From NCBI GenBank assembly GCA_948472945.1, contig CAOKVX010000017.1, positions 1 to 56,927 of the forward strand: DNA of 56,927 nt, written 5' to 3'. This DNA comes from an uncultured Clostridia bacterium. GTDB lineage: Bacteria > Bacillota > Clostridia > Lachnospirales > Lachnospiraceae. The notes beneath the pieces are model-generated. The model saw only the letters and a list, made by a program, of their open reading frames with translations. It did not search any database and was not told the origin of the DNA. The translations under genes were made by a program, and so were the position numbers. Of this stretch, positions 1 through 56,927 are shown one piece after another (within the stretch, counting starts at the first letter, position 1; every line of letters begins with the position of its first letter).

Positions 1-831
1 CTGTCGCTGATTTACAGGCAGCAGTCCTTATTTGATATTTTAACAAAACAGGCTTTCCTTTATGTTTCGTTATGGTTTCTTTCCCTTATTGCCGTAACGA
101 TTATGAGCCATTTGTTAATAAAGAAAGCACTAAAACCAACAGAAGTAATGTTGAAAAGCCAAAAAGATTTTATAGCTTCCGCTTCGCATGAATTAAAATC
201 GCCACTCGCCGTTATTTTGGCAAACACTGAAAAGCTGGAACAATTACAAATAGACAATACTGAATTTAAAAAATCGGTTAAAATATTAGACAAGGAATGC
301 ATGAGAATGTCAAAATTGGTAAAAGATATGCTGCTTCTAGCTTCTTCAGATGCGAAATCATGGACAATATGCAAAAATACCATTGATATAGACACATTGT
401 TAATCTCCTTATATGAAGCTTATGAACCAATCTGTATCAGTAAAAAAATCTGTCTGCGTTTGGAAATCAGCGAAACCAGTTATCCTAAATTCTATGCAGA
501 TGGAGAACGGCTTTCTCAGATATTGACAATTTTTATGGACAATGCCATTCACCATTCCATAAACAATAAGCACATCGAAATTAAAACAACGATATCGTCA
601 AAACATATCACATTTTTCGTAACTGACCACGGAAACGGCATTACCGAAGATGACAAACCGTATATTTTTAACCGTTTCTATTGCGCCGACAAATCAAGGA
701 CAGATAAATCAAATTTTGGATTAGGGCTTAGCATAGCAGACGAACTCGCAAAAATGATGAATGGTAAAGTTGGATGTAAAGACACGGATGGTGGAGGTGC
801 TACTTTCTTTGTCACTCTTCCTTTCAAATAG
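1..831 (+). CDS. Sensor histidine kinase, 5'-truncated by window edge
   Basis: The frame is open from base 1, so the gene begins before the window. What is visible is a hydrophobic segment (about residues 18-40, LYVSLWFLSLIAVTIMSHLL) followed by a cytoplasmic kinase. The H-box is ASHELKSPLAVI (phospho-accepting His), the N-box is DNAIHHS, and the G-boxes are DHGNGI and FGLGLSIA. This order is that of HisKA plus HATPase_c in EnvZ/VanS-like kinases. It should autophosphorylate and pass phosphate to a response regulator, probably encoded just upstream outside the window. The sensing domain is not seen, so the signal is unknown. A hairpin follows the stop. Confidence 0.93.
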   Translation: MSLIYRQQSLFDILTKQAFLYVSLWFLSLIAVTIMSHLLIKKALKPTEVMLKSQKDFIASASHELKSPLAVILANTEKLEQLQIDNTEFKKSVKILDKECMRMSKLVKDMLLLASSDAKSWTICKNTIDIDTLLISLYEAYEPICISKKICLRLEISETSYPKFYADGERLSQILTIFMDNAIHHSINNKHIEIKTTISSKHITFFVTDHGNGITEDDKPYIFNRFYCADKSRTDKSNFGLGLSIADELAKMMNGKVGCKDTDGGGATFFVTLPFK

Positions 832-879
832 TCGAATTGATTAAAAAACTTAGAAAAATCTAGTGAAAAAGATTTAAAT

Positions 880-920
880 GGCAAAAGAGCCAGAGGATTA
901 GCCTTTAGTTTTCTTTTGCC
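880..920 (+). terminator. Candidate terminator after the histidine kinase
   Basis: A perfect 9-bp inverted repeat (GGCAAAAGA at 880-888, TCTTTTGCC at 912-920) is followed by TTGTTTC. The T-run is weak, so this is a likely but not certain rho-independent terminator for the kinase gene. Confidence 0.5.
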
Positions 921-1174
921 TTGTTTCAAATTTTAAAAGTAAAAACAAAGCTCTGTAAACCGGAAACCGTAGACCCATCATGCCACAGTTGTTCTGATTC
1001 CCTTGTTTTCTGCTGAAAATGAAAAAATGTGACTGCCAAAGCAAACGCCGACTATTCGACCAGTTTTTTGAACAAGAGTGTTCGATTTGAAATTTGTGAT
1101 GTAAAAATCGGTCTGATATGATACAATGGACGTGTCATATCAAGGCTCTTTCTATCACGGAAAAAAATTTGACA
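921..1174. other. Intergenic stretch before integrase relic
   Basis: No supported gene is present. The stretch is immediately upstream of a decayed integrase and is probably leftover DNA of the same mobile element (inference). I see no clear att-type direct repeat. Confidence 0.3.
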
Positions 1175-1434
1175 ATGTCCAAGAAGCAAAAAAACAACAA
1201 AGGAAGAACCCTGCGGACAGGAGAGAGCCAGCGAAAAGACTTGATTTATCAGTATCGGTATACGGATATCTGTGGGAAACGGCAGACCATTCATTCCTCT
1301 GATTTGGATAAACTGCGGGAATCCGGATAGACCACCAGCTTGTCCGGGAGCGGGGGCGGAAATATTATGTAAAGAAAACCAAGATAAAATATATCTGCCG
1401 CTATATTCCTATGACGGAGGAAGTTTGCCCATAA
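1175..1434 (+). pseudogene. Tn916-family tyrosine integrase remnant
   Basis: From the ATG at 1175 the translation reads MSKKQKNNKGRTLRTGESQ and continues to KLRESG, the N-terminal arm-binding domain of Tn916/Tn1549-type integrases. At about 1327 the frame shifts and the sequence jumps to IDHQLVRERGRKYYVKKTK and then YIPMTEEV before a TAA at 1432-1434. That second block belongs to the central catalytic domain of the same protein family. Roughly 150 residues between the two blocks are missing, and so is the C-terminal half with the catalytic R-H-R-H-Y set. This is therefore an internally deleted and truncated relic of an integrative conjugative element, not a working recombinase. Family assignment comes from recalled similarity of both blocks. 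Confidence 0.8.
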
Positions 1435-1550
1435 ATTTGCGTAGATTTACATAGATTTGCGTGAGGTAAGGGCAAAATACAAAATTGAAGAAAAGTGCCA
1501 AGAAGCCCGATATATTAAGGTTTAATGGCTTATGAAAGGATATATTCAAG

Positions 1551-2018
1551 ATGATAAAAATACTCTTTGTTTGCCACGGCAATATATGCCGCAGCACAAT
1601 GGCCCAGTTCGTTATGCAAGACCTTGTCAACCGTTATGGTTATTCAGAACATTTTTACATTGACTCTAAAGCCACAAGCACCGAGGAGCTTGGTAACGGC
1701 CCGCACCGTGGAACCGTGCGCAAGATGAATGAGATGGGAATACCAATTATAAGCCATAGAGCAACTCAGATAAAACCGTCTGATTACGATAACTTTGATT
1801 ATATAATCGGAATGGACCGCTGGAATTATAAAAATATGATGCGGGTGTTCGGTGATGACACTCTAGGAAAAGTTTCGCTACTGCTTGACTTTGCGGGCAG
1901 GGAGGGCGAGGAAATCGCCGACCCTTGGTATACGCATAATTTTGATGAGACATATGATGATGTTCTGGAGGGATGCGAGGGACTTATAAGGTATTTGAGG
2001 GAAATGGGGGAGGTGTGA
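1551..2018 (+). CDS. Low-molecular-weight protein tyrosine phosphatase
   Basis: A 155-residue protein of normal family length. The P-loop is at the N-terminus (VCHGNICRS, the CX5R(S) active site, Cys about residue 9) and the general-acid Asp is in DPWYTHNFDETY near residue 125. It should hydrolyse phosphotyrosine or small aryl phosphates in the cytoplasm. In Firmicutes such enzymes often counteract tyrosine kinases of capsule synthesis, but no such genes are nearby. AAAGG precedes the ATG by about 11 bases. It stands alone between the integrase relic and the helicase cluster. Confidence 0.93.
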   Translation: MIKILFVCHGNICRSTMAQFVMQDLVNRYGYSEHFYIDSKATSTEELGNGPHRGTVRKMNEMGIPIISHRATQIKPSDYDNFDYIIGMDRWNYKNMMRVFGDDTLGKVSLLLDFAGREGEEIADPWYTHNFDETYDDVLEGCEGLIRYLREMGEV

Positions 2019-2294
2019 ATGAGATAATTAACAGGCGGATTACCCCCCGCTTCTTTATTGTTGTTCTGTAAAAATTATTTTCAAAATTATCATATTTTCT
2101 TACAAGACCAAACTGTACTGTTCTTGAAATAAAGGAATTTGCACATACTTTTTGTCTATAAATTTTGATAATTCCACTTTACTTCCCCTTACTTTATTAA
2201 TTTATTTTACTAATCTGCATTATAATCTTCTTATATAAGTATTATTTCTATGAGTAATACCATATTTATCTATTAATTTTAGTAAATCATATTA
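2019..2294. other. AT-rich intergenic stretch between converging genes
   Basis: No gene is supported. A short GCGG/CCGC hairpin followed by TTCTTTATT (2034-2058) may end the phosphatase transcript. The rest is AT-rich with no clear structure, lying between the ends of two converging genes. Confidence 0.35.
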
Positions 2295-2957
2295 TTATCC
2301 CAAACAACGATTATTTATAGTTAATAATGCCTCCAACATACTTGTTATATCCCCGCCAATACGATTTGTACAGAACATTCGCGGAAAGTTTTCTAACAAT
2401 TCTCTCTCTATATTATCTGACAAAATTCTTTCCCATACATATAGTCTGGTAGTGTCTAATGCCCTAAAAAAATCTATTGAAAAGCAAGATGTATCTACTG
2501 CATACATTGGTAACAATATACGGTCAAATGCTTTCGTATTCGTCCAGTGTTGTTGAATTCTTCTCTTTATATCACAACTTTTACCTATGTAGATTTGCTT
2601 ATATTCATCCAAAACCATCATATAGTATCCAGAAACTCCTTGATATTGGAATAAATCTTTAACATCATTAAAATAAATAAACTTACTTAAAAATTTTTCT
2701 ATTGCAGCATTAAACTCCTTTCTATTTAATCGTTCAAAAAATTGCATGTTTAAATCAAAATTTTTTAAACATAACTTTCTATATTCCTCACACCATTCTT
2801 TTCGATATTCTTTATAACTATCATCCGTATACGCATTTTCCTTTATTAAGTTATCAAACACATGTAATGACGGTTTAGTATTAATTAAAGCGAATTCCTC
2901 TCTATTTAACTTTAACGAATACTTTTTTTTGTATACTCTTACTCCAAAATGTTCCAT
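2295..2957 (-). CDS. GIY-YIG domain protein, possible nuclease
   Basis: About 220 residues. The middle (about 115-190) reads GYYMMVLDEYKQIYIGKS followed by CDIKRRIQQH, which fits the GIY-YIG fold core: a GxY/YIG pair and the conserved Arg of the following helix. The GIY element is GYY. The N-terminal 110 residues match no domain I know. I chose ATG 2957 because AAAGGAG sits 6 bases ahead of it; a GTG at 2975 is less well placed. It lies 66 bases after the helicase gene on the same strand, so it is probably the last gene of that operon. GIY-YIG proteins nick or cut DNA; whether this one is catalytic cannot be said. Confidence 0.75.
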   Translation of the reverse strand: MEHFGVRVYKKKYSLKLNREEFALINTKPSLHVFDNLIKENAYTDDSYKEYRKEWCEEYRKLCLKNFDLNMQFFERLNRKEFNAAIEKFLSKFIYFNDVKDLFQYQGVSGYYMMVLDEYKQIYIGKSCDIKRRIQQHWTNTKAFDRILLPMYAVDTSCFSIDFFRALDTTRLYVWERILSDNIERELLENFPRMFCTNRIGGDITSMLEALLTINNRCLG

Positions 2958-3023
2958 TAAATTCTCCTTTCTCACGTAATATATTAAGAAGTTAATTTAC
3001 ATTTAGTATACAATCAAATTCAA

Positions 3024-5534
3024 TTAATCACAACCCGCTTCTCTCCCCACATACCTCCTTCGATAATACTCCACCGTCCTATATTCAAGTATATCTTTCA
3101 TATGCTCCCTAAAAGCTTCATTATCCACAACACCGATCAAATCATCCCTGACGGCAAGCGCATATCCATCCCTGTCAACAAAAAAACCTTTGCCGGATGA
3201 CTTCAAAAATTTGACAGGCATATTTTTTGCCTTACTTAAATGCTGCTTATCAGTCATTGCCTTATAATCCTCATATGTGATATCTGTCGCGAAGTCTTTC
3301 CAGTTGATTCCGTAATCAAAGAACTTCCTCCAGCTTACTAATAACTCCTCGTCGGTTACAGCAAGTCTCACATTACCGTCATTATAAAAGCTGTACAGGA
3401 CAGGCATCTTATAAACCTTCTGCATGTCCGTAGTTTCTATTAACGACAAAAATTCTCTTCCAATTCCGGAGTAAACTAATTTTTCCTTAAAAGATAATTC
3501 ACCCATTTCATTTAAAAAATCCATATAGTTACGGAATGGATTTTCTTTTGCATGTTTTACGCAATACCCGTATATATCGTCTTCCATATAAGTAAACAAT
3601 TCCATCCTTGAAGGAACTTTGCCAGACAACAATTCTTTAATCCTGTAAAACCCATGCTCAATCCGCTCTTTCATTGATAATGACTTTTTATCCAAATGTT
3701 TAAACAAATCAATCAGATGCATGTCAAAATCAACAATACAGTCGTCAGGATAATCAAAACAGTTATAATCGTAAACCTTTTTGTCAACAAAACTTCTCTC
3801 TCCGCTCAGTAAAAGCGGAGCCTGTGCCGCTTTCTCATAATTGCCGATAAAATCCAAAACATTTAAGTATTCTTTACCCTTACAGGTACGAAGCCCCCTC
3901 CCTAACTGCTGTAAAAAAATAATTGGTGATTCTGTCGGTCTCAAAAACATAACCATATCGAGAGCAGCAATATCAACTCCCTCATTAAACATATCTACAG
4001 AAAAAATGACCTTAATTTCAGAGTTTTTAAGCTGTTGAATCGCTTTATCCCTGTCCTCTGAAAACATGCCGTCTGCATTACTGTACACCGCGGCCGACTT
4101 AATTCCACGTTTGCAGAACTCCTTTGCCATTTCTTTAGCATGCCGTCTTGAACAGCAAAAACCAAGAGCCCTTTTAGAGCGATATTTCATATAATATTTG
4201 AAAATCAGCTCATACCGTTTTTCATTTCCGATATATGATTTATTTAAATCATTTTCATCATACCGGCCTTTTACTTTGCGAAGAGCCGAATAATCGGTCT
4301 CGTCATAGATTCCATAATAGTGGAAAGGAACCAGTACACCTTTATTTATTGCCTCTTTCAATGATATTTCGTAAGGTACATTATAGTCGCATATTTCGTA
4401 AATATTTTTTCCATCCATTCTTTCAGGCGTGGCAGTAAGCCCCAGTAAAAACTGGGGTTTAAAATAATTTACAATTCTCTTATATTGAGCATTTACTGCA
4501 TGGTGAAATTCATCAATTACCACATAATCAAAATAATCAGGTGAAAAGTAATCTTCCGTCAAATACTCACTTCTGCCCAATGTTGCAACAGATGCAAAAA
4601 TGACCGCTTTGTCAGTATCTTTCCGTTTTCCATTAAAAAAACCAAAATCGTCCGAACATCTGACATTCTTAAAAGAATCTGCAGCCTGCTTTAAAATTTC
4701 ATCCCTATGCGCTACAAATAATACGTGTTCATATTTCACGGAATCAAAAGCCGCAAGATATGTTTTTCCGACACCGGTAGCAGCCTGTATCAAGCCTTTC
4801 GCCGCCCCTTCATTTCTGCTGTCCTCCAATGCATACAAAGCTTCTAACTGCACCCCTCTTGGCTGGAATAATAACTCTACTTTTGAATGAGGGTTCTTCG
4901 CTAAATAATCTTCCTCCAATGTGTCATACTTCTCTAAATCTTTAAAAACAGAAGGTTTATGCCAGCATTTTGAGTATCTTTTTAATTCTTTATCATCAAT
5001 AACAATAGAATGATTATCGAATAAATCAACAAATGTCTCATAAAACAACTTAAAATTCATGTTGTCATCAAGACTGCTGAAGCGATAATTCCACTCTATT
5101 CCTGAAGTTAAAGCGCTTCTTGAGATATTGGAGGAACCTACATATATTTCTCCTGAATTATCATAATGAAATATGTACGATTTCGGATGAAAAGAGCGTG
5201 ATTTGTCGTTATAAAACCGCAAGTCAACCCAGTCTCCCAGTTCTCTTTTTATAAGATAAAGCGCAGACGGCTGTGTAATTCCCAAATAGTTCCCTGTCAG
5301 AATCCTAATCTTTACACCGCGTTCCTGCGCCGATTTCAATTCCCGTAAAATCATCCTCACTCCTGATTCCATAAGAAATGAGACTATAATGTCAATTCCT
5401 GATGCATTTAACATGCTCATTTTCAACTGATAATATAAAAAACGGCTTTTATCCCTATCGCCAGTCATAACGTCTGTAGATTCTATCTGTGGCTCACCCG
5501 TCTCTATCTTTTCCGCAAAATCAGATTTAGCCAT
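3024..5534 (-). CDS. PLD-nuclease / SF2 helicase fusion (DUF3427-type)
   Basis: 836 residues. The N-terminal part (about 30-170) is a phospholipase-D-like nuclease module with one HxK element (HPKSYIF) and GSSNISRSAL. An SF2 helicase follows: Walker A ATGVGKT (about 240), DEFHHA in motif II, GLTATPER in motif III and QQLGRGLRTCKGK in motif VI (about 537). The C-terminal 280 residues lack a recognised motif and resemble the tail of helicases annotated with DUF3427. Proteins of this layout are predicted DNA-processing enzymes in anti-phage or repair loci. Its ATG lies 31 bases inside the methyltransferase gene upstream, so the two are likely translationally coupled. Confidence 0.88.
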   Translation of the reverse strand: MAKSDFAEKIETGEPQIESTDVMTGDRDKSRFLYYQLKMSMLNASGIDIIVSFLMESGVRMILRELKSAQERGVKIRILTGNYLGITQPSALYLIKRELGDWVDLRFYNDKSRSFHPKSYIFHYDNSGEIYVGSSNISRSALTSGIEWNYRFSSLDDNMNFKLFYETFVDLFDNHSIVIDDKELKRYSKCWHKPSVFKDLEKYDTLEEDYLAKNPHSKVELLFQPRGVQLEALYALEDSRNEGAAKGLIQAATGVGKTYLAAFDSVKYEHVLFVAHRDEILKQAADSFKNVRCSDDFGFFNGKRKDTDKAVIFASVATLGRSEYLTEDYFSPDYFDYVVIDEFHHAVNAQYKRIVNYFKPQFLLGLTATPERMDGKNIYEICDYNVPYEISLKEAINKGVLVPFHYYGIYDETDYSALRKVKGRYDENDLNKSYIGNEKRYELIFKYYMKYRSKRALGFCCSRRHAKEMAKEFCKRGIKSAAVYSNADGMFSEDRDKAIQQLKNSEIKVIFSVDMFNEGVDIAALDMVMFLRPTESPIIFLQQLGRGLRTCKGKEYLNVLDFIGNYEKAAQAPLLLSGERSFVDKKVYDYNCFDYPDDCIVDFDMHLIDLFKHLDKKSLSMKERIEHGFYRIKELLSGKVPSRMELFTYMEDDIYGYCVKHAKENPFRNYMDFLNEMGELSFKEKLVYSGIGREFLSLIETTDMQKVYKMPVLYSFYNDGNVRLAVTDEELLVSWRKFFDYGINWKDFATDITYEDYKAMTDKQHLSKAKNMPVKFLKSSGKGFFVDRDGYALAVRDDLIGVVDNEAFREHMKDILEYRTVEYYRRRYVGREAGCD

Positions 5535-6097
5535 TTTTCTTCACCTCTCTCCGGTCGCACATCTACAGTTATCCATTGCTCTTCAATTTCTAAAGAATTA
5601 ATACGTCCTAAAAATTCTGCAAACGTCTCTTCAGTCATATCTGTAAAATAACGCCCGTTTCTTTCGCCTGCAAAAGTACCATATTTGAATGATGTATAAA
5701 TGATACCGTTATTTTTTAAGGCATCTGACATCTTACACATTACAGTCTCAAGCTCGTCAACCGGAAGATGCAATATGGAGGAGCATGCCCAGATTCCATC
5801 ATATACGCCCGACTCCTCCAATTCCTGAAATAACATATTCTTAATTTCAATTCCTGTATTTTCACAAGCCAGCTTACACAGCTCTTTTGAACCGTCTATT
5901 GCATCTACACGGAAGCCCCGCTCAAGAAAATACCTCACATCACGCCCCGAACCACAGCCAAAGTCAAGAATATATGCCCGCTGCTGCAGTTTCGCCAGAA
6001 ACCTCTCCTGTATTTTACCTAAGTCGGCATTAACTGTGTTTTTATAAAAAACATCTGCATGGTCGTCATAGTAACCAAGAGTAATGTTATCGTGCAT
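5504..6097 (-). CDS. Class I SAM-dependent methyltransferase
   Basis: 197 residues from the ATG at 6097, which has GAAAGGG just ahead; a TTG at 6118 is possible. The SAM-binding motif I is LDFGCGSGRDVRYF (about residues 45-58), followed by the acidic end of strand 2 (VDAIDGS), so the Rossmann-like fold is clear. No substrate motif such as NPPY is present, so it is not an obvious adenine-DNA methylase; small-molecule or protein targets are equally possible. It overlaps the start of the PLD-helicase gene by 31 bases and follows a SHOCT gene by 30 bases, which argues for one operon and joint function. Confidence 0.88.
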   Translation of the reverse strand: MHDNITLGYYDDHADVFYKNTVNADLGKIQERFLAKLQQRAYILDFGCGSGRDVRYFLERGFRVDAIDGSKELCKLACENTGIEIKNMLFQELEESGVYDGIWACSSILHLPVDELETVMCKMSDALKNNGIIYTSFKYGTFAGERNGRYFTDMTEETFAEFLGRINSLEIEEQWITVDVRPERGEEKWLNLILRKR

Positions 6098-6127
6098 TAT
6101 ATCCCTTTCACAATTCAACTGTCTTTC

Positions 6128-6523
6128 CTATAACCCAAGAAGCTGCCGCTTCTTTTTCTCAAATTCATACGTTGTAATAATTCCTTCGTCCAATAATTTT
6201 TTGTACTTCAATATCTCATCCGCAGAAGAAGCTTTCTCTTCTTTTGACGGCACTTCTTCATTTATACGGGCAGCATCTTTTTCCGGTAAGACCATCCTAA
6301 ATTTATTATAATCCCGAAACGCGCATATGAGTTGCTGCTGTCTCACCATATTCACGCGCAGAAATCTTCTGTCATGACCCCATCCCCGTCTGTCAAACCC
6401 TGCATAACCGGCCGATTCATAATACATGATATCCTGAACCGCAATCGAAATTATTTCTTCCGTCGGATTATCTAACACTTTCCATGTCGGATAAAATTTC
6501 ACTTCATTATATTCTTTCCACAT
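6128..6523 (-). CDS. SHOCT-domain protein
   Basis: 131 residues. The last 30 (SSADEILKYKKLLDEG then IITTYEFEKKKRQLLGL) are a typical SHOCT domain, a short C-terminal oligomerisation element. The first 80 residues are probably a small beta-rich domain carrying several aromatic and Arg residues, which I cannot name. There is no signal peptide or membrane helix. Its start overlaps the end of the preceding membrane gene by 17 bases, so the two are probably made together. It lies directly upstream of the methyltransferase and helicase. Confidence 0.78.
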   Translation of the reverse strand: MWKEYNEVKFYPTWKVLDNPTEEIISIAVQDIMYYESAGYAGFDRRGWGHDRRFLRVNMVRQQQLICAFRDYNKFRMVLPEKDAARINEEVPSKEEKASSADEILKYKKLLDEGIITTYEFEKKKRQLLGL

Positions 6524-6872
6524 ATAATAATTTCCTGCTTTTAATCCGACGCTGTTTTTTTCCCACGGTAACTATTATCTCGCAGTCGGCCGGTATAAAA
6601 TAACGTATCTTATTTGATATTGCCTGCCGGTTTCTTCTTCCCAGTTCCATTTCTATCGGATGATTTTGTACACAGACATATATCGTACATCCAAAACAAA
6701 TGATACAGCAAATGACAAACCATACAAATGCCATATCCGTTTCGATATAAAATGCGGAATACAAACCGCTGGCACAAAATATCAGGCCGATTAAAGCTAT
6801 TATTATAGATGTTTTCGCTCTGTGTCTCTTTAATTGAATTTATTCCTCATCCGTCATCCCCGAAAAATCCAT
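6507..6872 (-). pseudogene. Small membrane protein gene with in-frame stop
   Basis: The frame starts with ATG at 6870-6872, preceded by GGGAG, and reads MDFSGMTDEE, then TAA at 6840-6842, then IQLKRHRAKTSIIIALI and on to 6507. A CAA to TAA change (Gln to stop) would explain this, as the reading is continuous on both sides. The part after the stop has two membrane segments (about SIIIALIGLIFCASGLYSAF and FVWFVICCIICFGCTIYV) and a basic tail. Translation from a downstream TTG at 6764 is possible but has no good ribosome site. It is the first gene of the SHOCT-methyltransferase-helicase cluster. Confidence 0.65.
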
Positions 6873-7030
6873 ATACTCCCTCCATACACACAAAAATTGG
6901 AACCTATAACTTTGCCTAATTGATGAAATACTCATACACCAGGCTCTCGTTCTGTCTTATTCAGAATATCACAGTTTATTCATATCTTCAATAATCATCT
7001 GCATCGTCAATTTACCCCCATCTTACTCCA

Positions 7031-7300
7031 AGTCAAATACCCCGCAGCAAGCTACGGGGTATGCCTTAGCTTCTTTTTATCAAGTTTGCCCCAAGGGGCG
7101 GGGTATTGTCTACACTCCGTTCCTGTCCGCGCTGAACAATCGTCCCCCGGACGATTAGCGCCCCGCGTGCGTCTACGCTCCGCTTCGGTCAGCGCTGTAG
7201 GCTACAAGCAAGCTTGCGGTTGGGGCTTCACTTCGTTGCGGTCCGTCCTGAACAAGCGTCCATCGGACGCTTAGGACCGTTGCATACGCGAGAATAAAAT
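7031..7300. repeat. Dispersed palindromic repeat cluster
   Basis: The GC-rich stretch contains several perfect hairpins: ATACCCCG/CGGGGTAT (7037-7044, 7055-7062), ATCGTCC/GGACGAT (7139-7145, 7149-7155) and AAGCGTCC/GGACGCTT (7254-7261, 7265-7272). Parts recur elsewhere: the CCCCAAGGG..GGGGTATT..CTACACT block and the AAGCGTCC hairpin return at 23018-23110, and the AGTCAAATACCC block returns near 15211, 15335 and 16269. It resembles a composite REP-like element. It lies between divergent genes and holds no convincing coding frame. Confidence 0.7.
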
Positions 7301-7374
7301 ACTTGACAACAAACATACAGCATACTAACATCTATTATTATATCGGCAAATATCCACAAAGGAGACTGTCTCAA

Positions 7375-7791
7375 ATGAATATAACTTACAAAACGCTAAA
7401 AGATATACCGTGTGAACAATTATACAGGTTATTCCTTGCCGTGGGTTGGGCAACAAAAGATTCAACAACCCCTGAAATACTGAATAATTTTAATATCGGA
7501 TTTATTCATTCTACTTTTGTTTTCTCTGCTTGGGATGGAGAAAAATTGGTTGGCTGTGTAAGAGTCCTCAGCGATTTAAAATTTCGCTCTGTCATATATG
7601 ATTTGGCGGTTCTGCCTGATTATCAGCGTATGGGAATCGGGACAAATTTAGTGCAAAAATGCAGGAACGCCTGTCCGGATTCCGGCTGGCTCGTGCAGAC
7701 GGAGACTGCCGAGGAATTTTATAAAAAGGTTGGATTTTCCGTATATGACAAAGAAACCTTTCTTGCAATCAAGGGTAAATACACGAGTTAG
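7375..7791 (+). CDS. GNAT family N-acetyltransferase
   Basis: 138 residues starting MNITYKTLKD at 7375, where AAAGGAG lies 10 bases upstream; an earlier ATG at 7303 lacks such a site. The acetyl-CoA loop is visible as DYQRMGIGTNLV (Q/RxxGxG/A motif) after the beta-strand VIYDLAVLPD, and the C-terminal strand has EFYKKVGF. It should transfer an acetyl group from acetyl-CoA to an amine; the substrate cannot be read. The family length is normal. Its stop is one base from the end of hsdR on the opposite strand, so the two genes converge. Confidence 0.9.
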   Translation: MNITYKTLKDIPCEQLYRLFLAVGWATKDSTTPEILNNFNIGFIHSTFVFSAWDGEKLVGCVRVLSDLKFRSVIYDLAVLPDYQRMGIGTNLVQKCRNACPDSGWLVQTETAEEFYKKVGFSVYDKETFLAIKGKYTS

Positions 7792-7792
7792 C

Positions 7793-10700
7793 TTACTCTA
7801 GCGGCTCCGCTTTCTGCTGTTCAATATATTCTTTCAGCTCCGTATGTAATTTACCTCTGACGCTTAAAATACCTGTAACATTAAAATACTCTTTCGCCCT
7901 GTCAATATCCGCATTTTTTTCTAATTCTCCAAGAAGTATATTGTCAACCTTTCCGCCGTTAGTGTCAATGTATAGTGTATATAATTCTTTAAAATCAACT
8001 CCGACTTTCTCGGCGAAAGCTTCTATATTTTGTCTGGCCTCCCTAAAGGAGTACTCTTCAATATATGTCAAAAATGTTTTGTTTTCTTCGACAATGAGTA
8101 TTCCGCTTTTCACATCGTCAAGAACCTGCTTTGCATACTTTTGTTTCTTTGCAGGTAATATGCCGATATTCTTTTTAATCTCTTCTATCGCTTTCGCCTG
8201 CCTTTTAAGCTGCTCCTCCTGTGTGCTGATATCCTTCAGCGTCACAATTTTAAACTGGGCTTCAAGATACTCCGCGTCAATCTTGTCCATCTCTATCGTT
8301 GACAGATTGGTCGGCATATCAAATCCGGGCTTTCTATTTATGATTCTGCCGCTTACGTTTGACGGCAAATCCTGATACCTTTTTGTCAGAATGCGATATG
8401 TCATTTCATCAAAATTTAAGGCGGCTCCAAACTCATTGTCCCACTTTAGCCCTTGCAGCATTGCCGTCCTCAGCGTGCTTTTCAGACGATAAAATTCTTT
8501 TCTGAATTTCTGTCTGTTAACATCCGTTCTCGGGAGCTGTTCAAAATTTTCTATATTATCAATTGCAAAAATATCACAAATATTTTTAAATGTATTATTA
8601 AGCGTTTTTATGTTCTCGTCGAGGTCGTCAACCTGTACGTTTGCATAATCACCCTGGCAATAGAGTTTAAGCGCCTCGGTAAGATTTCTCTTCATCGTAT
8701 AAATTTTGCGGTAAAACTTAACCAGTCCCAACGGCTTTTCATTGTTGTCGTATACACGGTTTGTCCTTGAAATCGCCTGAATCAGGTTATCATTATCCAT
8801 AACTCTGTCAAGGTACAGCACATTTACATATTGCGAATCAAAACCGGTTAACAACATATCAAAAACTATTACGATATCGATGCATTTGTCATGATTATTT
8901 CCTATTTCGGTATATGGCTTTGAGTGGGACAATCTCGCCATCAAATCCTCTTTAAATTTGACGCATTTTGAGTCTGTCTTCCAGTTAAGCTCCAAATCAA
9001 AAGTTTGCGCGTAATTTTCCACAATCTCGCTCAAAGCCTTTTCTTTTTCAAACTCATCGCCATAATTGGTATCTAAGTTAGTATCAAAAAGCGCCGTCAC
9101 GTGCAACTCCGGTTTCAAATCTCTGAACAGTTTCCAATACTTATAAACTTCAGGGATTGATGTTGTCGCTAAAATACCATGAAACAGCGTTCCATTTTCA
9201 CCGTTGGCAATGGAATCAAAATTGCTTATTATGTTTTTTACAACTTTCATTCTATGCTTACCATTGTTGTATTGCGATGACACCAGATAGTCCTCGATTC
9301 CTTTTATATTGCGTCCGTTTTTATCTTTCTTTATATTACCTCTCTCATCATGCTCGGTTGCCATAGGGGCTTTTTCCATAAAATATCTATATATCTTCCA
9401 CTTTTCAGGGTCTTTTTTTGCCGCTTCTACAGTCTTTGATTTACTCTCGTCTAACGCCACGTTCATTCGAAGAACCGTGTCGTCATATGTTTTTTCTCCC
9501 TTTGGGTAGAAGCCTAAAACATTGCCGTCGCGTATGCCTGTCGCAAGGGAATACACCGCAAGGCATCTTCCGAACACAGATTCCGTCGTCATCTCGCCCG
9601 CACGCATATTGTCGGGAAATATAGGCGTGCCTGTAAACCCAATAAACAGAGCGTTGTAAAACGTATGTTTTAAATTCTGGTGCATATCGCCAAACTGAGA
9701 GCGATGCGCCTCGTCTATTATAAATACGATTCTCTTCCTTTTAATCTCCTCCAGCTCGTCTTTACGTTCCCGCACTTTCTCATCTGTTATATTTGAGATT
9801 TTTTGAATAGAAGTTATAAGCATTTGATTATCAGAATCTTTGCTTACAAGTTTATTGAACAAATCAGCCGTACTTTTTGTCTCAACAACTTTCCTGCCAA
9901 CCGGAGCAAAAGAATTGTACTCTTTAGTGGACTGACTGTCCAAAGCCTTTCTGTCGACCAGAAAAACAACATTATCGGCATAGCATCTATCTATAATAAG
10001 CTGTCCTGCCTTAAAAGAAGTCATGGTTTTTCCGCCGCCGGTCGTACACCACACAAATCCTCCAAGCTGGTCATGGTCTCCCCATTTTTGCTTTGCGGCG
10101 CGATTCACTATCGCTTTGATGGCGGCAGTCTGATAGCTTCGGCACACTTTCAACGTATCTTTTCCTTTATCGGCGATACAATAATATCCTATCAGATTAT
10201 GCGCTTCGGGAATTGATAAAATTCTTGATTCACCGTCTATTATCTCTTTCCAGCTGCGAATAATATTATTATCCCTGTCGCTCCAATGAAAAAAGAAGGC
10301 CGGATTCATTTTATCTGCGGTGCCGGGATTTGCGAAATACAGGGCGTCTTCCGGAGTAATCGCCCAAAACACCTGCACAAGGCCCATGAATCCCTGAAAT
10401 TTTCTCTCCTGAATATACTTCTTTATCTGGTTTGACGCCTCAGATATGTCTACGTCGCTCGCTTTTAATTCAATATGAATTACGGGAATACCGTTAATCA
10501 AAAGCGTTAAATCGCCTCTTCTGTCACGCGTATCCTCCTCAAGGTTAAACACGACCTGTTCGGCAATTTGATATTTCGACGTTCCGCCCGCCACTTCATT
10601 TGGAGAAATTATATTTACAAATACATCCTGTCCCGCATGTTTTTTATCAGGCGAATCTCCGTCGCGCCTGACAGGCACGTCTTTTCCCGTAATAAATATA

Positions 10701-10951
10701 TTAGACTTGACCGGCGTATTGGCCTGTTCCCGCACGGTATCCATAAGCCTGTCCATTTCCGATTCGGAGAGTGGGACATTGTTTAACACTAAACGGTTTC
10801 TGTCAAATATTATATCTCTCCAGTTTTCAACTAAATCGGGAATCGTCTTATGGTATAAAACTTCCCCGCTCCAGCCTCTTTTCTTTAACAGCTCTACAAA
10901 ATCTTTCTCAAAATTTAGTTCTCCGTTTTTACCTATGTATGCTTCCGCCAT
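7793..10951 (-). CDS. hsdR: Type I restriction enzyme, HsdR subunit
   Basis: 1052 residues from ATG 10951, preceded by AGGAGGAG; an ATG at 10984 lacks such a site. The N-terminal nuclease domain has the PD-(D/E)xK core GDLTLL..HIELKA near residues 145-165. The translocase has Walker A TTGGGKTMTS (about 302), DEAH (about 420) and GFTGTP. The C-terminal part is helical and probably contacts HsdM. It cuts unmodified DNA far from the recognition site after ATP-driven translocation. It is the last gene of hsdM-hsdS-hsdR, separated from hsdS by a 145-bp gap with nested inverted repeats. All key motifs are present. Confidence 0.96.
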   Translation of the reverse strand: MAEAYIGKNGELNFEKDFVELLKKRGWSGEVLYHKTIPDLVENWRDIIFDRNRLVLNNVPLSESEMDRLMDTVREQANTPVKSNIFITGKDVPVRRDGDSPDKKHAGQDVFVNIISPNEVAGGTSKYQIAEQVVFNLEEDTRDRRGDLTLLINGIPVIHIELKASDVDISEASNQIKKYIQERKFQGFMGLVQVFWAITPEDALYFANPGTADKMNPAFFFHWSDRDNNIIRSWKEIIDGESRILSIPEAHNLIGYYCIADKGKDTLKVCRSYQTAAIKAIVNRAAKQKWGDHDQLGGFVWCTTGGGKTMTSFKAGQLIIDRCYADNVVFLVDRKALDSQSTKEYNSFAPVGRKVVETKSTADLFNKLVSKDSDNQMLITSIQKISNITDEKVRERKDELEEIKRKRIVFIIDEAHRSQFGDMHQNLKHTFYNALFIGFTGTPIFPDNMRAGEMTTESVFGRCLAVYSLATGIRDGNVLGFYPKGEKTYDDTVLRMNVALDESKSKTVEAAKKDPEKWKIYRYFMEKAPMATEHDERGNIKKDKNGRNIKGIEDYLVSSQYNNGKHRMKVVKNIISNFDSIANGENGTLFHGILATTSIPEVYKYWKLFRDLKPELHVTALFDTNLDTNYGDEFEKEKALSEIVENYAQTFDLELNWKTDSKCVKFKEDLMARLSHSKPYTEIGNNHDKCIDIVIVFDMLLTGFDSQYVNVLYLDRVMDNDNLIQAISRTNRVYDNNEKPLGLVKFYRKIYTMKRNLTEALKLYCQGDYANVQVDDLDENIKTLNNTFKNICDIFAIDNIENFEQLPRTDVNRQKFRKEFYRLKSTLRTAMLQGLKWDNEFGAALNFDEMTYRILTKRYQDLPSNVSGRIINRKPGFDMPTNLSTIEMDKIDAEYLEAQFKIVTLKDISTQEEQLKRQAKAIEEIKKNIGILPAKKQKYAKQVLDDVKSGILIVEENKTFLTYIEEYSFREARQNIEAFAEKVGVDFKELYTLYIDTNGGKVDNILLGELEKNADIDRAKEYFNVTGILSVRGKLHTELKEYIEQQKAEPLE

Positions 10952-10985
10952 GTAACTCCTCCTATACAAATACCTTATATGCAAA

Positions 10986-11091
10986 TGCGAAACTTTGTTC
11001 TTACAAACTTCCGTTGTACAATATAGATAATCACCTGCTTATGAAATTGTCTATATTGCATAACCGGGTTATGTAAATATGGACTTTCGCA
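10986..11091. repeat. Nested inverted repeats between hsdS and hsdR
   Basis: Three perfect inverted pairs occupy about 106 bases: outer TGCGAAA (10986-10992) with TTTCGCA (11085-11091), middle CAATATAGA (11019-11027) with TCTATATTG (11050-11058), and a compact palindrome CATAACCGGGTTATG (11059-11073). The outer pair could be the ends of a miniature element; alternatively the RNA hairpins may separate hsdR expression from hsdMS. Confidence 0.55.
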
Positions 11092-11096
11092 AACGC

Positions 11097-12251
11097 CTAA
11101 AACATCTTATCTAACATTGCTTCTTTAAAAAGATTTAGTTTTTCGTACACGAGATGGTGCAGGGTGATAAGGTTGTCAAGTTCTTTAAAATATAAACCAA
11201 TCTTCCTCTGCTCGTTCAACGATGGAATCATTATCTGTGTGTTATAAATTGCATTTTTAGACAAACTCGGCACGCCTGTTGACTCATCCTTTTTCTCCCA
11301 TTCTACCGTCTGAAAAATATCATATATAAAATCTATATTTGAGGATTCACGTGGTATAACATAAAACAAAGTGTCTACAGTCCAAAATGGAGCGTGTAAA
11401 ATATATGGTTTATCAATTGTCCCTTTACGACCGATTCCTATAGCATCTCTTTCATAAGACAACGCCTCATTCACACTTAACATATATCCGCCTGTTCCAT
11501 ACACGGGAATATCCCCTGCAGACAGATGCTTATAATCTCTTCCACTAAATATATCCACGACATCTCCCAACTCACACTGTTCCCACTCACCACTAAAGCC
11601 CTTAAACCTTATCTCTGGAACCCTCTCACCATTTTTCGGAAACATTTTGTCAAGCATTGACTCCTTAAATAGTTTCAATTTTTCGCACTTAACCTTGTGT
11701 AAAGTCGTCAGCCTGTCAAGATTTTCAAAATAATCGCCTATTTTTCTCTGTTCTTCTTCCTTGGGATACGGTACAGGCATGTCAAAAAACACTTCATTTT
11801 TTATCGAAAACCTGTCAAACCTTGCGCCTGTATCTCCGTTGTAATACATGTATTGATGCCATTTATCTCCCTTAAAGAAAAATTCCAGAAATGATAAATC
11901 TATATCGTGCATATTAAAAATAGTGTAAAGCGGCGACATAACGCCTTTTCTATTCAGTTTATTGCGATTAATCGGTCCTACTGGGGCCATAGCGGAAATG
12001 CGGGGATTATAGACGAAATCATTTTCTCCAATCACATAATATCCGCCAATATTTTCGGCGTTCGACACATCATGGTCAAAATAATCTCTCTGGCTGATAA
12101 CTCCATATTCCGCCGAGTTTGTAAATGTTTCCGAGACAGCTAAATCTATATTTTTTTTATTGACCTTTTCAGCTACATCCATCAATTTACGTTCTTCCCA
12201 ATCGTCAGCAAAGTCTTTAAACCTCACCTCTGGAACATTTCTTTTTTCCAT
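11097..12251 (-). CDS. hsdS: Type I restriction enzyme, HsdS specificity subunit
   Basis: 384 residues with the usual two halves. Each half is a target-recognition domain followed by a conserved helix. The repeats PEVRFKDFADDWEERKL (residues 8-24) and PEIRFKGFSGEWEQCEL (about 212-228) mark the two half starts, and EEQRKIGDYF and NEQRKIGLYF lead into the helices ending with KLFKESMLDKMF and NLFKEAMLDKMF. Each recognition domain reads one half of a bipartite DNA site. The ATG overlaps the hsdM stop by one base (TAATG), so translation is coupled. The gene is intact; no second hsdS copy for shuffling is visible nearby. Confidence 0.95.
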   Translation of the reverse strand: MEKRNVPEVRFKDFADDWEERKLMDVAEKVNKKNIDLAVSETFTNSAEYGVISQRDYFDHDVSNAENIGGYYVIGENDFVYNPRISAMAPVGPINRNKLNRKGVMSPLYTIFNMHDIDLSFLEFFFKGDKWHQYMYYNGDTGARFDRFSIKNEVFFDMPVPYPKEEEQRKIGDYFENLDRLTTLHKVKCEKLKLFKESMLDKMFPKNGERVPEIRFKGFSGEWEQCELGDVVDIFSGRDYKHLSAGDIPVYGTGGYMLSVNEALSYERDAIGIGRKGTIDKPYILHAPFWTVDTLFYVIPRESSNIDFIYDIFQTVEWEKKDESTGVPSLSKNAIYNTQIMIPSLNEQRKIGLYFKELDNLITLHHLVYEKLNLFKEAMLDKMF

Positions 12252-14968
12252 TACTGCAGTCCCCTCCTGAAAATATCAATCGCCTCCATGTCGGACGGGC
12301 TGCCGCATAATTGTTCAAACATACCATTCAACGACGAGTTAAGATTGACTATTTGTTCGTCAAGCTCCGGTAAAGGATTCCTATATTTCTCTTTCAAAGA
12401 TTCAAGGGCTTTTACAAGCCTCATCATTACCTGCTTTACATCCTCGTCAATGTTAAACATAACCGGGTCAATCCACTTTTCGGCGAGCAAATCGTCAACT
12501 TCTCTGTCTGAGAGATTGGCGAGTTTATTAATCGCTTTATTTTCAAGCTCCTCGGACAATTCTTTTATTTCCCTGTTAACAATGGTTTTTTGTTCCATCT
12601 TTTTTATTATTGTAACTATCTTACCCTCTTCCGTAGACATATCAAACTCGTGATTAAGCTTTAGAAGGCCTATATATGTACTTACGGCCGCCGCCCCGTA
12701 TGTAGAGTCTTTATTTTGTTTCATCTCATTCCATCTGATTTCTGGATGGCCGTTTATAAAATCAACTTTTTCCTGTTTTTTATTTAACCTCAAATATTCT
12801 TCCAACGTGTCTGTCTCAGGAAGTGACAATTTGCATAAAATAAGCTTTACTTCATCCCTGATTTTTTTAATATCCATTTTGCTGTTGTCGTCAATGTTTT
12901 CTTTTGATAAATTTGACTTCGTATCCTCATCCAACTCATTCCACAAATCACTTATTGTGCTTTCAACTGAAGAATACTCAGCTTTAAGACTGTCAATAAT
13001 CTTAAGCTCTGATTCAAAATAGCGTTTTTGAATCATGCCAATCGGAATAATTTTTCCTTTTATGCCCTTTTGTACTTCCACATATTTTTTTGCTGCGCTG
13101 TCCTTTTGAAGGACTATGTTTGGTTCAATCTCGCGGAAAATCTGTTTTCCTTCATTTTTTATTCTGATTAAATCATTGTCTACAATGTCCCAATCATCCG
13201 AAAACGCCTGAAATACCGAATAACTGTCTAACAGCTTCACATCTCCATAAACCCTGAATAACCGCTCAACAATTTTGTCATGTACGTTGACATCAACGGC
13301 ATTTCTAATTAAAGAGGCTGTCAGATATTCTCTAAATTCTCGTGAAATTATTCCAATATCTGAAATATATTTTGTTACATTTTCATCTGAAAATACAACC
13401 TCTTTTATGTCGACAGGCTTAAATTTGTAATAATCATTTTGTAAATCAAATATTTGAGACTTTATTTCGGGAAATTCCGTCCAATATTCGTCATATACAG
13501 AAAGGCTTTTCTCTGAAACGCTTCCTGTCATGACAGAATAAGGGTCAGCGGCCTCTTTCTTCTCCACAGAGGAGACGTACCTTGGAATATTTAAATTATA
13601 ATCATTCTCTTCTATCTCAACCAGCTCTGCGACCTTTGAAAAATTTTTTATATTTTTTCTTTCCTTTACGGTATCGAATATCTTTTTGATATCCATTTCC
13701 CTTAATACATTCTGAGTTCCCTCTCTTGCATACGAAGCGGACGCGTCTATAAATAACACGTCGCTGTCTTTTCTTCCCTTTGACAGAACCATGACAATGA
13801 CAGGAATTTCTGTTGAAAAAAACATATTGCCCGGAAATCCTATGATTGTCTCAATGTTATGATTTTGTATAAGGTTTTTTCTAATCTGATATTCCGCCGC
13901 GCCGCGGAACAAAACGCCATGAGGTAAAACAATAGCCATAATACCGTCTTTTTCCTTTACATGATAAAGACAGTGCAATAAAAATGCATAGTCGGCCTTC
14001 TTTTGCGGGGCAAGGCCGTAATTAAATCTTTTATCCAGTTTGTAATCATCGGGATTCCATCCCTGGCTGTAAGGGGGATTTGAGACCACCGCGTCTACGG
14101 GAAGCGCCTCGTATGCTTTATCCTCGTCAAAATATGGCCAGTCGTCCTTCAGAGTGTCACCATTTCGCACAAAGATATGTTGAATAGGTATATCCTGCAT
14201 AAATAAATTCATTTTTGCGAGGTTACAGGTTTCCGTTATAAGCTCCTGCCCAAAATATTTAATTTTATTACAATCTAAATATTTTCCTACCTCCTGCCCT
14301 ATATTTAAAAGAAGCCCGCCTGTTCCTAGCGTCGGGTCGTAAACGCTTACTTCATCCCTGTCCTTCAATCTATCCGCCACAATCTTTGCCATCAGGGAGG
14401 TAAGGCCGTGAGGGGTGTAGAAAGCCCCGTCCTTTTTTGCCTCGCTTGAGAACTGCTTAATCAAATACTCATAAATATATCCGAGAACGTCATAATCCTT
14501 GCTCTTAGGCGGAATCTGGCAGATTAATTCTACGATGCTTCGAACGGCGCTGTCGCGTGAACCGGCATTTTCCCCGAGCTTTGTAAGCCCTGACGCCAGC
14601 ACTGAAAAAATATTTTCAAAAAACTTTTGATATCTAATGTCTATATTATCATAAAACCTGCCAATCGCCTCCGAAACATCCCTGGCGCCAAGGTGTATTC
14701 CTCTATTCCTCCACACAGAAAACAAATCGTCGTAAGCGATAAAATATCCGTTGCGGTCCATAAACATGACGATTGTATCTTTATCTACATCTTTTAATTC
14801 TTCCTCTGATTCTCCTCCAATTTCTTTTAAATAGCTGAGTTCTTTGTCTGAAAGATATTTATAAAACATAAAACCGAGAATATAATCCTTATACTCGCTT
14901 GCTTTAATATTTTTTCTCAGTTCATTTGCAGTCGCCCATATTCTTGTGGCTAACTCTTGTTTCGTCAT
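12251..14968 (-). CDS. hsdM: Type I restriction enzyme, HsdM methyltransferase
   Basis: 905 residues with AGGAGG-like GGAGG ahead of the ATG. The N-terminal helical domain (about 1-150) is followed by an N6-adenine methylase: motif I YDPTLGTGGLLL (about 213) and catalytic NPPYSQGW (about 299). It methylates adenine in the site chosen by HsdS. The protein is much longer than the common 500-residue HsdM; residues 500-905 form a long helical extension with several charged coiled-coil-like stretches. Long HsdM proteins of this type occur in Firmicutes, so this need not be a novel fusion. It is the first gene of the operon. Confidence 0.95.
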   Translation of the reverse strand: MTKQELATRIWATANELRKNIKASEYKDYILGFMFYKYLSDKELSYLKEIGGESEEELKDVDKDTIVMFMDRNGYFIAYDDLFSVWRNRGIHLGARDVSEAIGRFYDNIDIRYQKFFENIFSVLASGLTKLGENAGSRDSAVRSIVELICQIPPKSKDYDVLGYIYEYLIKQFSSEAKKDGAFYTPHGLTSLMAKIVADRLKDRDEVSVYDPTLGTGGLLLNIGQEVGKYLDCNKIKYFGQELITETCNLAKMNLFMQDIPIQHIFVRNGDTLKDDWPYFDEDKAYEALPVDAVVSNPPYSQGWNPDDYKLDKRFNYGLAPQKKADYAFLLHCLYHVKEKDGIMAIVLPHGVLFRGAAEYQIRKNLIQNHNIETIIGFPGNMFFSTEIPVIVMVLSKGRKDSDVLFIDASASYAREGTQNVLREMDIKKIFDTVKERKNIKNFSKVAELVEIEENDYNLNIPRYVSSVEKKEAADPYSVMTGSVSEKSLSVYDEYWTEFPEIKSQIFDLQNDYYKFKPVDIKEVVFSDENVTKYISDIGIISREFREYLTASLIRNAVDVNVHDKIVERLFRVYGDVKLLDSYSVFQAFSDDWDIVDNDLIRIKNEGKQIFREIEPNIVLQKDSAAKKYVEVQKGIKGKIIPIGMIQKRYFESELKIIDSLKAEYSSVESTISDLWNELDEDTKSNLSKENIDDNSKMDIKKIRDEVKLILCKLSLPETDTLEEYLRLNKKQEKVDFINGHPEIRWNEMKQNKDSTYGAAAVSTYIGLLKLNHEFDMSTEEGKIVTIIKKMEQKTIVNREIKELSEELENKAINKLANLSDREVDDLLAEKWIDPVMFNIDEDVKQVMMRLVKALESLKEKYRNPLPELDEQIVNLNSSLNGMFEQLCGSPSDMEAIDIFRRGLQ

Positions 14969-15620
14969 TGTGCTTCCTCCGGCCGTATTTTTTATTTCAA
15001 TATAGTTTTTATAATTTAATTAAGTCAAAATAATACATTCAACACACCATTCATTATACCGCTTAAAATGGCGCAGTCAAATTAAATTGTGTCTACAAAA
15101 CAAAGAATGTCGCTTGCGCACCTTATTATATAAACAAAGAGCCATATACTTATTTTTACATAAGTACATGGCCTCCCATCTGTCCTCTGTCATAGCCTGC
15201 TCTCACACGTAATCAAATATCCCGCAGCAAACCCGCTTTTAATTCGCTGCGTTTTCGAGCATAAATCTGTCATGCAATATGCTTCATGCTATTTACATTT
15301 ACTCAGTTCTTCCACCAAGTCAGCAGCTCCTCATAGTCAAATACCCCAGAAACCCAATAACTACATCTGTACTCGGAATCTCAATTAGAGGATTTCACTT
15401 TTGCACTGCACTTTCAATGCCTCCGTCAGAATAATATTTATTATACTAACATTTAATTTTACAGTTTTATTTAATTATACCTCTTTTTTACCCAATTTAC
15501 TACTACTTTCATAAATATACGTCTAATCTGTTTTTTCAGGCTAGTCAGACAATACCGTTTACAAAATTTATATAAAGTAGTATAATATTATACATATTTA
15601 TACAATTAAGGAGAATTATA
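14969..15620. other. Long intergenic region with decayed repeats
   Basis: No gene is supported over about 650 bases between divergent genes. Degenerate copies of the AGTCAAATACCCCG repeat occur near 15211-15230 and 15335-15350. Just upstream of the next gene, AT-rich sequence (about 15565-15610) probably holds its promoter. The remainder shows nothing I can name. Confidence 0.45.
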
Positions 15621-16193
15621 GTGTTTGATAAAATAAGTGAAATAATAAAAATAGCATTGCCACCTATTATTACAGGTTTTATGGGTTTCGTGCTTTCTAA
15701 ACAAAAAAATAATAATTTAGACAATATGAAAATATCTTACAAAGAAGTATATTTTCCTCTTTACAGATATATTACTTTAAATGAATATAATATTGATAAA
15801 GACAAGTTGATTGAATATGGTAAAAAATATATAGAAAACTATTTTATATATTTAGATAAATCTACATACCACTGCTTCAAAAAATTTGAAGCAGAAAAAG
15901 ATGATAAAACATTAAGTGAATTTGAAAACAATATAAGACTAATAAATTCTTATTTAAGAAAAAAATTAAATTATTTAGAGTCAAGCTCCTTTAGCACATA
16001 TTCATTTTCTACTTCTGACAAAAAAATGTTTTATTTAATTATATATACATCACTTACATATGTATTCTATTTTATGTATAATATTTTTAGTGATATGATT
16101 CTATTAAATTATATTTTTATTTCCCTTTCCTTTATTTTCTTAATCGCCAGCACTATTCTATTATTACAATTGGTTAAAAACATATTTTATTAA
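15621..16193 (+). CDS. AT-rich membrane protein of unknown function
   Basis: 190 residues starting at GTG 15621 with AAGGAG 7-8 bases upstream. I do not recognise the family. A weak hydrophobic segment near the N-terminus (IALPPIITGFMGFVLS) is followed by a charged helical region (30-125) and two strong membrane helices at the C-terminus (about 135-155 and 162-185). The soluble part faces the cytoplasm if the last two helices form a hairpin. Its base composition is clearly more AT-rich than typA downstream, suggesting acquired DNA. It lies beside the restriction system, so a defence-linked role is possible but unproven. Confidence 0.75.
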   Translation: MFDKISEIIKIALPPIITGFMGFVLSKQKNNNLDNMKISYKEVYFPLYRYITLNEYNIDKDKLIEYGKKYIENYFIYLDKSTYHCFKKFEAEKDDKTLSEFENNIRLINSYLRKKLNYLESSSFSTYSFSTSDKKMFYLIIYTSLTYVFYFMYNIFSDMILLNYIFISLSFIFLIASTILLLQLVKNIFY

Positions 16194-16268
16194 ATTAACC
16201 GCATAAATTAATACTTGTGAGGGGTTGAATTTTGTAAAATACCAGTCTATAATATTTTTCGGCGTATT

Positions 16269-16320
16269 CAGTCAAATACCCGGAAGCAATCTTATGGGAC
16301 ATGGCATAGCCTCTTTTCGT
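16269..16320 (+). repeat. Degenerate copy of AGTCAAATACCC repeat
   Basis: AGTCAAATACCCGGAAGCAA followed by CTTATGGGACATGGCATAGC and CTCTTTTCG resembles the copy at 7031-7077. The hairpin arms are damaged here. It sits upstream of the typA promoter. Confidence 0.45.
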
Positions 16321-16330
16321 TTTTTAATTA

Positions 16331-16357
16331 TTGACATGATAAAATTATAAATATAAT
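16331..16357 (+). promoter_or_regulatory. Candidate sigma-A promoter of typA
   Basis: TTGACA (16331-16336) and TATAAT (16352-16357) are separated by 15 bases, slightly short of the usual 17, and lie about 27 bases ahead of the typA ATG. Confidence 0.5.
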
Positions 16358-16383
16358 CAAAAATAAACAGACGGGAGTATATC

Positions 16384-18210
16384 ATGATACGGGAAAGAGA
16401 AAATATAAGAAACATCGCAATTATAGCACACGTAGACCACGGAAAGACAACGCTTGTGGACGAGCTTCTAAAGCAGAGCGGCGTGTTCCGCTCGAATCAG
16501 GTTGTACAGAAGCGCGTTATGGACTCTAATGACTTAGAGCGCGAGCGCGGCATAACAATTCTCTCAAAAAATACTGCAGTATTTTATAACGACGTAAAAA
16601 TAAACATAATTGACACGCCCGGACATGCTGATTTCGGCGGAGAAGTTGAGCGAGTGCTCAAAATGGTAGACGGCGTTATTCTCGTAGTCGACGCATATGA
16701 GGGAGCGATGCCGCAGACTAAATTTGTCCTGAAAAAAGCGCTTGAACTCTCGCTGCCCGTTATCGTATGCGTCAACAAGATTGACCGTCCCGACGCAAGA
16801 CCCGACGAGGTTGTGGACGAGATTTTAGAACTATTCATCGACCTTGACGCAGACGACGAACAACTCGACTGTCCGTTTATATTCGCATCGGCAAAGGGAG
16901 GCTATGCCTCAAAATCACTTGATACAGAAACTGACAATATGGTTGATTTGTTTGAGACGATAATTGAATATATACCTGCGCCTGACGGTGACAGCGACGC
17001 AGACACACAAGTGCTTATCAGCACAATAGATTACAACGAGTATGTCGGACGTATCGGTATAGGTAAAGTTGACAACGGAAAGGTTTCCGTCAATCAGGAC
17101 GTTGTAATAGTAAACGCACATGATGAAAATAAAAATACACGCGTAAAGATAAGCAAGCTGTATGAATTTGACGGACTAAAACGTATTGAAGTCGACGAGG
17201 CCGGAGTTGGCTCTATAGTCGCAATTTCCGGAATTACAGATTTGCATATAGGAGATACACTGTGTTCTCCTGCTAATCCGGTCGCCATACCTTTCCAGAA
17301 AATATCTGAACCTACAATCTCAATGGATTTTATAGTAAACGACAGTCCGTTCGCCGGACGCGAGGGCAAGTTTGTCACATCACGTCATCTGCGCGAACGC
17401 CTGTTCAAAATGCTTAATACGGACGTAAGCCTGCGCGTCGAAGAGACAGATTCAACCGAAGCATTCAAGGTCTCCGGACGTGGTGAACTGCACCTGTCGG
17501 TGCTTATCGAAAATATGCGCCGCGAGGGGTATGAGTTTGCCGTCAGCAAAGCGGAAGTTTTGTATAAGACAGACGAAAAGGGACACAGGCTTGAACCTAT
17601 AGAGAGGGCCTACATTGATGTGCCCGACGAGTTTCAGGGTTCGGTTATAGAAAAACTCAGTAACAGAAAGGGCGAGCTTCAGGGAATGTCGCCGCTTGGC
17701 GCAGGGTACACAAGGCTTGAGTTCCTTATACCGTCGCGCGGACTAATCGGATACCGCGGCGAATTCATGACCGACACAAAAGGTAACGGCGTTATAAATA
17801 CCATATTTGAAGATTATGCGCCTTACAAGGGTGACATAGCCTACCGCAAACAGGGCTCGCTAATCGCATTTGAAACGGGCGAAGCCGTAACTTACGGGTT
17901 GTTCAACGCCCAGGAACGCGGAACGCTGTTTATCAGTCCGGGAGAGAAAGTATATAGCGGAATGATTGTCGGACAGAACGGTAAAACTGATGACATCGAA
18001 GTAAATGTATGCAAGAAAAAACAGCTTACAAACACCCGCGCATCGGGTTCCGACGACGCGCTAAGACTCACACCTCCTACAGTTCTGAGCCTTGAGCAGG
18101 CTCTCGAATATATTGACACGGACGAGCTGCTTGAAGTAACGCCGGAATCCCTAAGAATACGCAAAAAGATTCTCGACTCTACGCTGCGCTACCGCTCAAA
18201 GAAAAACTGA
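16384..18210 (+). CDS. typA: Translational GTPase TypA/BipA
   Basis: 608 residues, the normal length. GTPase motifs are AHVDHGKTTL (G1), RGITI (G2 region), DTPGHADFG (G3) and NKIDRPDA (G4). The EF-G-like beta-barrel, two alpha/beta domains and the BipA-specific C-terminal domain follow, with SRGLIGYRGEF and the conserved NTRASGSDDALRLTPP near the end. It binds the 70S ribosome and supports assembly of the large subunit and growth under stress. A GGGAG site lies 8 bases before the ATG. It seems monocistronic. Confidence 0.98.
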   Translation: MIRERENIRNIAIIAHVDHGKTTLVDELLKQSGVFRSNQVVQKRVMDSNDLERERGITILSKNTAVFYNDVKINIIDTPGHADFGGEVERVLKMVDGVILVVDAYEGAMPQTKFVLKKALELSLPVIVCVNKIDRPDARPDEVVDEILELFIDLDADDEQLDCPFIFASAKGGYASKSLDTETDNMVDLFETIIEYIPAPDGDSDADTQVLISTIDYNEYVGRIGIGKVDNGKVSVNQDVVIVNAHDENKNTRVKISKLYEFDGLKRIEVDEAGVGSIVAISGITDLHIGDTLCSPANPVAIPFQKISEPTISMDFIVNDSPFAGREGKFVTSRHLRERLFKMLNTDVSLRVEETDSTEAFKVSGRGELHLSVLIENMRREGYEFAVSKAEVLYKTDEKGHRLEPIERAYIDVPDEFQGSVIEKLSNRKGELQGMSPLGAGYTRLEFLIPSRGLIGYRGEFMTDTKGNGVINTIFEDYAPYKGDIAYRKQGSLIAFETGEAVTYGLFNAQERGTLFISPGEKVYSGMIVGQNGKTDDIEVNVCKKKQLTNTRASGSDDALRLTPPTVLSLEQALEYIDTDELLEVTPESLRIRKKILDSTLRYRSKKN

Positions 18211-18368
18211 CAGGCATGCATCAAGAGCTCCCTCTTTTTACCAAAAAAGTAAGCCGGACAAATGGGCCTGCCGTATTTTCGCATGACTGCATGGCTATTT
18301 GACTCATGGTTATACCACTAAAAGCGGCAATCCGTTTAATAATAAAACTAAAATCGGAGGTTTTAACG

Positions 18369-18824
18369 ATGAAGGCGCTATGTGGAATAGATTGCACCGA
18401 ATGTGATTTAAAAAATGAATGCGGCGGCTGCAGTGAGACAAAAGGCCGTCCGTTTGGAGGTTCGTGTATGCTGGCGGTTTGTTGCGAAGATAAGAGATGC
18501 GACAATTGCGGCAGGCCATTTGAAGCTCCCTGCAAGTTAAAGGAACAGCTAATTGCGGAGTTCAATGCGCTTGGAATTGAAGATATGCATGTAACAGATC
18601 TCAATGCACTTCACGGCGCCTACATAAATTTGCAGTACACTCTTCCCAGCGGACAAAAAATTAAGTTTTGGGATGATGACAGAATATATCTTGGAAATCA
18701 AATATGTAAGAAAAACAGCGATAGATGCTATGGCATTACGGCTGATGAAAACTATCTTTTAGTATGCGAGTATGGTGATAACGGCTCTGATGCCGAAATC
18801 ATTGTTTATAAAAAGCGAAAATAA
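18369..18824 (+). CDS. Cys-rich DUF3795-like protein
   Basis: 151 residues starting MKALCGIDCTECDLKNECGG at 18369, where CGGAGG lies just upstream; an ATG at 18306 has no such site. The first 60 residues hold about 13 cysteines in CxxC-type pairs (CTECDLKNEC, CCEDKRCDNC), as in DUF3795 proteins thought to bind metal. The C-terminal half is a small beta-rich domain of unknown role. The function is not known. A long perfect hairpin after the stop ends this gene and the converging ribH. Confidence 0.8.
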   Translation: MKALCGIDCTECDLKNECGGCSETKGRPFGGSCMLAVCCEDKRCDNCGRPFEAPCKLKEQLIAEFNALGIEDMHVTDLNALHGAYINLQYTLPSGQKIKFWDDDRIYLGNQICKKNSDRCYGITADENYLLVCEYGDNGSDAEIIVYKKRK

Positions 18825-18838
18825 TATGACTAAGAAAC

Positions 18839-18882
18839 ATGAATAAGAGGTACAACTCCCCGCGTATGTACCTCTTATTCAT
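18839..18882. terminator. Bidirectional terminator between DUF3795 gene and ribH
   Basis: A perfect 15-bp inverted repeat (ATGAATAAGAGGTAC at 18839-18853, GTACCTCTTATTCAT at 18868-18882) lies between two converging genes. No long T-run follows on either strand, but position and stem strength fit a shared terminator. Confidence 0.65.
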
Positions 18883-18912
18883 CCTATTGCACATTAACAA
18901 GCATTTAACTTA

Positions 18913-19386
18913 CTACATCTGATTCATAAGATTGACCATCTCAATAGCTGAAAGCGCACAGTCGTATCCTTTATTGCCCGCCTTGCTTCCGGCTCTTGCA
19001 ATGGCCTGCTCAATATTTTCTGTCGTCAGTATTCCAAACAGGACAGGAATCCCGGCGGATAATCCCACCTGCGCTATTCCCTTTGAAACCTCGTTGCACA
19101 CATAATCGTAATGCGTTGTATCGCCTCTTATAACAGCGCCTACACATATAACCGCGTCATACTTTCCTGACTTTGCCATGCGAGCTGCTGCTACCGGAAT
19201 CTCAAATGCTCCCGGAACCCACGCCGCAGTAATATTTTCCTCGTCGACGCCGTGGCGGACAAGTCCGTCGACAGCTCCTTCGAGAAGCTTGTTAACAATG
19301 ATTTCATTGAAACGCGACGCAATAATACCCACTTTCATTCCCTCAGGCGCTACAACTTTTCCTTCCAAAACCTTGATTTCTTTCAT
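18913..19386 (-). CDS. ribH: 6,7-dimethyl-8-ribityllumazine synthase
   Basis: 157 residues, the usual length. RibH condenses 5-amino-6-ribitylamino-uracil with 3,4-dihydroxy-2-butanone 4-phosphate. Family motifs visible are ASRFNEIIV (N-terminal substrate loop), [28 protein letters not shown] with the catalytic His, and [20 protein letters not shown] is placed 7 bases before the ATG. It is the last gene of the riboflavin operon, about 105 bases after ribBA. Confidence 0.98.
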
Positions 19387-19491
19387 AGTATTACCTCCAT
19401 AAAATCTAATTATTTTAATATACTGTTTAAATATTCAAATAAGCCCATATAACATGTTCTTTATGTTAAATACTTAACCGTGCAGCTTGAT

Positions 19492-20712
19492 TTATTTATC
19501 AAATCTTATCTGTTGAAAAATGTGTCCCATCTTGTCCTGCTTCGTCTTCATATAAAATTCGTCGTACTGCTGCGGCTCTATTTCAATCGGCCGCCTATCG
19601 TTAATATTTATTCCAAAACCGCTTAACCCATATATTTTTTCAGGATTATTCGTAAGCAGCTTAAGCGACTTAACTCCAAGGTCCCGAAGTATCTGGGCGC
19701 CAACCCAGTATTCTCTTAAGTCAGGCGCAAACCCAAGCTTTATGTTTGCCTCCACAGTGTCAAATCCCTGCTCCTGAAGCTCATATGCTTTTAGTTTGTT
19801 TATGAGTCCTATTCCACGGCCCTCCTGCCTCATATAGAGAAGAATCCCTCGGCCCTCCTTTTCAATCTGCTGCATCGCGCTCTGCAGCTGGTTTCCGCAG
19901 TCACACCTCATTGAGCCAAACACATCTCCGGTTAGACATTCAGAGTGCACTCTGCAAAGTACGTTCTGTCCATCCCCGATATCACCTTTCACAAGCGCAA
20001 CATGGTGTTCGACCGTAATATCATTTACATAGCCGTATATAAGGAAGTCTCCGTATTTTGTAGGCATCTTTGCCGACGCCTCTCGCACGACATGCTTTTC
20101 ATTTATCCTCAGATAATTCTGCAAATCATGTATTGTTATATATTTCAGCCCAAGCTTATCGGCAAGCTCCCATAGGCGTTCGGAGCGCATCATTGTGCCG
20201 TCGTCCTCCATAATCTCGCAGCACACGCCGCACTCTTTCATACCCGCAAGCCTCATAAGGTCAACCGTGGCCTCCGTGTGGCCGTTTCTCACAAGAACAC
20301 CGCCTTTTCTGGCAACAAGCGGAAATACATGCCCCGGCCTCCTGAAATCCTCCGGCTTAGCGCTGTCGTCTGCGCACATCCTCATTGTAAAAGCCCTCTC
20401 CGCCGCGGATATCCCCGTAGTCGTATCGACATGGTCAACCGACACTGTAAATGCGGTCCCGTGATTATCCGTGTTATTGTCAACCATCTGCGGCAGACCG
20501 AGCTTTCCGGCAAATGCCGCGCTCATCGGCGTGCAAATAAGCCCTTTTGCGTACGTCGCCATCATGTTAATATTTTGCTGCGTAGCGTACTCGGCGGCAC
20601 ATATCATGTCGCCTTCATTTTCTCTGTCGGAATCATCCGAAACAAGAATAATTTTTCCGGCCCTGAGCTCTTTAACCGCTTCCTCAACCGTGTTATATTT
20701 TCTGTCAGCCAT
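19492..20712 (-). CDS. ribBA: Bifunctional DHBP synthase / GTP cyclohydrolase II
   Basis: 406 residues combining two enzymes that start both branches of riboflavin synthesis. The N-terminal half (1-200) is Rib[16 protein letters not shown] and RPGHVFPL carry acidic and His residues used on ribulose 5-phosphate. The C-terminal half (about 205-400) is RibA: the zinc site [20 protein letters not shown] gives three cysteines, and [13 protein letters not shown] is the GTP-binding loop. Both active sites look complete. AGGAGG precedes the ATG. A structured 102-base element lies between this gene and ribE. Confidence 0.98.
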
Positions 20713-20834
20713 ATTTCAAACCCTCCTGAAACATAATCGTTCAATAATCCTACATTCTCAAACCTGTATATTTTGTTCTACCATTCATCAATCTTCAAGA
20801 ACACACTAATGTACCGTATAATTCATTTTAAGCT

Positions 20835-20936
20835 AAATGACGCTGAATAATTTCATACCGCAAGGCGGCTTTAACGGCGTAGCGGATGCTACGTCAAATG
20901 AAGCCCAAGGCAGATGGAATTTCAGGCAAGTCATTT
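20835..20936. other. Structured intergenic element between ribE and ribBA
   Basis: Three nested perfect stems are visible: AAATGAC (20835-20841) with GTCATTT (20930-20936), GGCTT (20867-20871) with AAGCC (20901-20905), and CGTAGC with GCTACG around a GGAT loop (20878-20893). It lies inside the rib operon, in a 278-base gap. It could be a dispersed palindromic element, an attenuator, or an RNA processing site; I do not recognise a known class. Confidence 0.5.
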
Positions 20937-20990
20937 GGCGAAATGCACGTGATACAATACACGAATACCTGCATAGTTTAAATTTATTGC

Positions 20991-21632
20991 CTAAAAGCCA
21001 TATTCGTTCAGCATTTCCATTGTAATTCCGTCAGATCTGTTTTGTTCGATACCAAGAAATCTTTCAACGTATTTCCCGACAATGTCATTTTCGAGATTAA
21101 CAATATCACCCGCCCGTTTTTTCAGAAGCGTCGTCTGTCCCGCCGTATGCGGAATAACTGATACGCTGAAATTATCATTATTTACTTTGGCAACTGTAAG
21201 ACTGATACCGTCTATACAGACTGAGCCTTTTTCAACAATGTATCTTATCACTCCGGCGTCCGCTCTTATCGTAACCCACACTGCGTTTTCTTCCCTTGAA
21301 AGCGATGTTATCGTTCCTGTTCCGTCAATATGGCCTGACACAATATGCCCCCCGAATCTGCCATCTGCCGCCATTGCGCGCTCAAGATTAACCTCATCGT
21401 TACCTCGGCACACAGAAAGACTGCTTCTTCTAACTGTTTCCGCCATAACATCGGCTTCAAACCCGTTATCGGTAATAGAAGTCACGGTAAGACAGACGCC
21501 GTTTACCGCAATACTGTCGCCTACCTTAGTGCCCTCCAAAACCTTTTTCGCCTTTATTATTACTGAGCCGGATTTACCTGTCATATTAATTGATTTGACT
21601 GTTCCTATTTCCTCCACAATACCTGTAAACAA
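20991..21632 (-). CDS. ribE: Riboflavin synthase, alpha chain
   Basis: 213 residues. RibE dismutates two 6,7-dimethyl-8-ribityllumazine molecules to riboflavin. The N-terminus FTGIVEEIGTV and the two tandem lumazine-binding barrels (about 1-95 and 96-195) are typical: AVNGVCLTV in the first, CIDGISLTV in the second, and SGHIDGTG between. The start is TTG at 21632, with GAGAGG 7 bases ahead. It is the second gene of the operon. Confidence 0.97.
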   Translation of the reverse strand: MFTGIVEEIGTVKSINMTGKSGSVIIKAKKVLEGTKVGDSIAVNGVCLTVTSITDNGFEADVMAETVRRSSLSVCRGNDEVNLERAMAADGRFGGHIVSGHIDGTGTITSLSREENAVWVTIRADAGVIRYIVEKGSVCIDGISLTVAKVNNDNFSVSVIPHTAGQTTLLKKRAGDIVNLENDIVGKYVERFLGIEQNRSDGITMEMLNEYGF

Positions 21633-21687
21633 TTTTATACCTCTCGTCTATATTTTTTCTGTCTTCTTTTATTAAAAATAAGCCATA

Positions 21688-21722
21688 TAGCTCAACGGGT
21701 TCAAATTGGCGCCATTGAGCTA
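21688..21722. repeat. Palindromic repeat, TAGCTCAA type
   Basis: TAGCTCAA (21688-21695) pairs with TTGAGCTA (21715-21722) around GGGTTCAAATTGGCG. A near copy is at 23397-23431, on the other side of ribD and the riboswitch. The loop resembles a tRNA T-arm but no tRNA can be folded. Confidence 0.6.
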
Positions 21723-21801
21723 AATCATTATTTAATATCTTGATCTATATAATTATATATTTAATTGTAAATGTTACTTTGTTCTTTTATTTCTATAATT
21801 A

Positions 21802-22968
21802 CTATTTATAATTTTTTACACTATAAGATACCATTATGTCGCTCCCCACAGCTAATGTTTCAATGAATTCCAACTCATAACTTTCATCCGGAACCTCAAC
21901 TCCAACTCCGTCAACCGGCGTCCTTCCGGCGCCTCCAAATATTTTAGGCGCAATAAAAGCATTAACCTCATTTACTATTCCAGCGCGGAAAGCGCCCTCA
22001 TTCAGAGTGCCTCCCCCTTCGAGAAGAATGCTGTCTATCTTCATATCTCCGAGCCTTTGCATAAGCGCATTTAAGTCTATGCCCTGTTTTCCCACTCCCA
22101 TTTTCTTCTGCTCCGGCGGCGCAATACTGAGCGGAATCTCAAGCACCGTCACTTCCATATTTTTTAACATTTCTATTTTATCTCTCTTTTGAAATGTGGC
22201 TGAAGCAGACTCTGCGTCACCGGAATTTTCAGCGCACGCAACTATCAGGGGAAATTCATCGGCGCTTTTACACAGCCTGCCATCAAGCGGAATCCGTAAG
22301 TTTGTATCGCATATTATCCTCACCGGATTTCTCTTTCCCGGAATCCGCACATTTAACATGGGGTCGTCCGCAAGTACCGTGCCAATCCCCGCCATTATTC
22401 CCATGTACCTGCTTCTTAACTCCTGCACATAGTCTCTCGACTCAACACAGGTTATCCATTTTGACTTTCCTGTCTTTGTAGCTATCTTGCCGTCCGCAGT
22501 CATCGCATATTTCATTACAACATACGGCGTATTAGTACTGATGTAGTGAAAAAATACGGGATTCAGCCTGTCGCACTCCTGTCTCATATAATCTTCCGTA
22601 ACCTTAATCCCGGCATCCTTCAGCGCTTTTACTCCCTTTCCGGCAACTTTCGGATTAGGGTCTCTTGAGCCAATTACCACATGAGCAATTTTGTTTTCTA
22701 TTATTGCCTCCGTGCATGGCGGCGTTTTGCCATAATGGCAGCACGGCTCGAGCGTTACATATATAGTCGCCCCATCGGCTGGTTCTTTAAGCGATTTTAT
22801 CGCGTTTCGCTCCGCATGAAGCCCTCCGTACATCTCGTGGCATCCTTCCCCGATTATCTTTCCGTCTTTCACGATAACCGCTCCCACCAAAGGATTAGGG
22901 TTTGTAAAACCCCTGCCATTTTTCGCAAGGCTTATTGCCCTTTCCATATATTCTTTGGCTGTGTCCAT
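21802..22968 (-). CDS. ribD: Bifunctional riboflavin deaminase/reductase
   Basis: 388 residues from ATG 22968, which has AGGAGGAG ahead; an ATG at 22998 is less likely. The N-terminal deaminase (1-145) has the zinc ligands HAERNAI and PCCHYGKTPPC. The C-terminal reductase (about 146-388) begins VVMKYAMTADGKIAT and contains LLEGGGTLN for NADPH binding. Together they turn the GTP cyclohydrolase product into the ribitylamino-uracil phosphate. It is the first gene after the FMN riboswitch and terminator. Confidence 0.98.
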   Translation of the reverse strand: MDTAKEYMERAISLAKNGRGFTNPNPLVGAVIVKDGKIIGEGCHEMYGGLHAERNAIKSLKEPADGATIYVTLEPCCHYGKTPPCTEAIIENKIAHVVIGSRDPNPKVAGKGVKALKDAGIKVTEDYMRQECDRLNPVFFHYISTNTPYVVMKYAMTADGKIATKTGKSKWITCVESRDYVQELRSRYMGIMAGIGTVLADDPMLNVRIPGKRNPVRIICDTNLRIPLDGRLCKSADEFPLIVACAENSGDAESASATFQKRDKIEMLKNMEVTVLEIPLSIAPPEQKKMGVGKQGIDLNALMQRLGDMKIDSILLEGGGTLNEGAFRAGIVNEVNAFIAPKIFGGAGRTPVDGVGVEVPDESYELEFIETLAVGSDIMVSYSVKNYK

Positions 22969-23017
22969 CAAAACTCCTCCTATATAAAAAGTGTACATCC
23001 CCCAGAGGTTTTTGTAT

Positions 23018-23110
23018 AATAGGGCAAGTTCACCCCAAGGGTCGGGGTATTTTCTACACTACGTTCCGGTTCATGCTGAACAAGCGTCCACCGGGCGCTT
23101 AGAACCGTTT
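23018..23110. repeat. Second copy of composite palindromic repeat
   Basis: The CCCCAAGGG..GGGGTATT..CTACACT block and the hairpin AAGCGTCCACCGGGCGCTT match the repeat at 7031-7300, with changes. It lies in the ribD leader between the riboswitch terminator and the gene, so it is transcribed when the operon is on. Confidence 0.65.
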
Positions 23111-23120
23111 CCCGCGGCAA

Positions 23121-23151
23121 TAAAAAACCCCTGAATATTTCACAGGGGCTT
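23121..23151 (-). terminator. Riboswitch-controlled terminator upstream of ribD
   Basis: On the minus strand AGCCCCTG and CAGGGG form a hairpin followed by TTTTTTA. It lies about 70 bases after the FMN aptamer and before ribD, the position of the expression platform that stops transcription when FMN is bound. Confidence 0.85.
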
Positions 23152-23220
23152 TAAAAACAATATGCTTTTTATATTATTTCCCGGTTTCAAAAAATGAATC
23201 CAAAATCTAATATATCTGTT

Positions 23221-23331
23221 CTTCTCTCATCCAGACTATACTGTCGGCACCGGAATCACACCGGTTCATGCCTTACGGCTCGCGGGCTATACCGCCGGTA
23301 GGGATTTACACCCTGCCCTGAAGACTATATT
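23221..23331 (-). promoter_or_regulatory. FMN riboswitch (RFN element)
   Basis: The conserved RFN segments are all visible on the minus strand: AGTCTTCAGGGCAGGGTG, then CCCTACCGGCGGTATAGCCC, GCGAGCC, TGATTCCGGTGCCGACAGT and AGTCTGGATGAGAGAAG. This is the aptamer that binds FMN. With the following terminator it should shut off the ribD-ribE-ribBA-ribH operon when FMN is plentiful. Confidence 0.97.
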
Positions 23332-23396
23332 TTATTACTCTAACAATTGTAATGCGAATCAGATAAAAAATCAAGCGTTTTATTAATATTTTTTGT

Positions 23397-23431
23397 TAGC
23401 TCGGCGGGTTCAAATTGGCGCCGTTGAGCTA
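23397..23431. repeat. Second TAGCTC-type palindromic repeat
   Basis: TAGCTCGGCG and CGCCGTTGAGCTA form a stem around GGTTCAAATTGG, matching the repeat at 21688-21722. On the plus strand it is followed by a T-rich run, but the flanking genes are on the minus strand. Confidence 0.6.
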
Positions 23432-23451
23432 GCTTTTTTGCTATGTAATTC

Positions 23452-24198
23452 TTAATTAATTTCTTTTTTGCTGAATGTTAATGTCTTAAGCGAATCATAA
23501 TCAAATTTCTTCTCATCATTTTCAAAATATATTATTTTTACAAGCATTTCATTCATTATAAACGATAATATATTTTCAGTATCACTTTTTTCACTTTCCC
23601 TTTTTTCTAAAATACATTGAATCTCTTCCCCGCCTATTTGTATACTCCTTTCCGTATATTTATTTACGTCGTATTCATATCCTGTTTGAGGGTTATCTAA
23701 AATAGCTTCGCTGCTGTCACCGTAATCGTTTTCAATTTTTTGTTTTTGGTCAAGCTTAATATCATATTTTTCCTCCATAAATTTCTTTATATCTGTAGAA
23801 TCAAATCCCTCATTTGTTTCAGCATTAAGCGGCTCAATGACAACTCGTATCCCTGTTTCTAAAAATACAAAATTAATAAAATCAACATTTGAGTCCACAA
23901 ACACTCTGCCTGCTTTCTCTTTTTCCATTGAAGGACATAGTATATAACCATTATTATTATATTTCTCAATTAAATCCTTAAAAGCTCCGTCTTTAAATTT
24001 CTTTGATTCAGAACTGTTAAACCAATCCAGAAACTCATTTACCGATTCTGCCGAATAATTTACCGCCCTCTCACTTGGGCTATTGTTGCGGTTAATATTT
24101 TCTTTTTCTGCTGAAATATTTACTTTATCAATTTCCTTTTGACTGCACCCGCTAATAAACAATGTTATCACTATACATACCATAAATATTTTCTTCAT
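23452..24198 (-). CDS. Secreted lipoprotein of unknown function
   Basis: 248 residues. The signal peptide MKKIFMVCIVITLFISGCSQ ends in a lipobox (ISGC), so the mature protein is probably anchored by lipid on Cys17-18 to the outer face of the membrane. The rest is charged, with no domain I recognise; it has an alternating strand-like pattern (FVFLETGIRVVIEPLN). GGGGGAAA precedes the ATG. It starts 24 bases after the metalloprotease gene on the same strand, so the two are likely co-transcribed and may act together outside the cell. Confidence 0.83.
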   Translation of the reverse strand: MKKIFMVCIVITLFISGCSQKEIDKVNISAEKENINRNNSPSERAVNYSAESVNEFLDWFNSSESKKFKDGAFKDLIEKYNNNGYILCPSMEKEKAGRVFVDSNVDFINFVFLETGIRVVIEPLNAETNEGFDSTDIKKFMEEKYDIKLDQKQKIENDYGDSSEAILDNPQTGYEYDVNKYTERSIQIGGEEIQCILEKRESEKSDTENILSFIMNEMLVKIIYFENDEKKFDYDSLKTLTFSKKEIN

Positions 24199-24222
24199 AT
24201 TGTTTCCCCCTATATCTTCGTA

Positions 24223-25773
24223 TTAATGATGTGATTTTAAATGATTTTTTATATCTTCTAAGCACCCTGAACAAAATATCCTTTCAGGACTTCGAATAGA
24301 AATATCATTCATCCAACTATCATTCATAAGACAGAATTGTGGACGCCCCGAACTCGGATTGCAAGTTTTACACATTGTTCCGCCTCTACACGTACCATTA
24401 TTTAACATTTCGTGATAGTGATCCGGAGCTCCGTACTGATGTGCAAGCTCATGTGCTAAAACAGGTCTAATAGTCTTATAATAGTCTTGATTTAATATTT
24501 CCTGTATACAAACACCATTTAACGAAGAAAAACTTCTATTTATCTTATTTGTATTTTCAAAAAAAGCATTTCCTGTCCATAATACTGATGTTTTCGTATT
24601 GTTACCTTTATTATTATCATAAAAATTATAAAAAGAATTTGTCCATCCTGTACAATTTGGTTCATGACCTGCTCCCCCAGGACATTTTTGGTCAATTGTA
24701 CTTTGAGAAATAGTATATCCCCTTTTTAATTTACAGTTATCAGCTAAAGATGTTATAAGTGTTGGTGTATTATTAGCAATATCCAAGTTTACCGTCTTTT
24801 TAAATACCCTAGATATAATTTTGTTAGTATCTTGTATTTTTGTTGCACAATCTCCAATTGAGCCATATCTTACATTAAAAGCCTGATCATAATAATTGTT
24901 AACAACAGAACTAAAACATCTTCTTACCTTAAGTATATAATCACCAGTTTTAGTTACAGAATATGTTCTAACCTTGATATAATACGTCTTTCCAGCCTCT
25001 AAATTATACTTTATATAAAAATCACGTTTATTAGAGCTTATTCCCACGCCATTTCCATCATCATTCTTAGTCAGCTCATTGCCTGAATAATTATATAAAT
25101 GACCATACATATCAATATCTGTTTGCGATTCTATTGTATATGTACCAGTTTCCGGAGGAACAAACTTAAACATGTCTACATCTCCTCCATAATTAATTTT
25201 ACCCTTTATCGTCTCCTTATTCCCTATATTATATGCATGAGATATTTCATTTTCATAATCATCATTATATCTTATTATAAGTGTATAATTACCTGTATCT
25301 TTCTCGCCAACATTATAATTTTTTACTGCAATAAAATAATTTTTGCCTTTATTCAACCTATATTTAAAATAAAAATCATATGTATTTTGACTTTCTCCTG
25401 CATTATTTCCATCATCATTATACATTATCTGATTACCTGATGAATTATATAAGATTCCATATGAATCAAAATCGCTGATCATCTCAAAAGAATAAATTCC
25501 ATCCTTTGTAGGAGTATATTCAAACACATCGACATCTCCTCCATAATTAATCCTACCTGTTATCGTTTCTTGATTTCCTATATTATACGCTTTAGAAATT
25601 TCATTTTCATAATCATCATTCAACGCCGCTGTAAAATTTGCGCCAGCCGATACCTGAACGATTCTTGATTTTGCTTCAATCTGTTTTGGATTCATAATAA
25701 TCAGAAAACAAGCAAATAAACTTAAAAACACTAATGATAATACATTTTTTGATAGTTTTTTCATCTTACCCAT
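24223..25773 (-). CDS. Secreted metzincin-like zinc metalloprotease with two PPC domains
   Basis: 516 residues with a signal peptide (about 1-35, ending QIEAKS). Two tandem repeats follow (about 53-165 and 167-285), each beginning DDYENEIS and containing INYGGDVD and a TYY/NYF strand near the end; these match bacterial pre-peptidase C-terminal domains. The catalytic part (about 300-516) has HELAHQYGAPD, an HExxHxxGxxD zinc site, and a candidate Met-turn in CLMND. Several Cys follow (CRGGTMCKTC, CSGC). PPC domains usually sit at the C-terminus; here they precede the catalytic domain. It probably degrades extracellular protein; the target is unknown. Confidence 0.85.
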   Translation of the reverse strand: MGKMKKLSKNVLSLVFLSLFACFLIIMNPKQIEAKSRIVQVSAGANFTAALNDDYENEISKAYNIGNQETITGRINYGGDVDVFEYTPTKDGIYSFEMISDFDSYGILYNSSGNQIMYNDDGNNAGESQNTYDFYFKYRLNKGKNYFIAVKNYNVGEKDTGNYTLIIRYNDDYENEISHAYNIGNKETIKGKINYGGDVDMFKFVPPETGTYTIESQTDIDMYGHLYNYSGNELTKNDDGNGVGISSNKRDFYIKYNLEAGKTYYIKVRTYSVTKTGDYILKVRRCFSSVVNNYYDQAFNVRYGSIGDCATKIQDTNKIISRVFKKTVNLDIANNTPTLITSLADNCKLKRGYTISQSTIDQKCPGGAGHEPNCTGWTNSFYNFYDNNKGNNTKTSVLWTGNAFFENTNKINRSFSSLNGVCIQEILNQDYYKTIRPVLAHELAHQYGAPDHYHEMLNNGTCRGGTMCKTCNPSSGRPQFCLMNDSWMNDISIRSPERIFCSGCLEDIKNHLKSHH

Positions 25774-25908
25774 ACAATACTCTCCTTTTTACATTTTACT
25801 TCACACTTTAATTGTTTCTACTATATATTACCATATAAACTCATATTTTTACATGTATATTGCAAATTCTCACAATCAGAGTATTGATAATCAATATGTA
25901 TTTAAAAT

Positions 25909-25953
25909 AAAAAATGCCGAAATATTGCATCCAAACAACACTCCGGCATTTTT
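25909..25953 (-). terminator. Terminator after the DEAD-box helicase gene
   Basis: AAAAATGCCG and CGGCATTTTT form a 10-bp stem with T/A runs on both sides, about 50 bases after the helicase stop. The symmetric runs would allow use in either direction. The promoter of the metalloprotease gene must lie just beyond, in 25774-25908, which holds no other recognisable feature. Confidence 0.8.
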
Positions 25954-25999
25954 AATACCTATTTTAACTATCTTTTTTCAATTACCTTTATAATCCTTT

Positions 26000-27676
26000 T
26001 TACCAGTTTCCGAAAGCATCCCTTTCCCGGCGGCTTCTTTTTCCAATCTTTTTCTTTGCATCTTTCGTCGCGTCGCCCTGTTCCGTATACTTTCTAATCA
26101 GGCCGCGTCTCCTGTCGGAGCCGGATTTGTCTGAACCGTCGCGTCCTGTGCGCCTGCCGGAATCGCGGTTAGCGCGCGTCTCGGAATCCTGTCCCCTGCG
26201 CCTGTCGCCGCGCCTGCTGCCGCCTCTGTCGTTTCGTCTGTCTCCGCCCCTGTCATTTCGCCTGTCACCGCCTCTGCCTCTGCGGGAATCTCCGCCGCGT
26301 GAAGAACGTCTCTTTCTGTCCTTATACTCGTCGCTGTCAAACCATCTAAAGTCGAGCTCCATCTCCTCCACTTCCTCGCCGAGCTGCATCTTCAAAAGTG
26401 CGGCGGCAAGCTCAATAGCGTTAAAATCCTCCTCGTCAAGTTTACTTTCAACAAGCTTAATCATTGAATACAGTTTTTCTTCCTGAATTAGGCTGACAGC
26501 CTGTCCCATAACCTTATCCGCCTTTGAGCTGTTAATGTCAGTTGCGGACGGAACGGTCCTTGGCTTGATTTTAGTCTTGCACACTCTTTCTATATCGCGT
26601 ATTTTATATATTTCCCTTCCGACAACAAGGGTAAATGCCCTTCCTTTTTTTCCTGCCCTTCCGGTACGGCCGATTCTATGGACATAATACTCTATATCCT
26701 GTGGAATGTCGTAGTTAATTACAGCCTCCACGTCGTCAACGTCTATCCCCCTTGCCGCAACGTCAGTGGCGATAAGAATCTCGACAAACCCTTTCCTGAA
26801 TCCGTTCATTATCTTATCACGCTGCGCCTGGGACATATCGCCGTGAAATCCCTCCGCAAAATAGCCTCTGCCCTTTAATACCTCGGCAAGCTCGTCAACA
26901 CCCCTCTTTGTATTGCAGAAAATAAGTGAACGCTTTGGATTGTAATAGTCAAGAAGCCTTGAAACAACCTCAACCTTATTCTTAAGCTTTACCTCATAGT
27001 AATACTGGTTGATAAGCGGTACCGTAAGCTCCTTTGCCGCAACCTTTATTAATACAGCGTCAGGCTTCTGGTATGTGGCCGTGATATCCAAAATAGGCTT
27101 AGGCATCGTAGCCGAAAATAAACCTGTCTGATGCTCGCTCGGAATATCTTTCAGAATTGTCTCAATATCTTCCCTGAATCCCATGTTGAGCATCTCGTCA
27201 GCCTCATCTAAAACAATTATCTTCAGATTTGCGAGCTTAAGCGTGTGTCGCCTCATATGGTCCATAACTCTTCCCGGCGTTCCCACAACAATCTGCACGC
27301 CGTTTCTGAGCGAGCGTATCTGTTTATTAATGTCCTGCCCGCCATATATAGGCAGAACTTTGACTCCCTCCATGTACTTTCCAAACTTGCGAATCTCTTC
27401 TGCAGCCTGAATTGCCAGCTCCCTCGTAGGACATAATATGAGAGCCTGCAGAGATTTTACATTCGGGTCAACCATCTGAAGCACCGGTATACCGAATGCG
27501 GCAGTCTTGCCCGTTCCTGTCTGTGCCTGTCCTATAATGTCCATTCCATCCATAAACACAGGTATAGCTTGAGCCTGAATAGGAGTCATATTTTCAAACC
27601 CCATCTCTGAAACGGCTTTTAAAATCCTCTCATCAAGCCCTGAATTCTCATACTGTAACACTTCGAAATTATCCAT
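26000..27676 (-). CDS. DEAD-box RNA helicase with Arg/Gly-rich tail
   Basis: 558 residues. The Q-motif and all RecA-domain motifs are present: AQTGTGKT (I), PTRELA (Ia), DEAD (II), SAT (III), HRIGRTGRAGKKG (VI). The core (1-370) is followed by a dimerisation/RNA-binding region and a tail (about 455-540) rich in RG/RGG and DRRNDRGG repeats, which should bind RNA. It resembles CshA/DeaD, which unwind structured RNA in ribosome assembly and mRNA decay, especially in the cold. The repeated tail explains antisense frames in this stretch, which I do not count as genes. Confidence 0.95.
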   Translation of the reverse strand: MDNFEVLQYENSGLDERILKAVSEMGFENMTPIQAQAIPVFMDGMDIIGQAQTGTGKTAAFGIPVLQMVDPNVKSLQALILCPTRELAIQAAEEIRKFGKYMEGVKVLPIYGGQDINKQIRSLRNGVQIVVGTPGRVMDHMRRHTLKLANLKIIVLDEADEMLNMGFREDIETILKDIPSEHQTGLFSATMPKPILDITATYQKPDAVLIKVAAKELTVPLINQYYYEVKLKNKVEVVSRLLDYYNPKRSLIFCNTKRGVDELAEVLKGRGYFAEGFHGDMSQAQRDKIMNGFRKGFVEILIATDVAARGIDVDDVEAVINYDIPQDIEYYVHRIGRTGRAGKKGRAFTLVVGREIYKIRDIERVCKTKIKPRTVPSATDINSSKADKVMGQAVSLIQEEKLYSMIKLVESKLDEEDFNAIELAAALLKMQLGEEVEEMELDFRWFDSDEYKDRKRRSSRGGDSRRGRGGDRRNDRGGDRRNDRGGSRRGDRRRGQDSETRANRDSGRRTGRDGSDKSGSDRRRGLIRKYTEQGDATKDAKKKIGKRSRRERDAFGNW

Positions 27677-27743
27677 ACTTTTTTAACCACCATTTTCCTT
27701 ATTATATTATTATCAATTGATAAATTACTATATTGCAATTTAA

Positions 27744-27782
27744 ATAACTGGACCTATGCCATATCGCATATAGCCCAGTTAT
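27744..27782 (-). terminator. Candidate terminator after the dehydrogenase gene
   Basis: ATAACTGG (27744-27751) pairs with CCAGTTAT (27775-27782), and inner CTATGC with GCATA extends the stem. It lies about 65 bases after the dehydrogenase stop. The T-run is weak. Confidence 0.5.
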
Positions 27783-27847
27783 CAAAATTAAGTTTCCTCT
27801 GCTTATCGTTATTTTATGATATCTTCCTATGTATTTTAGAAAAATAA

Positions 27848-29011
27848 TTACATATTCGATATTGTCTCCATAATGTAATCTGCAAACTGTTCTCCGGTTG
27901 CACCTGTATCCCTGCCTGTCATTACCAGCTTCTTCTCAGTTATCGTACATATGTCTAACGCTTTATAAAGCTTATCAGACTCCTCTATATAACCAATATG
28001 ATTTAAAAGCATTGCGCCCGCCCTTATTACACTGCAAGGGTCGGCATATATGTCGCGGCCTTCCTTAACCATACGTGGGGCTGAACCGTGAATTGCCTCA
28101 AACATTGCGTATTTTTTACCTAAATTAGCGCTTCCTGCAGTACCGACGCCTCCCTGAAGCTCTGCAGCCTCATCGGTAATAATATCGCCGTAAAGGTTTG
28201 GAAGTACTACAACCTCAAAGTCCCTGCGCCTCTTGTCGTCAAGAAGCTTTGCAGTCATTATATCTATATACCAGTCGTCTGCCTGGATTTCAGGATAGTC
28301 CTTTGCGATAGCATAAAATGTATCAAGGAACTTTCCGTCGGTCGTCTTAATTATATTAGCCTTTGTGACGGCTGTAACACGCTTCTTCTTGTTCGCTTTC
28401 GCAAACTCAAAAGCCGCGCGGATAATTCTCTCACATCCCTCGGCAGTCGCAACCGTAAAATCAATACCCAAATCGTCAGTCACCGAAACGCCCTCTTTTC
28501 CGGCCGCATATCCTCCCTCGGTGTTCTCACGGTAAAATGTCCAGTCAATTCCAAGCTCCGGTATCCTTACCGGCCTTACATTGGCAAATAAATCAAGAGC
28601 TTTCCTCATCGCAACATTTGCCGATTCCACATTAGGCCACTCGTCGCCTTTTCTAGGAGTAGTCGTAGGTCCTTTAAGGATAACGTCGCACTCTTTGAGC
28701 TCTTTTAAAACCTCCTCAGGAATTGCCGCCATCTCTGCCGCCCTTCTCTCAATAGTAAGTCCGTCTATTACCCTGAACTCAACCTTTCCACTCTTAACAT
28801 CATCAGCAAGCAGATATTCGAGAACTCTCTGCGCCTGTGCGGTAATTGCAGGTCCGATTCCGTCTCCGCCGCAAACTCCTATTACAATCTTGTCAAGCGA
28901 CTTATAATCAACAAAATCACCCTGTGATTTCATCTCCTCCACACGTGCAAGCTGTTTTCTTATGAGCTCACCAAACTTCTCCTGTGCCGCCTTAATCTCA
29001 TTTTCGTACAT
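27848..29011 (-). CDS. Isocitrate/isopropylmalate-family dehydrogenase, likely NAD-linked isocitrate dehydrogenase
   Basis: 387 residues from ATG 29011, with GGGAGG 8 bases upstream; an in-frame TTG at 29026 overlaps that site. Motifs are GGDGIGPAI, ESANVAMRKALDLF, NVRPVRI and FYRENTEGGYAAG, then LPNLYGDIITDEAAELQGG. The Ser and Asn of the ESANVAMR loop correspond to isocitrate-binding residues of isocitrate dehydrogenase (SxNxxxR) and argue against isopropylmalate dehydrogenase. It should oxidise isocitrate to 2-oxoglutarate, feeding glutamate synthesis in an incomplete TCA cycle. Substrate choice is inference. It is followed by no leucine genes. Confidence 0.85.
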   Translation of the reverse strand: MYENEIKAAQEKFGELIRKQLARVEEMKSQGDFVDYKSLDKIVIGVCGGDGIGPAITAQAQRVLEYLLADDVKSGKVEFRVIDGLTIERRAAEMAAIPEEVLKELKECDVILKGPTTTPRKGDEWPNVESANVAMRKALDLFANVRPVRIPELGIDWTFYRENTEGGYAAGKEGVSVTDDLGIDFTVATAEGCERIIRAAFEFAKANKKKRVTAVTKANIIKTTDGKFLDTFYAIAKDYPEIQADDWYIDIMTAKLLDDKRRRDFEVVVLPNLYGDIITDEAAELQGGVGTAGSANLGKKYAMFEAIHGSAPRMVKEGRDIYADPCSVIRAGAMLLNHIGYIEESDKLYKALDICTITEKKLVMTGRDTGATGEQFADYIMETISNM

Positions 29012-29088
29012 GATACGTCCTCCCAAAATTCAATAATATTGTTGCTGCCCGCGGAAATAAAAAGCCGCAGGCAAATATGTCTGAGTTA

Positions 29089-29763
29089 CTATATATTTTC
29101 AATCTGCCAATCTATTTCTTCCACGCCATTGTCAGCAAGGAACCTGTTGGCCTGACTAAAATGTCTCGTTCCAAAGAAACCTTTATGCGCCGACAGAGGA
29201 CTCGGATGGGCTGCCTCCAATATAAGATGCTTAGGATTGTTAAGCATTTCTTTCTTCATCCTCGCAGGCCTTCCCCAAAGCATATACACAATAGGCCTGT
29301 CCTCGTTGTTGACAGCCTGTATGACCGCGTCGGTAAATGTTTCCCATCCCATTCCTCTGTGCGAATTAGCTGCTCCGGCCCTCACCGTAAGAACGGTGTT
29401 CAGAAGTAAAACTCCCTGTCTCGCCCATTTTTCAAGATATCCGTTATTCGGAACATAACAACCGATATCACTGTTAAGCTCCTTATATATATTAACAAGA
29501 GACGGCGGAATGTCAATATCTTTTTTTACCGAGAAACACAATCCGTGAGCCTGCCCCGGTCCGTGGTACGGGTCCTGTCCCAATATTACAACCTTAACCT
29601 CACCAAGCGGCGTAAAATGAAACGCATTAAATATATCGTTCGCCGACGGATATACGACACATTTTCCATACTCGCCCTTTACAAAATCATATAATTTTCT
29701 GTAATACTCTTTCGAAAACTGCTCGTTCAACACTTCCAGCCAGTCATTTGTAATTGCTCCCAT
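29089..29763 (-). CDS. ung: Uracil-DNA glycosylase, family 1
   Basis: 224 residues, normal length. The catalytic water-activating loop GQDPYHGPGQAHGLCFSV has the Asp-Pro-Tyr-His signature, and the C-terminal HPSPLSAHKGFFG is the minor-groove Leu loop with its His. It removes uracil from DNA produced by cytosine deamination or dUTP misincorporation. GGAGG lies just before the ATG. It ends about 80 bases before the dehydrogenase start. Confidence 0.98.
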   Translation of the reverse strand: MGAITNDWLEVLNEQFSKEYYRKLYDFVKGEYGKCVVYPSANDIFNAFHFTPLGEVKVVILGQDPYHGPGQAHGLCFSVKKDIDIPPSLVNIYKELNSDIGCYVPNNGYLEKWARQGVLLLNTVLTVRAGAANSHRGMGWETFTDAVIQAVNNEDRPIVYMLWGRPARMKKEMLNNPKHLILEAAHPSPLSAHKGFFGTRHFSQANRFLADNGVEEIDWQIENI

Positions 29764-29802
29764 ATGTTTCCTCCATTTATCGTACTTTAAAGGCTATATT
29801 TT

Positions 29803-30564
29803 TTACATTCTTACACCGATGCCCTTATCTGAAAGATATTTTTTTAAATCCGTTATCTCAAGCTCCTTATAGTGGAAAAGTGAAGCAGCCAAAACAGCGT
29901 CAGCTTTTCCGTCAGTGAGCGCTTCATAAAAATGCTCCTCGTTACCGGCTCCTCCGGAAGCAATTACCGGAATAGAAACATTTTCCGAAACAGTGCGCGT
30001 CAACTCTATGTCATATCCATCCTTAGTCCCGTCACGGTCCATGCTTGTAAGAAGAATTTCACCCGCTCCAAGGCTGCATACTTTCATCGCCCACTCGACG
30101 GCGTCTATTCCCATATCTACCCTGCCGCCGTTTTTATAAATATTCCAGCCCAAGCCGTCTTCACGTCTTTTGGCGTCAATCGCAACTACAACGCACTGGC
30201 TGCCAAACTTGTCAGCCGCTTCCGATATCAGGTTCGGATTGAGTATTGCAGCCGTATTTACCGCAATTTTGTCAGCTCCCTCCCTGAGTATGAGCTTAAA
30301 ATCATCTACAGTACGTATTCCGCCGCCTACCGTAAACGGAATAAATACAGTCTCGGCCACGCGTCTTACCATGTCAAGCTTTATATTTCTTGCGTCCGAA
30401 GAAGCGGTAATATCAAGAAATACAAGCTCATCCGCCCCTGCATCTCCGTACGCCGCACCTATCTCAACAGGGTCTCCGGCATCACGTAGGTCAACAAAAT
30501 TAACTCCCTTGACTACCCTTCCGTTATGAACATCAAGACATGGGATTATTCTCTTAGTATACAT
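29803..30564 (-). CDS. hisF: Imidazole glycerol phosphate synthase, cyclase subunit
   Basis: 253 residues from ATG 30564, with AAGGAG ahead. HisF is a TIM barrel; [18 protein letters not shown] holds the first catalytic Asp and [14 protein letters not shown] the second, while FTVGGGIRT and VIASGGAGN are phosphate-binding loops. It uses ammonia from HisH to cyclise PRFAR to imidazole glycerol phosphate and AICAR. The partner hisH lies 73 bases upstream on the same strand. No other histidine genes are in the window. Confidence 0.98.
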
Positions 30565-30637
30565 ACAAATCTCCTTCATTAATAGAATAAGTATGTACCA
30601 AGCTCTGCCGCCTGCTACATACTATATCTAATTCGCT

Positions 30638-31243
30638 TTACAGCGATGCAAAATTCCTCAGAATATTAAGTCCGACTTCCCCGCTCTTCTCCGGATGAAA
30701 CTGACAGCCATATATATTTTCTTTCTCTACCGCTGCATGTATATGCGTTACATATTCCGTTGTCGCGGCAACATCACCTGTATTGTCGGCTTCAAGATAA
30801 TATGAGTGTACAAAGTACACATAAGAACTTTCTTCTATTCCTTTAAATAATCTTGTCTCTCTCTCAAAATTAAGCGAATTCCAACCCATATGCGGTATCT
30901 TGTGAACGCCGTCAGCCGGAATATGCTTTATCCTGCCAGACAGAACAGCGAGCCCTTCGACCCCTGCCGTTTCTTCACTTCCATCAAACAAAAGCTGCAT
31001 CCCAAGGCATATTCCCAACAATGGTATTTCCCTATCTACAGCCTCTTTAATAATATCTACAAGACCCCTGTCATTAAGCTTTTTCATGGCGTCGCCAAAA
31101 GCTCCAACGCCCGGAAGAATTATCTTGTCCGATGCAAGAATCTCATCCCCATTGCTTGTTACCAAAGACTTTTCACCTATATAAAGCAGTGCTTTCTCTA
31201 CGCTTTTAAGGTTTCCCGCATCATAATCAACAATTGTTATCAT
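30638..31243 (-). CDS. hisH: Imidazole glycerol phosphate synthase, glutaminase subunit
   Basis: 201 residues. The class I amidotransferase triad is visible: Cys in LLGICLGMQLLF (about residue 79), His and Glu in GCQFHPEKSG (about 180-185). PGVGAFGDAM is the oxyanion region. It hydrolyses glutamine and channels ammonia to HisF, encoded directly downstream. AGGAG is placed before the ATG. The gene ends the block after an acidic membrane protein gene, 17 bases upstream. Confidence 0.98.
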   Translation of the reverse strand: MITIVDYDAGNLKSVEKALLYIGEKSLVTSNGDEILASDKIILPGVGAFGDAMKKLNDRGLVDIIKEAVDREIPLLGICLGMQLLFDGSEETAGVEGLAVLSGRIKHIPADGVHKIPHMGWNSLNFERETRLFKGIEESSYVYFVHSYYLEADNTGDVAATTEYVTHIHAAVEKENIYGCQFHPEKSGEVGLNILRNFASL

Positions 31244-31260
31244 GTATATGCTCCTGATTC

Positions 31261-32961
31261 CTAATAATAACTGCTTGAAAGATTCTGCGCAAGAGAATAC
31301 ACCCTCTTGCTGTATTCAGCGCTGTCGCTTATATTATTTATCTCTCTCGCCATGTCTTCAGTTATCCCATATTCCGCCGACAGTTCTCCAATAATCTGAT
31401 TTTTGATGGAATCAAAATTATCTGTTATGTCAAATTCTATAGCGTCAGGCATATATTTGTCATACTCCCTGACGCCTTTCAGCAGCGAGTCTAAAGCCTG
31501 CGGATATTTCGCCGCTTTGTAATATGCATCGTAAGCGTCAAGCTGCTTATAAACATACATAATAGTTACAACCTTGTTGTATAATGCCTTATCCTCCTCT
31601 TTAAGGTCCTCCCCTACGAGTTCATTATAAGACTCCTCATAACGCCCGTTTTCAAAATATGACATTGCGTTGCTTATACTTGAGTTATATGAGAACATTT
31701 TCGTTCCAAAAAATATAAACGCGGCGGCACAACCAAACAATACAAAAACTATTGTCGCGCCAACCTTGTTGATTCTTCCCTCTACCTCTGTCTCTTCCTC
31801 TAACTTGCGGCGCTCTTTCTCCTCTTTCTTGGCAAGCTTTTTAGCCTCTTTTTCCTGTTTTTTGCTTTCTTTCAGCTTTTCCTTTGCAAGCTTCTTTTCT
31901 TCTTTTTTACCTGCCTTTTCCTCAGCCAGCTTCTGTTTTTTCTCTGCGTCAGCCGCTTTTTTCTTTTCCGCCTGTTCAGCGTCTCTCTTCTCCTGCTCAA
32001 CTTTCTCAAGTTCTTTTTCATCTACAATGTTTGAGAAAAATCTGCCAATGCCCTTTCCGCTTTTTTTCTTCTTTTTCTCACTTTTCTTACTTTTTTTGCT
32101 CTTCTTTTTTACACTATCTAAAATTTCATCGACATCACCAACCGCCACGTCTGAATCATCCACATCATCTGAAAGTACTGACAATGGGTCAGCAAACACA
32201 TTACCCTTCTGCGGAGCCTTTTCTATCTTTGCCGCATCATCAGAGTCCGCATCTTCTTCCTTATGATTTTCTCCGCCCTCTGGTTCCGATGGATGGTCAT
32301 CTTCAAGCAGTTCAAAATCGTCTTCGTCATCATCGCCTGTAAGAAGCTGCATCAAATCAATATCTTCATCGTCAATATTTAAATCCGGAACGTCGTCATC
32401 AAGGGAAAAATCAGTGTCGTCGGAATCAATGTCAATATCATCACTCACAGAAAAACCATCGCTGTCCGAGGCATCATTAATAGATTCATCAGATGAAATA
32501 TCATTAGTCAGATCCATTTCCTGCAAAATATCTTCACCGTCAGACAACATACCATCCGCTGTGCTTTCATCAGTCGACGGCTCTTCACTCTGAGACCCGC
32601 TTTCCATTGACAATGACTCTTCACCCAATACATCCTGTTCTTCCGATAATTCATCACCTAAAGACAGTTCGCCGCCAAAGTCCCCGTCAGACAATTCATT
32701 ATCGTCAATCACCTCCGCCGCACTGCCGCTGCTGTCGTCATCTAAATCATCCATCATAAGGTCAGAGAGTGAAATGTCATCAAGATCTATATCTTCTATA
32801 TTAAAAATATCATCAATTGAACCGTCAATAGAGGTGTCTATAAGCTCATCTGCTCCTGTATCAACTGATAACCCATCATCAGCCACGCTCATAAATTCAT
32901 CAATTGAAATTCCTTCTATATTTTCTCTTCCTGTTTCATCTGCCATACTGCTTACATCCAC
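31261..32961 (-). CDS. Membrane protein with long acidic domain and TPR-like C-terminus
   Basis: 566 residues; I do not know a family. Residues 1-250 are extremely acidic, rich in Asp, Glu and Ser with repeated D/S-ELS patterns. Residues 280-395 are a Lys/Glu coiled coil. A single membrane helix at about 400-418 (GATIVFVLFGCAAAFIFFG) is followed by about 145 residues of TPR-like helices (SYFENGRYEESYNELVGE). The long charged part would be inside and the helical part outside. The frame opens with GTG at 32961; an ATG at 32946 is also possible. It may be a scaffold; function not determined. Confidence 0.8.
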   Translation of the reverse strand: MDVSSMADETGRENIEGISIDEFMSVADDGLSVDTGADELIDTSIDGSIDDIFNIEDIDLDDISLSDLMMDDLDDDSSGSAAEVIDDNELSDGDFGGELSLGDELSEEQDVLGEESLSMESGSQSEEPSTDESTADGMLSDGEDILQEMDLTNDISSDESINDASDSDGFSVSDDIDIDSDDTDFSLDDDVPDLNIDDEDIDLMQLLTGDDDEDDFELLEDDHPSEPEGGENHKEEDADSDDAAKIEKAPQKGNVFADPLSVLSDDVDDSDVAVGDVDEILDSVKKKSKKSKKSEKKKKKSGKGIGRFFSNIVDEKELEKVEQEKRDAEQAEKKKAADAEKKQKLAEEKAGKKEEKKLAKEKLKESKKQEKEAKKLAKKEEKERRKLEEETEVEGRINKVGATIVFVLFGCAAAFIFFGTKMFSYNSSISNAMSYFENGRYEESYNELVGEDLKEEDKALYNKVVTIMYVYKQLDAYDAYYKAAKYPQALDSLLKGVREYDKYMPDAIEFDITDNFDSIKNQIIGELSAEYGITEDMAREINNISDSAEYSKRVYSLAQNLSSSYY

Positions 32962-33048
32962 ACTTTCTATATTATAAATTATAACAAATTATAACTATAA
33001 CGATTTAAATAAAATCAAAAGCCCCTTAATTCTGTACTCATTGTATAT

Positions 33049-33951
33049 TTATTTTAAAATCAATTTGTCAATCTCTTCTACCAGCATTCCTATTTCAGGT
33101 TTAGAAAGCTGTGCGTCCGCACCAAGCAGCTCTCCCTTTTTCCTCATCTCGGGACTCACAAGCGATGAAAAAATTACTACCGGAATATGCTTAAATTCCT
33201 TACTCTCCTTTACCAGCTTTGTCAACCTGTGTCCATCCATCATAGGCATCTCTATATCGGTTATCAGACACTTAACCCTGCTGTCAAGATTTCCATCCTC
33301 ATAAAACCTGTTAAGCATATCCCATGCTTCCTGCCCGTTATCCGTAGGTATAACATTAGTGTATCCCGCTTTCACAAGACAGTTACATATCATCTTACTG
33401 AGAAGGGCCGAGTCCTCAGCAATCAGAATAGGCATATCGTACCTCTTCCTGTCCCCCAGCTTTTCAATGTCAGACATCTTAACCCCTGTCTCAGGGTTAA
33501 TCTCTGAAACAATTTTTTCAAAATCCAGTATAATAATCAGCTCACCGTTTATTCTGACTATGCCGGTGGCTGATGCATTGCCCGCCGCGCTTATCGTGCT
33601 GTCAGGTTTTGATATGTCAGACCAAAATATTCTATGTATTCCAAGCACTTTATCGACATGGAACGCCGTATGCAGCTTATTAAAATTTGTTATTATGTAC
33701 ATATCCGACTCGGGATTTTGTGAGTTCGGAAAACCGAGACACTTTGCAAGATTTATCACGCTTATAATAAAATCACGCGGCATAAAAATCCCCTCTATAC
33801 AATCGTGACTGTTAGGTACGGGGGTCGGCGCATGGTAGGGAATAAGCTCGCTGATTTTAGCGACATTAATACCATAGTGATATCCATTTACAATAAATTC
33901 GAGTAACTCAAGTTCATTAGTTCCGCTTTCAAGCAAAATATTTGTCTCCAT
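33049..33951 (-). CDS. cheV: CheV-type chemotaxis coupling protein
   Basis: 300 residues joining a CheW domain (about 15-155, ELLEFIVNGYHYGINVAKI, INLAKCLG) to a response-regulator receiver domain (about 172-300) with PILIAEDSAL, the phosphorylation Asp in CLITDIEMPMMDG, and VVIFSSL. CheV couples receptors to CheA and tunes the response by its phosphorylation. No cheA or flagellar genes are in the window, so it probably serves a chemosensory array elsewhere. GGAGGGAT precedes the ATG. It is 18 bases after the lipoprotein gene on the same strand. Confidence 0.93.
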   Translation of the reverse strand: METNILLESGTNELELLEFIVNGYHYGINVAKISELIPYHAPTPVPNSHDCIEGIFMPRDFIISVINLAKCLGFPNSQNPESDMYIITNFNKLHTAFHVDKVLGIHRIFWSDISKPDSTISAAGNASATGIVRINGELIIILDFEKIVSEINPETGVKMSDIEKLGDRKRYDMPILIAEDSALLSKMICNCLVKAGYTNVIPTDNGQEAWDMLNRFYEDGNLDSRVKCLITDIEMPMMDGHRLTKLVKESKEFKHIPVVIFSSLVSPEMRKKGELLGADAQLSKPEIGMLVEEIDKLILK

Positions 33952-33969
33952 AAGTTATCCCTCCACACA

Positions 33970-34686
33970 TTATTTACTGACATCAAGTCTCAGGTTATCT
34001 AACCCAATTCCTTCAGGAACTTCAAAAACAAGTTCGGCTTTTTCCGTTTTTCCGGCAGAAATGCTGGTATTAAGGTACATAAGTCCTCCGTTATCCAAAA
34101 CCGCAATCTTTGAATTGTATCCGTTATCTCCAATATACAGTTTATAATTAAGATTGTAATCCTTTAAATTAACCTTTATCTTCTCATCCGTAAGATTTTT
34201 TATATCAAAAAACAGTACAAGAAGCTGATTTCCGTCAGATGCATTAATTGAATATACGTCAGATTTTTTGGGGTAAGTCTTATATGTATCATATGACGAA
34301 TATGTTATGCTCCATTCATCATTAGCAAGAATTTCATTTAATTTGATAACGCCGTCTCCGCCTTTGAGCGTCTCTCCTTTGGGCTCCTCCCCCTCAGACT
34401 GCTGTCCACCGGTTACCGGAGACTGTGTTTCCGGCGGGGCAGCTGTCGGCTGAGCCGGAACCTGCGTTGCAGGCGCTTCCGTCTCGGGAGCTTCTGTCGG
34501 CTCGATATATACTAATTCGTTCTTTTTATAATTGATATCATTCTGCAATAGCTTGTCGGAAATATATCTGGCTACTACCTTGTTCTCATCGTCATTGAGA
34601 GCTACTATCGATGTTGCACACCCAGTAAAGCATACGGAAACCAGCATAATTCCCAATACTGAGATATTTCTCTTAAAGTTATCCAC
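33970..34686 (-). CDS. Secreted lipoprotein, DUF4352-like domain
   Basis: 238 residues from GTG 34686; GGGAGG lies 6 bases before it, while the ATG at 34692 touches that site and is less likely. The signal peptide ends with lipobox FTGC. A Pro/Thr/Glu-rich linker (about 65-110, PTEAPETEAPATQ) leads to a beta-rich C-terminal domain resembling DUF4352/telomere-like Ig folds found in Firmicute lipoproteins. It should be anchored on the outer membrane face. The two-component pair lies upstream on the same strand. Confidence 0.82.
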   Translation of the reverse strand: MDNFKRNISVLGIMLVSVCFTGCATSIVALNDDENKVVARYISDKLLQNDINYKKNELVYIEPTEAPETEAPATQVPAQPTAAPPETQSPVTGGQQSEGEEPKGETLKGGDGVIKLNEILANDEWSITYSSYDTYKTYPKKSDVYSINASDGNQLLVLFFDIKNLTDEKIKVNLKDYNLNYKLYIGDNGYNSKIAVLDNGGLMYLNTSISAGKTEKAELVFEVPEGIGLDNLRLDVSK

Positions 34687-34845
34687 TTCCATCCTCCCGA
34701 TTTTATATTTATTTTATATTATCATATTATTCGATTTTATTCAAGAACTATTATTTTCAAAAAAGGAAAATCGCTTATAATTAATATTTTAAATAGACTC
34801 CGGGCAACTGTCTGTATTCATGTAGGGATATTTGCAGATTTTAAA

Positions 34846-36381
34846 TCAATCCACGCTTATGTCAAGCTCAAACCAAAATTCAACGCCGTCCCTGTCATTT
34901 ATGACCCCGCACTCTCTGTTGAAGCCTTTCATTATAGCCTTTACGATTGACAGGCCGATTCCGTTTCCGCCGTACTCCCTCGTCCTCGCTTTGTCAACCT
35001 TATAGAATTTTTCCCATATTCTTTCAATGTCCTCGTCAGGGATATTTTCACCGGTATTGTGCACGCTTATTCTTACCACATCCCCATACTTCTTAGTGAA
35101 TACGCTTATTCTGCCATGCTCGTTCACGTGGTTGAGCGCGTTGCTTATATAGTTGGTCAGCACTTCCTCGACAAGATATTCGTCAGCCCAGACATACACA
35201 GGCGAAGGCTCATACATATCAAGCGTTATGCCGTTTTGTTTAAACATTATGTCAGACGCCGAAGCAACTGATTTTATCACCTCGACAACATTAAATCTCT
35301 TCAAGTCAGGCTTTTCACTTCCGAACTCAAGCTGATTGAGGTTGAGAAGCCGTTTTACCATTCTGTTCATCTTGTGAGATTCGTCGATGATGACGTCACA
35401 GTAAAATTTCCTGTCCTCCGGATTGTCGCTGACATCGTCGGCCAATCCCTCGGCATAACCCTGAATCAGAGCTATGGGCGTTTTAAGTTCGTGAGATACA
35501 TTTGACAAAAACTCCTGCCTCATAATATCTATCTGCTCTTTTTTCTCAATATCCCTCTGCAGCTCGTTGTTTGCAATCTTCAGCTCCGTGATGGCGGCCT
35601 GAAGCTTCTCGGACATTACATTCATGCTGTTTCCGAGCCTGCCAATCTCATCATCCCTGTCTTCATCATATTTTGCTTCAAAGTCAAGGTTTGCCATCTT
35701 ATCTGCAATACCCGCAAGCAGCAAAACAGGCTTTGTAAAATTCCTTCCGATGTAAAACATTGCAACGGCGCCTACAATTACGGCAATCACACCGATAAAT
35801 GTAATAAATTTGTTCGCAATATATACGCTGTCCTTTACATTCTGGTAGTTTGCGCGCAGAAAAATAAAAGTATTTTTGTCCGCCTTTCCAAAAAGCTCAA
35901 GATAGTTGGATTTAATCCTCTCATCAAAAACCTTGTATATCCCATATCTGTCATTACTTTTTATCATCTGGTAATTATCCCGAAGTTCTGAAAATCCATA
36001 ATAATCGTTCACATAGTTATTCAGCTGTTCATTTATTATCTTAAATGAATTCGTGTCAGATTCAACGTCAGGAAATTTGAAATTATAATAATTGAATATC
36101 CCGTCGCTCTTAGTAGAAAAAACATAAAGATTCAGGCCGTTATTTGCCGCAAGCCTGTCAAGCGTATAGTATACTTCCTCATTTGAAAAATAATCCTCGC
36201 TGTCCGTATTAGCGCTGCATATGTTATACACCTGCCCGTAAATATTTCCAAGTACTTTTTCTTTCTCAAACGAATAGTAGTTCTCCAAAAAAGAAACATT
36301 CATAACTATATTCAGAAGTACAAATACGACAAGAAATATTGTCAGAATTAGAATGAGTCTGGTTCTTATTGAATTTTTCAC
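34846..36381 (-). CDS. Sensor histidine kinase with HAMP domain
   Basis: 511 residues from GTG 36381, with AGAGGTGA upstream; a GTG at 36390 sits inside that site. Two membrane helices (about 8-30 and 180-205) flank an extracellular sensor of about 150 residues. A HAMP linker (about 207-260), HisKA with SNVSHELKTPIALIQGYAEG and HATPase with NYISNALNH, NIPDEDIERIWE and YGGNGIGLSIV follow. It autophosphorylates on the H-box His and passes phosphate to the response regulator encoded 33 bases upstream. The signal is not known. Confidence 0.96.
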   Translation of the reverse strand: MKNSIRTRLILILTIFLVVFVLLNIVMNVSFLENYYSFEKEKVLGNIYGQVYNICSANTDSEDYFSNEEVYYTLDRLAANNGLNLYVFSTKSDGIFNYYNFKFPDVESDTNSFKIINEQLNNYVNDYYGFSELRDNYQMIKSNDRYGIYKVFDERIKSNYLELFGKADKNTFIFLRANYQNVKDSVYIANKFITFIGVIAVIVGAVAMFYIGRNFTKPVLLLAGIADKMANLDFEAKYDEDRDDEIGRLGNSMNVMSEKLQAAITELKIANNELQRDIEKKEQIDIMRQEFLSNVSHELKTPIALIQGYAEGLADDVSDNPEDRKFYCDVIIDESHKMNRMVKRLLNLNQLEFGSEKPDLKRFNVVEVIKSVASASDIMFKQNGITLDMYEPSPVYVWADEYLVEEVLTNYISNALNHVNEHGRISVFTKKYGDVVRISVHNTGENIPDEDIERIWEKFYKVDKARTREYGGNGIGLSIVKAIMKGFNRECGVINDRDGVEFWFELDISVD

Positions 36382-36414
36382 TATAATCACCTCTTATGCT
36401 TTACTGCATATTTT

Positions 36415-37086
36415 TTATACCTCAAACTTATAACCCATTCCCCATATTGTTTTAATACAGTTCCCCTTTTCCCCCATCTTATTCCTCAGCTTTTTTACAT
36501 GTGTATCTATAGTTCTTGCATCGCCGTAATAGTCGTAATTCCAAACATTATTCAGAATCTTTTCCCTTGAAAGGGCGATGCCCTTGTTCTCTACAAAAAA
36601 TGATAAAAGCTCAAACTCTTTGTAGCTAAGCTCAAGCTTATTATCATCTACATATACTTCGTGGGCAGATTTATCGAGCCTGATGCCGCCAATCTCTATC
36701 ACTTCCCCGTCGTTTGCACCTGTGCGCCTTAAAATTGCCTGAACCCTTGCGACAAGAATTTTGGGGCTGAACGGCTTCGATATATACTCGTCCACACCAA
36801 GCTCAAATCCGAGAAGCTCGTCTTTCTCGCTTGATTTTGCGGTAAGCATAATAATAGGTACTTTTGAGTATTTCCTAATCTCTCTGCACACTTCCCAACC
36901 GTCCATCTTAGGCATCATAACGTCCAAAATAATAAGCTCAATATTTTTGTCGGCAAAAAAAATATCAATTGCCGCCTCCCCGTCAGACGCCTCCACAACC
37001 TTAAAGCCGTCCTTGGCGAGAAAGTCTTTGACAAGCTTCCTCATTCTCTGTTCATCATCAACGACAAGAATCTTTATATCATCCAT
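36415..37086 (-). CDS. OmpR-family response regulator
   Basis: 223 residues. The receiver (1-115) has DDEQRM, the phospho-Asp in ELIILDVMMPKMDGWEV, the switch Thr in IIMLTAKSSE and Lys in EYISKPFSP. The winged helix DNA-binding domain (about 125-222) has ELLSFFVENKG and DTHVKKLRNKMG. It is the transcription factor partner of the kinase encoded directly downstream. GGAGG precedes the ATG. Targets cannot be read; the envelope genes on either side are natural candidates. Confidence 0.97.
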   Translation of the reverse strand: MDDIKILVVDDEQRMRKLVKDFLAKDGFKVVEASDGEAAIDIFFADKNIELIILDVMMPKMDGWEVCREIRKYSKVPIIMLTAKSSEKDELLGFELGVDEYISKPFSPKILVARVQAILRRTGANDGEVIEIGGIRLDKSAHEVYVDDNKLELSYKEFELLSFFVENKGIALSREKILNNVWNYDYYGDARTIDTHVKKLRNKMGEKGNCIKTIWGMGYKFEV

Positions 37087-37131
37087 AACACGGCCTCCGC
37101 TCTGTTATTTTTTTTAATTATGTTTTGGATT

Positions 37132-37728
37132 CTACTCAGGCATGACGCCGCCAAGGGCGTCCTCCCTTTCCTGTAGCTCTTTCTCCCATTCCTCATAATC
37201 GTCTATAACTTCATTTCGTATTTTATTTTCATAGTCGGTAAAATAAGTAGCAAACGAATATCCGGACTTTGTCGATATAAAAAACATTGCTATTATAACG
37301 GCCGCAAGGGCGGTGACAATTAATGCCAAGACCGTCTTCTTCCTTTTTTCACCGTTATAGAGAAGCCTGTATTTATCCTGACCCGAAACTCCGCCCCCCG
37401 GCAATTTATCGCCAGCAGCGCCGTCGCCGTCCGTCGCCGCTGGCAAAATCGGTATCGGATTCAGCATTTCATCATTCACAAGACCACAAGATACAATCGT
37501 CTCCCTAAGTCTCTTTAAAAAAGTATATCCGACCACGGTCTTAAAATATTTTTTATTAACGGCATTGTTATAGACAGACAGAGCGACCCTTGCGTTTCCG
37601 AGCGGGTATTTGCGCTCCATTATCCTGATAGCATCAAGCTCTTTCTTTGCCAGTTCAAATTCATCGGCGTCATTAAAGCGCATACCCTCTAACACCATGT
37701 CGTCATTTAACTTTTCGTCCACACTCAT
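37132..37728 (-). CDS. Single-span membrane protein of unknown function
   Basis: 198 residues, no recognised family. Residues 1-90 are soluble and helical (FNDADEFELAKKELDAIR, VALSVYNNAVNKKYFKTVVG) and resemble a small helical bundle. A Gly/Pro-rich linker (95-120) is followed by one membrane helix (about 135-152, VLALIVTALAAVIIAMFFI) and a short external acidic tail. AAGGAG lies ahead of the ATG. It starts 15 bases after the trigger-factor-like gene and may assist it. Confidence 0.78.
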   Translation of the reverse strand: MSVDEKLNDDMVLEGMRFNDADEFELAKKELDAIRIMERKYPLGNARVALSVYNNAVNKKYFKTVVGYTFLKRLRETIVSCGLVNDEMLNPIPILPAATDGDGAAGDKLPGGGVSGQDKYRLLYNGEKRKKTVLALIVTALAAVIIAMFFISTKSGYSFATYFTDYENKIRNEVIDDYEEWEKELQEREDALGGVMPE

Positions 37729-37743
37729 AATAAAACTCCTTAA

Positions 37744-38871
37744 TTACCTCATGCCTGTGACATTAGCATTATTAGAAACATACTTTTTGATAAATTCAAC
37801 AAACATTCCTTCTCTCGGCTCGCCCGAGTAAGTTTCCCTGTAGCTTTCCTCTATCTCCTCAAAAGTCATCGAAGTCAAATCGGTGTCGTCATCCTGCATA
37901 TACTCGGTGAGCAGGTTTTTGTAAGTCTCTTCATCCATGACAAGATTTTCTTTTGCGGCGATTGTCTTAGCCGTCATTCTCTCAAGCGCCACCTCCTCGG
38001 CAATCTCCTCTACGTCATCCTCAGTCATGTCAAACTCTTCTAAAATTCCTTCGTAAGTTGTGCCGATAAGTTCGCTTATATTTTTATAATTATTTTTTTC
38101 CTCCTCGAAAGCCGTATTAACCTCTCCTCGGTGGTACTTATCAACATTGACGTTCTCAACCGCCGTCTGCCATACGGTATCTTCAATACTGTCTACATTA
38201 TCCTGATAAAGCGTATTTTTAATATACTCATTGAATCCTGCAACAGACGTACACTCCCCTTCAGAATATTTTGTCACAAATTCATCCGTAAGCTGCGTCG
38301 GTATAACATTGCCGCAAATATAATTGAGTTTCAGCTCAAAGTTCACGGTCTTTCCCGCAACAATCTCGTCATCATAATCAGCCGGAAAGCTTACATCAAC
38401 ATTTTTTATCTCACCGGTAGTCATCTCCAGAAGCGCGCTGTCAAATTCTGCGTAGTAATCCTCTTCTCCTACCGTCACAATATCGTCTTTGTCGGAATAA
38501 TCATCTATAGCCTGTCCGTCAGCAAATGCTGTGTAATCAATATTCACATTGTCCCCGCTAATCGGCTTTCCAAGTTTCTGCTCGTATGTCTCCTCCGTTT
38601 CAAGAATAGACTCTATCTCCGCATCGACATCATCGTCAGTTACTCCCACATTAATCTCCAAACCATTATAATCTCCGAGCGTCAAATAGCCGCCGTCCTC
38701 ATAATCATACGCGGCTGCGACAGTGACATCCTTACCGCCCCTGTAATTTCCATTCATCCAAATTGCGAGCCCTGCGCAGATACCTATAACAACCACACCT
38801 GCAACGGCAGATATAATAATGGCGCGTGTTTTTTTGTTTTCATTATTTTTGTTTGAGTTATTTCCAGACAT
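37744..38871 (-). CDS. Membrane-anchored trigger-factor-like peptidyl-prolyl isomerase
   Basis: 375 residues. A short basic N-terminus is followed by one membrane helix (about 16-35, AIIISAVAGVVVIGICAGLA). Residues 65-105 resemble the trigger factor linker, 105-190 an FKBP-like isomerase domain (GDNVNIDYTAFADGQ, MTTGEIKNVDVSFPADY), and 190-370 the helical chaperone arms (TDEFVTKYSEGECTSVAGF). The ribosome-binding domain of true trigger factor is absent, and the membrane anchor points the chaperone outside. A role in folding of exported proteins is inferred, as with PrsA. AGGAGG precedes the ATG. Confidence 0.85.
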   Translation of the reverse strand: MSGNNSNKNNENKKTRAIIISAVAGVVVIGICAGLAIWMNGNYRGGKDVTVAAAYDYEDGGYLTLGDYNGLEINVGVTDDDVDAEIESILETEETYEQKLGKPISGDNVNIDYTAFADGQAIDDYSDKDDIVTVGEEDYYAEFDSALLEMTTGEIKNVDVSFPADYDDEIVAGKTVNFELKLNYICGNVIPTQLTDEFVTKYSEGECTSVAGFNEYIKNTLYQDNVDSIEDTVWQTAVENVNVDKYHRGEVNTAFEEEKNNYKNISELIGTTYEGILEEFDMTEDDVEEIAEEVALERMTAKTIAAKENLVMDEETYKNLLTEYMQDDDTDLTSMTFEEIEESYRETYSGEPREGMFVEFIKKYVSNNANVTGMR

Positions 38872-38973
38872 TTTACGTCCTCCTATAATATTATAATAAA
38901 TTCAAAAACTTTTTATATGATACTATCATAAAAATGTGTTCAAAGTAAGTATAAAATCTTCATCCGCCCAATA

Positions 38974-41286
38974 TTAAAATGAAATATTGCCCGGCCCGAT
39001 ATATCTGCTGTCAAATTCCTGTGCTGAAACCATCTCATAATAGTAATCGCCCTGAAAATAAACGCAGCCCGCACTTTTTGAGTATTCATCCTGCCCGGCG
39101 TCACTCACACCGTCAATAACCGCTTTCATCCCAAGCTTTCCGGCCATATCAATTATTGATTTGAATATTATCTTGCTGCGTTCATCCGTATTGTCACCAA
39201 AACATGAATCAAGTATAATTGTATTAAGCTTCAGGTAGTCCGCATTTATATCTTTCAGCATGTTGAGCGATGAAAATCCCCGTCCAAAATTATCAATCTC
39301 TATCTCAAACCCGTATTCCTGCAGATTAACGGACAAGTCCATAAATTTGGTAATATTGCTCATAAGCGCAGTTTCCGTTATTTCTATTTTTATATTTCCC
39401 GGATTGACGCCGCAGCTTTCAACACACTCGGTGAGTACGTCATATATATTCAGATAATAAAAATCTTTTGACGAAATGCTTAACGCTATATACATATCAT
39501 CAGCGCCCATATGTTTCCATTCCGCAAGGTGCTTTATTGCCTTTTTCCATATTGCCACGTCAAGCAGGTGGGCGTGTCCGGTCTTCTCAAGAACCGGATA
39601 AAAATTATCAGGTTTGAGGACTCCCCTAACAGGATGTACCCAGCATGGAAATGCCTCGGCGCCGACAATATTTCCTTGACAGTCAACCTGCGGCTGGAGG
39701 TATAACTCAAACTGTCCCTCACTCATGGCGTCGCCAAATTCACTCAAAATATTATTTTCGTAAACCATCTGTTTCATCATCCTGTCGTCATAATGCATGA
39801 AAACACGCTGATAATCTCCTTTAACAGCCTCAATTGTCATACGGGCTTTATCATACATTACCTGAACACTCTCGGATGTGTCAGTGACCTTGTACACGCC
39901 CACATATATGTGCATTTTATATATGCTCTCGTCAGTAAACGACTGCATTGATTTCATCGCTTTTAGCATTTTGTCTTCGTTATAATATTTACACGGCATA
40001 AAAATCGCAAAGCTGTTGTCGCCTATCCTCCCGTAAACATTTCCCCTGTGCGAGAGCTTTTTTATAAGCATAGCCTGTTTCTTTAAAATCTCATCTCCAA
40101 CCTTTTCTCCGAAAAGTTCGTTTATCATTTTGAAATCTTTTATATCGGAGGCTATCATATATCGCGGAGTGCCGGCATCCTCTTTCAACACCCTCGCCGC
40201 CTCCTCAAAAAAGCTCTCCCTGTTGTAAATGCCCGTCAGGGAATCGTATGACGCCCTTATCCTGTCTTCCTCAAAAGCCTTTATCTCACTTGTCTTGTCT
40301 GTCATCTTAATCAGTATCCCGACCCTGTCGCCGCTGTCAGTCAGGTTAATCAGCTCTGCGGTAAAATATCTCTCTTCACCGTCAATGAGCATCGTAACTT
40401 TATTTTCTTTTATTATTTCTAACGAGTCTACGTCCGTATTGTCAAACGTATCTTTCATTTTCATGCAGTTTTTTTGTGTATGCCTGTTATTATCATCAAA
40501 AAATATTTTTTGGGCAGTATTATTTGCATAAACAAGATTTCCATAAATATCATAACATAGTATTGCATCTTTTATATCGCCGTTAACTTTCATTAACATT
40601 CTGTTAAGAAGTTTTTTGGGCGAAGCCAGAACAGACAGATAGCATATGACAGATACGAAAACAGCATATAAAATTACCGAGACATCAGCCTGTAAATTCA
40701 TCGAATAACATATAAAATTACACACCGCAATGCACAAAAATGGGACAATCATTGCTATATAAGTATTTTTATATATCCCCGGATATTTTACAGCCCTGTA
40801 TATCAGAAGCACAAGCGCAAAAGACACTATAAAACAACAGAAAAGAATATGTATATAATGTGGAAATTTTAATACGTTAGCGCGGTATACCTGACCCGAT
40901 AACTGGTTAATTCTTATATCCACATCAAACATAAAATGACATACATTATTAAGCAATAATGCGGCTGTGTCAAGCGCTGCAAGACCATATAGGATTACTG
41001 AATGTAGTCTTCTCCTCTTATATATTTTTGTATAGTCTGCAAAAAACAAAAGCATACATATAACAAGCCAGTCTGTACACGCAAAATAAACCCCGTCAAA
41101 AAACAGGGCATATTCTTTCGTCCTGCATAAAAGAAATAAAAAGTAAGCAGACATGGTCATCACGGCGAACAGATACAGCCTCACCAACGACCTCTTATAT
41201 TCTATTTTTGATTTAACCGTTACTATACAGCATACAAACAATACGCACGCCATTATCACAGTCAATATCTGTACGACAGCATCCAT
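38974..41286 (-). CDS. GGDEF-EAL protein with degenerate catalytic motifs
   Basis: 770 residues. Seven or eight membrane helices fill 1-225 (7TM-type sensor), a PAS-like region follows (235-330), then GGDEF (about 345-505) and EAL (about 510-765) domains. The GGDEF signature is replaced by GRIGDNSFA, so synthesis of c-di-GMP is unlikely. In the EAL domain the signature is EAFPCW instead of EALxRW, DDFG is DNFGRGFSSL, LKID is LKLN and EGVE is DGVSD. It is therefore probably a non-catalytic c-di-GMP sensor or partner. Its ATG overlaps the stop of the upstream paralogue by one base. Confidence 0.93.
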   Translation of the reverse strand: MDAVVQILTVIMACVLFVCCIVTVKSKIEYKRSLVRLYLFAVMTMSAYFLFLLCRTKEYALFFDGVYFACTDWLVICMLLFFADYTKIYKRRRLHSVILYGLAALDTAALLLNNVCHFMFDVDIRINQLSGQVYRANVLKFPHYIHILFCCFIVSFALVLLIYRAVKYPGIYKNTYIAMIVPFLCIAVCNFICYSMNLQADVSVILYAVFVSVICYLSVLASPKKLLNRMLMKVNGDIKDAILCYDIYGNLVYANNTAQKIFFDDNNRHTQKNCMKMKDTFDNTDVDSLEIIKENKVTMLIDGEERYFTAELINLTDSGDRVGILIKMTDKTSEIKAFEEDRIRASYDSLTGIYNRESFFEEAARVLKEDAGTPRYMIASDIKDFKMINELFGEKVGDEILKKQAMLIKKLSHRGNVYGRIGDNSFAIFMPCKYYNEDKMLKAMKSMQSFTDESIYKMHIYVGVYKVTDTSESVQVMYDKARMTIEAVKGDYQRVFMHYDDRMMKQMVYENNILSEFGDAMSEGQFELYLQPQVDCQGNIVGAEAFPCWVHPVRGVLKPDNFYPVLEKTGHAHLLDVAIWKKAIKHLAEWKHMGADDMYIALSISSKDFYYLNIYDVLTECVESCGVNPGNIKIEITETALMSNITKFMDLSVNLQEYGFEIEIDNFGRGFSSLNMLKDINADYLKLNTIILDSCFGDNTDERSKIIFKSIIDMAGKLGMKAVIDGVSDAGQDEYSKSAGCVYFQGDYYYEMVSAQEFDSRYIGPGNISF

Positions 41287-43586
41287 TAATTATCCTCCGG
41301 ATTATACAGGTATTTATTCTCAAATTCTTCCACACATATCGGCTTTGAAAAATAATATCCCTGAAAAAAATCGCATCCCATTTCTTTCAGCGCCTCTATC
41401 TGCTCCTCCTTTTCAACGCCCTCAGTCAACACTTTCATACCAAGCTCTTTTGACATATCAATTATTGAGTTTAGGATTATCCTGCTGCGCACATGATTCT
41501 CAGTCTCCCTCAAAAACACCATGTCAATTTTTAAAACGTCCGCTTTAATGTCCTTAAGCATATTAAGGGACGAATACCCGCTCCCAAAATCGTCGACGCC
41601 TATCTGAAAACCAAATTTCCTGAGCCGTCCAAGCATCTCAAGGTGCATCTCAAGGTCGTGCATCAAAACAGTCTCCGTTATCTCAAGCTTTAAGTTGGAC
41701 GGATTAATGTCATATTTTCTAATAAGATTCGTAAAAGTTTTATATATGTCCATGTAATAAAAGTCTTTAGCTGAAATATTTACCGATATATGCTTGTCGG
41801 TAATTCCTTTCTGCTTCCACTCAGACAGTTTTTTAGCCGCCTGCTCCCATATGTATGCGTCAAGACTATATATGTGTCCCGTCCTCTCAAGTATTTCTAT
41901 AAAATCACCGGGGAATATAAGACCATGCTCAGGATGTTCCCATCTTACCAGCGCCTCGGCGCCTATGACCTTACCATCATTGTCAACATGCGCCTGAAGA
42001 TACATTTTAAACTGTTCTTCTTCTATCGCCTTATCAAATTCGCTTATTACATTTTTCTCGTGCAGCGCTCTCTGCATTATACTTGTATCATAATATGAAA
42101 GCACCTTTAGATAGTCGTCCTTAGTCTTGTCTATGACCATGCACGCCTTGTCATACATAGTCTGTACATTTTCTTTCTTATCCTCTACCTTATACACTCC
42201 AAGGCATATCCTCAGCTTGTAGTCGTAAACTTTCATAATGCGCTCTATTTCTTCAATACTTTTTACCGCCATCTCCTCGTCATAAAACTCATCCGGTATA
42301 AGAAGCGCAAACCTATCACCCGACATCCTGCCTGCAACCACCCCGGTATTTTCGCTGAGACCTTTCAGTACCTCGGCCTCCCTGCAAAGAATCATATCGC
42401 CTATTTTCGTCCCAAACAAATCATTAACAAGCTTAAATTCCTTAATATTTGATGCGGCTACATAAAATTCCCTGTCCGGATTATTCTCAAGAACCTTTGA
42501 TGCCTCCTCAATGAACGCAACCCTGTTTAGAAGTCCGGTTAGGTTATCATGCGTGGCGCGGTATTTTTCCATTCGGAATCTCTTAACTTCCTCCGTACGG
42601 TCCTCCATCTTGAAAAAGCATCCGAGGTATTTGTTCTTTTTGTCCCTCATAGTCTGGAATTCCACAAACACATTGAGAATCTGAGAATCAATGTCATACT
42701 CTTTCCTCATGAATTCATAGTCCAAGCCTTTTTTAATAAATTCCTCTATATATCCGGAAAAATGTTCCTCAAATGCCGGCAGCTCGTCTTTTGAAGCGCC
42801 TATAAGCCGACATGCCCCATCATTCGCATATATACATCTGTTTCTGTTGTCAAAGCATATTATTGAACTGCTTGTATTCTCAGACACAGAGTACAGGACA
42901 TTCTGCACCAGCTCTTTCGGAATTGAGTAAACTGTGAAATAACATACCGTTATTCCAAGAAACGTATATAACAACAGCGAGTAGTCAAGCGCCCAGTCAA
43001 ACACGTACATTAAAATTTTGAGTAATACTATTGCACAATAAGCCATAAATATTGATATGTATTTTCTGCGGTACATTCTCGGGGATTTTGCCGCCTTGCC
43101 TGCCAGAAGCATCAAAGTAAACAGCATTACCGTATAACAAATTATATCATGAAAATAAGCCGGCGTCTTATAACGCACAAGCCAGCAATAAAAGCCGCCG
43201 GCCTCATTGAATGACGGTTCCAGCGAAAACATAAATTCTCCGGCGGTGTTAAGAATCATTGCAATTGTGTCGACAGTCCCCGCCACAACCGCAATGCCTG
43301 CGGCACACTTTACAGGCAGTTTGTATTCTGTAAGAAGCGCCGCATAATTAAACATAAGTATAACAAGCCAGTAAAAACTTGCATAGTAAAGACCAAGCAT
43401 CAAAAGTCCGGTATGCATCCTTGGCGCCCTGAGTGATGTCGAATAAAATGAAACCGTGCATATTGCCATTGCGAGCATAATAGATATTGAAAAAGAAAGC
43501 TCTGTCTTTGATTTTCTTGTTATAACTATACATCCGGCCAGTATACCAATTAGAAATATGAAATAAACCATAAATGCTACATTCAT
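41286..43586 (-). CDS. GGDEF-EAL cyclic-di-GMP phosphodiesterase
   Basis: 766 residues with the same layout as its downstream neighbour: about eight membrane helices (1-225), PAS-like region, GGDEF, EAL. The GGDEF motif is GRMSGDRFA and thus probably lacks cyclase activity. The EAL domain is complete: GAEALVRWEHP, ETVLMH, DDFGSGYSSLNMLKDI, KADVLKIDMVF and TEGVEKEEQ. It should hydrolyse c-di-GMP to pGpG at the membrane, controlled by its 7TM sensor. The two genes are a tandem duplication with translational coupling; the downstream copy has lost the EAL residues. Confidence 0.94.
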   Translation of the reverse strand: MNVAFMVYFIFLIGILAGCIVITRKSKTELSFSISIMLAMAICTVSFYSTSLRAPRMHTGLLMLGLYYASFYWLVILMFNYAALLTEYKLPVKCAAGIAVVAGTVDTIAMILNTAGEFMFSLEPSFNEAGGFYCWLVRYKTPAYFHDIICYTVMLFTLMLLAGKAAKSPRMYRRKYISIFMAYCAIVLLKILMYVFDWALDYSLLLYTFLGITVCYFTVYSIPKELVQNVLYSVSENTSSSIICFDNRNRCIYANDGACRLIGASKDELPAFEEHFSGYIEEFIKKGLDYEFMRKEYDIDSQILNVFVEFQTMRDKKNKYLGCFFKMEDRTEEVKRFRMEKYRATHDNLTGLLNRVAFIEEASKVLENNPDREFYVAASNIKEFKLVNDLFGTKIGDMILCREAEVLKGLSENTGVVAGRMSGDRFALLIPDEFYDEEMAVKSIEEIERIMKVYDYKLRICLGVYKVEDKKENVQTMYDKACMVIDKTKDDYLKVLSYYDTSIMQRALHEKNVISEFDKAIEEEQFKMYLQAHVDNDGKVIGAEALVRWEHPEHGLIFPGDFIEILERTGHIYSLDAYIWEQAAKKLSEWKQKGITDKHISVNISAKDFYYMDIYKTFTNLIRKYDINPSNLKLEITETVLMHDLEMHLEMLGRLRKFGFQIGVDDFGSGYSSLNMLKDIKADVLKIDMVFLRETENHVRSRIILNSIIDMSKELGMKVLTEGVEKEEQIEALKEMGCDFFQGYYFSKPICVEEFENKYLYNPEDN

Positions 43587-43795
43587 ACAGCTGCCTCACC
43601 TTTTTCTTGACACATTCAAATTCCATTAATATTCCCTAAATTGTACCATAAATTGATTAAAGTGTCAAACAATAAGATGTATCTGTACAGTAAATTTGTA
43701 CAGTAAACTATCAGCAATTATCAGCAATAATGAAGTATACGCGCAGTGCATTTTGAATTATGTATTTAATATTTTAAATATAGTATTTTAGCCGC
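43587..43795. other. Intergenic gap between signalling and lysis genes
   Basis: No gene is supported in this 209-base gap. It must contain the promoter of the GGDEF-EAL pair and the end of the lysis genes, but no clear hairpin is seen. Confidence 0.3.
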
Positions 43796-44083
43796 CTATA
43801 TCTTAAATAAATTCGGAAACGCCCTTTGAACCGCTGTAAAACCGCCATTTGCCGATAACGCCACAATCATCCCGTTAAACAGAATAAGTGCCGCGTCCGG
43901 CAGAGTCATACTCCCCGTGAAAAAATGTGCCGCATATAATATCGCAACGGCCACTATGTAACTCCACAGCTGTGTAGGAATCCGCTTGACTATTTTAATA
44001 TTCTTTGTCAGCTGCGTCACAACAACATCCATCGCCAACGCTCCGGCACACGTCGTCAGCGTCGTCCAGTTTACAAATTCCAT
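43796..44083 (-). CDS. Phage holin-like small membrane protein
   Basis: 95 residues from ATG 44083, with GGCGGGTG ahead; the longer frame upstream runs inside the amidase gene. Two or three hydrophobic helices are visible (TLTTCAGALAMDVVV, LWSYIVAVAILYAAHFF, AALILFNGMIVALSANG) and a short tail. Size and position directly after an amidase gene fit a phage holin, which opens the membrane so that endolysin can reach the wall. The family name is not certain. Confidence 0.75.
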   Translation of the reverse strand: MEFVNWTTLTTCAGALAMDVVVTQLTKNIKIVKRIPTQLWSYIVAVAILYAAHFFTGSMTLPDAALILFNGMIVALSANGGFTAVQRAFPNLFKI

Positions 44084-44084
44084 T

Positions 44085-44831
44085 TTATTCACCCGCCTTT
44101 GCAATTTCCGAATCAAGATATTTCTGCACAAGCTTCTTAAATTTCTTCCAGCGCCTAAGCGCCTTTTTTTGATTTGAACTACCGAATATATACGCAGGAC
44201 ACCACTTTTTGCCCGCAATCGGGTTAGTACACTGCCTGTCCACATCAGAAAATGTCTTGCCGGCAGAGTTATTTACCCAGTAGGTGTGCGTTACAAGCCT
44301 GTCAATTGGCAAACCGTGTTTCCACAACAGCCATGCCGCAATTCTCGCGCCGTTGTCCCTCGCCTTCCTGTCGTGAGCCTTTGTGTCATTCATGATTATT
44401 TCAATGCTAAGGCTTGTCAAGTTGCCACCGGAAGTAACGGAACTGTCACCAGCGTGCCACCCGGCCTCGGCGGAGCCTTCCCTATCATTTTTCGACTTTC
44501 CGGTCCCGGCTTTGAGGTTCTGCCACGCACATATATCATCTACAAAAAAATGTACTCTGGCAGATTTCATATTTTCATTATATGTTGCACGGGTATACTG
44601 CTCGCCGTCATCCCTTACATTTTTAATATCATCGGTATTATGTATAGTCACCCACAGCGGCTTTCCGGTGTTGTTTGTAAGTTTCTTTTGTTTTTTATAC
44701 AGCGCTCCTGCGCGGAACCCCGCCTTAGCAGCTTTAGATGAATTTTTCCACCTTGTCCCATCCGGTATTATTTTTTCATTTACCGTCACACCATTTATTT
44801 TATATGTATTATTAGGTTTTATCTGTGCCAT
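44085..44831 (-). CDS. Phage-type N-acetylmuramoyl-L-alanine amidase (endolysin)
   Basis: 248 residues; ATG 44831 has GGAGG 8 bases ahead, and a TTG at 44837 is too close. The amidase-2 fold is visible: WVTIHNTDD with the first zinc His, HFFVDD with strand residues, AGWHAGD, and LSIEIIMND; a later HTYWVNNSAGKTFSDV and KWCPAYIF complete the site. It cleaves the bond between MurNAc and the peptide stem in peptidoglycan. The holin-like gene follows after one base, so they form a lysis pair. There is no signal peptide, as expected for an endolysin. Confidence 0.9.
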   Translation of the reverse strand: MAQIKPNNTYKINGVTVNEKIIPDGTRWKNSSKAAKAGFRAGALYKKQKKLTNNTGKPLWVTIHNTDDIKNVRDDGEQYTRATYNENMKSARVHFFVDDICAWQNLKAGTGKSKNDREGSAEAGWHAGDSSVTSGGNLTSLSIEIIMNDTKAHDRKARDNGARIAAWLLWKHGLPIDRLVTHTYWVNNSAGKTFSDVDRQCTNPIAGKKWCPAYIFGSSNQKKALRRWKKFKKLVQKYLDSEIAKAGE

Positions 44832-45028
44832 ATTCAATTCCTCCCATCATTTCATTTACACAAACTTCGCATCATTTACTCAAACATTCAAATTTAACAT
44901 TTATAGTTTTTGTACAGAGCAAATTATAATTTTACTCAAACAAAAACTGTCTGAAACGTCAGCACTTGGCCTCGCATAGAGAAACATTAGAACTGCCTCG
45001 TATTAAGCTAAGGCGAATTTTAAGTTGT

Positions 45029-45328
45029 TTATCTAAGAATCAATCCAACAATTGCTGATATTAAACCGCCCGAAAGCGCGGCAATTATCGCCGTCACTAT
45101 CTGCTGCATCCTCTGCCTTGGCTGGCTGTCTATCTCCTCAATCTTTCGCTCATGCCGCGCGAGATGTTCGTTTGTATGTTTGATTTCATTCGCAAGGGTC
45201 AGGAGCGTTTCATTCATAGCGCGAATCTCGGCCTGCACCTCGCGCAAGTCTGCAATGTCCCTCTCAAGCGTTATCAGCTTCTGCTCGTGCATCTCAAGCA
45301 TTATGTTTGTTTCACTCATACCGCACAC
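45029..45328 (-). CDS. XhlA-like coiled-coil membrane protein
   Basis: 99 residues from GTG 45328, with AGGAGG 6 bases ahead. Residues 8-70 form a long coiled coil (EQKLITLERDIADLREVQAE) and the C-terminus is one membrane helix (about 75-97, IVTAIIAALSGGLISAIVGL). This is the layout of hemolysin XhlA-type proteins of defective Bacillus phages, which act with a holin in lysis. It lies upstream of the amidase gene, with a 200-base gap. Confidence 0.75.
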   Translation of the reverse strand: MCGMSETNIMLEMHEQKLITLERDIADLREVQAEIRAMNETLLTLANEIKHTNEHLARHERKIEEIDSQPRQRMQQIVTAIIAALSGGLISAIVGLILR

Positions 45329-45408
45329 TTTAGCCCTCCTTTCAACATTTTACAGCTGCATCTGTAATATAATGGATAAACAGGACAGTGTATGTACTAT
45401 TTAAGAAA

Positions 45409-45450
45409 ATAAGCTGCTGCAAGATGGTTTTACCAACTGCAGCAGCTTAT
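45409..45450. terminator. Strong hairpin upstream of lysis module
   Basis: ATAAGCTGCTGCA (45409-45421) pairs perfectly with TGCAGCAGCTTAT (45438-45450). It lies between the end of the HAAS gene (45534) and the XhlA-like gene, so it probably terminates the PadR-HAAS transcript; the T-run is weak. Confidence 0.65.
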
Positions 45451-45533
45451 ATGTTTAAGATGGATGAATCAAAGATTCCATGGTCTATTTTATTAAATTT
45501 TACCATCGGCTCCGACAACAGGCTCAATGCTAC

Positions 45534-46082
45534 TTATTGCGCTAACTTCTTCTTTCCCTTGCTCATGACCTTAATAATAATAATGGTAAGTTTCCAAAGC
45601 AGCCAACCTATCATAAATAGTGCAACACCCATTAAAATAGAAATAGGAAGAAAAACAATGGCATTGGCAGAGTAAGCGCCAATGGTAAATCCAATTTCAT
45701 ATCCAAGTAAATGTGCAGCAAATTTAATAATACCGGCAATCGGGCTAAATACACCGCTTAACATAAATGCAATGCCGCAAATACTGGTAAACGGCAAAAC
45801 AAACATACCCCCGATACCCGCAAGGCTGTAAAAAGCAATTACCGTACTCAATCTGTGCCAGTTAAAACCGTTGCTTGAGGCAATCGCTTCTCCCAAATAG
45901 GCTTTTGCCAGATCTTTCGGATTACCTAACCGTTCAATAATCTGTGTCGGGGATACGCCTTTGCCCTGTAATTCAAGCATTTCACTTTTGATTTCTTTCA
46001 CAATATCCACACGCTCGGAAGCGACCAACGGTTTCAAATATTTCTCGATTTTTTCAAGATATTCATTCAAAGCTTTTTCCAT
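45534..46082 (-). CDS. HAAS/DUF1700-type membrane protein
   Basis: 182 residues from ATG 46082, with AAAGGAG upstream. The N-terminal 75 residues (EKALNEYLEKIEKYLKPLVA, EIKSEMLELQGKGVSPTQII, ERLGNPKDLAKAYLG) are the helical HAAS domain usually encoded next to PadR regulators. The rest has four membrane helices. Such proteins are thought to be regulated by, or to regulate, the PadR repressor gene next door; here padR ends 5 bases upstream. Confidence 0.88.
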   Translation of the reverse strand: MEKALNEYLEKIEKYLKPLVASERVDIVKEIKSEMLELQGKGVSPTQIIERLGNPKDLAKAYLGEAIASSNGFNWHRLSTVIAFYSLAGIGGMFVLPFTSICGIAFMLSGVFSPIAGIIKFAAHLLGYEIGFTIGAYSANAIVFLPISILMGVALFMIGWLLWKLTIIIIKVMSKGKKKLAQ

Positions 46083-46087
46083 TGTTT

Positions 46088-46420
46088 TTATTCTCCTTTG
46101 ATTTTGTTGATTGCATTTAATAAATTGTTCCATTCACCAGACATTGCAGAAATGTATTCAAGCCCTTTGTCCGTAACTGAATAATATTTCCTGGGCGGCA
46201 GCCCCTTGACACTCTCCTGCCATGAAGAAGAAATATATTCTTCTTTAAGTAACCGCCTAAGTAATGGATTGATTGTATTCTCTTTTGCAGCTAAGATAGG
46301 ATATTCTTCTAGTGTACTGATAATTTCATATCCATAAGATGGGCGCTGCTTTATCATTAACAGAATACAAAATTCAAGTGTTCCCCGTTTAATTTGGGAT
46401 TTCCAATCATCTATATTCAT
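46088..46420 (-). CDS. PadR-family transcriptional regulator
   Basis: 110 residues from ATG 46420, with AGGAGG ahead; a frame opening at 46471 lies outside a good site. Winged-helix motifs: GTLEFCILLMIKQRPSYGYE, NTINPLLRRLLKEEYISSSW and PPRKYYSVTDKGLEYI. It binds DNA as a dimer, probably at the perfect inverted repeat over its own start, and so may regulate itself and the HAAS gene. The Ser-Tyr-Gly helix and the RKYY wing are typical. Confidence 0.95.
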   Translation of the reverse strand: MNIDDWKSQIKRGTLEFCILLMIKQRPSYGYEIISTLEEYPILAAKENTINPLLRRLLKEEYISSSWQESVKGLPPRKYYSVTDKGLEYISAMSGEWNNLLNAINKIKGE

Positions 46421-46471
46421 ATACTGTACCTCCTGTATGTATATCGCACCGCACAGTATATGTTTTGTCAA
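46418..46471 (-). promoter_or_regulatory. PadR promoter with perfect 10-bp inverted repeat
   Basis: CATATACTGT (46418-46427) and ACAGTATATG (46453-46462) are perfect inverted copies, centre to centre 35 bases. One arm contains the padR start codon. TTGACA (minus strand, 46471-46466) touches the far arm; a weak GATATA follows. This fits an autoregulatory operator with two half sites. Confidence 0.6.
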
Positions 46472-46604
46472 CAGTACATCGCAAAAAATTGTTTTTCAAA
46501 TTTTAAGCAAGGTCCGGAAAAGCATTATACTCTATAAAGCAAATGCGGATATCCATGTTATTTGTCAACCTTTGAGGGAAGAAAAAATGAACGATTAGTA
46601 AAGA
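46472..46604. other. Gap between padR promoter and RHS array
   Basis: No gene is supported. The region is AT-rich and must separate the padR promoter from the end of the RHS array. Confidence 0.3.
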
Positions 46605-46635
46605 AGGACGGGAAACCTATTCGGTCGTCCGTCCT
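46605..46635 (-). terminator. Candidate terminator at the end of the RHS array
   Basis: AGGACGG (46605-46611) pairs with CCGTCCT (46629-46635); on the minus strand TTCTTT follows. Its place just after the last array gene fits a terminator of the whole minus-strand cluster. Confidence 0.55.
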
Positions 46636-46647
46636 GTTAAATCATTA

Positions 46648-46967
46648 TCATAGAAGAACTAAATTAATATTAATATTGTCACTATCCAAATTATATTTAG
46701 CATATATTATAAATGGGTCAATAGATTGTGTCCAATTTACCGGAACATCCATTATTAATAACTTAAAAATTCCACAAATTAATTTTACAAAAAAAAGTAA
46801 TATTATTCTCCAAAATTTTAAATAAATATCTTCTTTTGTATACAAAAATATTTCAGTTTTTATATTCTTTTTATATCGATTTCATCCCCGCCATATAATT
46901 CATATTCAACATCATCAATATTTCGATATATATTATCTCCATAATCTAGATTATATTTTATTTTCAT
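46648..46967 (-). pseudogene. Broken copy of predicted RHS immunity gene (type D)
   Basis: The ATG at 46967 opens a frame similar to the intact gene at 55260-55895 (KIKYNLDYGDN, DDVEYELYGGDEIDIK), but a TAA follows after about 30 codons and the frame changes. The second part (YTKEDIYLKFWRIILLFF, IIYAKYNLDSDN) also matches the intact protein, then ends about 100 residues early. So both a frameshift and a 3' truncation are present. It lies directly after the truncated RHS fragment at 46999-47331. Confidence 0.75.
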
Positions 46968-46998
46968 CTAACTCTCCTTCAATTATCAAAGTCAACTC

Positions 46999-47331
46999 TT
47001 ATTCCACACACTTCATCGTTGTTATTGTAAAGCGGTATGAGCGGGTTTCACATGTAAGCGTATGACCGAGATAGTTGAGCGGGTTTCTCTGGGCGTCGTA
47101 GGTAATGCTCTTGCTGCCAAATCCGATAAGCTGGTCTTTCCATGCCCCGGTGCTGTATGTGTATGTCACGCCGTTCTTTTTCTTGATGTTTCCGAGGTTA
47201 TCGTAGGTCATCTCATTGACTGTCACATTGTTACGAACTTCCCTGATGAGCTGGCCTAACAGGTCGTATGTATAGTGAGTATCGTTTACTATTACATCAG
47301 GGACCATGTCCTTGACTTTGATAATCCCCAA
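46999..47331 (-). pseudogene. Truncated RHS core fragment (cassette 5)
   Basis: 110 codons of RHS/YD repeats: DTHYTYDLLGQLIREV, MTYDNLGNIKKKNG and SITYDAQRNPLNYLGHTLT match the cores of the other cassettes. After LGHTLT the sequence jumps, with a deletion and a frame change, to the later core block LIPLYNN-DEVCGI, and then straight to GTTGACTTTGATAA, which is the leader of the immunity type D gene. The canonical RYYDP site and any tip are gone. This is a deletion remnant. Confidence 0.8.
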
Positions 47332-47398
47332 GTGTCAAAGCGAACAGACAAGCAAACAAACTTGTCCATCCACTTTGATATTTTACATTCTAACTGGT
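47325..47398. repeat. RHS cassette 5' boundary repeat, copy 1
   Basis: A stretch of about 70 bases with GTCAAAGCGAACAGACAAGC followed by ACTTGTCCA and TTTTACATTCTA is shared with 50816-50886. GACAAG and CTTGTC form an inverted pair (47345-47364). It marks the upstream edge of cassette 5. Confidence 0.6.
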
Positions 47399-47403
47399 CG
47401 CTA

Positions 47404-47715
47404 CTAATACTTTTTTACTGTATTAAAATATTTCTGTAAAGTATTTATAAGTGGGCTATCACAACAGAACATGGGCATGCCCATCATACTTAACCATGCT
47501 TTTTCGCTTTCTAATGAATCAAATCTATTAATCCTGCCACTTTCATAATACCCTTTTATTATATCCCCGTTTATATATGTATGAAGTCCTATACGAGTTT
47601 CATAATAATCATCAGAAAATGTAAATATCATATGCGGCTCCATCGCTCTCAGAGAATTGAATTTCCAAATAATATCTTGTTTTATTTCTGATGTTTTAAA
47701 TTTAAAAAATCGCAT
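47404..47715 (-). CDS. Predicted RHS immunity protein, type C short form
   Basis: 103 residues from ATG 47715 (AAAGGAAA ahead). The start RFFKFKTSEIKQDIIWKFNS is homologous to FFNFKTLQSKEDVIWKFNR of the genes at 47801-48235 and 53160-53585, as are RIGLHTYINGDIIKGYYE and the following RINRFDSL. The C-terminal membrane part of the relatives is missing, so it is a shortened or decayed copy. The family is unknown to me; the role is inferred from its place after RHS tips. Confidence 0.65.
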   Translation of the reverse strand: MRFFKFKTSEIKQDIIWKFNSLRAMEPHMIFTFSDDYYETRIGLHTYINGDIIKGYYESGRINRFDSLESEKAWLSMMGMPMFCCDSPLINTLQKYFNTVKKY

Positions 47716-47800
47716 AATGGGGTTTCCTTTCATTAAATGCGAGGGGTTCCTTTTGTTCATGTATTATATAATTGAGTGCCATAACACTTCAAAAAAGGAA

Positions 47801-48235
47801 TCATGACAATATTTCTGCCAAGCATCTATAAACCGGCTTCTCTTCATGATGCATTTCATAAATCATATACCCTAGACTAATAATACTCCAAATAAGACTC
47901 CTTTGATAAAGCGCCGGAATCAAAACAGAAAGTTCTACTGGTATAAATGCTGAAAATATAATCCCTTTAAATTGACATATTCCTTTCCTTTCAGTAAGCT
48001 TTCCACAAAACCATATTTTACCATTCGCTAAAGAACCTACCCTATTTAATCCTCCATCTTCATAATAACCTTTAACAATGTTTCCATTTACATATGTATG
48101 AAGTCCAATGCGGTAATCATTAAAACTGTCTAATAAATCAAAAATCATCTTATGGGGTTCTAACGCTATCAAACGGTTAAATTTCCATATGACATCTTCC
48201 TTGCTTTGCAGTGTCTTAAAATTAAAAAACAGCAT
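47801..48235 (-). CDS. Predicted RHS immunity protein, type C
   Basis: 144 residues from ATG 48235 (AAAGGGAA ahead). Residues 1-90 form a soluble domain with repeated strand patterns (LIALEPHKMIFDLLDSF, RIGLHTYVNGNIVKGYYE, KIWFCGKLTERKGICQFKG), and two hydrophobic helices fill about 95-140. The gene at 53160-53585 shares it, with the 5' 100 bases nearly identical and the 3' part diverged. A conserved hairpin lies upstream in both. Membrane location would suit protection against pore-forming tips. I know no named family. Confidence 0.7.
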   Translation of the reverse strand: MLFFNFKTLQSKEDVIWKFNRLIALEPHKMIFDLLDSFNDYRIGLHTYVNGNIVKGYYEDGGLNRVGSLANGKIWFCGKLTERKGICQFKGIIFSAFIPVELSVLIPALYQRSLIWSIISLGYMIYEMHHEEKPVYRCLAEILS

Positions 48236-48317
48236 ATCGGACTTCCCTTTCGTCTCATAAAAAATATATTGACTGTCACGCCATATAGCGATGATATTTA
48301 TTGCATTTACCATTGTT

Positions 48318-48346
48318 AATAGGGAAAAGAAATTTTTTTCCCTATT
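48318..48346. other. Conserved hairpin ahead of immunity type C, copy 1
   Basis: AATAGGGAAAA (48318-48328) pairs perfectly with TTTTCCCTATT (48336-48346). The same hairpin with matching flanks lies at 53673-53701 before the other type C gene. It may be a terminator separating tip and immunity transcripts or a regulatory leader. Confidence 0.6.
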
Positions 48347-48436
48347 AAACTAAGTTAACTATTATAACCTTTGAACAAAATTATTTGCATTATATTTTTT
48401 AATAACTATACAAGAGGAAACATAAATCCATTTGGT

Positions 48437-48847
48437 TTAAGTATTTCGTCCCAACCAAACTATCTCCACAAATATAAATAAAGCCTTAAAGAAAATAGTA
48501 TTTTTTAATACCTTTATAATAAGAAGAAGATATTTATTATCCTCATATCCTTTTATCCTATGCTTTAGCTTATATATTGTATGATAGCATAAAAAAGCAT
48601 ATATAGAAATAATGATTACTATTAAAAAAAATTCAAAATCTACATCAAGATTTAATGGAGAAAGATAACTCCCCAAAAAATAAAACATTATAATATCGTA
48701 AAAACAGCTTATGTATAAACATAAAGATTTTTTCCTATACTCTTTTTTAGATAAATTTATTTCGTCAGGTAATTTATTTAGTTTGTCAATACCTAATAAT
48801 GCAATAAAAAAAGATAAAGATAAAAATATTAATTTTACAATAAACAT
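48437..48847 (-). CDS. Four-helix membrane protein in RHS array
   Basis: 136 residues from ATG 48847, with GAGG 12 bases ahead; a TTG at 48865 would start inside that site. Four membrane helices are seen (FIVKLIFLSLSFFIALLG, SLCLYISCFYDIIMFYFL, FFLIVIIISIYAFLCYH, ILKNTIFFKALFIFVEI). No family recognised. It lies after another membrane protein gene and before an immunity type C gene, so an immunity role is possible. Confidence 0.6.
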   Translation of the reverse strand: MFIVKLIFLSLSFFIALLGIDKLNKLPDEINLSKKEYRKKSLCLYISCFYDIIMFYFLGSYLSPLNLDVDFEFFLIVIIISIYAFLCYHTIYKLKHRIKGYEDNKYLLLIIKVLKNTIFFKALFIFVEIVWLGRNT

Positions 48848-49005
48848 ATTCAGTACATTCCTCAATATTATTTTTAATTATTATTACACTTTATTTTCGT
48901 CCGTTTTTTCTAAAGATTCGGATAAAAAAATACTTTTATAGAGTGTTCCCAAAGAATATTATAACTTCAGGAACACCCCCCATTTCACCTTACCAACGCC
49001 ATTAT

Positions 49006-49434
49006 TTAAAAACCAACTTCACCAAACACCAAAACAATCCATCCAAATATAACAGAAACTGTTATGGCAGATATTAAAGCTGTTATAAACAAAAAATATT
49101 TCGGAACACCATTATATTTTGTAGCATCACTATACCAGCCTTTCAAAGATTTCGTATCATATCTTGAGAAAACCAAATATAACACTATTGTTAATAAAAT
49201 ACATATAACAGCCACCATGCCTATAATATAAGAATTTTTAATCATCGCATGCCTGAAAAGTAAAATACATGAGATAAGTGAAGGTAGAGCACTAACCCAT
49301 GACAACATATATGTTCGGTTATCAATTATATTTTTCTTTGCATTATTTTTCTGCATAAAAATCATGAAAAAAAATAAATTAGAAAATAATAAACCAGTTA
49401 AAGCAATAGAAACAATTTCATAGTTTGAAAACAA
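49006..49434 (-). CDS. Membrane protein after RHS cassette 4, possible immunity
   Basis: 142 residues starting at TTG 49434, since GGGAGGTGAT lies 5-6 bases ahead; the frame itself extends to 49482. Four membrane helices are visible (IVSIALTGLLFSNLFFFMIF, SWVSALPSLISCILLF, IIGMVAVICILLTIVLYLVF, FLFITALISAITVSVIFGWIVLV). I recognise no family. Its position after a hydrophobic RHS tip, with the same direction, suggests it protects against that tip (inference). Confidence 0.65.
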   Translation of the reverse strand: MFSNYEIVSIALTGLLFSNLFFFMIFMQKNNAKKNIIDNRTYMLSWVSALPSLISCILLFRHAMIKNSYIIGMVAVICILLTIVLYLVFSRYDTKSLKGWYSDATKYNGVPKYFLFITALISAITVSVIFGWIVLVFGEVGF

Positions 49435-49711
49435 AATATCACCTCCCTCTTTAAATTCAAAGCCATAAGCAAAACTCCACACATCTAGTATTTATGTAGC
49501 ATTGCGAGGCACTGCAACCTCTCTTATCACTCGTTGACGCAGTCACTACTCATTCAGTTATTTTCGTAAGTTTTAGATTTACGTTTGCTTTGCTATGCTA
49601 CAAAACCGCTACTTTTCAATTTATGGAAGCTGACTGCCAAGTCCTACCTTTAAATCAATGCGTTTTGCTTATCTCTCTAAATTCATTCTTATTTCCATAG
49701 ATATACGCCAC
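49435..49711. other. Gap between cassette 4 tip and its neighbour
   Basis: No gene is supported in this gap. It contains short stop-rich frames and no clear hairpin. It may be decayed sequence from an earlier cassette. Confidence 0.3.
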
Positions 49712-50413
49712 TTAGAAAATTATAGATACTCCCCCTATCCATTTTAAATAGTATTTGCATCCTTTATTCTTTTTTACACTGTAATATAACATTTTTACAG
49801 CATCATAAACTGTCGGCAATATATAGCTCTTTACAAACTGAAGCACAATCATACCCACACTTAGAACCCCTGAACAACAAGCCATAAAGAAAGTTAAAAT
49901 ACCAGACATCATTGCAACAACTGCTCCTACATTGCATATACATGCTATCACTTCACTTGATAAATATGATGAAGCATATGGAAGTGCTGTGACAATTGCC
50001 GTTGCCATTTTGCTATTATCAAGAAATTTATATATGTCCTTTACATCTTTAACAATATATTTCAATTTTAATATTATTGTCGCAATTCCCAAAATAGCTG
50101 CTGCTACACTTGATAACTTTATTGTCAAACCTTTCCATGAAATACTTATTATATCTTTTATTGTTCGAAAAATTCCCTTTAAAGAAAAATTACCATCAAC
50201 ATCAAAATTATTGCTAGCATCATTACCACAATATGTATACAAATTACAATCCATCATATCAATAATAAATTTTAGTAGTTCAGGCTGATCACTATTCACA
50301 AACCTGCCCACAGCCGGGTCGTAGTACCTTGACTGCAGATAATACAGCCCCGTCTCACTGTCATAGTAATAACTCCTGTACCGGAACGGATTAATCGACG
50401 CTATCTTTTCCAC
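49712..50413 (-). CDS. RHS C-terminal tip, cassette 4 (hydrophobic)
   Basis: Translation from GTG 50413 gives the end of the RHS core (INPFRYRSYYYDSETGLY, LQSRYYDPAVGRFVNSDQ, LYTYCGNDASNNFDVDGNFS) and then about 165 residues of variable tip. The tip is hydrophobic, with helices at AAAILGIATIILKLKYIV, VIACICNVGAVVAMMSGIL and CSGVLSVGMIVLQFV. It looks membrane-active. The frame upstream ends at a TAG at 50603-50605. Whether GTG 50413 is a start is unproved, as no good ribosome site is present. Membrane protein genes follow. Confidence 0.75.
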   Translation of the reverse strand: MEKIASINPFRYRSYYYDSETGLYYLQSRYYDPAVGRFVNSDQPELLKFIIDMMDCNLYTYCGNDASNNFDVDGNFSLKGIFRTIKDIISISWKGLTIKLSSVAAAILGIATIILKLKYIVKDVKDIYKFLDNSKMATAIVTALPYASSYLSSEVIACICNVGAVVAMMSGILTFFMACCSGVLSVGMIVLQFVKSYILPTVYDAVKMLYYSVKKNKGCKYYLKWIGGVSIIF

Positions 50414-50820
50414 CGTTGTGTCACTTATTCCCTTGCATACACCCCATGCATCGTAGGTGTACTCCGCAACGCATCTGCTTCTCGAATCCGTAATGCTTAT
50501 TACGTCGCCCTGAAGATTCTTTAGGAAATAGTAGGCGGTTCCGTTATATTTTATTCCGCATACCTCATCTTCGTTATTGTAAAGCGGTATGAGAGTGTTT
50601 CCCTAGGCGTCGTAGGTAATGCTCTTGCTGCCAAATCCGATAAGATGGTCTTTCCATGCCCCGGTGCTGTATGTGTATGTCACGCCGTTCTGAGGTTGTC
50701 GTAAGTCATCTCATTGACTGTCACATTGTACGAACTTCTTTAATAAGCTTGCCTAACGGGTCGTATGTATAGTGAGTATCGTTTACTATTACATCAGAGG
50801 CCGTGTCCTTGACTTCCGAT
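50414..50820 (-). pseudogene. Damaged RHS core of cassette 4
   Basis: Compared with cassettes 2 and 3, a block of about 170 bases is missing: ITYDA joins directly to GNTLIPLYNN, and the joining codon is TAG (50603-50605) where CAG (Gln) is expected. Further upstream about 17 bases are deleted near 50687. The direct-repeat-like GN on both sides of the junction fits recombination. The core cannot be translated through. Confidence 0.8.
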
Positions 50821-50886
50821 AATACCCAAATATCAAAGCGAACAGACAAGCAAGCTTGTCCATTCACTTTATATTTTACATTCTAC
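50816..50886. repeat. RHS cassette 5' boundary repeat, copy 2
   Basis: A stretch with TATCAAAGCGAACAGACAAG and TTTTACATTCTA matches 47325-47398. GACAAGCAAGCTTGTC (50845-50860) is a perfect palindrome here. It marks the upstream edge of cassette 4; beyond it the sequence is unrelated. Confidence 0.6.
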
Positions 50887-51030
50887 TTAGTATAAATAAC
50901 CGATGGTCCAAAGTACAAAGTTTTATTTTTTATTCTAATGACATAAAATAACTAAATAATAACTATTTTTTATAAATAGTGTTTATAGAACTTAATTGTA
51001 CATCTTATTCAAAAAGTAATAAATTGTAAA
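50887..51030. other. AT-rich gap between cassettes 4 and 3
   Basis: No gene or clear repeat is seen. The stretch separates the boundary repeat of cassette 4 from the type E gene. Confidence 0.3.
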
Positions 51031-51690
51031 CTATTTACGATTTTTGTAAAAATGAAAAATAAAATCTTTCGACAAGTAATTATAAAATTCTGTCTTATCA
51101 TCATCCATTTTAAATACCCTTTTAATTAACTTATTCCATACTTTTTCTATAAACAAATTCACTACTATAATAGATGTATAAATAATCAAAAAATAAATCA
51201 ACGAAATATCAATACCATAAGTAAATAATAGATAAATTCCGAAAGCTATCAATAAAAAACCTGATTTACTTATTAAACACATCAAAGGATAAAATACAAA
51301 AAAATCAGCTCTCCATGATTTATTAAATATACTTATTATGTCCTTTTCACCAAATACACTGTATGAGTCAGGCATAATAGTTACTGCATTTATTTCCAAA
51401 TATAGCCTTTCAAAATAAATGTTATGATTTATTTGATCTTTTTCACAGGATATTCTTATTACTTCCCCTTCATTATAATTAGCTATACTATATTGTGTAT
51501 TAATTTCAATAATATATTTGCCCTTATTTTTATAACTTTTTTTATCTCTATGTATTGAAAAAGTAATTTCTCTATTTTCTCCGCCAAGTATTGTTATATA
51601 ACCATATGGCTGTATTTTATTTATTCGCTCCTTTGAATCTAAAAAAATTTCCACAACATAATTACAATTATTAAAAAAATTGATTTCCAT
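51031..51690 (-). CDS. Predicted RHS immunity protein, type E
   Basis: 219 residues with AAGGAG ahead of the ATG. The N-terminal 115 residues are strand-rich (NYVVEIFLDSKERINKI, GYITILGGENREITFSI, NHNIYFERLYLEINAV) and are followed by two or three membrane helices (FFVFYPLMCLISKSGFLL, LIAFGIYLLFTYGIDI, IYFLIIYTSIIVVNLFI) and a charged tail. This layout resembles the type D protein at 55260-55895 but sequence similarity is low. It follows the cassette 3 tip gene by 39 bases. Immunity role is inferred. Confidence 0.7.
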   Translation of the reverse strand: MEINFFNNCNYVVEIFLDSKERINKIQPYGYITILGGENREITFSIHRDKKSYKNKGKYIIEINTQYSIANYNEGEVIRISCEKDQINHNIYFERLYLEINAVTIMPDSYSVFGEKDIISIFNKSWRADFFVFYPLMCLISKSGFLLIAFGIYLLFTYGIDISLIYFLIIYTSIIVVNLFIEKVWNKLIKRVFKMDDDKTEFYNYLSKDFIFHFYKNRK

Positions 51691-51729
51691 TCATTTACTC
51701 CTTAATTATCATACGATTGTTTATACAAT

Positions 51730-52992
51730 TTAAACTTTAATCATAAGATAGTCATCCCATTTCCCATCCATCAAATCCAAAAACAAAGCAATAAAACCAC
51801 CTACAGAAGAAAATGCCGAAACAATACTACCTATTTTTTGAAACAGTACATTTTTTAATGAAATAACATTATATAAAAATCCTTGAAACAAACTTCCAGA
51901 CATAGTTCCAATCGCTCCTGGTCTGCCGACAATTAAAAGACAAACCTTCACAATTGCCCATAGTGCAAATCTCCCCAGTTGTTTTTCAAAGAAGAAATTA
52001 AACAATGTTCCAATAAATGAATTAGCGATTTTTTTACTTTTTAATAGGATTTTCATTGCTAATTTTATTCCTCTGTAAATTAATCCATTTGTCAAGCATA
52101 CAATAAGTGTATCAATTGCAGCTGCTGCTAATGTCGTACTCAGCATAAATGCTTTCTTAGATTTGTCATAATATATAAGCCCTTTTAAATAATCTTTAAT
52201 TTTATTAGTTATCTTATCTAAAATATCACTTATAAAAGACAATACTGAGTTTAATGACAAAAATCCTTCATAATCTACATTATCAACTGGATTATTCTCG
52301 CAATAGGCAAATAAATTACATGATAAAACGGATGCATCTATTCCTAAACATTCAACATCATCCGCATTCACAAACCTTCCCACAGCCGGGTCGTAGTACC
52401 TTGACTGCAGATAATACAGCCCCGTCTCACTGTCATAGTAATAACTCCTGTACCGGAACGGATTAATCGACGCTATCTTTTCCACCGTTGTGTCACTTAT
52501 TCCCTTGCATACACCCCATGCATCGTAGGTGTACTCCGCAACGCATCTGCTTCTCGAATCCGTAATGCTTATTACGTCGCCCTGAAGATTCTTTAGGAAA
52601 TAGTAGGCGGTTCCGTTATATTTTATTCCGCATACCTCATCTTCGTTATTGTAAAGCGGTATGAGAGTGTTTCCTCCCCATTTCTCAGAAAGGATTTTCG
52701 TTCCGTCAAGCCTGTAGCTGTGTGCCGTTCCGTTAACATTCTTTCCCGTACGTATTCCGTTAGCATTGTACGTGTAAGTGTTGGAGTCGAATTTCTTGAG
52801 CTGCCTTCCCTTTTCCCATGTAAGCGTATGACCGAGATAGTTGAGCGGGTTTCCCTGGGCGTCGTAGGTAATGCTCTTGCTGCCAAATCCGATAAGCTGG
52901 TCTTTCCATGCCCCGGTGCTGTATGTGTATGTCACGCCGTTCTTTTTCTTGATGTTTCCGAGGTTATCGTAGGTCATCTCATTGACTGTCAC
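51730..52992 (-). CDS. RHS core fragment with hydrophobic C-terminal tip, cassette 3
   Basis: 420 residues from GTG 52992; the frame itself runs open to about 53140. The first 225 residues are RHS/YD repeats (YDNLGNIKKKNG, SITYDAQGNPLN, RLDGTKILSEKW) ending at RYYDPAVGRFVNADD and NLFAYCENNPVDNVDYEG, the usual border before polymorphic tips. The 185-residue tip is hydrophobic with several helices (AAAAIDTLIVCLTNGLIY, LWAIVKVCLLIVG, VGGFIALFLDLM). The end resembles that of cassette 1 (SVGGFIA). It has no signal peptide, so it is a displaced tip, not a secreted full-length protein. Confidence 0.85.
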   Translation of the reverse strand: MTVNEMTYDNLGNIKKKNGVTYTYSTGAWKDQLIGFGSKSITYDAQGNPLNYLGHTLTWEKGRQLKKFDSNTYTYNANGIRTGKNVNGTAHSYRLDGTKILSEKWGGNTLIPLYNNEDEVCGIKYNGTAYYFLKNLQGDVISITDSRSRCVAEYTYDAWGVCKGISDTTVEKIASINPFRYRSYYYDSETGLYYLQSRYYDPAVGRFVNADDVECLGIDASVLSCNLFAYCENNPVDNVDYEGFLSLNSVLSFISDILDKITNKIKDYLKGLIYYDKSKKAFMLSTTLAAAAIDTLIVCLTNGLIYRGIKLAMKILLKSKKIANSFIGTLFNFFFEKQLGRFALWAIVKVCLLIVGRPGAIGTMSGSLFQGFLYNVISLKNVLFQKIGSIVSAFSSVGGFIALFLDLMDGKWDDYLMIKV

Positions 52993-53080
52993 ATTGTTAC
53001 GAACTTCCTTGATGAGCTGGCCTAACGGGTCGTATGTATAGTGAGTATCGTTAATTACTACATCCAGAACCGTGTCGTCG
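52370..53080 (-). repeat. RHS core repeat, cassette 3 reference copy
   Basis: About 710 bases are nearly identical to 54383-55090 (cassette 2) and, where present, to 56592-56927 (cassette 1), 50297-50800 (cassette 4, with deletions) and 47022-47320 (cassette 5, with deletions). The core is GC-richer than the AT-rich tips and immunity genes. Near identity shows recent duplication or gene conversion. Confidence 0.9.
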
Positions 53081-53159
53081 ACTTTGATAATCTCACCTTT
53101 AATGCTCGCACAAATTCTGCTGAATGTTTTGCACGTAATAATACTTCATATCATAAAAC

Positions 53160-53585
53160 TTATGACATAATTTCTTCTAAACAATCATACACTTTCTTCT
53201 CGTTATATAACACATAAATTATATAAAATAATAAAAAGACAGACTCTAAAGGTTCCAAGTAATAAATATGTTGGATTATTATAACTATTCCCAAAATAAT
53301 TGTGGAAGAAACTATTATCCCTTTAAATTGACATACTCCATTTCGTTCAATAAGCTTACCATAAAACCATACTTTAGCTCTTACCAGCGAATCTCTGTAC
53401 AATCCTCCACTTTCATAATACCCTTTCACCTTATCTCCATTTATATATGTATGAAGACCTATACGATTATCATTATAACCTTCATAAAAAGCAAATATTT
53501 TATGGGGTTCTAACGCTATCAAACGGTTAAATTTCCATATGACATCTTCCTTGCTTTGCAGTGTCTTAAAATTAAAAAAAAGCAT
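53160..53585 (-). CDS. Predicted RHS immunity protein, type C
   Basis: 141 residues from ATG 53585, with GGAAAG ahead. The N-terminal domain (FFNFKTLQSKEDVIWKFNRL, RIGLHTYINGDKVKGYYE, GVCQFKGI) matches the gene at 47801-48235, and two hydrophobic helices follow (IVSSTIILGIVIIIQHIYY, SVFLLFYIIYVLY). The first 100 bases are nearly identical between the two genes, while the 3' parts have changed. It follows the cassette 2 tip gene by about 160 bases, with a hairpin in between. The role is inferred. Confidence 0.7.
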   Translation of the reverse strand: MLFFNFKTLQSKEDVIWKFNRLIALEPHKIFAFYEGYNDNRIGLHTYINGDKVKGYYESGGLYRDSLVRAKVWFYGKLIERNGVCQFKGIIVSSTIILGIVIIIQHIYYLEPLESVFLLFYIIYVLYNEKKVYDCLEEIMS

Positions 53586-53672
53586 ATCGTACTTTCCTTT
53601 CGACTTATAAAATATATAATTGCCTGTCACACCATATATCGAAGATATTTTTTGCTTACCATTGTTAATGTT

Positions 53673-53701
53673 AATAGGGAAAAGAAATACTTTTCCCTAT
53701 T
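53673..53701. other. Conserved hairpin ahead of immunity type C, copy 2
   Basis: AATAGGGAAAA (53673-53683) pairs with TTTTCCCTATT (53691-53701). It lies between the cassette 2 tip stop and the type C gene; the same structure occurs at 48318-48346. Confidence 0.6.
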
Positions 53702-53747
53702 AAACTAAGACAACTATTAGAACACTTGAACAAGATTATTTGCATTA

Positions 53748-55007
53748 TTATACAACTAATTGTACAAATTTAGGAATTAATGGAATCAGCATTGTTCCGG
53801 CAGAAACTGCAGACGCACTTATTGCCGTAATAACTGATGCAACAAACGTACTTAAATACGGAGCCGCTGCACAACCCACAACAAGAGCTGCCGCCGTCAA
53901 ATGTGATACACTCAACTCAATTGTTATGGCACGCGTAACATTTGAATTATATATCGTTTCCGACCATCCACAATTCATATATGTCTTTCTCCAGTTAATT
54001 CCACCACCAATAAAAAAACTCACTTTTTGATTTATGCTAGACGAAATGGTAACTTCCAATGCACTTTCATCCAGCAATATTCCAATAATACCATTTGTGT
54101 TTGTGTTTCCTGACAAACCAACTTTAATTGTTAAACTGACGCCAAGAAATCTGCCGTCAAAAATAGTTTTTTCTTTAAAAAGTCCCATATATACATTAGG
54201 AATCATTTTCTGTACAAATTCAGATAACCATTTAGACGCATTAAGCAAATTTCCATTCTTAACAACCTTTTTCTTTTTATTTCCAGTATCATCTATATAA
54301 TTTATTGGGTCATTATCACAGTTCGCATAGAAATTATAGCTTAAAACACTGCTGCCTAAATTTAAAAATGTCACATCATCCGCATTTACAAACCTTCCCA
54401 CAGCCGGGTCATAGTACCTTGACTGCAGATAATACAGCCCCGTCTCACTGTCATAATAACTCCTGTACCGGAACGGATTAATCGACGCTATCTTTTCCAC
54501 CGTTGTGTCACTTATTCCCTTGCATACACCCCATGCATCGTAGGTGTACTCCGCAACGCATCTGCTTCTCGAATCCGTAATGCTTATTACGTCGCCCTGA
54601 AGATTCTTTAGGAAATAGTAGGCGGTTCCGTTATATTTTATTCCGCATACCTCATCTTCGTTATTGTAAAGCGGTATGAGCGTGTTTCCTCCCCATTTCT
54701 CGGAAAGGATTTTCGTTCCGTCAAGCCTGTAGCTGTGTGCCGTTCCGTTAACATTCTTTCCCGTACGTATTCCGTTAGCATTGTACGTGTAAGTGTTGGA
54801 GTCGAATTTCTTGAGCTGCCTTCCCTTTTCCCATGTAAGCGTATGACCGAGATAGTTGAGCGGGTTTCCCTGGGCGTCGTAGGTAATGCTCTTGCTGCCA
54901 AATCCGATAAGCTGGTCTTTCCATGCCCCGGTGCTGTATGTGTATGTCACGCCGTTCTTTTTCTTGATGTTTCCGAGGTTATCGTAGATCATCTCATTGA
55001 CTGACAC
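53748..55007 (-). CDS. RHS core fragment with C-terminal tip, cassette 2
   Basis: 419 residues from GTG 55007; the frame is open up to 55172 but has no earlier ATG, GTG or TTG. The 225-residue RHS core is nearly the same as in cassette 3, but one Tyr codon is missing (RSYYDSETG). After RYYDPAVGRFVNADD and NFYANCDNDPINYIDDTG a 190-residue tip follows: a basic start (KKKKVVKNG), a strand-rich middle (GVSLTIKVGLSG, KVSFFIGGGINW) and a very hydrophobic end (AAALVVGCAAAPYLSTFVA, VITAISASAVSAGTMLIP). It differs from the other tips. A type C gene follows. Confidence 0.85.
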   Translation of the reverse strand: MSVNEMIYDNLGNIKKKNGVTYTYSTGAWKDQLIGFGSKSITYDAQGNPLNYLGHTLTWEKGRQLKKFDSNTYTYNANGIRTGKNVNGTAHSYRLDGTKILSEKWGGNTLIPLYNNEDEVCGIKYNGTAYYFLKNLQGDVISITDSRSRCVAEYTYDAWGVCKGISDTTVEKIASINPFRYRSYYDSETGLYYLQSRYYDPAVGRFVNADDVTFLNLGSSVLSYNFYANCDNDPINYIDDTGNKKKKVVKNGNLLNASKWLSEFVQKMIPNVYMGLFKEKTIFDGRFLGVSLTIKVGLSGNTNTNGIIGILLDESALEVTISSSINQKVSFFIGGGINWRKTYMNCGWSETIYNSNVTRAITIELSVSHLTAAALVVGCAAAPYLSTFVASVITAISASAVSAGTMLIPLIPKFVQLVV

Positions 55008-55259
55008 ATTGTTATGAACTTCCCTGATAAGCTGGCCTAACGGGTCGTATGTATAGTGAGTATCGTTTACTATTACATCAGGGGCCGTGTCCTTATATTC
55101 CGTAACCCTTGTGATTCTTTCCTCATTATAATACGTAAACTGAATTACAATGAATCCAAAGCTTATCTGAAACTACTATAATGTATTAATCTGTTTAATA
55201 TTATAAAAAATATAATAACAAAGTTTCATTAATACTATATATTCAAATATACCCTCTAT
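55008..55259. other. Edge of cassette 2 and gap to type D gene
   Basis: The RHS-like reading continues to about 55140 (QFTYYNEERITRV and DTHYTYDPLGQL). Beyond it, to 55259, AT-rich sequence without a gene leads to the end of the type D gene. The boundary differs from those of cassettes 3, 4 and 5. Confidence 0.5.
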
Positions 55260-55895
55260 TCAGTTTTCCTTATTAGCAGCACCCATTATTCTTTTCAAAT
55301 TGTTATATTCTTTCAATAACTTAAAAACAACAGGCACAGAAATAACTAACATTATTGAAATTAAAATAATAGATTTTAGTATGTCTAATCTCGAACTTAT
55401 AAAGATAATTCCTAAAGGAATGCATGAATATACCCATATTGAAATTAAATCCAAACAAAAATTTAAATATCCAAATTTAATTTTTTCCAAACATAAACTC
55501 ATATTTAAATCTATTAATTCACCATTGATTAATAATTTAGGGCTTATAAATTTAAACATATCTTTAGTAATTCTGCCTGGTATATATTTAATATTAATAT
55601 AGTCACTTTTCAAATTATATTTTGCATATATTATATATGGGTCAATAGATTTTATCCAATTTCCCGGGACATCCATGATTAAAATCTTAAAAATTCCACA
55701 AATTAATTTTCCAAAAAACAATAACATTATTCTCCAAAATTTAAAATTAATATCTTTTTTTGTATATAAACGTATTTCTGTATTTATTATATTATTTTTT
55801 ATATCAATTTCATCTCCTGCATATAATTCATACTCAAAATCATCAATATTTAAGTACATATTATCTCCATAATCTAGATTATATTTAATTTTCAT
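55260..55895 (-). CDS. Predicted RHS immunity protein, type D
   Basis: 211 residues with AAGGAG before the ATG. The first 50 residues are strand-rich and acidic (NLDYGDNMYLNIDDFEY); one hydrophobic helix (about FWRIMLLFFGKLICGIFKIL) lies near residue 60, and two more are near the end (LISIWVYSCIPLGIIFI, IILISIMLVISVPVVF). A broken relative is at 46648-46967. It follows the cassette 1 tip gene. I recognise no family; role inferred from position and membrane segments. Confidence 0.7.
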   Translation of the reverse strand: MKIKYNLDYGDNMYLNIDDFEYELYAGDEIDIKNNIINTEIRLYTKKDINFKFWRIMLLFFGKLICGIFKILIMDVPGNWIKSIDPYIIYAKYNLKSDYINIKYIPGRITKDMFKFISPKLLINGELIDLNMSLCLEKIKFGYLNFCLDLISIWVYSCIPLGIIFISSRLDILKSIILISIMLVISVPVVFKLLKEYNNLKRIMGAANKEN

Positions 55896-56052
55896 CTAAA
55901 ACTCCTTCATTTATCAAAGTCAACTATATTAAAGAAAGCTATAACTATCTTTATCTAGAAATGCACTGAAAAAATTACAGATAAATTTTTTCAGTGCTTA
56001 TTGACTGATTATTTATAATAATACTATAACAATAATTACCCTACTTTTAAAT

Positions 56053-56927
56053 TTACCATTCAATTGGAAAAGTTATTCTATTATCTAATTTTTTATCTGT
56101 TAGTATATCTAATAATCCTGCTATAAAACCTCCTACAGATAAAAAAATAGTAATATTTGAAGCTATTAAGTTTAGTATAAAATTAAATATTCCCGATGTT
56201 GTCGCACTAGCTATAGACCGACTAATTTTAGCCACATCAATCTTTTTTGCCCATTTCTTTCCCCAAAATGGAATCTTTATAATAATATTCTTGATAGTAT
56301 TAAGTACATTGAAAGATATTTTTGCCACATACTGTATTAACTTTGCTAATGGTGTATATACTTTCATTTTTAATGTAATACCTGCAAATTTTCTTGCAAA
56401 AGATTTTATAGGTGCTAAAAATGGCGATATCTGCAGTAAAAGTATATCTAATGGTATTGAAATTATAGCTCTAGGAATACTAAAATATCCTGTAAAGTCT
56501 ACATTACAAATTGGATTATTACATGAATATGCAAATAAATTATAACATATCGCATTATTACCAATACTTAAGAATATAGCATCATCCGCATTCACAAACC
56601 TGCCCACAGCCGGGTCGTAGTACCTTGACTGCAGATAATACAGCCCCGTCTCACTGTCATAGTAATAACTCCTGTACCGGAACGGATTAATCGACGCTAT
56701 CTTTTCCACCGTTGTGTCACTTATTCCCTTGCATACACCCCATGCATCGTAGGTGTACTCCGCAACGCATCTGCTTCTCGAATCCGTAATGCTTATTACG
56801 TCGCCCTGAAGATTCTTTAGGAAATAGTAGGCGGTTCCGTTATATTTTATTCCGCATACCTCATCTTCGTTATTGTAAAGCGGTATGAGCGTGTTTCCTC
56901 CCCATTTCTCGGAAAGGATTTTCGTTC
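56053..56927 (-). CDS. RHS core fragment with hydrophobic C-terminal tip, cassette 1 (5' end beyond window)
   Basis: The frame is open from the window edge, so the gene starts upstream. It reads KILSEKWGGNTLIPLYNN, DEVCGIKYNGTAYYFLKNLQ, EYTYDAWGVCKG and then RYYDPAVGRFVNADD, with NLFAYSCNNPICNVDFTGYF at the border. The 155-residue tip is hydrophobic (IISIPLDILLLQISPFLA, IFNFILNLIASNITIFLSVG) and ends VGGFIAGLLDILTDKK, similar to cassette 3. It could be a displaced tip like the others or the end of the full-length parent gene; this cannot be told here. Confidence 0.85.
   Translation of the reverse strand, partial: TKILSEKWGGNTLIPLYNNEDEVCGIKYNGTAYYFLKNLQGDVISITDSRSRCVAEYTYDAWGVCKGISDTTVEKIASINPFRYRSYYYDSETGLYYLQSRYYDPAVGRFVNADDAIFLSIGNNAICYNLFAYSCNNPICNVDFTGYFSIPRAIISIPLDILLLQISPFLAPIKSFARKFAGITLKMKVYTPLAKLIQYVAKISFNVLNTIKNIIIKIPFWGKKWAKKIDVAKISRSIASATTSGIFNFILNLIASNITIFLSVGGFIAGLLDILTDKKLDNRITFPIEW

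Follow-up and report, generated by a model that had tools for sequence, protein, structure and literature searches.

Core fragments, tips and small genes of the array

The window is the whole stretch of DNA that was analyzed, 56,927 nucleotides of one contig (C17) of an uncultured Clostridia bacterium, and all of its features described below lie on the minus strand. Four RHS core fragments with tips (A-D) and a tipless fifth copy (R) are found between 46.6 and 56.9 kb. Core fragment A (56590..56925), whose 5' side is lost at the contig end, is 99% identical to copy C over 265 nt; fragment B (54384..55134) lacks one codon, fragment C lies at 52366..53092, and fragment D (50294..50823) carries two internal deletions. 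Rhs_assc_core was found in all of the four (TIGR03696, E = 5.8e-18 for core A). As a repeat, the core was located at 56663-56927, 54454-55107, 52439-53092, 50367-50823 and 46999-47326. The first-pass annotation had counted five core copies in a row, and had described each complete core as ending at an invariant site followed by a different tip and a different small gene. The latter description holds for A-D, that is, for four of the five copies: each reaches RYYDPAVGRFVN, continues in frame into its own tip, and is followed by a distinct small membrane gene. Five copies were also found, but the fifth (46999..47326) is a truncated remnant without junction or tip, joined to a relic of the immA region (46664..46997; 87% identical to 55588-55925).

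Directly before the junction (alignment columns 540-779), A, C and D are identical at 240/240 columns, and B likewise apart from its missing codon. Past the junction, in a 60-column stretch beginning 10 columns into the tips, pairs among A-D agree at only 29-36 of 60 bases. Chance is excluded as the cause of identity before the junction combined with divergence after it. As judged from the alignment, the repeats show homogenization or recent duplication within the array. The G+C content is 45-46% in the cores, 27-35% in the tips and 21-33% in the small genes. The orphan frames of B, C and D begin within the core and so have no N-terminal export region, while that of A is truncated at the end of the contig. 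In the array, 71 promoter-like sites compare with 58.5 in shuffled sequences (sd 7.8), and 2 terminator-like sites with 4.0. On these counts, separate promoters of the immunity genes are not claimed.

The tips are tip A (56053..56589; 178 aa, GRAVY 0.61), tip B (53748..54383; 211 aa), tip C (51730..52365; 211 aa, GRAVY 0.59) and tip D (49712..50293; 193 aa, GRAVY 0.64). Tip B shares 75% identity with its counterpart in a full-length RHS gene on another contig of this genome, C33, and tip C shares 30% (E = 5e-26) with that of a full-length RHS gene in the same-genus genome G003. Tips A and C share 25-26% identity (E = 2e-10), partly through a linker common to all RHS tips, and look like distant members of one family. 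Therefore, the four tips, although all distinct as had been claimed, would represent three families. A profile of tips A and C had matches in 21 of 397 family genomes, mostly just in the shared post-junction linker.

The strong hydrophobicity noted in the first pass was confirmed by hydropathy: the GRAVY values of tips A-D are 0.35-0.64, above most of the other RHS tips, and the tips remain hydrophobic without their first 34 residues. Among 40 RHS tips of the fetched loci, the five of this genome all rank within the top eight, while the other 35 have a median GRAVY of -0.12 with only four at 0.3 or higher (Mann-Whitney p = 0.0009, an optimistic value because tip B and the C33 tip are related). 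No credible Pfam, NCBIfam or PADLOC family was found for the tips, searches of the PDB sequences using tip D and the profiles A1 and A2 returned nothing at E 1, and tblastn of tip C against plasmid and phage sequences likewise returned nothing. The structure models are too poor for searching by fold, with a mean pLDDT of 36.6 for the single-sequence model of tip B, which consists mostly of strands, and of 32.4 for tip C modeled with tip A. Pore formation thus has no backing from a family, a solved relative or a usable model.

The small genes sit in the position expected of linked immunity genes and are putative immunity genes on that ground. They are immA (55260..55895; 211 aa, three TM-like segments), putative immunity from position alone, immB (53160..53630; 156 aa, one TM-like segment), immC (51031..51690; 219 aa, two TM-like segments) and immD (49006..49482; 158 aa, four TM-like segments), so that every untruncated partner gene has at least one such segment. 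A membrane immunity protein also accompanies the depolarizing toxin TspA. Beyond immD lies a gene for a further small membrane protein (48437..48865; 142 aa, four TM-like segments), a possible orphan immunity gene. It is followed by a copy of the tipB-immB spacer (48314..48393; 90% identical to 53669-53748), which is the trace of a lost module of the tip B type, and by two immB paralogues without tips, at 47801..48313 and, truncated, at 47404..47760.

A full-length RHS gene on C33 and a lysis-like cassette beside the array

The absence of a full-length RHS gene from the genome was to count against the idea of displaced tip-immunity modules of an RHS/WapA-like toxin. Such a gene, of the same lineage as the array and encoding 1986 aa, is present on contig C33, with its tip-B homologue and, downstream, a gene of the immB family (61% identical to immB). 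Together with the core-tip-small gene units, it makes the view of the array as displaced modules of a real RHS system well supported at the sequence level. Orphan modules also lie behind full-length RHS genes in G003, in G110 and in the single-contig relative G241. C33 ends within a second immB-like gene and C17 within a core repeat, that is, the contigs break between gene and array, and the C33 gene possibly adjoins the array. The two contigs could not be joined by synteny with the sister genome G005, where the neighborhood is rearranged and the contigs are broken. The data do not support a recent exchange of tips between the array and the known full-length gene: in 60-column windows over columns 120-779, the C33 core is 63-97% identical to the array cores, against full identity among the array copies over 240 columns.

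The C33 protein contains RHS/YD repeats and an RHS core. The Pfam scan at E 0.01 gave RHS_repeat and DUF6531 only, with no PAAR, cell-wall binding or anchoring, LXG or other T7SS domain. The frame opens 4 codons before the ATG, which leaves no room for a signal peptide, and no hydrophobic run was found by a hydropathy rule. Because the full-length protein has no secretion signal, contact-dependent export of the WapA type cannot be assumed.

An XhlA-endolysin-holin-like cassette lies 1.3 kb beyond the array. It comprises a gene for an XhlA/hemolysin-like phage protein (45029..45319; phrog_937 'hemolysin', E = 1.8e-7) that matches no Pfam family, one for a phage endolysin, an N-acetylmuramoyl-L-alanine amidase (44085..44837; PF01510, 5.8e-11; phrog_15001, 5e-48) that is 73% identical to an endolysin on two viral contigs, and one for a small membrane protein in the holin position (43796..44083). 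For the last of these the evidence is weak (phrog_18218, unknown function, E = 1.4e-4); the gene order around it, compared by eye, is as in viral contig L226, with no sequence match there. Between array and lysis genes lie a PadR regulator (46088..46441; PF03551, E = 3.3e-17) and a HAAS-domain membrane protein (45534..46133; PF22564), which as far as is known are not part of the toxin system. The HAAS-domain protein has no homologue in the nine other genomes of the genus that were searched (one of ten, its own genome). The cassette may be an unrelated prophage remnant. It should be noted that the endolysin and the XhlA-like gene of this genome adjoin the array and not the full-length gene.

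Signal-less RHS genes and lysis genes in relatives

The N-terminal profile matched at 55 places, of which 45 have a signal-like hydrophobic run, nine have none before the match, and one (G507 C29) runs off the contig edge. Seven of the nine are the signal-less loci considered here, and the others are short frames in G713 (289 aa) and G689 C9 (216 aa). No further long signal-less gene was found with this profile over the order (392 genomes) or among 378 relatives of G127, where the matches had already been seen in earlier samples.

A same-strand lysis gene lies downstream of three of the five signal-less full-length loci versus none of the 19 signal-bearing ones (Fisher about 0.005, worked by hand on a small, post hoc count). 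Only full-length genes with at least 1.5 kb downstream were counted, and a lysis gene was sought within 8 kb or to the sequence end by a detector composed of seeds from the positive loci and a few motifs. G256 and G153 were counted as signal-bearing, the signal being in a split upstream frame. Excluded were loci whose downstream sequence falls short of 1.5 kb (including C33, G219, G003 C27 and the second gene of G034), G507 C29, the short or repeat-poor frames of G048, G400, G039, G117 and G713, and the orphan-only loci of G111 and G140. The lysis-free signal-less loci are G035 C111 and L231, the latter split over several frames and counted against the link. For L231 and the controls G203 and G305, less than 3.4 kb is available downstream; as the G034 cassette lies at that distance, one could go unnoticed at these three loci.

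Among the positive loci, the gene order is RHS, imm, holin (PF05105) and Amidase_2 in G127, and RHS, imm, orphan, imm, holin and Amidase_3 in G034. In both stretches, holin and amidase come after the toxin modules in a same-strand run, and no phage structural genes were recognized by eye. In G241, which has the holin only, three holin copies (one of them truncated) alternate with orphan modules. An array alternating with endolysins was found in G035, but its cores share just 98 nt at 71% with the signal-less gene of that genome, and it may belong to another RHS gene. Three relative loci have a divergent HTH and ImmA-like protease pair upstream, as phages and ICEs do. In sum, there is a hint that in some relatives this type of RHS toxin exits via phage-derived lysis genes and not by ordinary secretion.

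Searches of IMG/VR contigs, by a profile of the signal-less N-terminus and by a longer G127 query, gave no relative. In a phage record collection, however, three fecal contigs, all unverified, carry a related N-terminus; one of these (L231) is signal-less, so the origin may lie in a phage or mobile element. The G127 N-terminus matches 45 plasmid records, and the one that was examined (Priestia) is signal-bearing, with no lysis gene annotated within 10 kb.

A reserve of toxin modules and its possible export route

Orphan rhs-CT/rhsI modules of Salmonella and other enterobacteria are described as a core fragment, a tip and an immunity gene that have no start or export signals and belong to a full-length rhs gene, onto which recombination can fuse the tip (PMC3967940). 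The array likewise combines core fragments, tips and putative immunity genes. Unlike those modules, it holds four of them plus tipless immunity-like genes, its tips are all hydrophobic, and the main C33 gene has neither a Sec signal nor, in the Pfam scan, a PAAR domain. We consider that the 46.6-56.9 kb region is probably a reserve of displaced RHS toxin-immunity modules, in which the following roles are envisaged. The tips would form pores in the membrane of rival bacteria, or depolarize it, and would be blocked by the small membrane proteins. The orphan fragments would be silent as toxins, while the orphan immunity genes would protect against siblings or neighbors using those tips. The core repeats would let modules duplicate, disappear and homogenize, and could supply a new tip to a full-length gene. 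Tse5 is described as a pore-forming Rhs tip (PMC10684867), and TspA, TelE and EsxX as membrane-depolarizing type VII toxins (PMC7456083, PMC10434224, PMC12744356). These are depolarizing C-terminal toxins on other delivery platforms, whereas the likeness here consists of a hydrophobic tip by hydropathy and a membrane partner gene, and no sequence similarity of the array tips to solved structures was found in the PDB searches.

For export, type 10 secretion offers a precedent: the Tc toxin of Yersinia entomophaga is described as exiting via phage-derived holin/endolysin genes (PMC10847048), and TcdE of Clostridioides difficile is a further example (PMC12150058). The cargo proteins TcdA and TcdB are described as lacking a signal sequence, as the likewise large C33 protein does, and the Tc toxin as having an RHS-type C component. 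However, these examples are anti-eukaryotic, whereas the present RHS system, with its putative immunity genes, is presumed antibacterial, and they differ from G241 with its holin repeated alongside toxin-immunity modules. It is conceivable, somewhat short of an even chance, that the signal-less full-length toxin exits the producer by a phage-derived holin/endolysin step. More tentatively still, signal-less RHS toxins with membrane-active tips may exit via a phage-derived holin/endolysin cassette that is built into the toxin-immunity module and recombines with it, with the array as the reserve of this antibacterial system; the scant core sequence shared by the G035 array and the signal-less gene of G035 slightly weakens this reading. 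For this genome, the lysis link is proposed only, because the assembly is interrupted between array and full-length gene.

A serious competitor, although we would not call it probable, is an ordinary WapA-type system with Sec or other standard export and nearby lysis genes that are a chance prophage remnant. WapA is described as having a Sec signal peptide together with a domain that potentially anchors it to the wall (PMC12704120). The C33 protein resembles it as a YD-repeat protein with an RHS core, a variable C-terminal tip and a small gene behind, but neither the signal nor the anchoring domain was found. The signal-like run at 45 of the 55 profile places suits this alternative, as do the likeness of the window's cassette to phage endolysins, the two unrelated genes separating it from the array, and the lack of a cassette at two signal-less loci. 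On the other side stand the C33 frame, with no room for a signal peptide, the holin and amidase that come after the toxin modules in a same-strand run in G127 and G034, where no phage structural genes were recognized by eye, and the G241 holin repeated with modules.

It is rather unlikely that the array is a decaying graveyard, that is, leftovers of past module replacement with no present role save perhaps spare immunity. The deletions in copies D and R, the tipless state of R and the truncated immA and immB remnants would fit decay, but each of the four tips has an open frame, as has its partner gene, and cores identical over 240 columns point to recent duplication or gene conversion.

It appears less likely again that the tips owe their hydrophobicity to being linker or translocation segments in toxins of another type, e.g., nucleases, and are not membrane-active toxins. 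The tips do lack a family assignment, and the low-confidence tip B model is mostly strands; however, their hydrophobicity persists without the first 34 residues, and the products of the untruncated partner genes are membrane proteins, which typical nuclease immunity proteins are not.

Type VII export of the main protein, signal-less as LXG toxins are, is very improbable: the C33 protein does lack a signal peptide, and the RHS protein LrhA, encoded beside WXG100-like genes, is described as a predicted T7SS effector (PMC12704120), but the Pfam scan of the C33 protein gave neither an LXG nor any other T7SS domain, and no small helical partner genes were recognized by eye beside the signal-less loci.

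The preferred reading, a reserve of modules whose signal-less main toxin may leave through lysis genes, bears on a wider question, as a 2025 paper (PMC12704120) terms the passage of RHS/WapA proteins of more than 300 kDa through the Gram-positive wall "not definitively identified". The array is an example of a putative reserve of membrane toxins only, with tipless immunity-like genes. If the lysis link is true, lysis genes captured from phages and moving together with the toxin module would be a testable export route for signal-less RHS toxins, and would account for the holin genes between toxin modules. Type 10 secretion and colicin-like lysis would then both be linked with polymorphic toxins, with a colicin-like, possibly damage-induced deployment of polymorphic RHS toxins in Gram-positive bacteria.

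Core fragments, tips and partner genes

Five fragments of one RHS core lie on the minus strand at 46.6-56.9 kb of the window. In an alignment of the five copies with a full-length RHS gene of the same genome, the 240 columns that lead up to the RYYDPAVGRFVN junction are the same in copies A, C and D, and copy B lacks one codon in this otherwise shared stretch. Past the junction, each pair of copies shares 29-36 of 60 bases (60 columns beginning 10 columns into the tip). The description in the first-pass annotation, that complete core copies join different tips, holds at this junction, except that one of the five copies is a core remnant among tipless genes. The four tips, with 178 (A), 211 (B), 211 (C) and 193 (D) aa, represent three families, one made up of the distantly related A and C (25-26% identity, E 2e-10, partly via a linker) and one each for B and D. 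The linker, namely the first ~34 tip residues, is common to RHS proteins, and therefore the tip profile picked up RHS junctions, in 21 of the 397 genomes searched. Each tip is indeed followed by a different small putative immunity gene with TM-like segments, that is, immA (211 aa), immB (156 aa), immC (219 aa) and immD (158 aa), respectively. The G+C content drops from 45-46% for the cores to 27-35% for the tips and 21-33% for the small genes. No credible family was found for tips or partner genes in Pfam, NCBIfam or PADLOC.

The four modules are followed by a tipless set, which comprises the gene for a 142-aa membrane protein (no credible family in a scan of PADLOC and Pfam), two immB paralogues (one truncated), the core remnant and a residual piece of the immA region. 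A copy of the tipB-immB spacer remains at 48314-48393, which suggests that a tip-B-type module may formerly have occupied this site. Recombination or duplication within the array, as judged from the identical 240 columns, is a well supported reading. The array is a set of orphan RHS modules, a kind already known, with an unusual, putatively all-membrane tip set.

The strong hydrophobicity ascribed to all the tips is borne out. The five tips of the genome (A-D and that of the full-length gene on contig C33) have GRAVY values of 0.34-0.64, whereas the median is -0.12 in a convenience sample of 35 further RHS tips from the loci retrieved; the p value of 0.0009 is optimistic, since tip B and the C33 tip are related. 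TspA, TelE and EsxX are examples of pore-forming or depolarising toxins, and the hydrophobic tips with their membrane partner proteins would fit the same type. The tips may likewise be compared with Tse5 (PMC10684867). Sequence searches of the PDB found no solved relative, and the structure models were too poor for use.

The full-length RHS gene and its relatives

The genome (2.68 Mb, 37 contigs) does carry a full-length RHS gene, as anticipated in the first-pass annotation. It is located on C33 (L023:9022-14982), and the encoded protein of 1986 aa contains RHS repeats and Rhs_assc_core. This protein and tip B share 75% identity in the tip region, the next gene and immB 61%, and the contig end falls within a second immB-like gene. 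Contig C6 carries another RHS gene, a distant relative only (26%). Across 619 nt, the C33 core and the array core are 87% identical; per 60-column window (columns 120-779) their identity is 63-97%, so this region shows no recent exchange with the array. Inside the array, recombination or duplication is well supported; for the known main gene, these comparisons lend no support to an exchange of the kind proposed in the first-pass annotation.

The C33 frame opens four codons ahead of the ATG, and its N-terminus contains no hydrophobic run; the protein is therefore predicted to have no Sec signal, in contrast to WapA, for which the Sec signal is defining. The N-terminal region of the C33 protein has matches in 36 of the 397 genomes from the family, and a profile of the signal-less type (A4) has matches in 22 of these 397 and in 18 of 392 genomes sampled from the order. 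Among 55 listed A4 places in both samples, 45 have a signal-like run, one is off a contig edge and nine have none; these nine are two short frames and seven complete or nearly complete genes, which come from six genomes (G000, the present genome; G034, with two; G035, G127, G219 and G241). Another gene without a signal, broken into several frames, occurs in MT836326, a fecal contig that was deposited as a phage record and is unverified; no lysis gene was recognised there in 11 kb.

Within the genus, the C33 core matched in three of 10 genomes: its own, G003 and, as a weak match, G009. On contig C27 of G003 (L043:810-5729) lies a full-length RHS gene of 1640 aa; its tip shares 30% identity with tip C (E 5e-26), and four DUF4379 treble-clef stretches replace the usual N-terminus of the protein. 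A separate RHS gene of G003 bears a signal and has orphan modules downstream. In G241, a single-contig genome from the wider family, the full-length gene is followed by an immunity-like gene, a holin, an orphan core-tip, an immunity-like gene, a holin, and so on. Displaced modules are present in several of these bacteria, similar to the orphan modules described for enterobacteria (PMC3967940). In G110, a 2528-aa open frame (L094:8555-16141) with a multi-TM sensor-like start continues into an RHS gene that has a signal-like stretch of its own, so that this is either a fusion or a case of overlapping genes.

Lysis genes beside RHS genes

The array remnant is followed by PadR and HAAS genes, and a lysis cassette oriented as the array lies 1.3 kb from the remnant. 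It contains an XhlA-like gene (phrog_937, 1.8e-7), an endolysin (PF01510, 5.8e-11; phrog_15001, 5e-48) and, in holin position, a small membrane gene; the endolysin is 73% identical to one that two viral contigs carry. Array and cassette sit at a rearrangement point. The diguanylate-cyclase-like gene that neighbours the lysis cassette in the window (43586) adjoins bipA in sister genome G005 (contigs C109 and C139). By eye, the window also contains a type I restriction-modification-like gene set (7793-14968), and a lipoprotein-like gene beside the gene of a secreted protein in which a domain pair of repeats and a HELAH motif of metallopeptidase type can be read (23452-25773).

The cassette fits the pattern of relatives. 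There, phage lysis genes lie downstream of signal-less genes. In G127 the RHS gene is followed by an immunity-like gene, a holin (PF05105, E 2.4e-33) and Amidase_2 (2.9e-19), with overlapping ends; in G034, by an immunity-like gene, an orphan module, an immunity-like gene, a holin (2.6e-20) and Amidase_3 (7.7e-20). G241 has three holin copies between modules (9e-32, 5e-33 and one truncated). The signal-less gene of G035 has no lysis gene within 8.9 kb. On another G035 contig (C57, L095), an array alternates with two endolysin copies in a 1764-nt repeat (99.1% identity) that flanks an orphan RHS module on both sides; this array may belong to another RHS gene, because the similarity of its cores to the signal-less gene is limited to 98 nt at 71%. 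In the window, two genes stand between array and cassette and the contigs break, so that a link of the cassette with the RHS genes is no more than possible.

Among full-length genes with at least 1.5 kb downstream, three of five signal-less and none of 19 signal-bearing loci are followed, within 8 kb or up to the sequence end, by a holin or hydrolase gene on the same strand (Fisher about 0.005, by hand), as found with a detector of seeds from the positive loci plus motifs and for a hypothesis drawn from the same data. Pfam recognised no holin among eight small membrane genes, of which seven follow signal-bearing loci and one follows the G035 gene. Near G707 and G708, two sequences flagged by motif resemble Hint domains by eye.

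A divergent pair of an HTH gene and an IrrE/ImmA-like peptidase gene (Peptidase_M78) lies upstream of the signal-less genes of G127, G034 (the second; peptidase match below the curated cut-off) and G241 (with one small gene between), at L132:2886-3829, L137:2450-3273 and L093:4740-5953. Such pairs resemble ICE and phage control circuits. On an IMG/VR contig classed viral (L229), possibly another mobile element, an RHS toxin gene lies near a serine-recombinase-like gene.

A literature search, mostly at the level of titles and abstracts and with most subscription papers outside its scope, found no description of RHS toxin release via captured lysis genes. The signal-less main gene, together with the lysis genes of some relatives, suggests an RHS toxin variant released by captured lysis genes.
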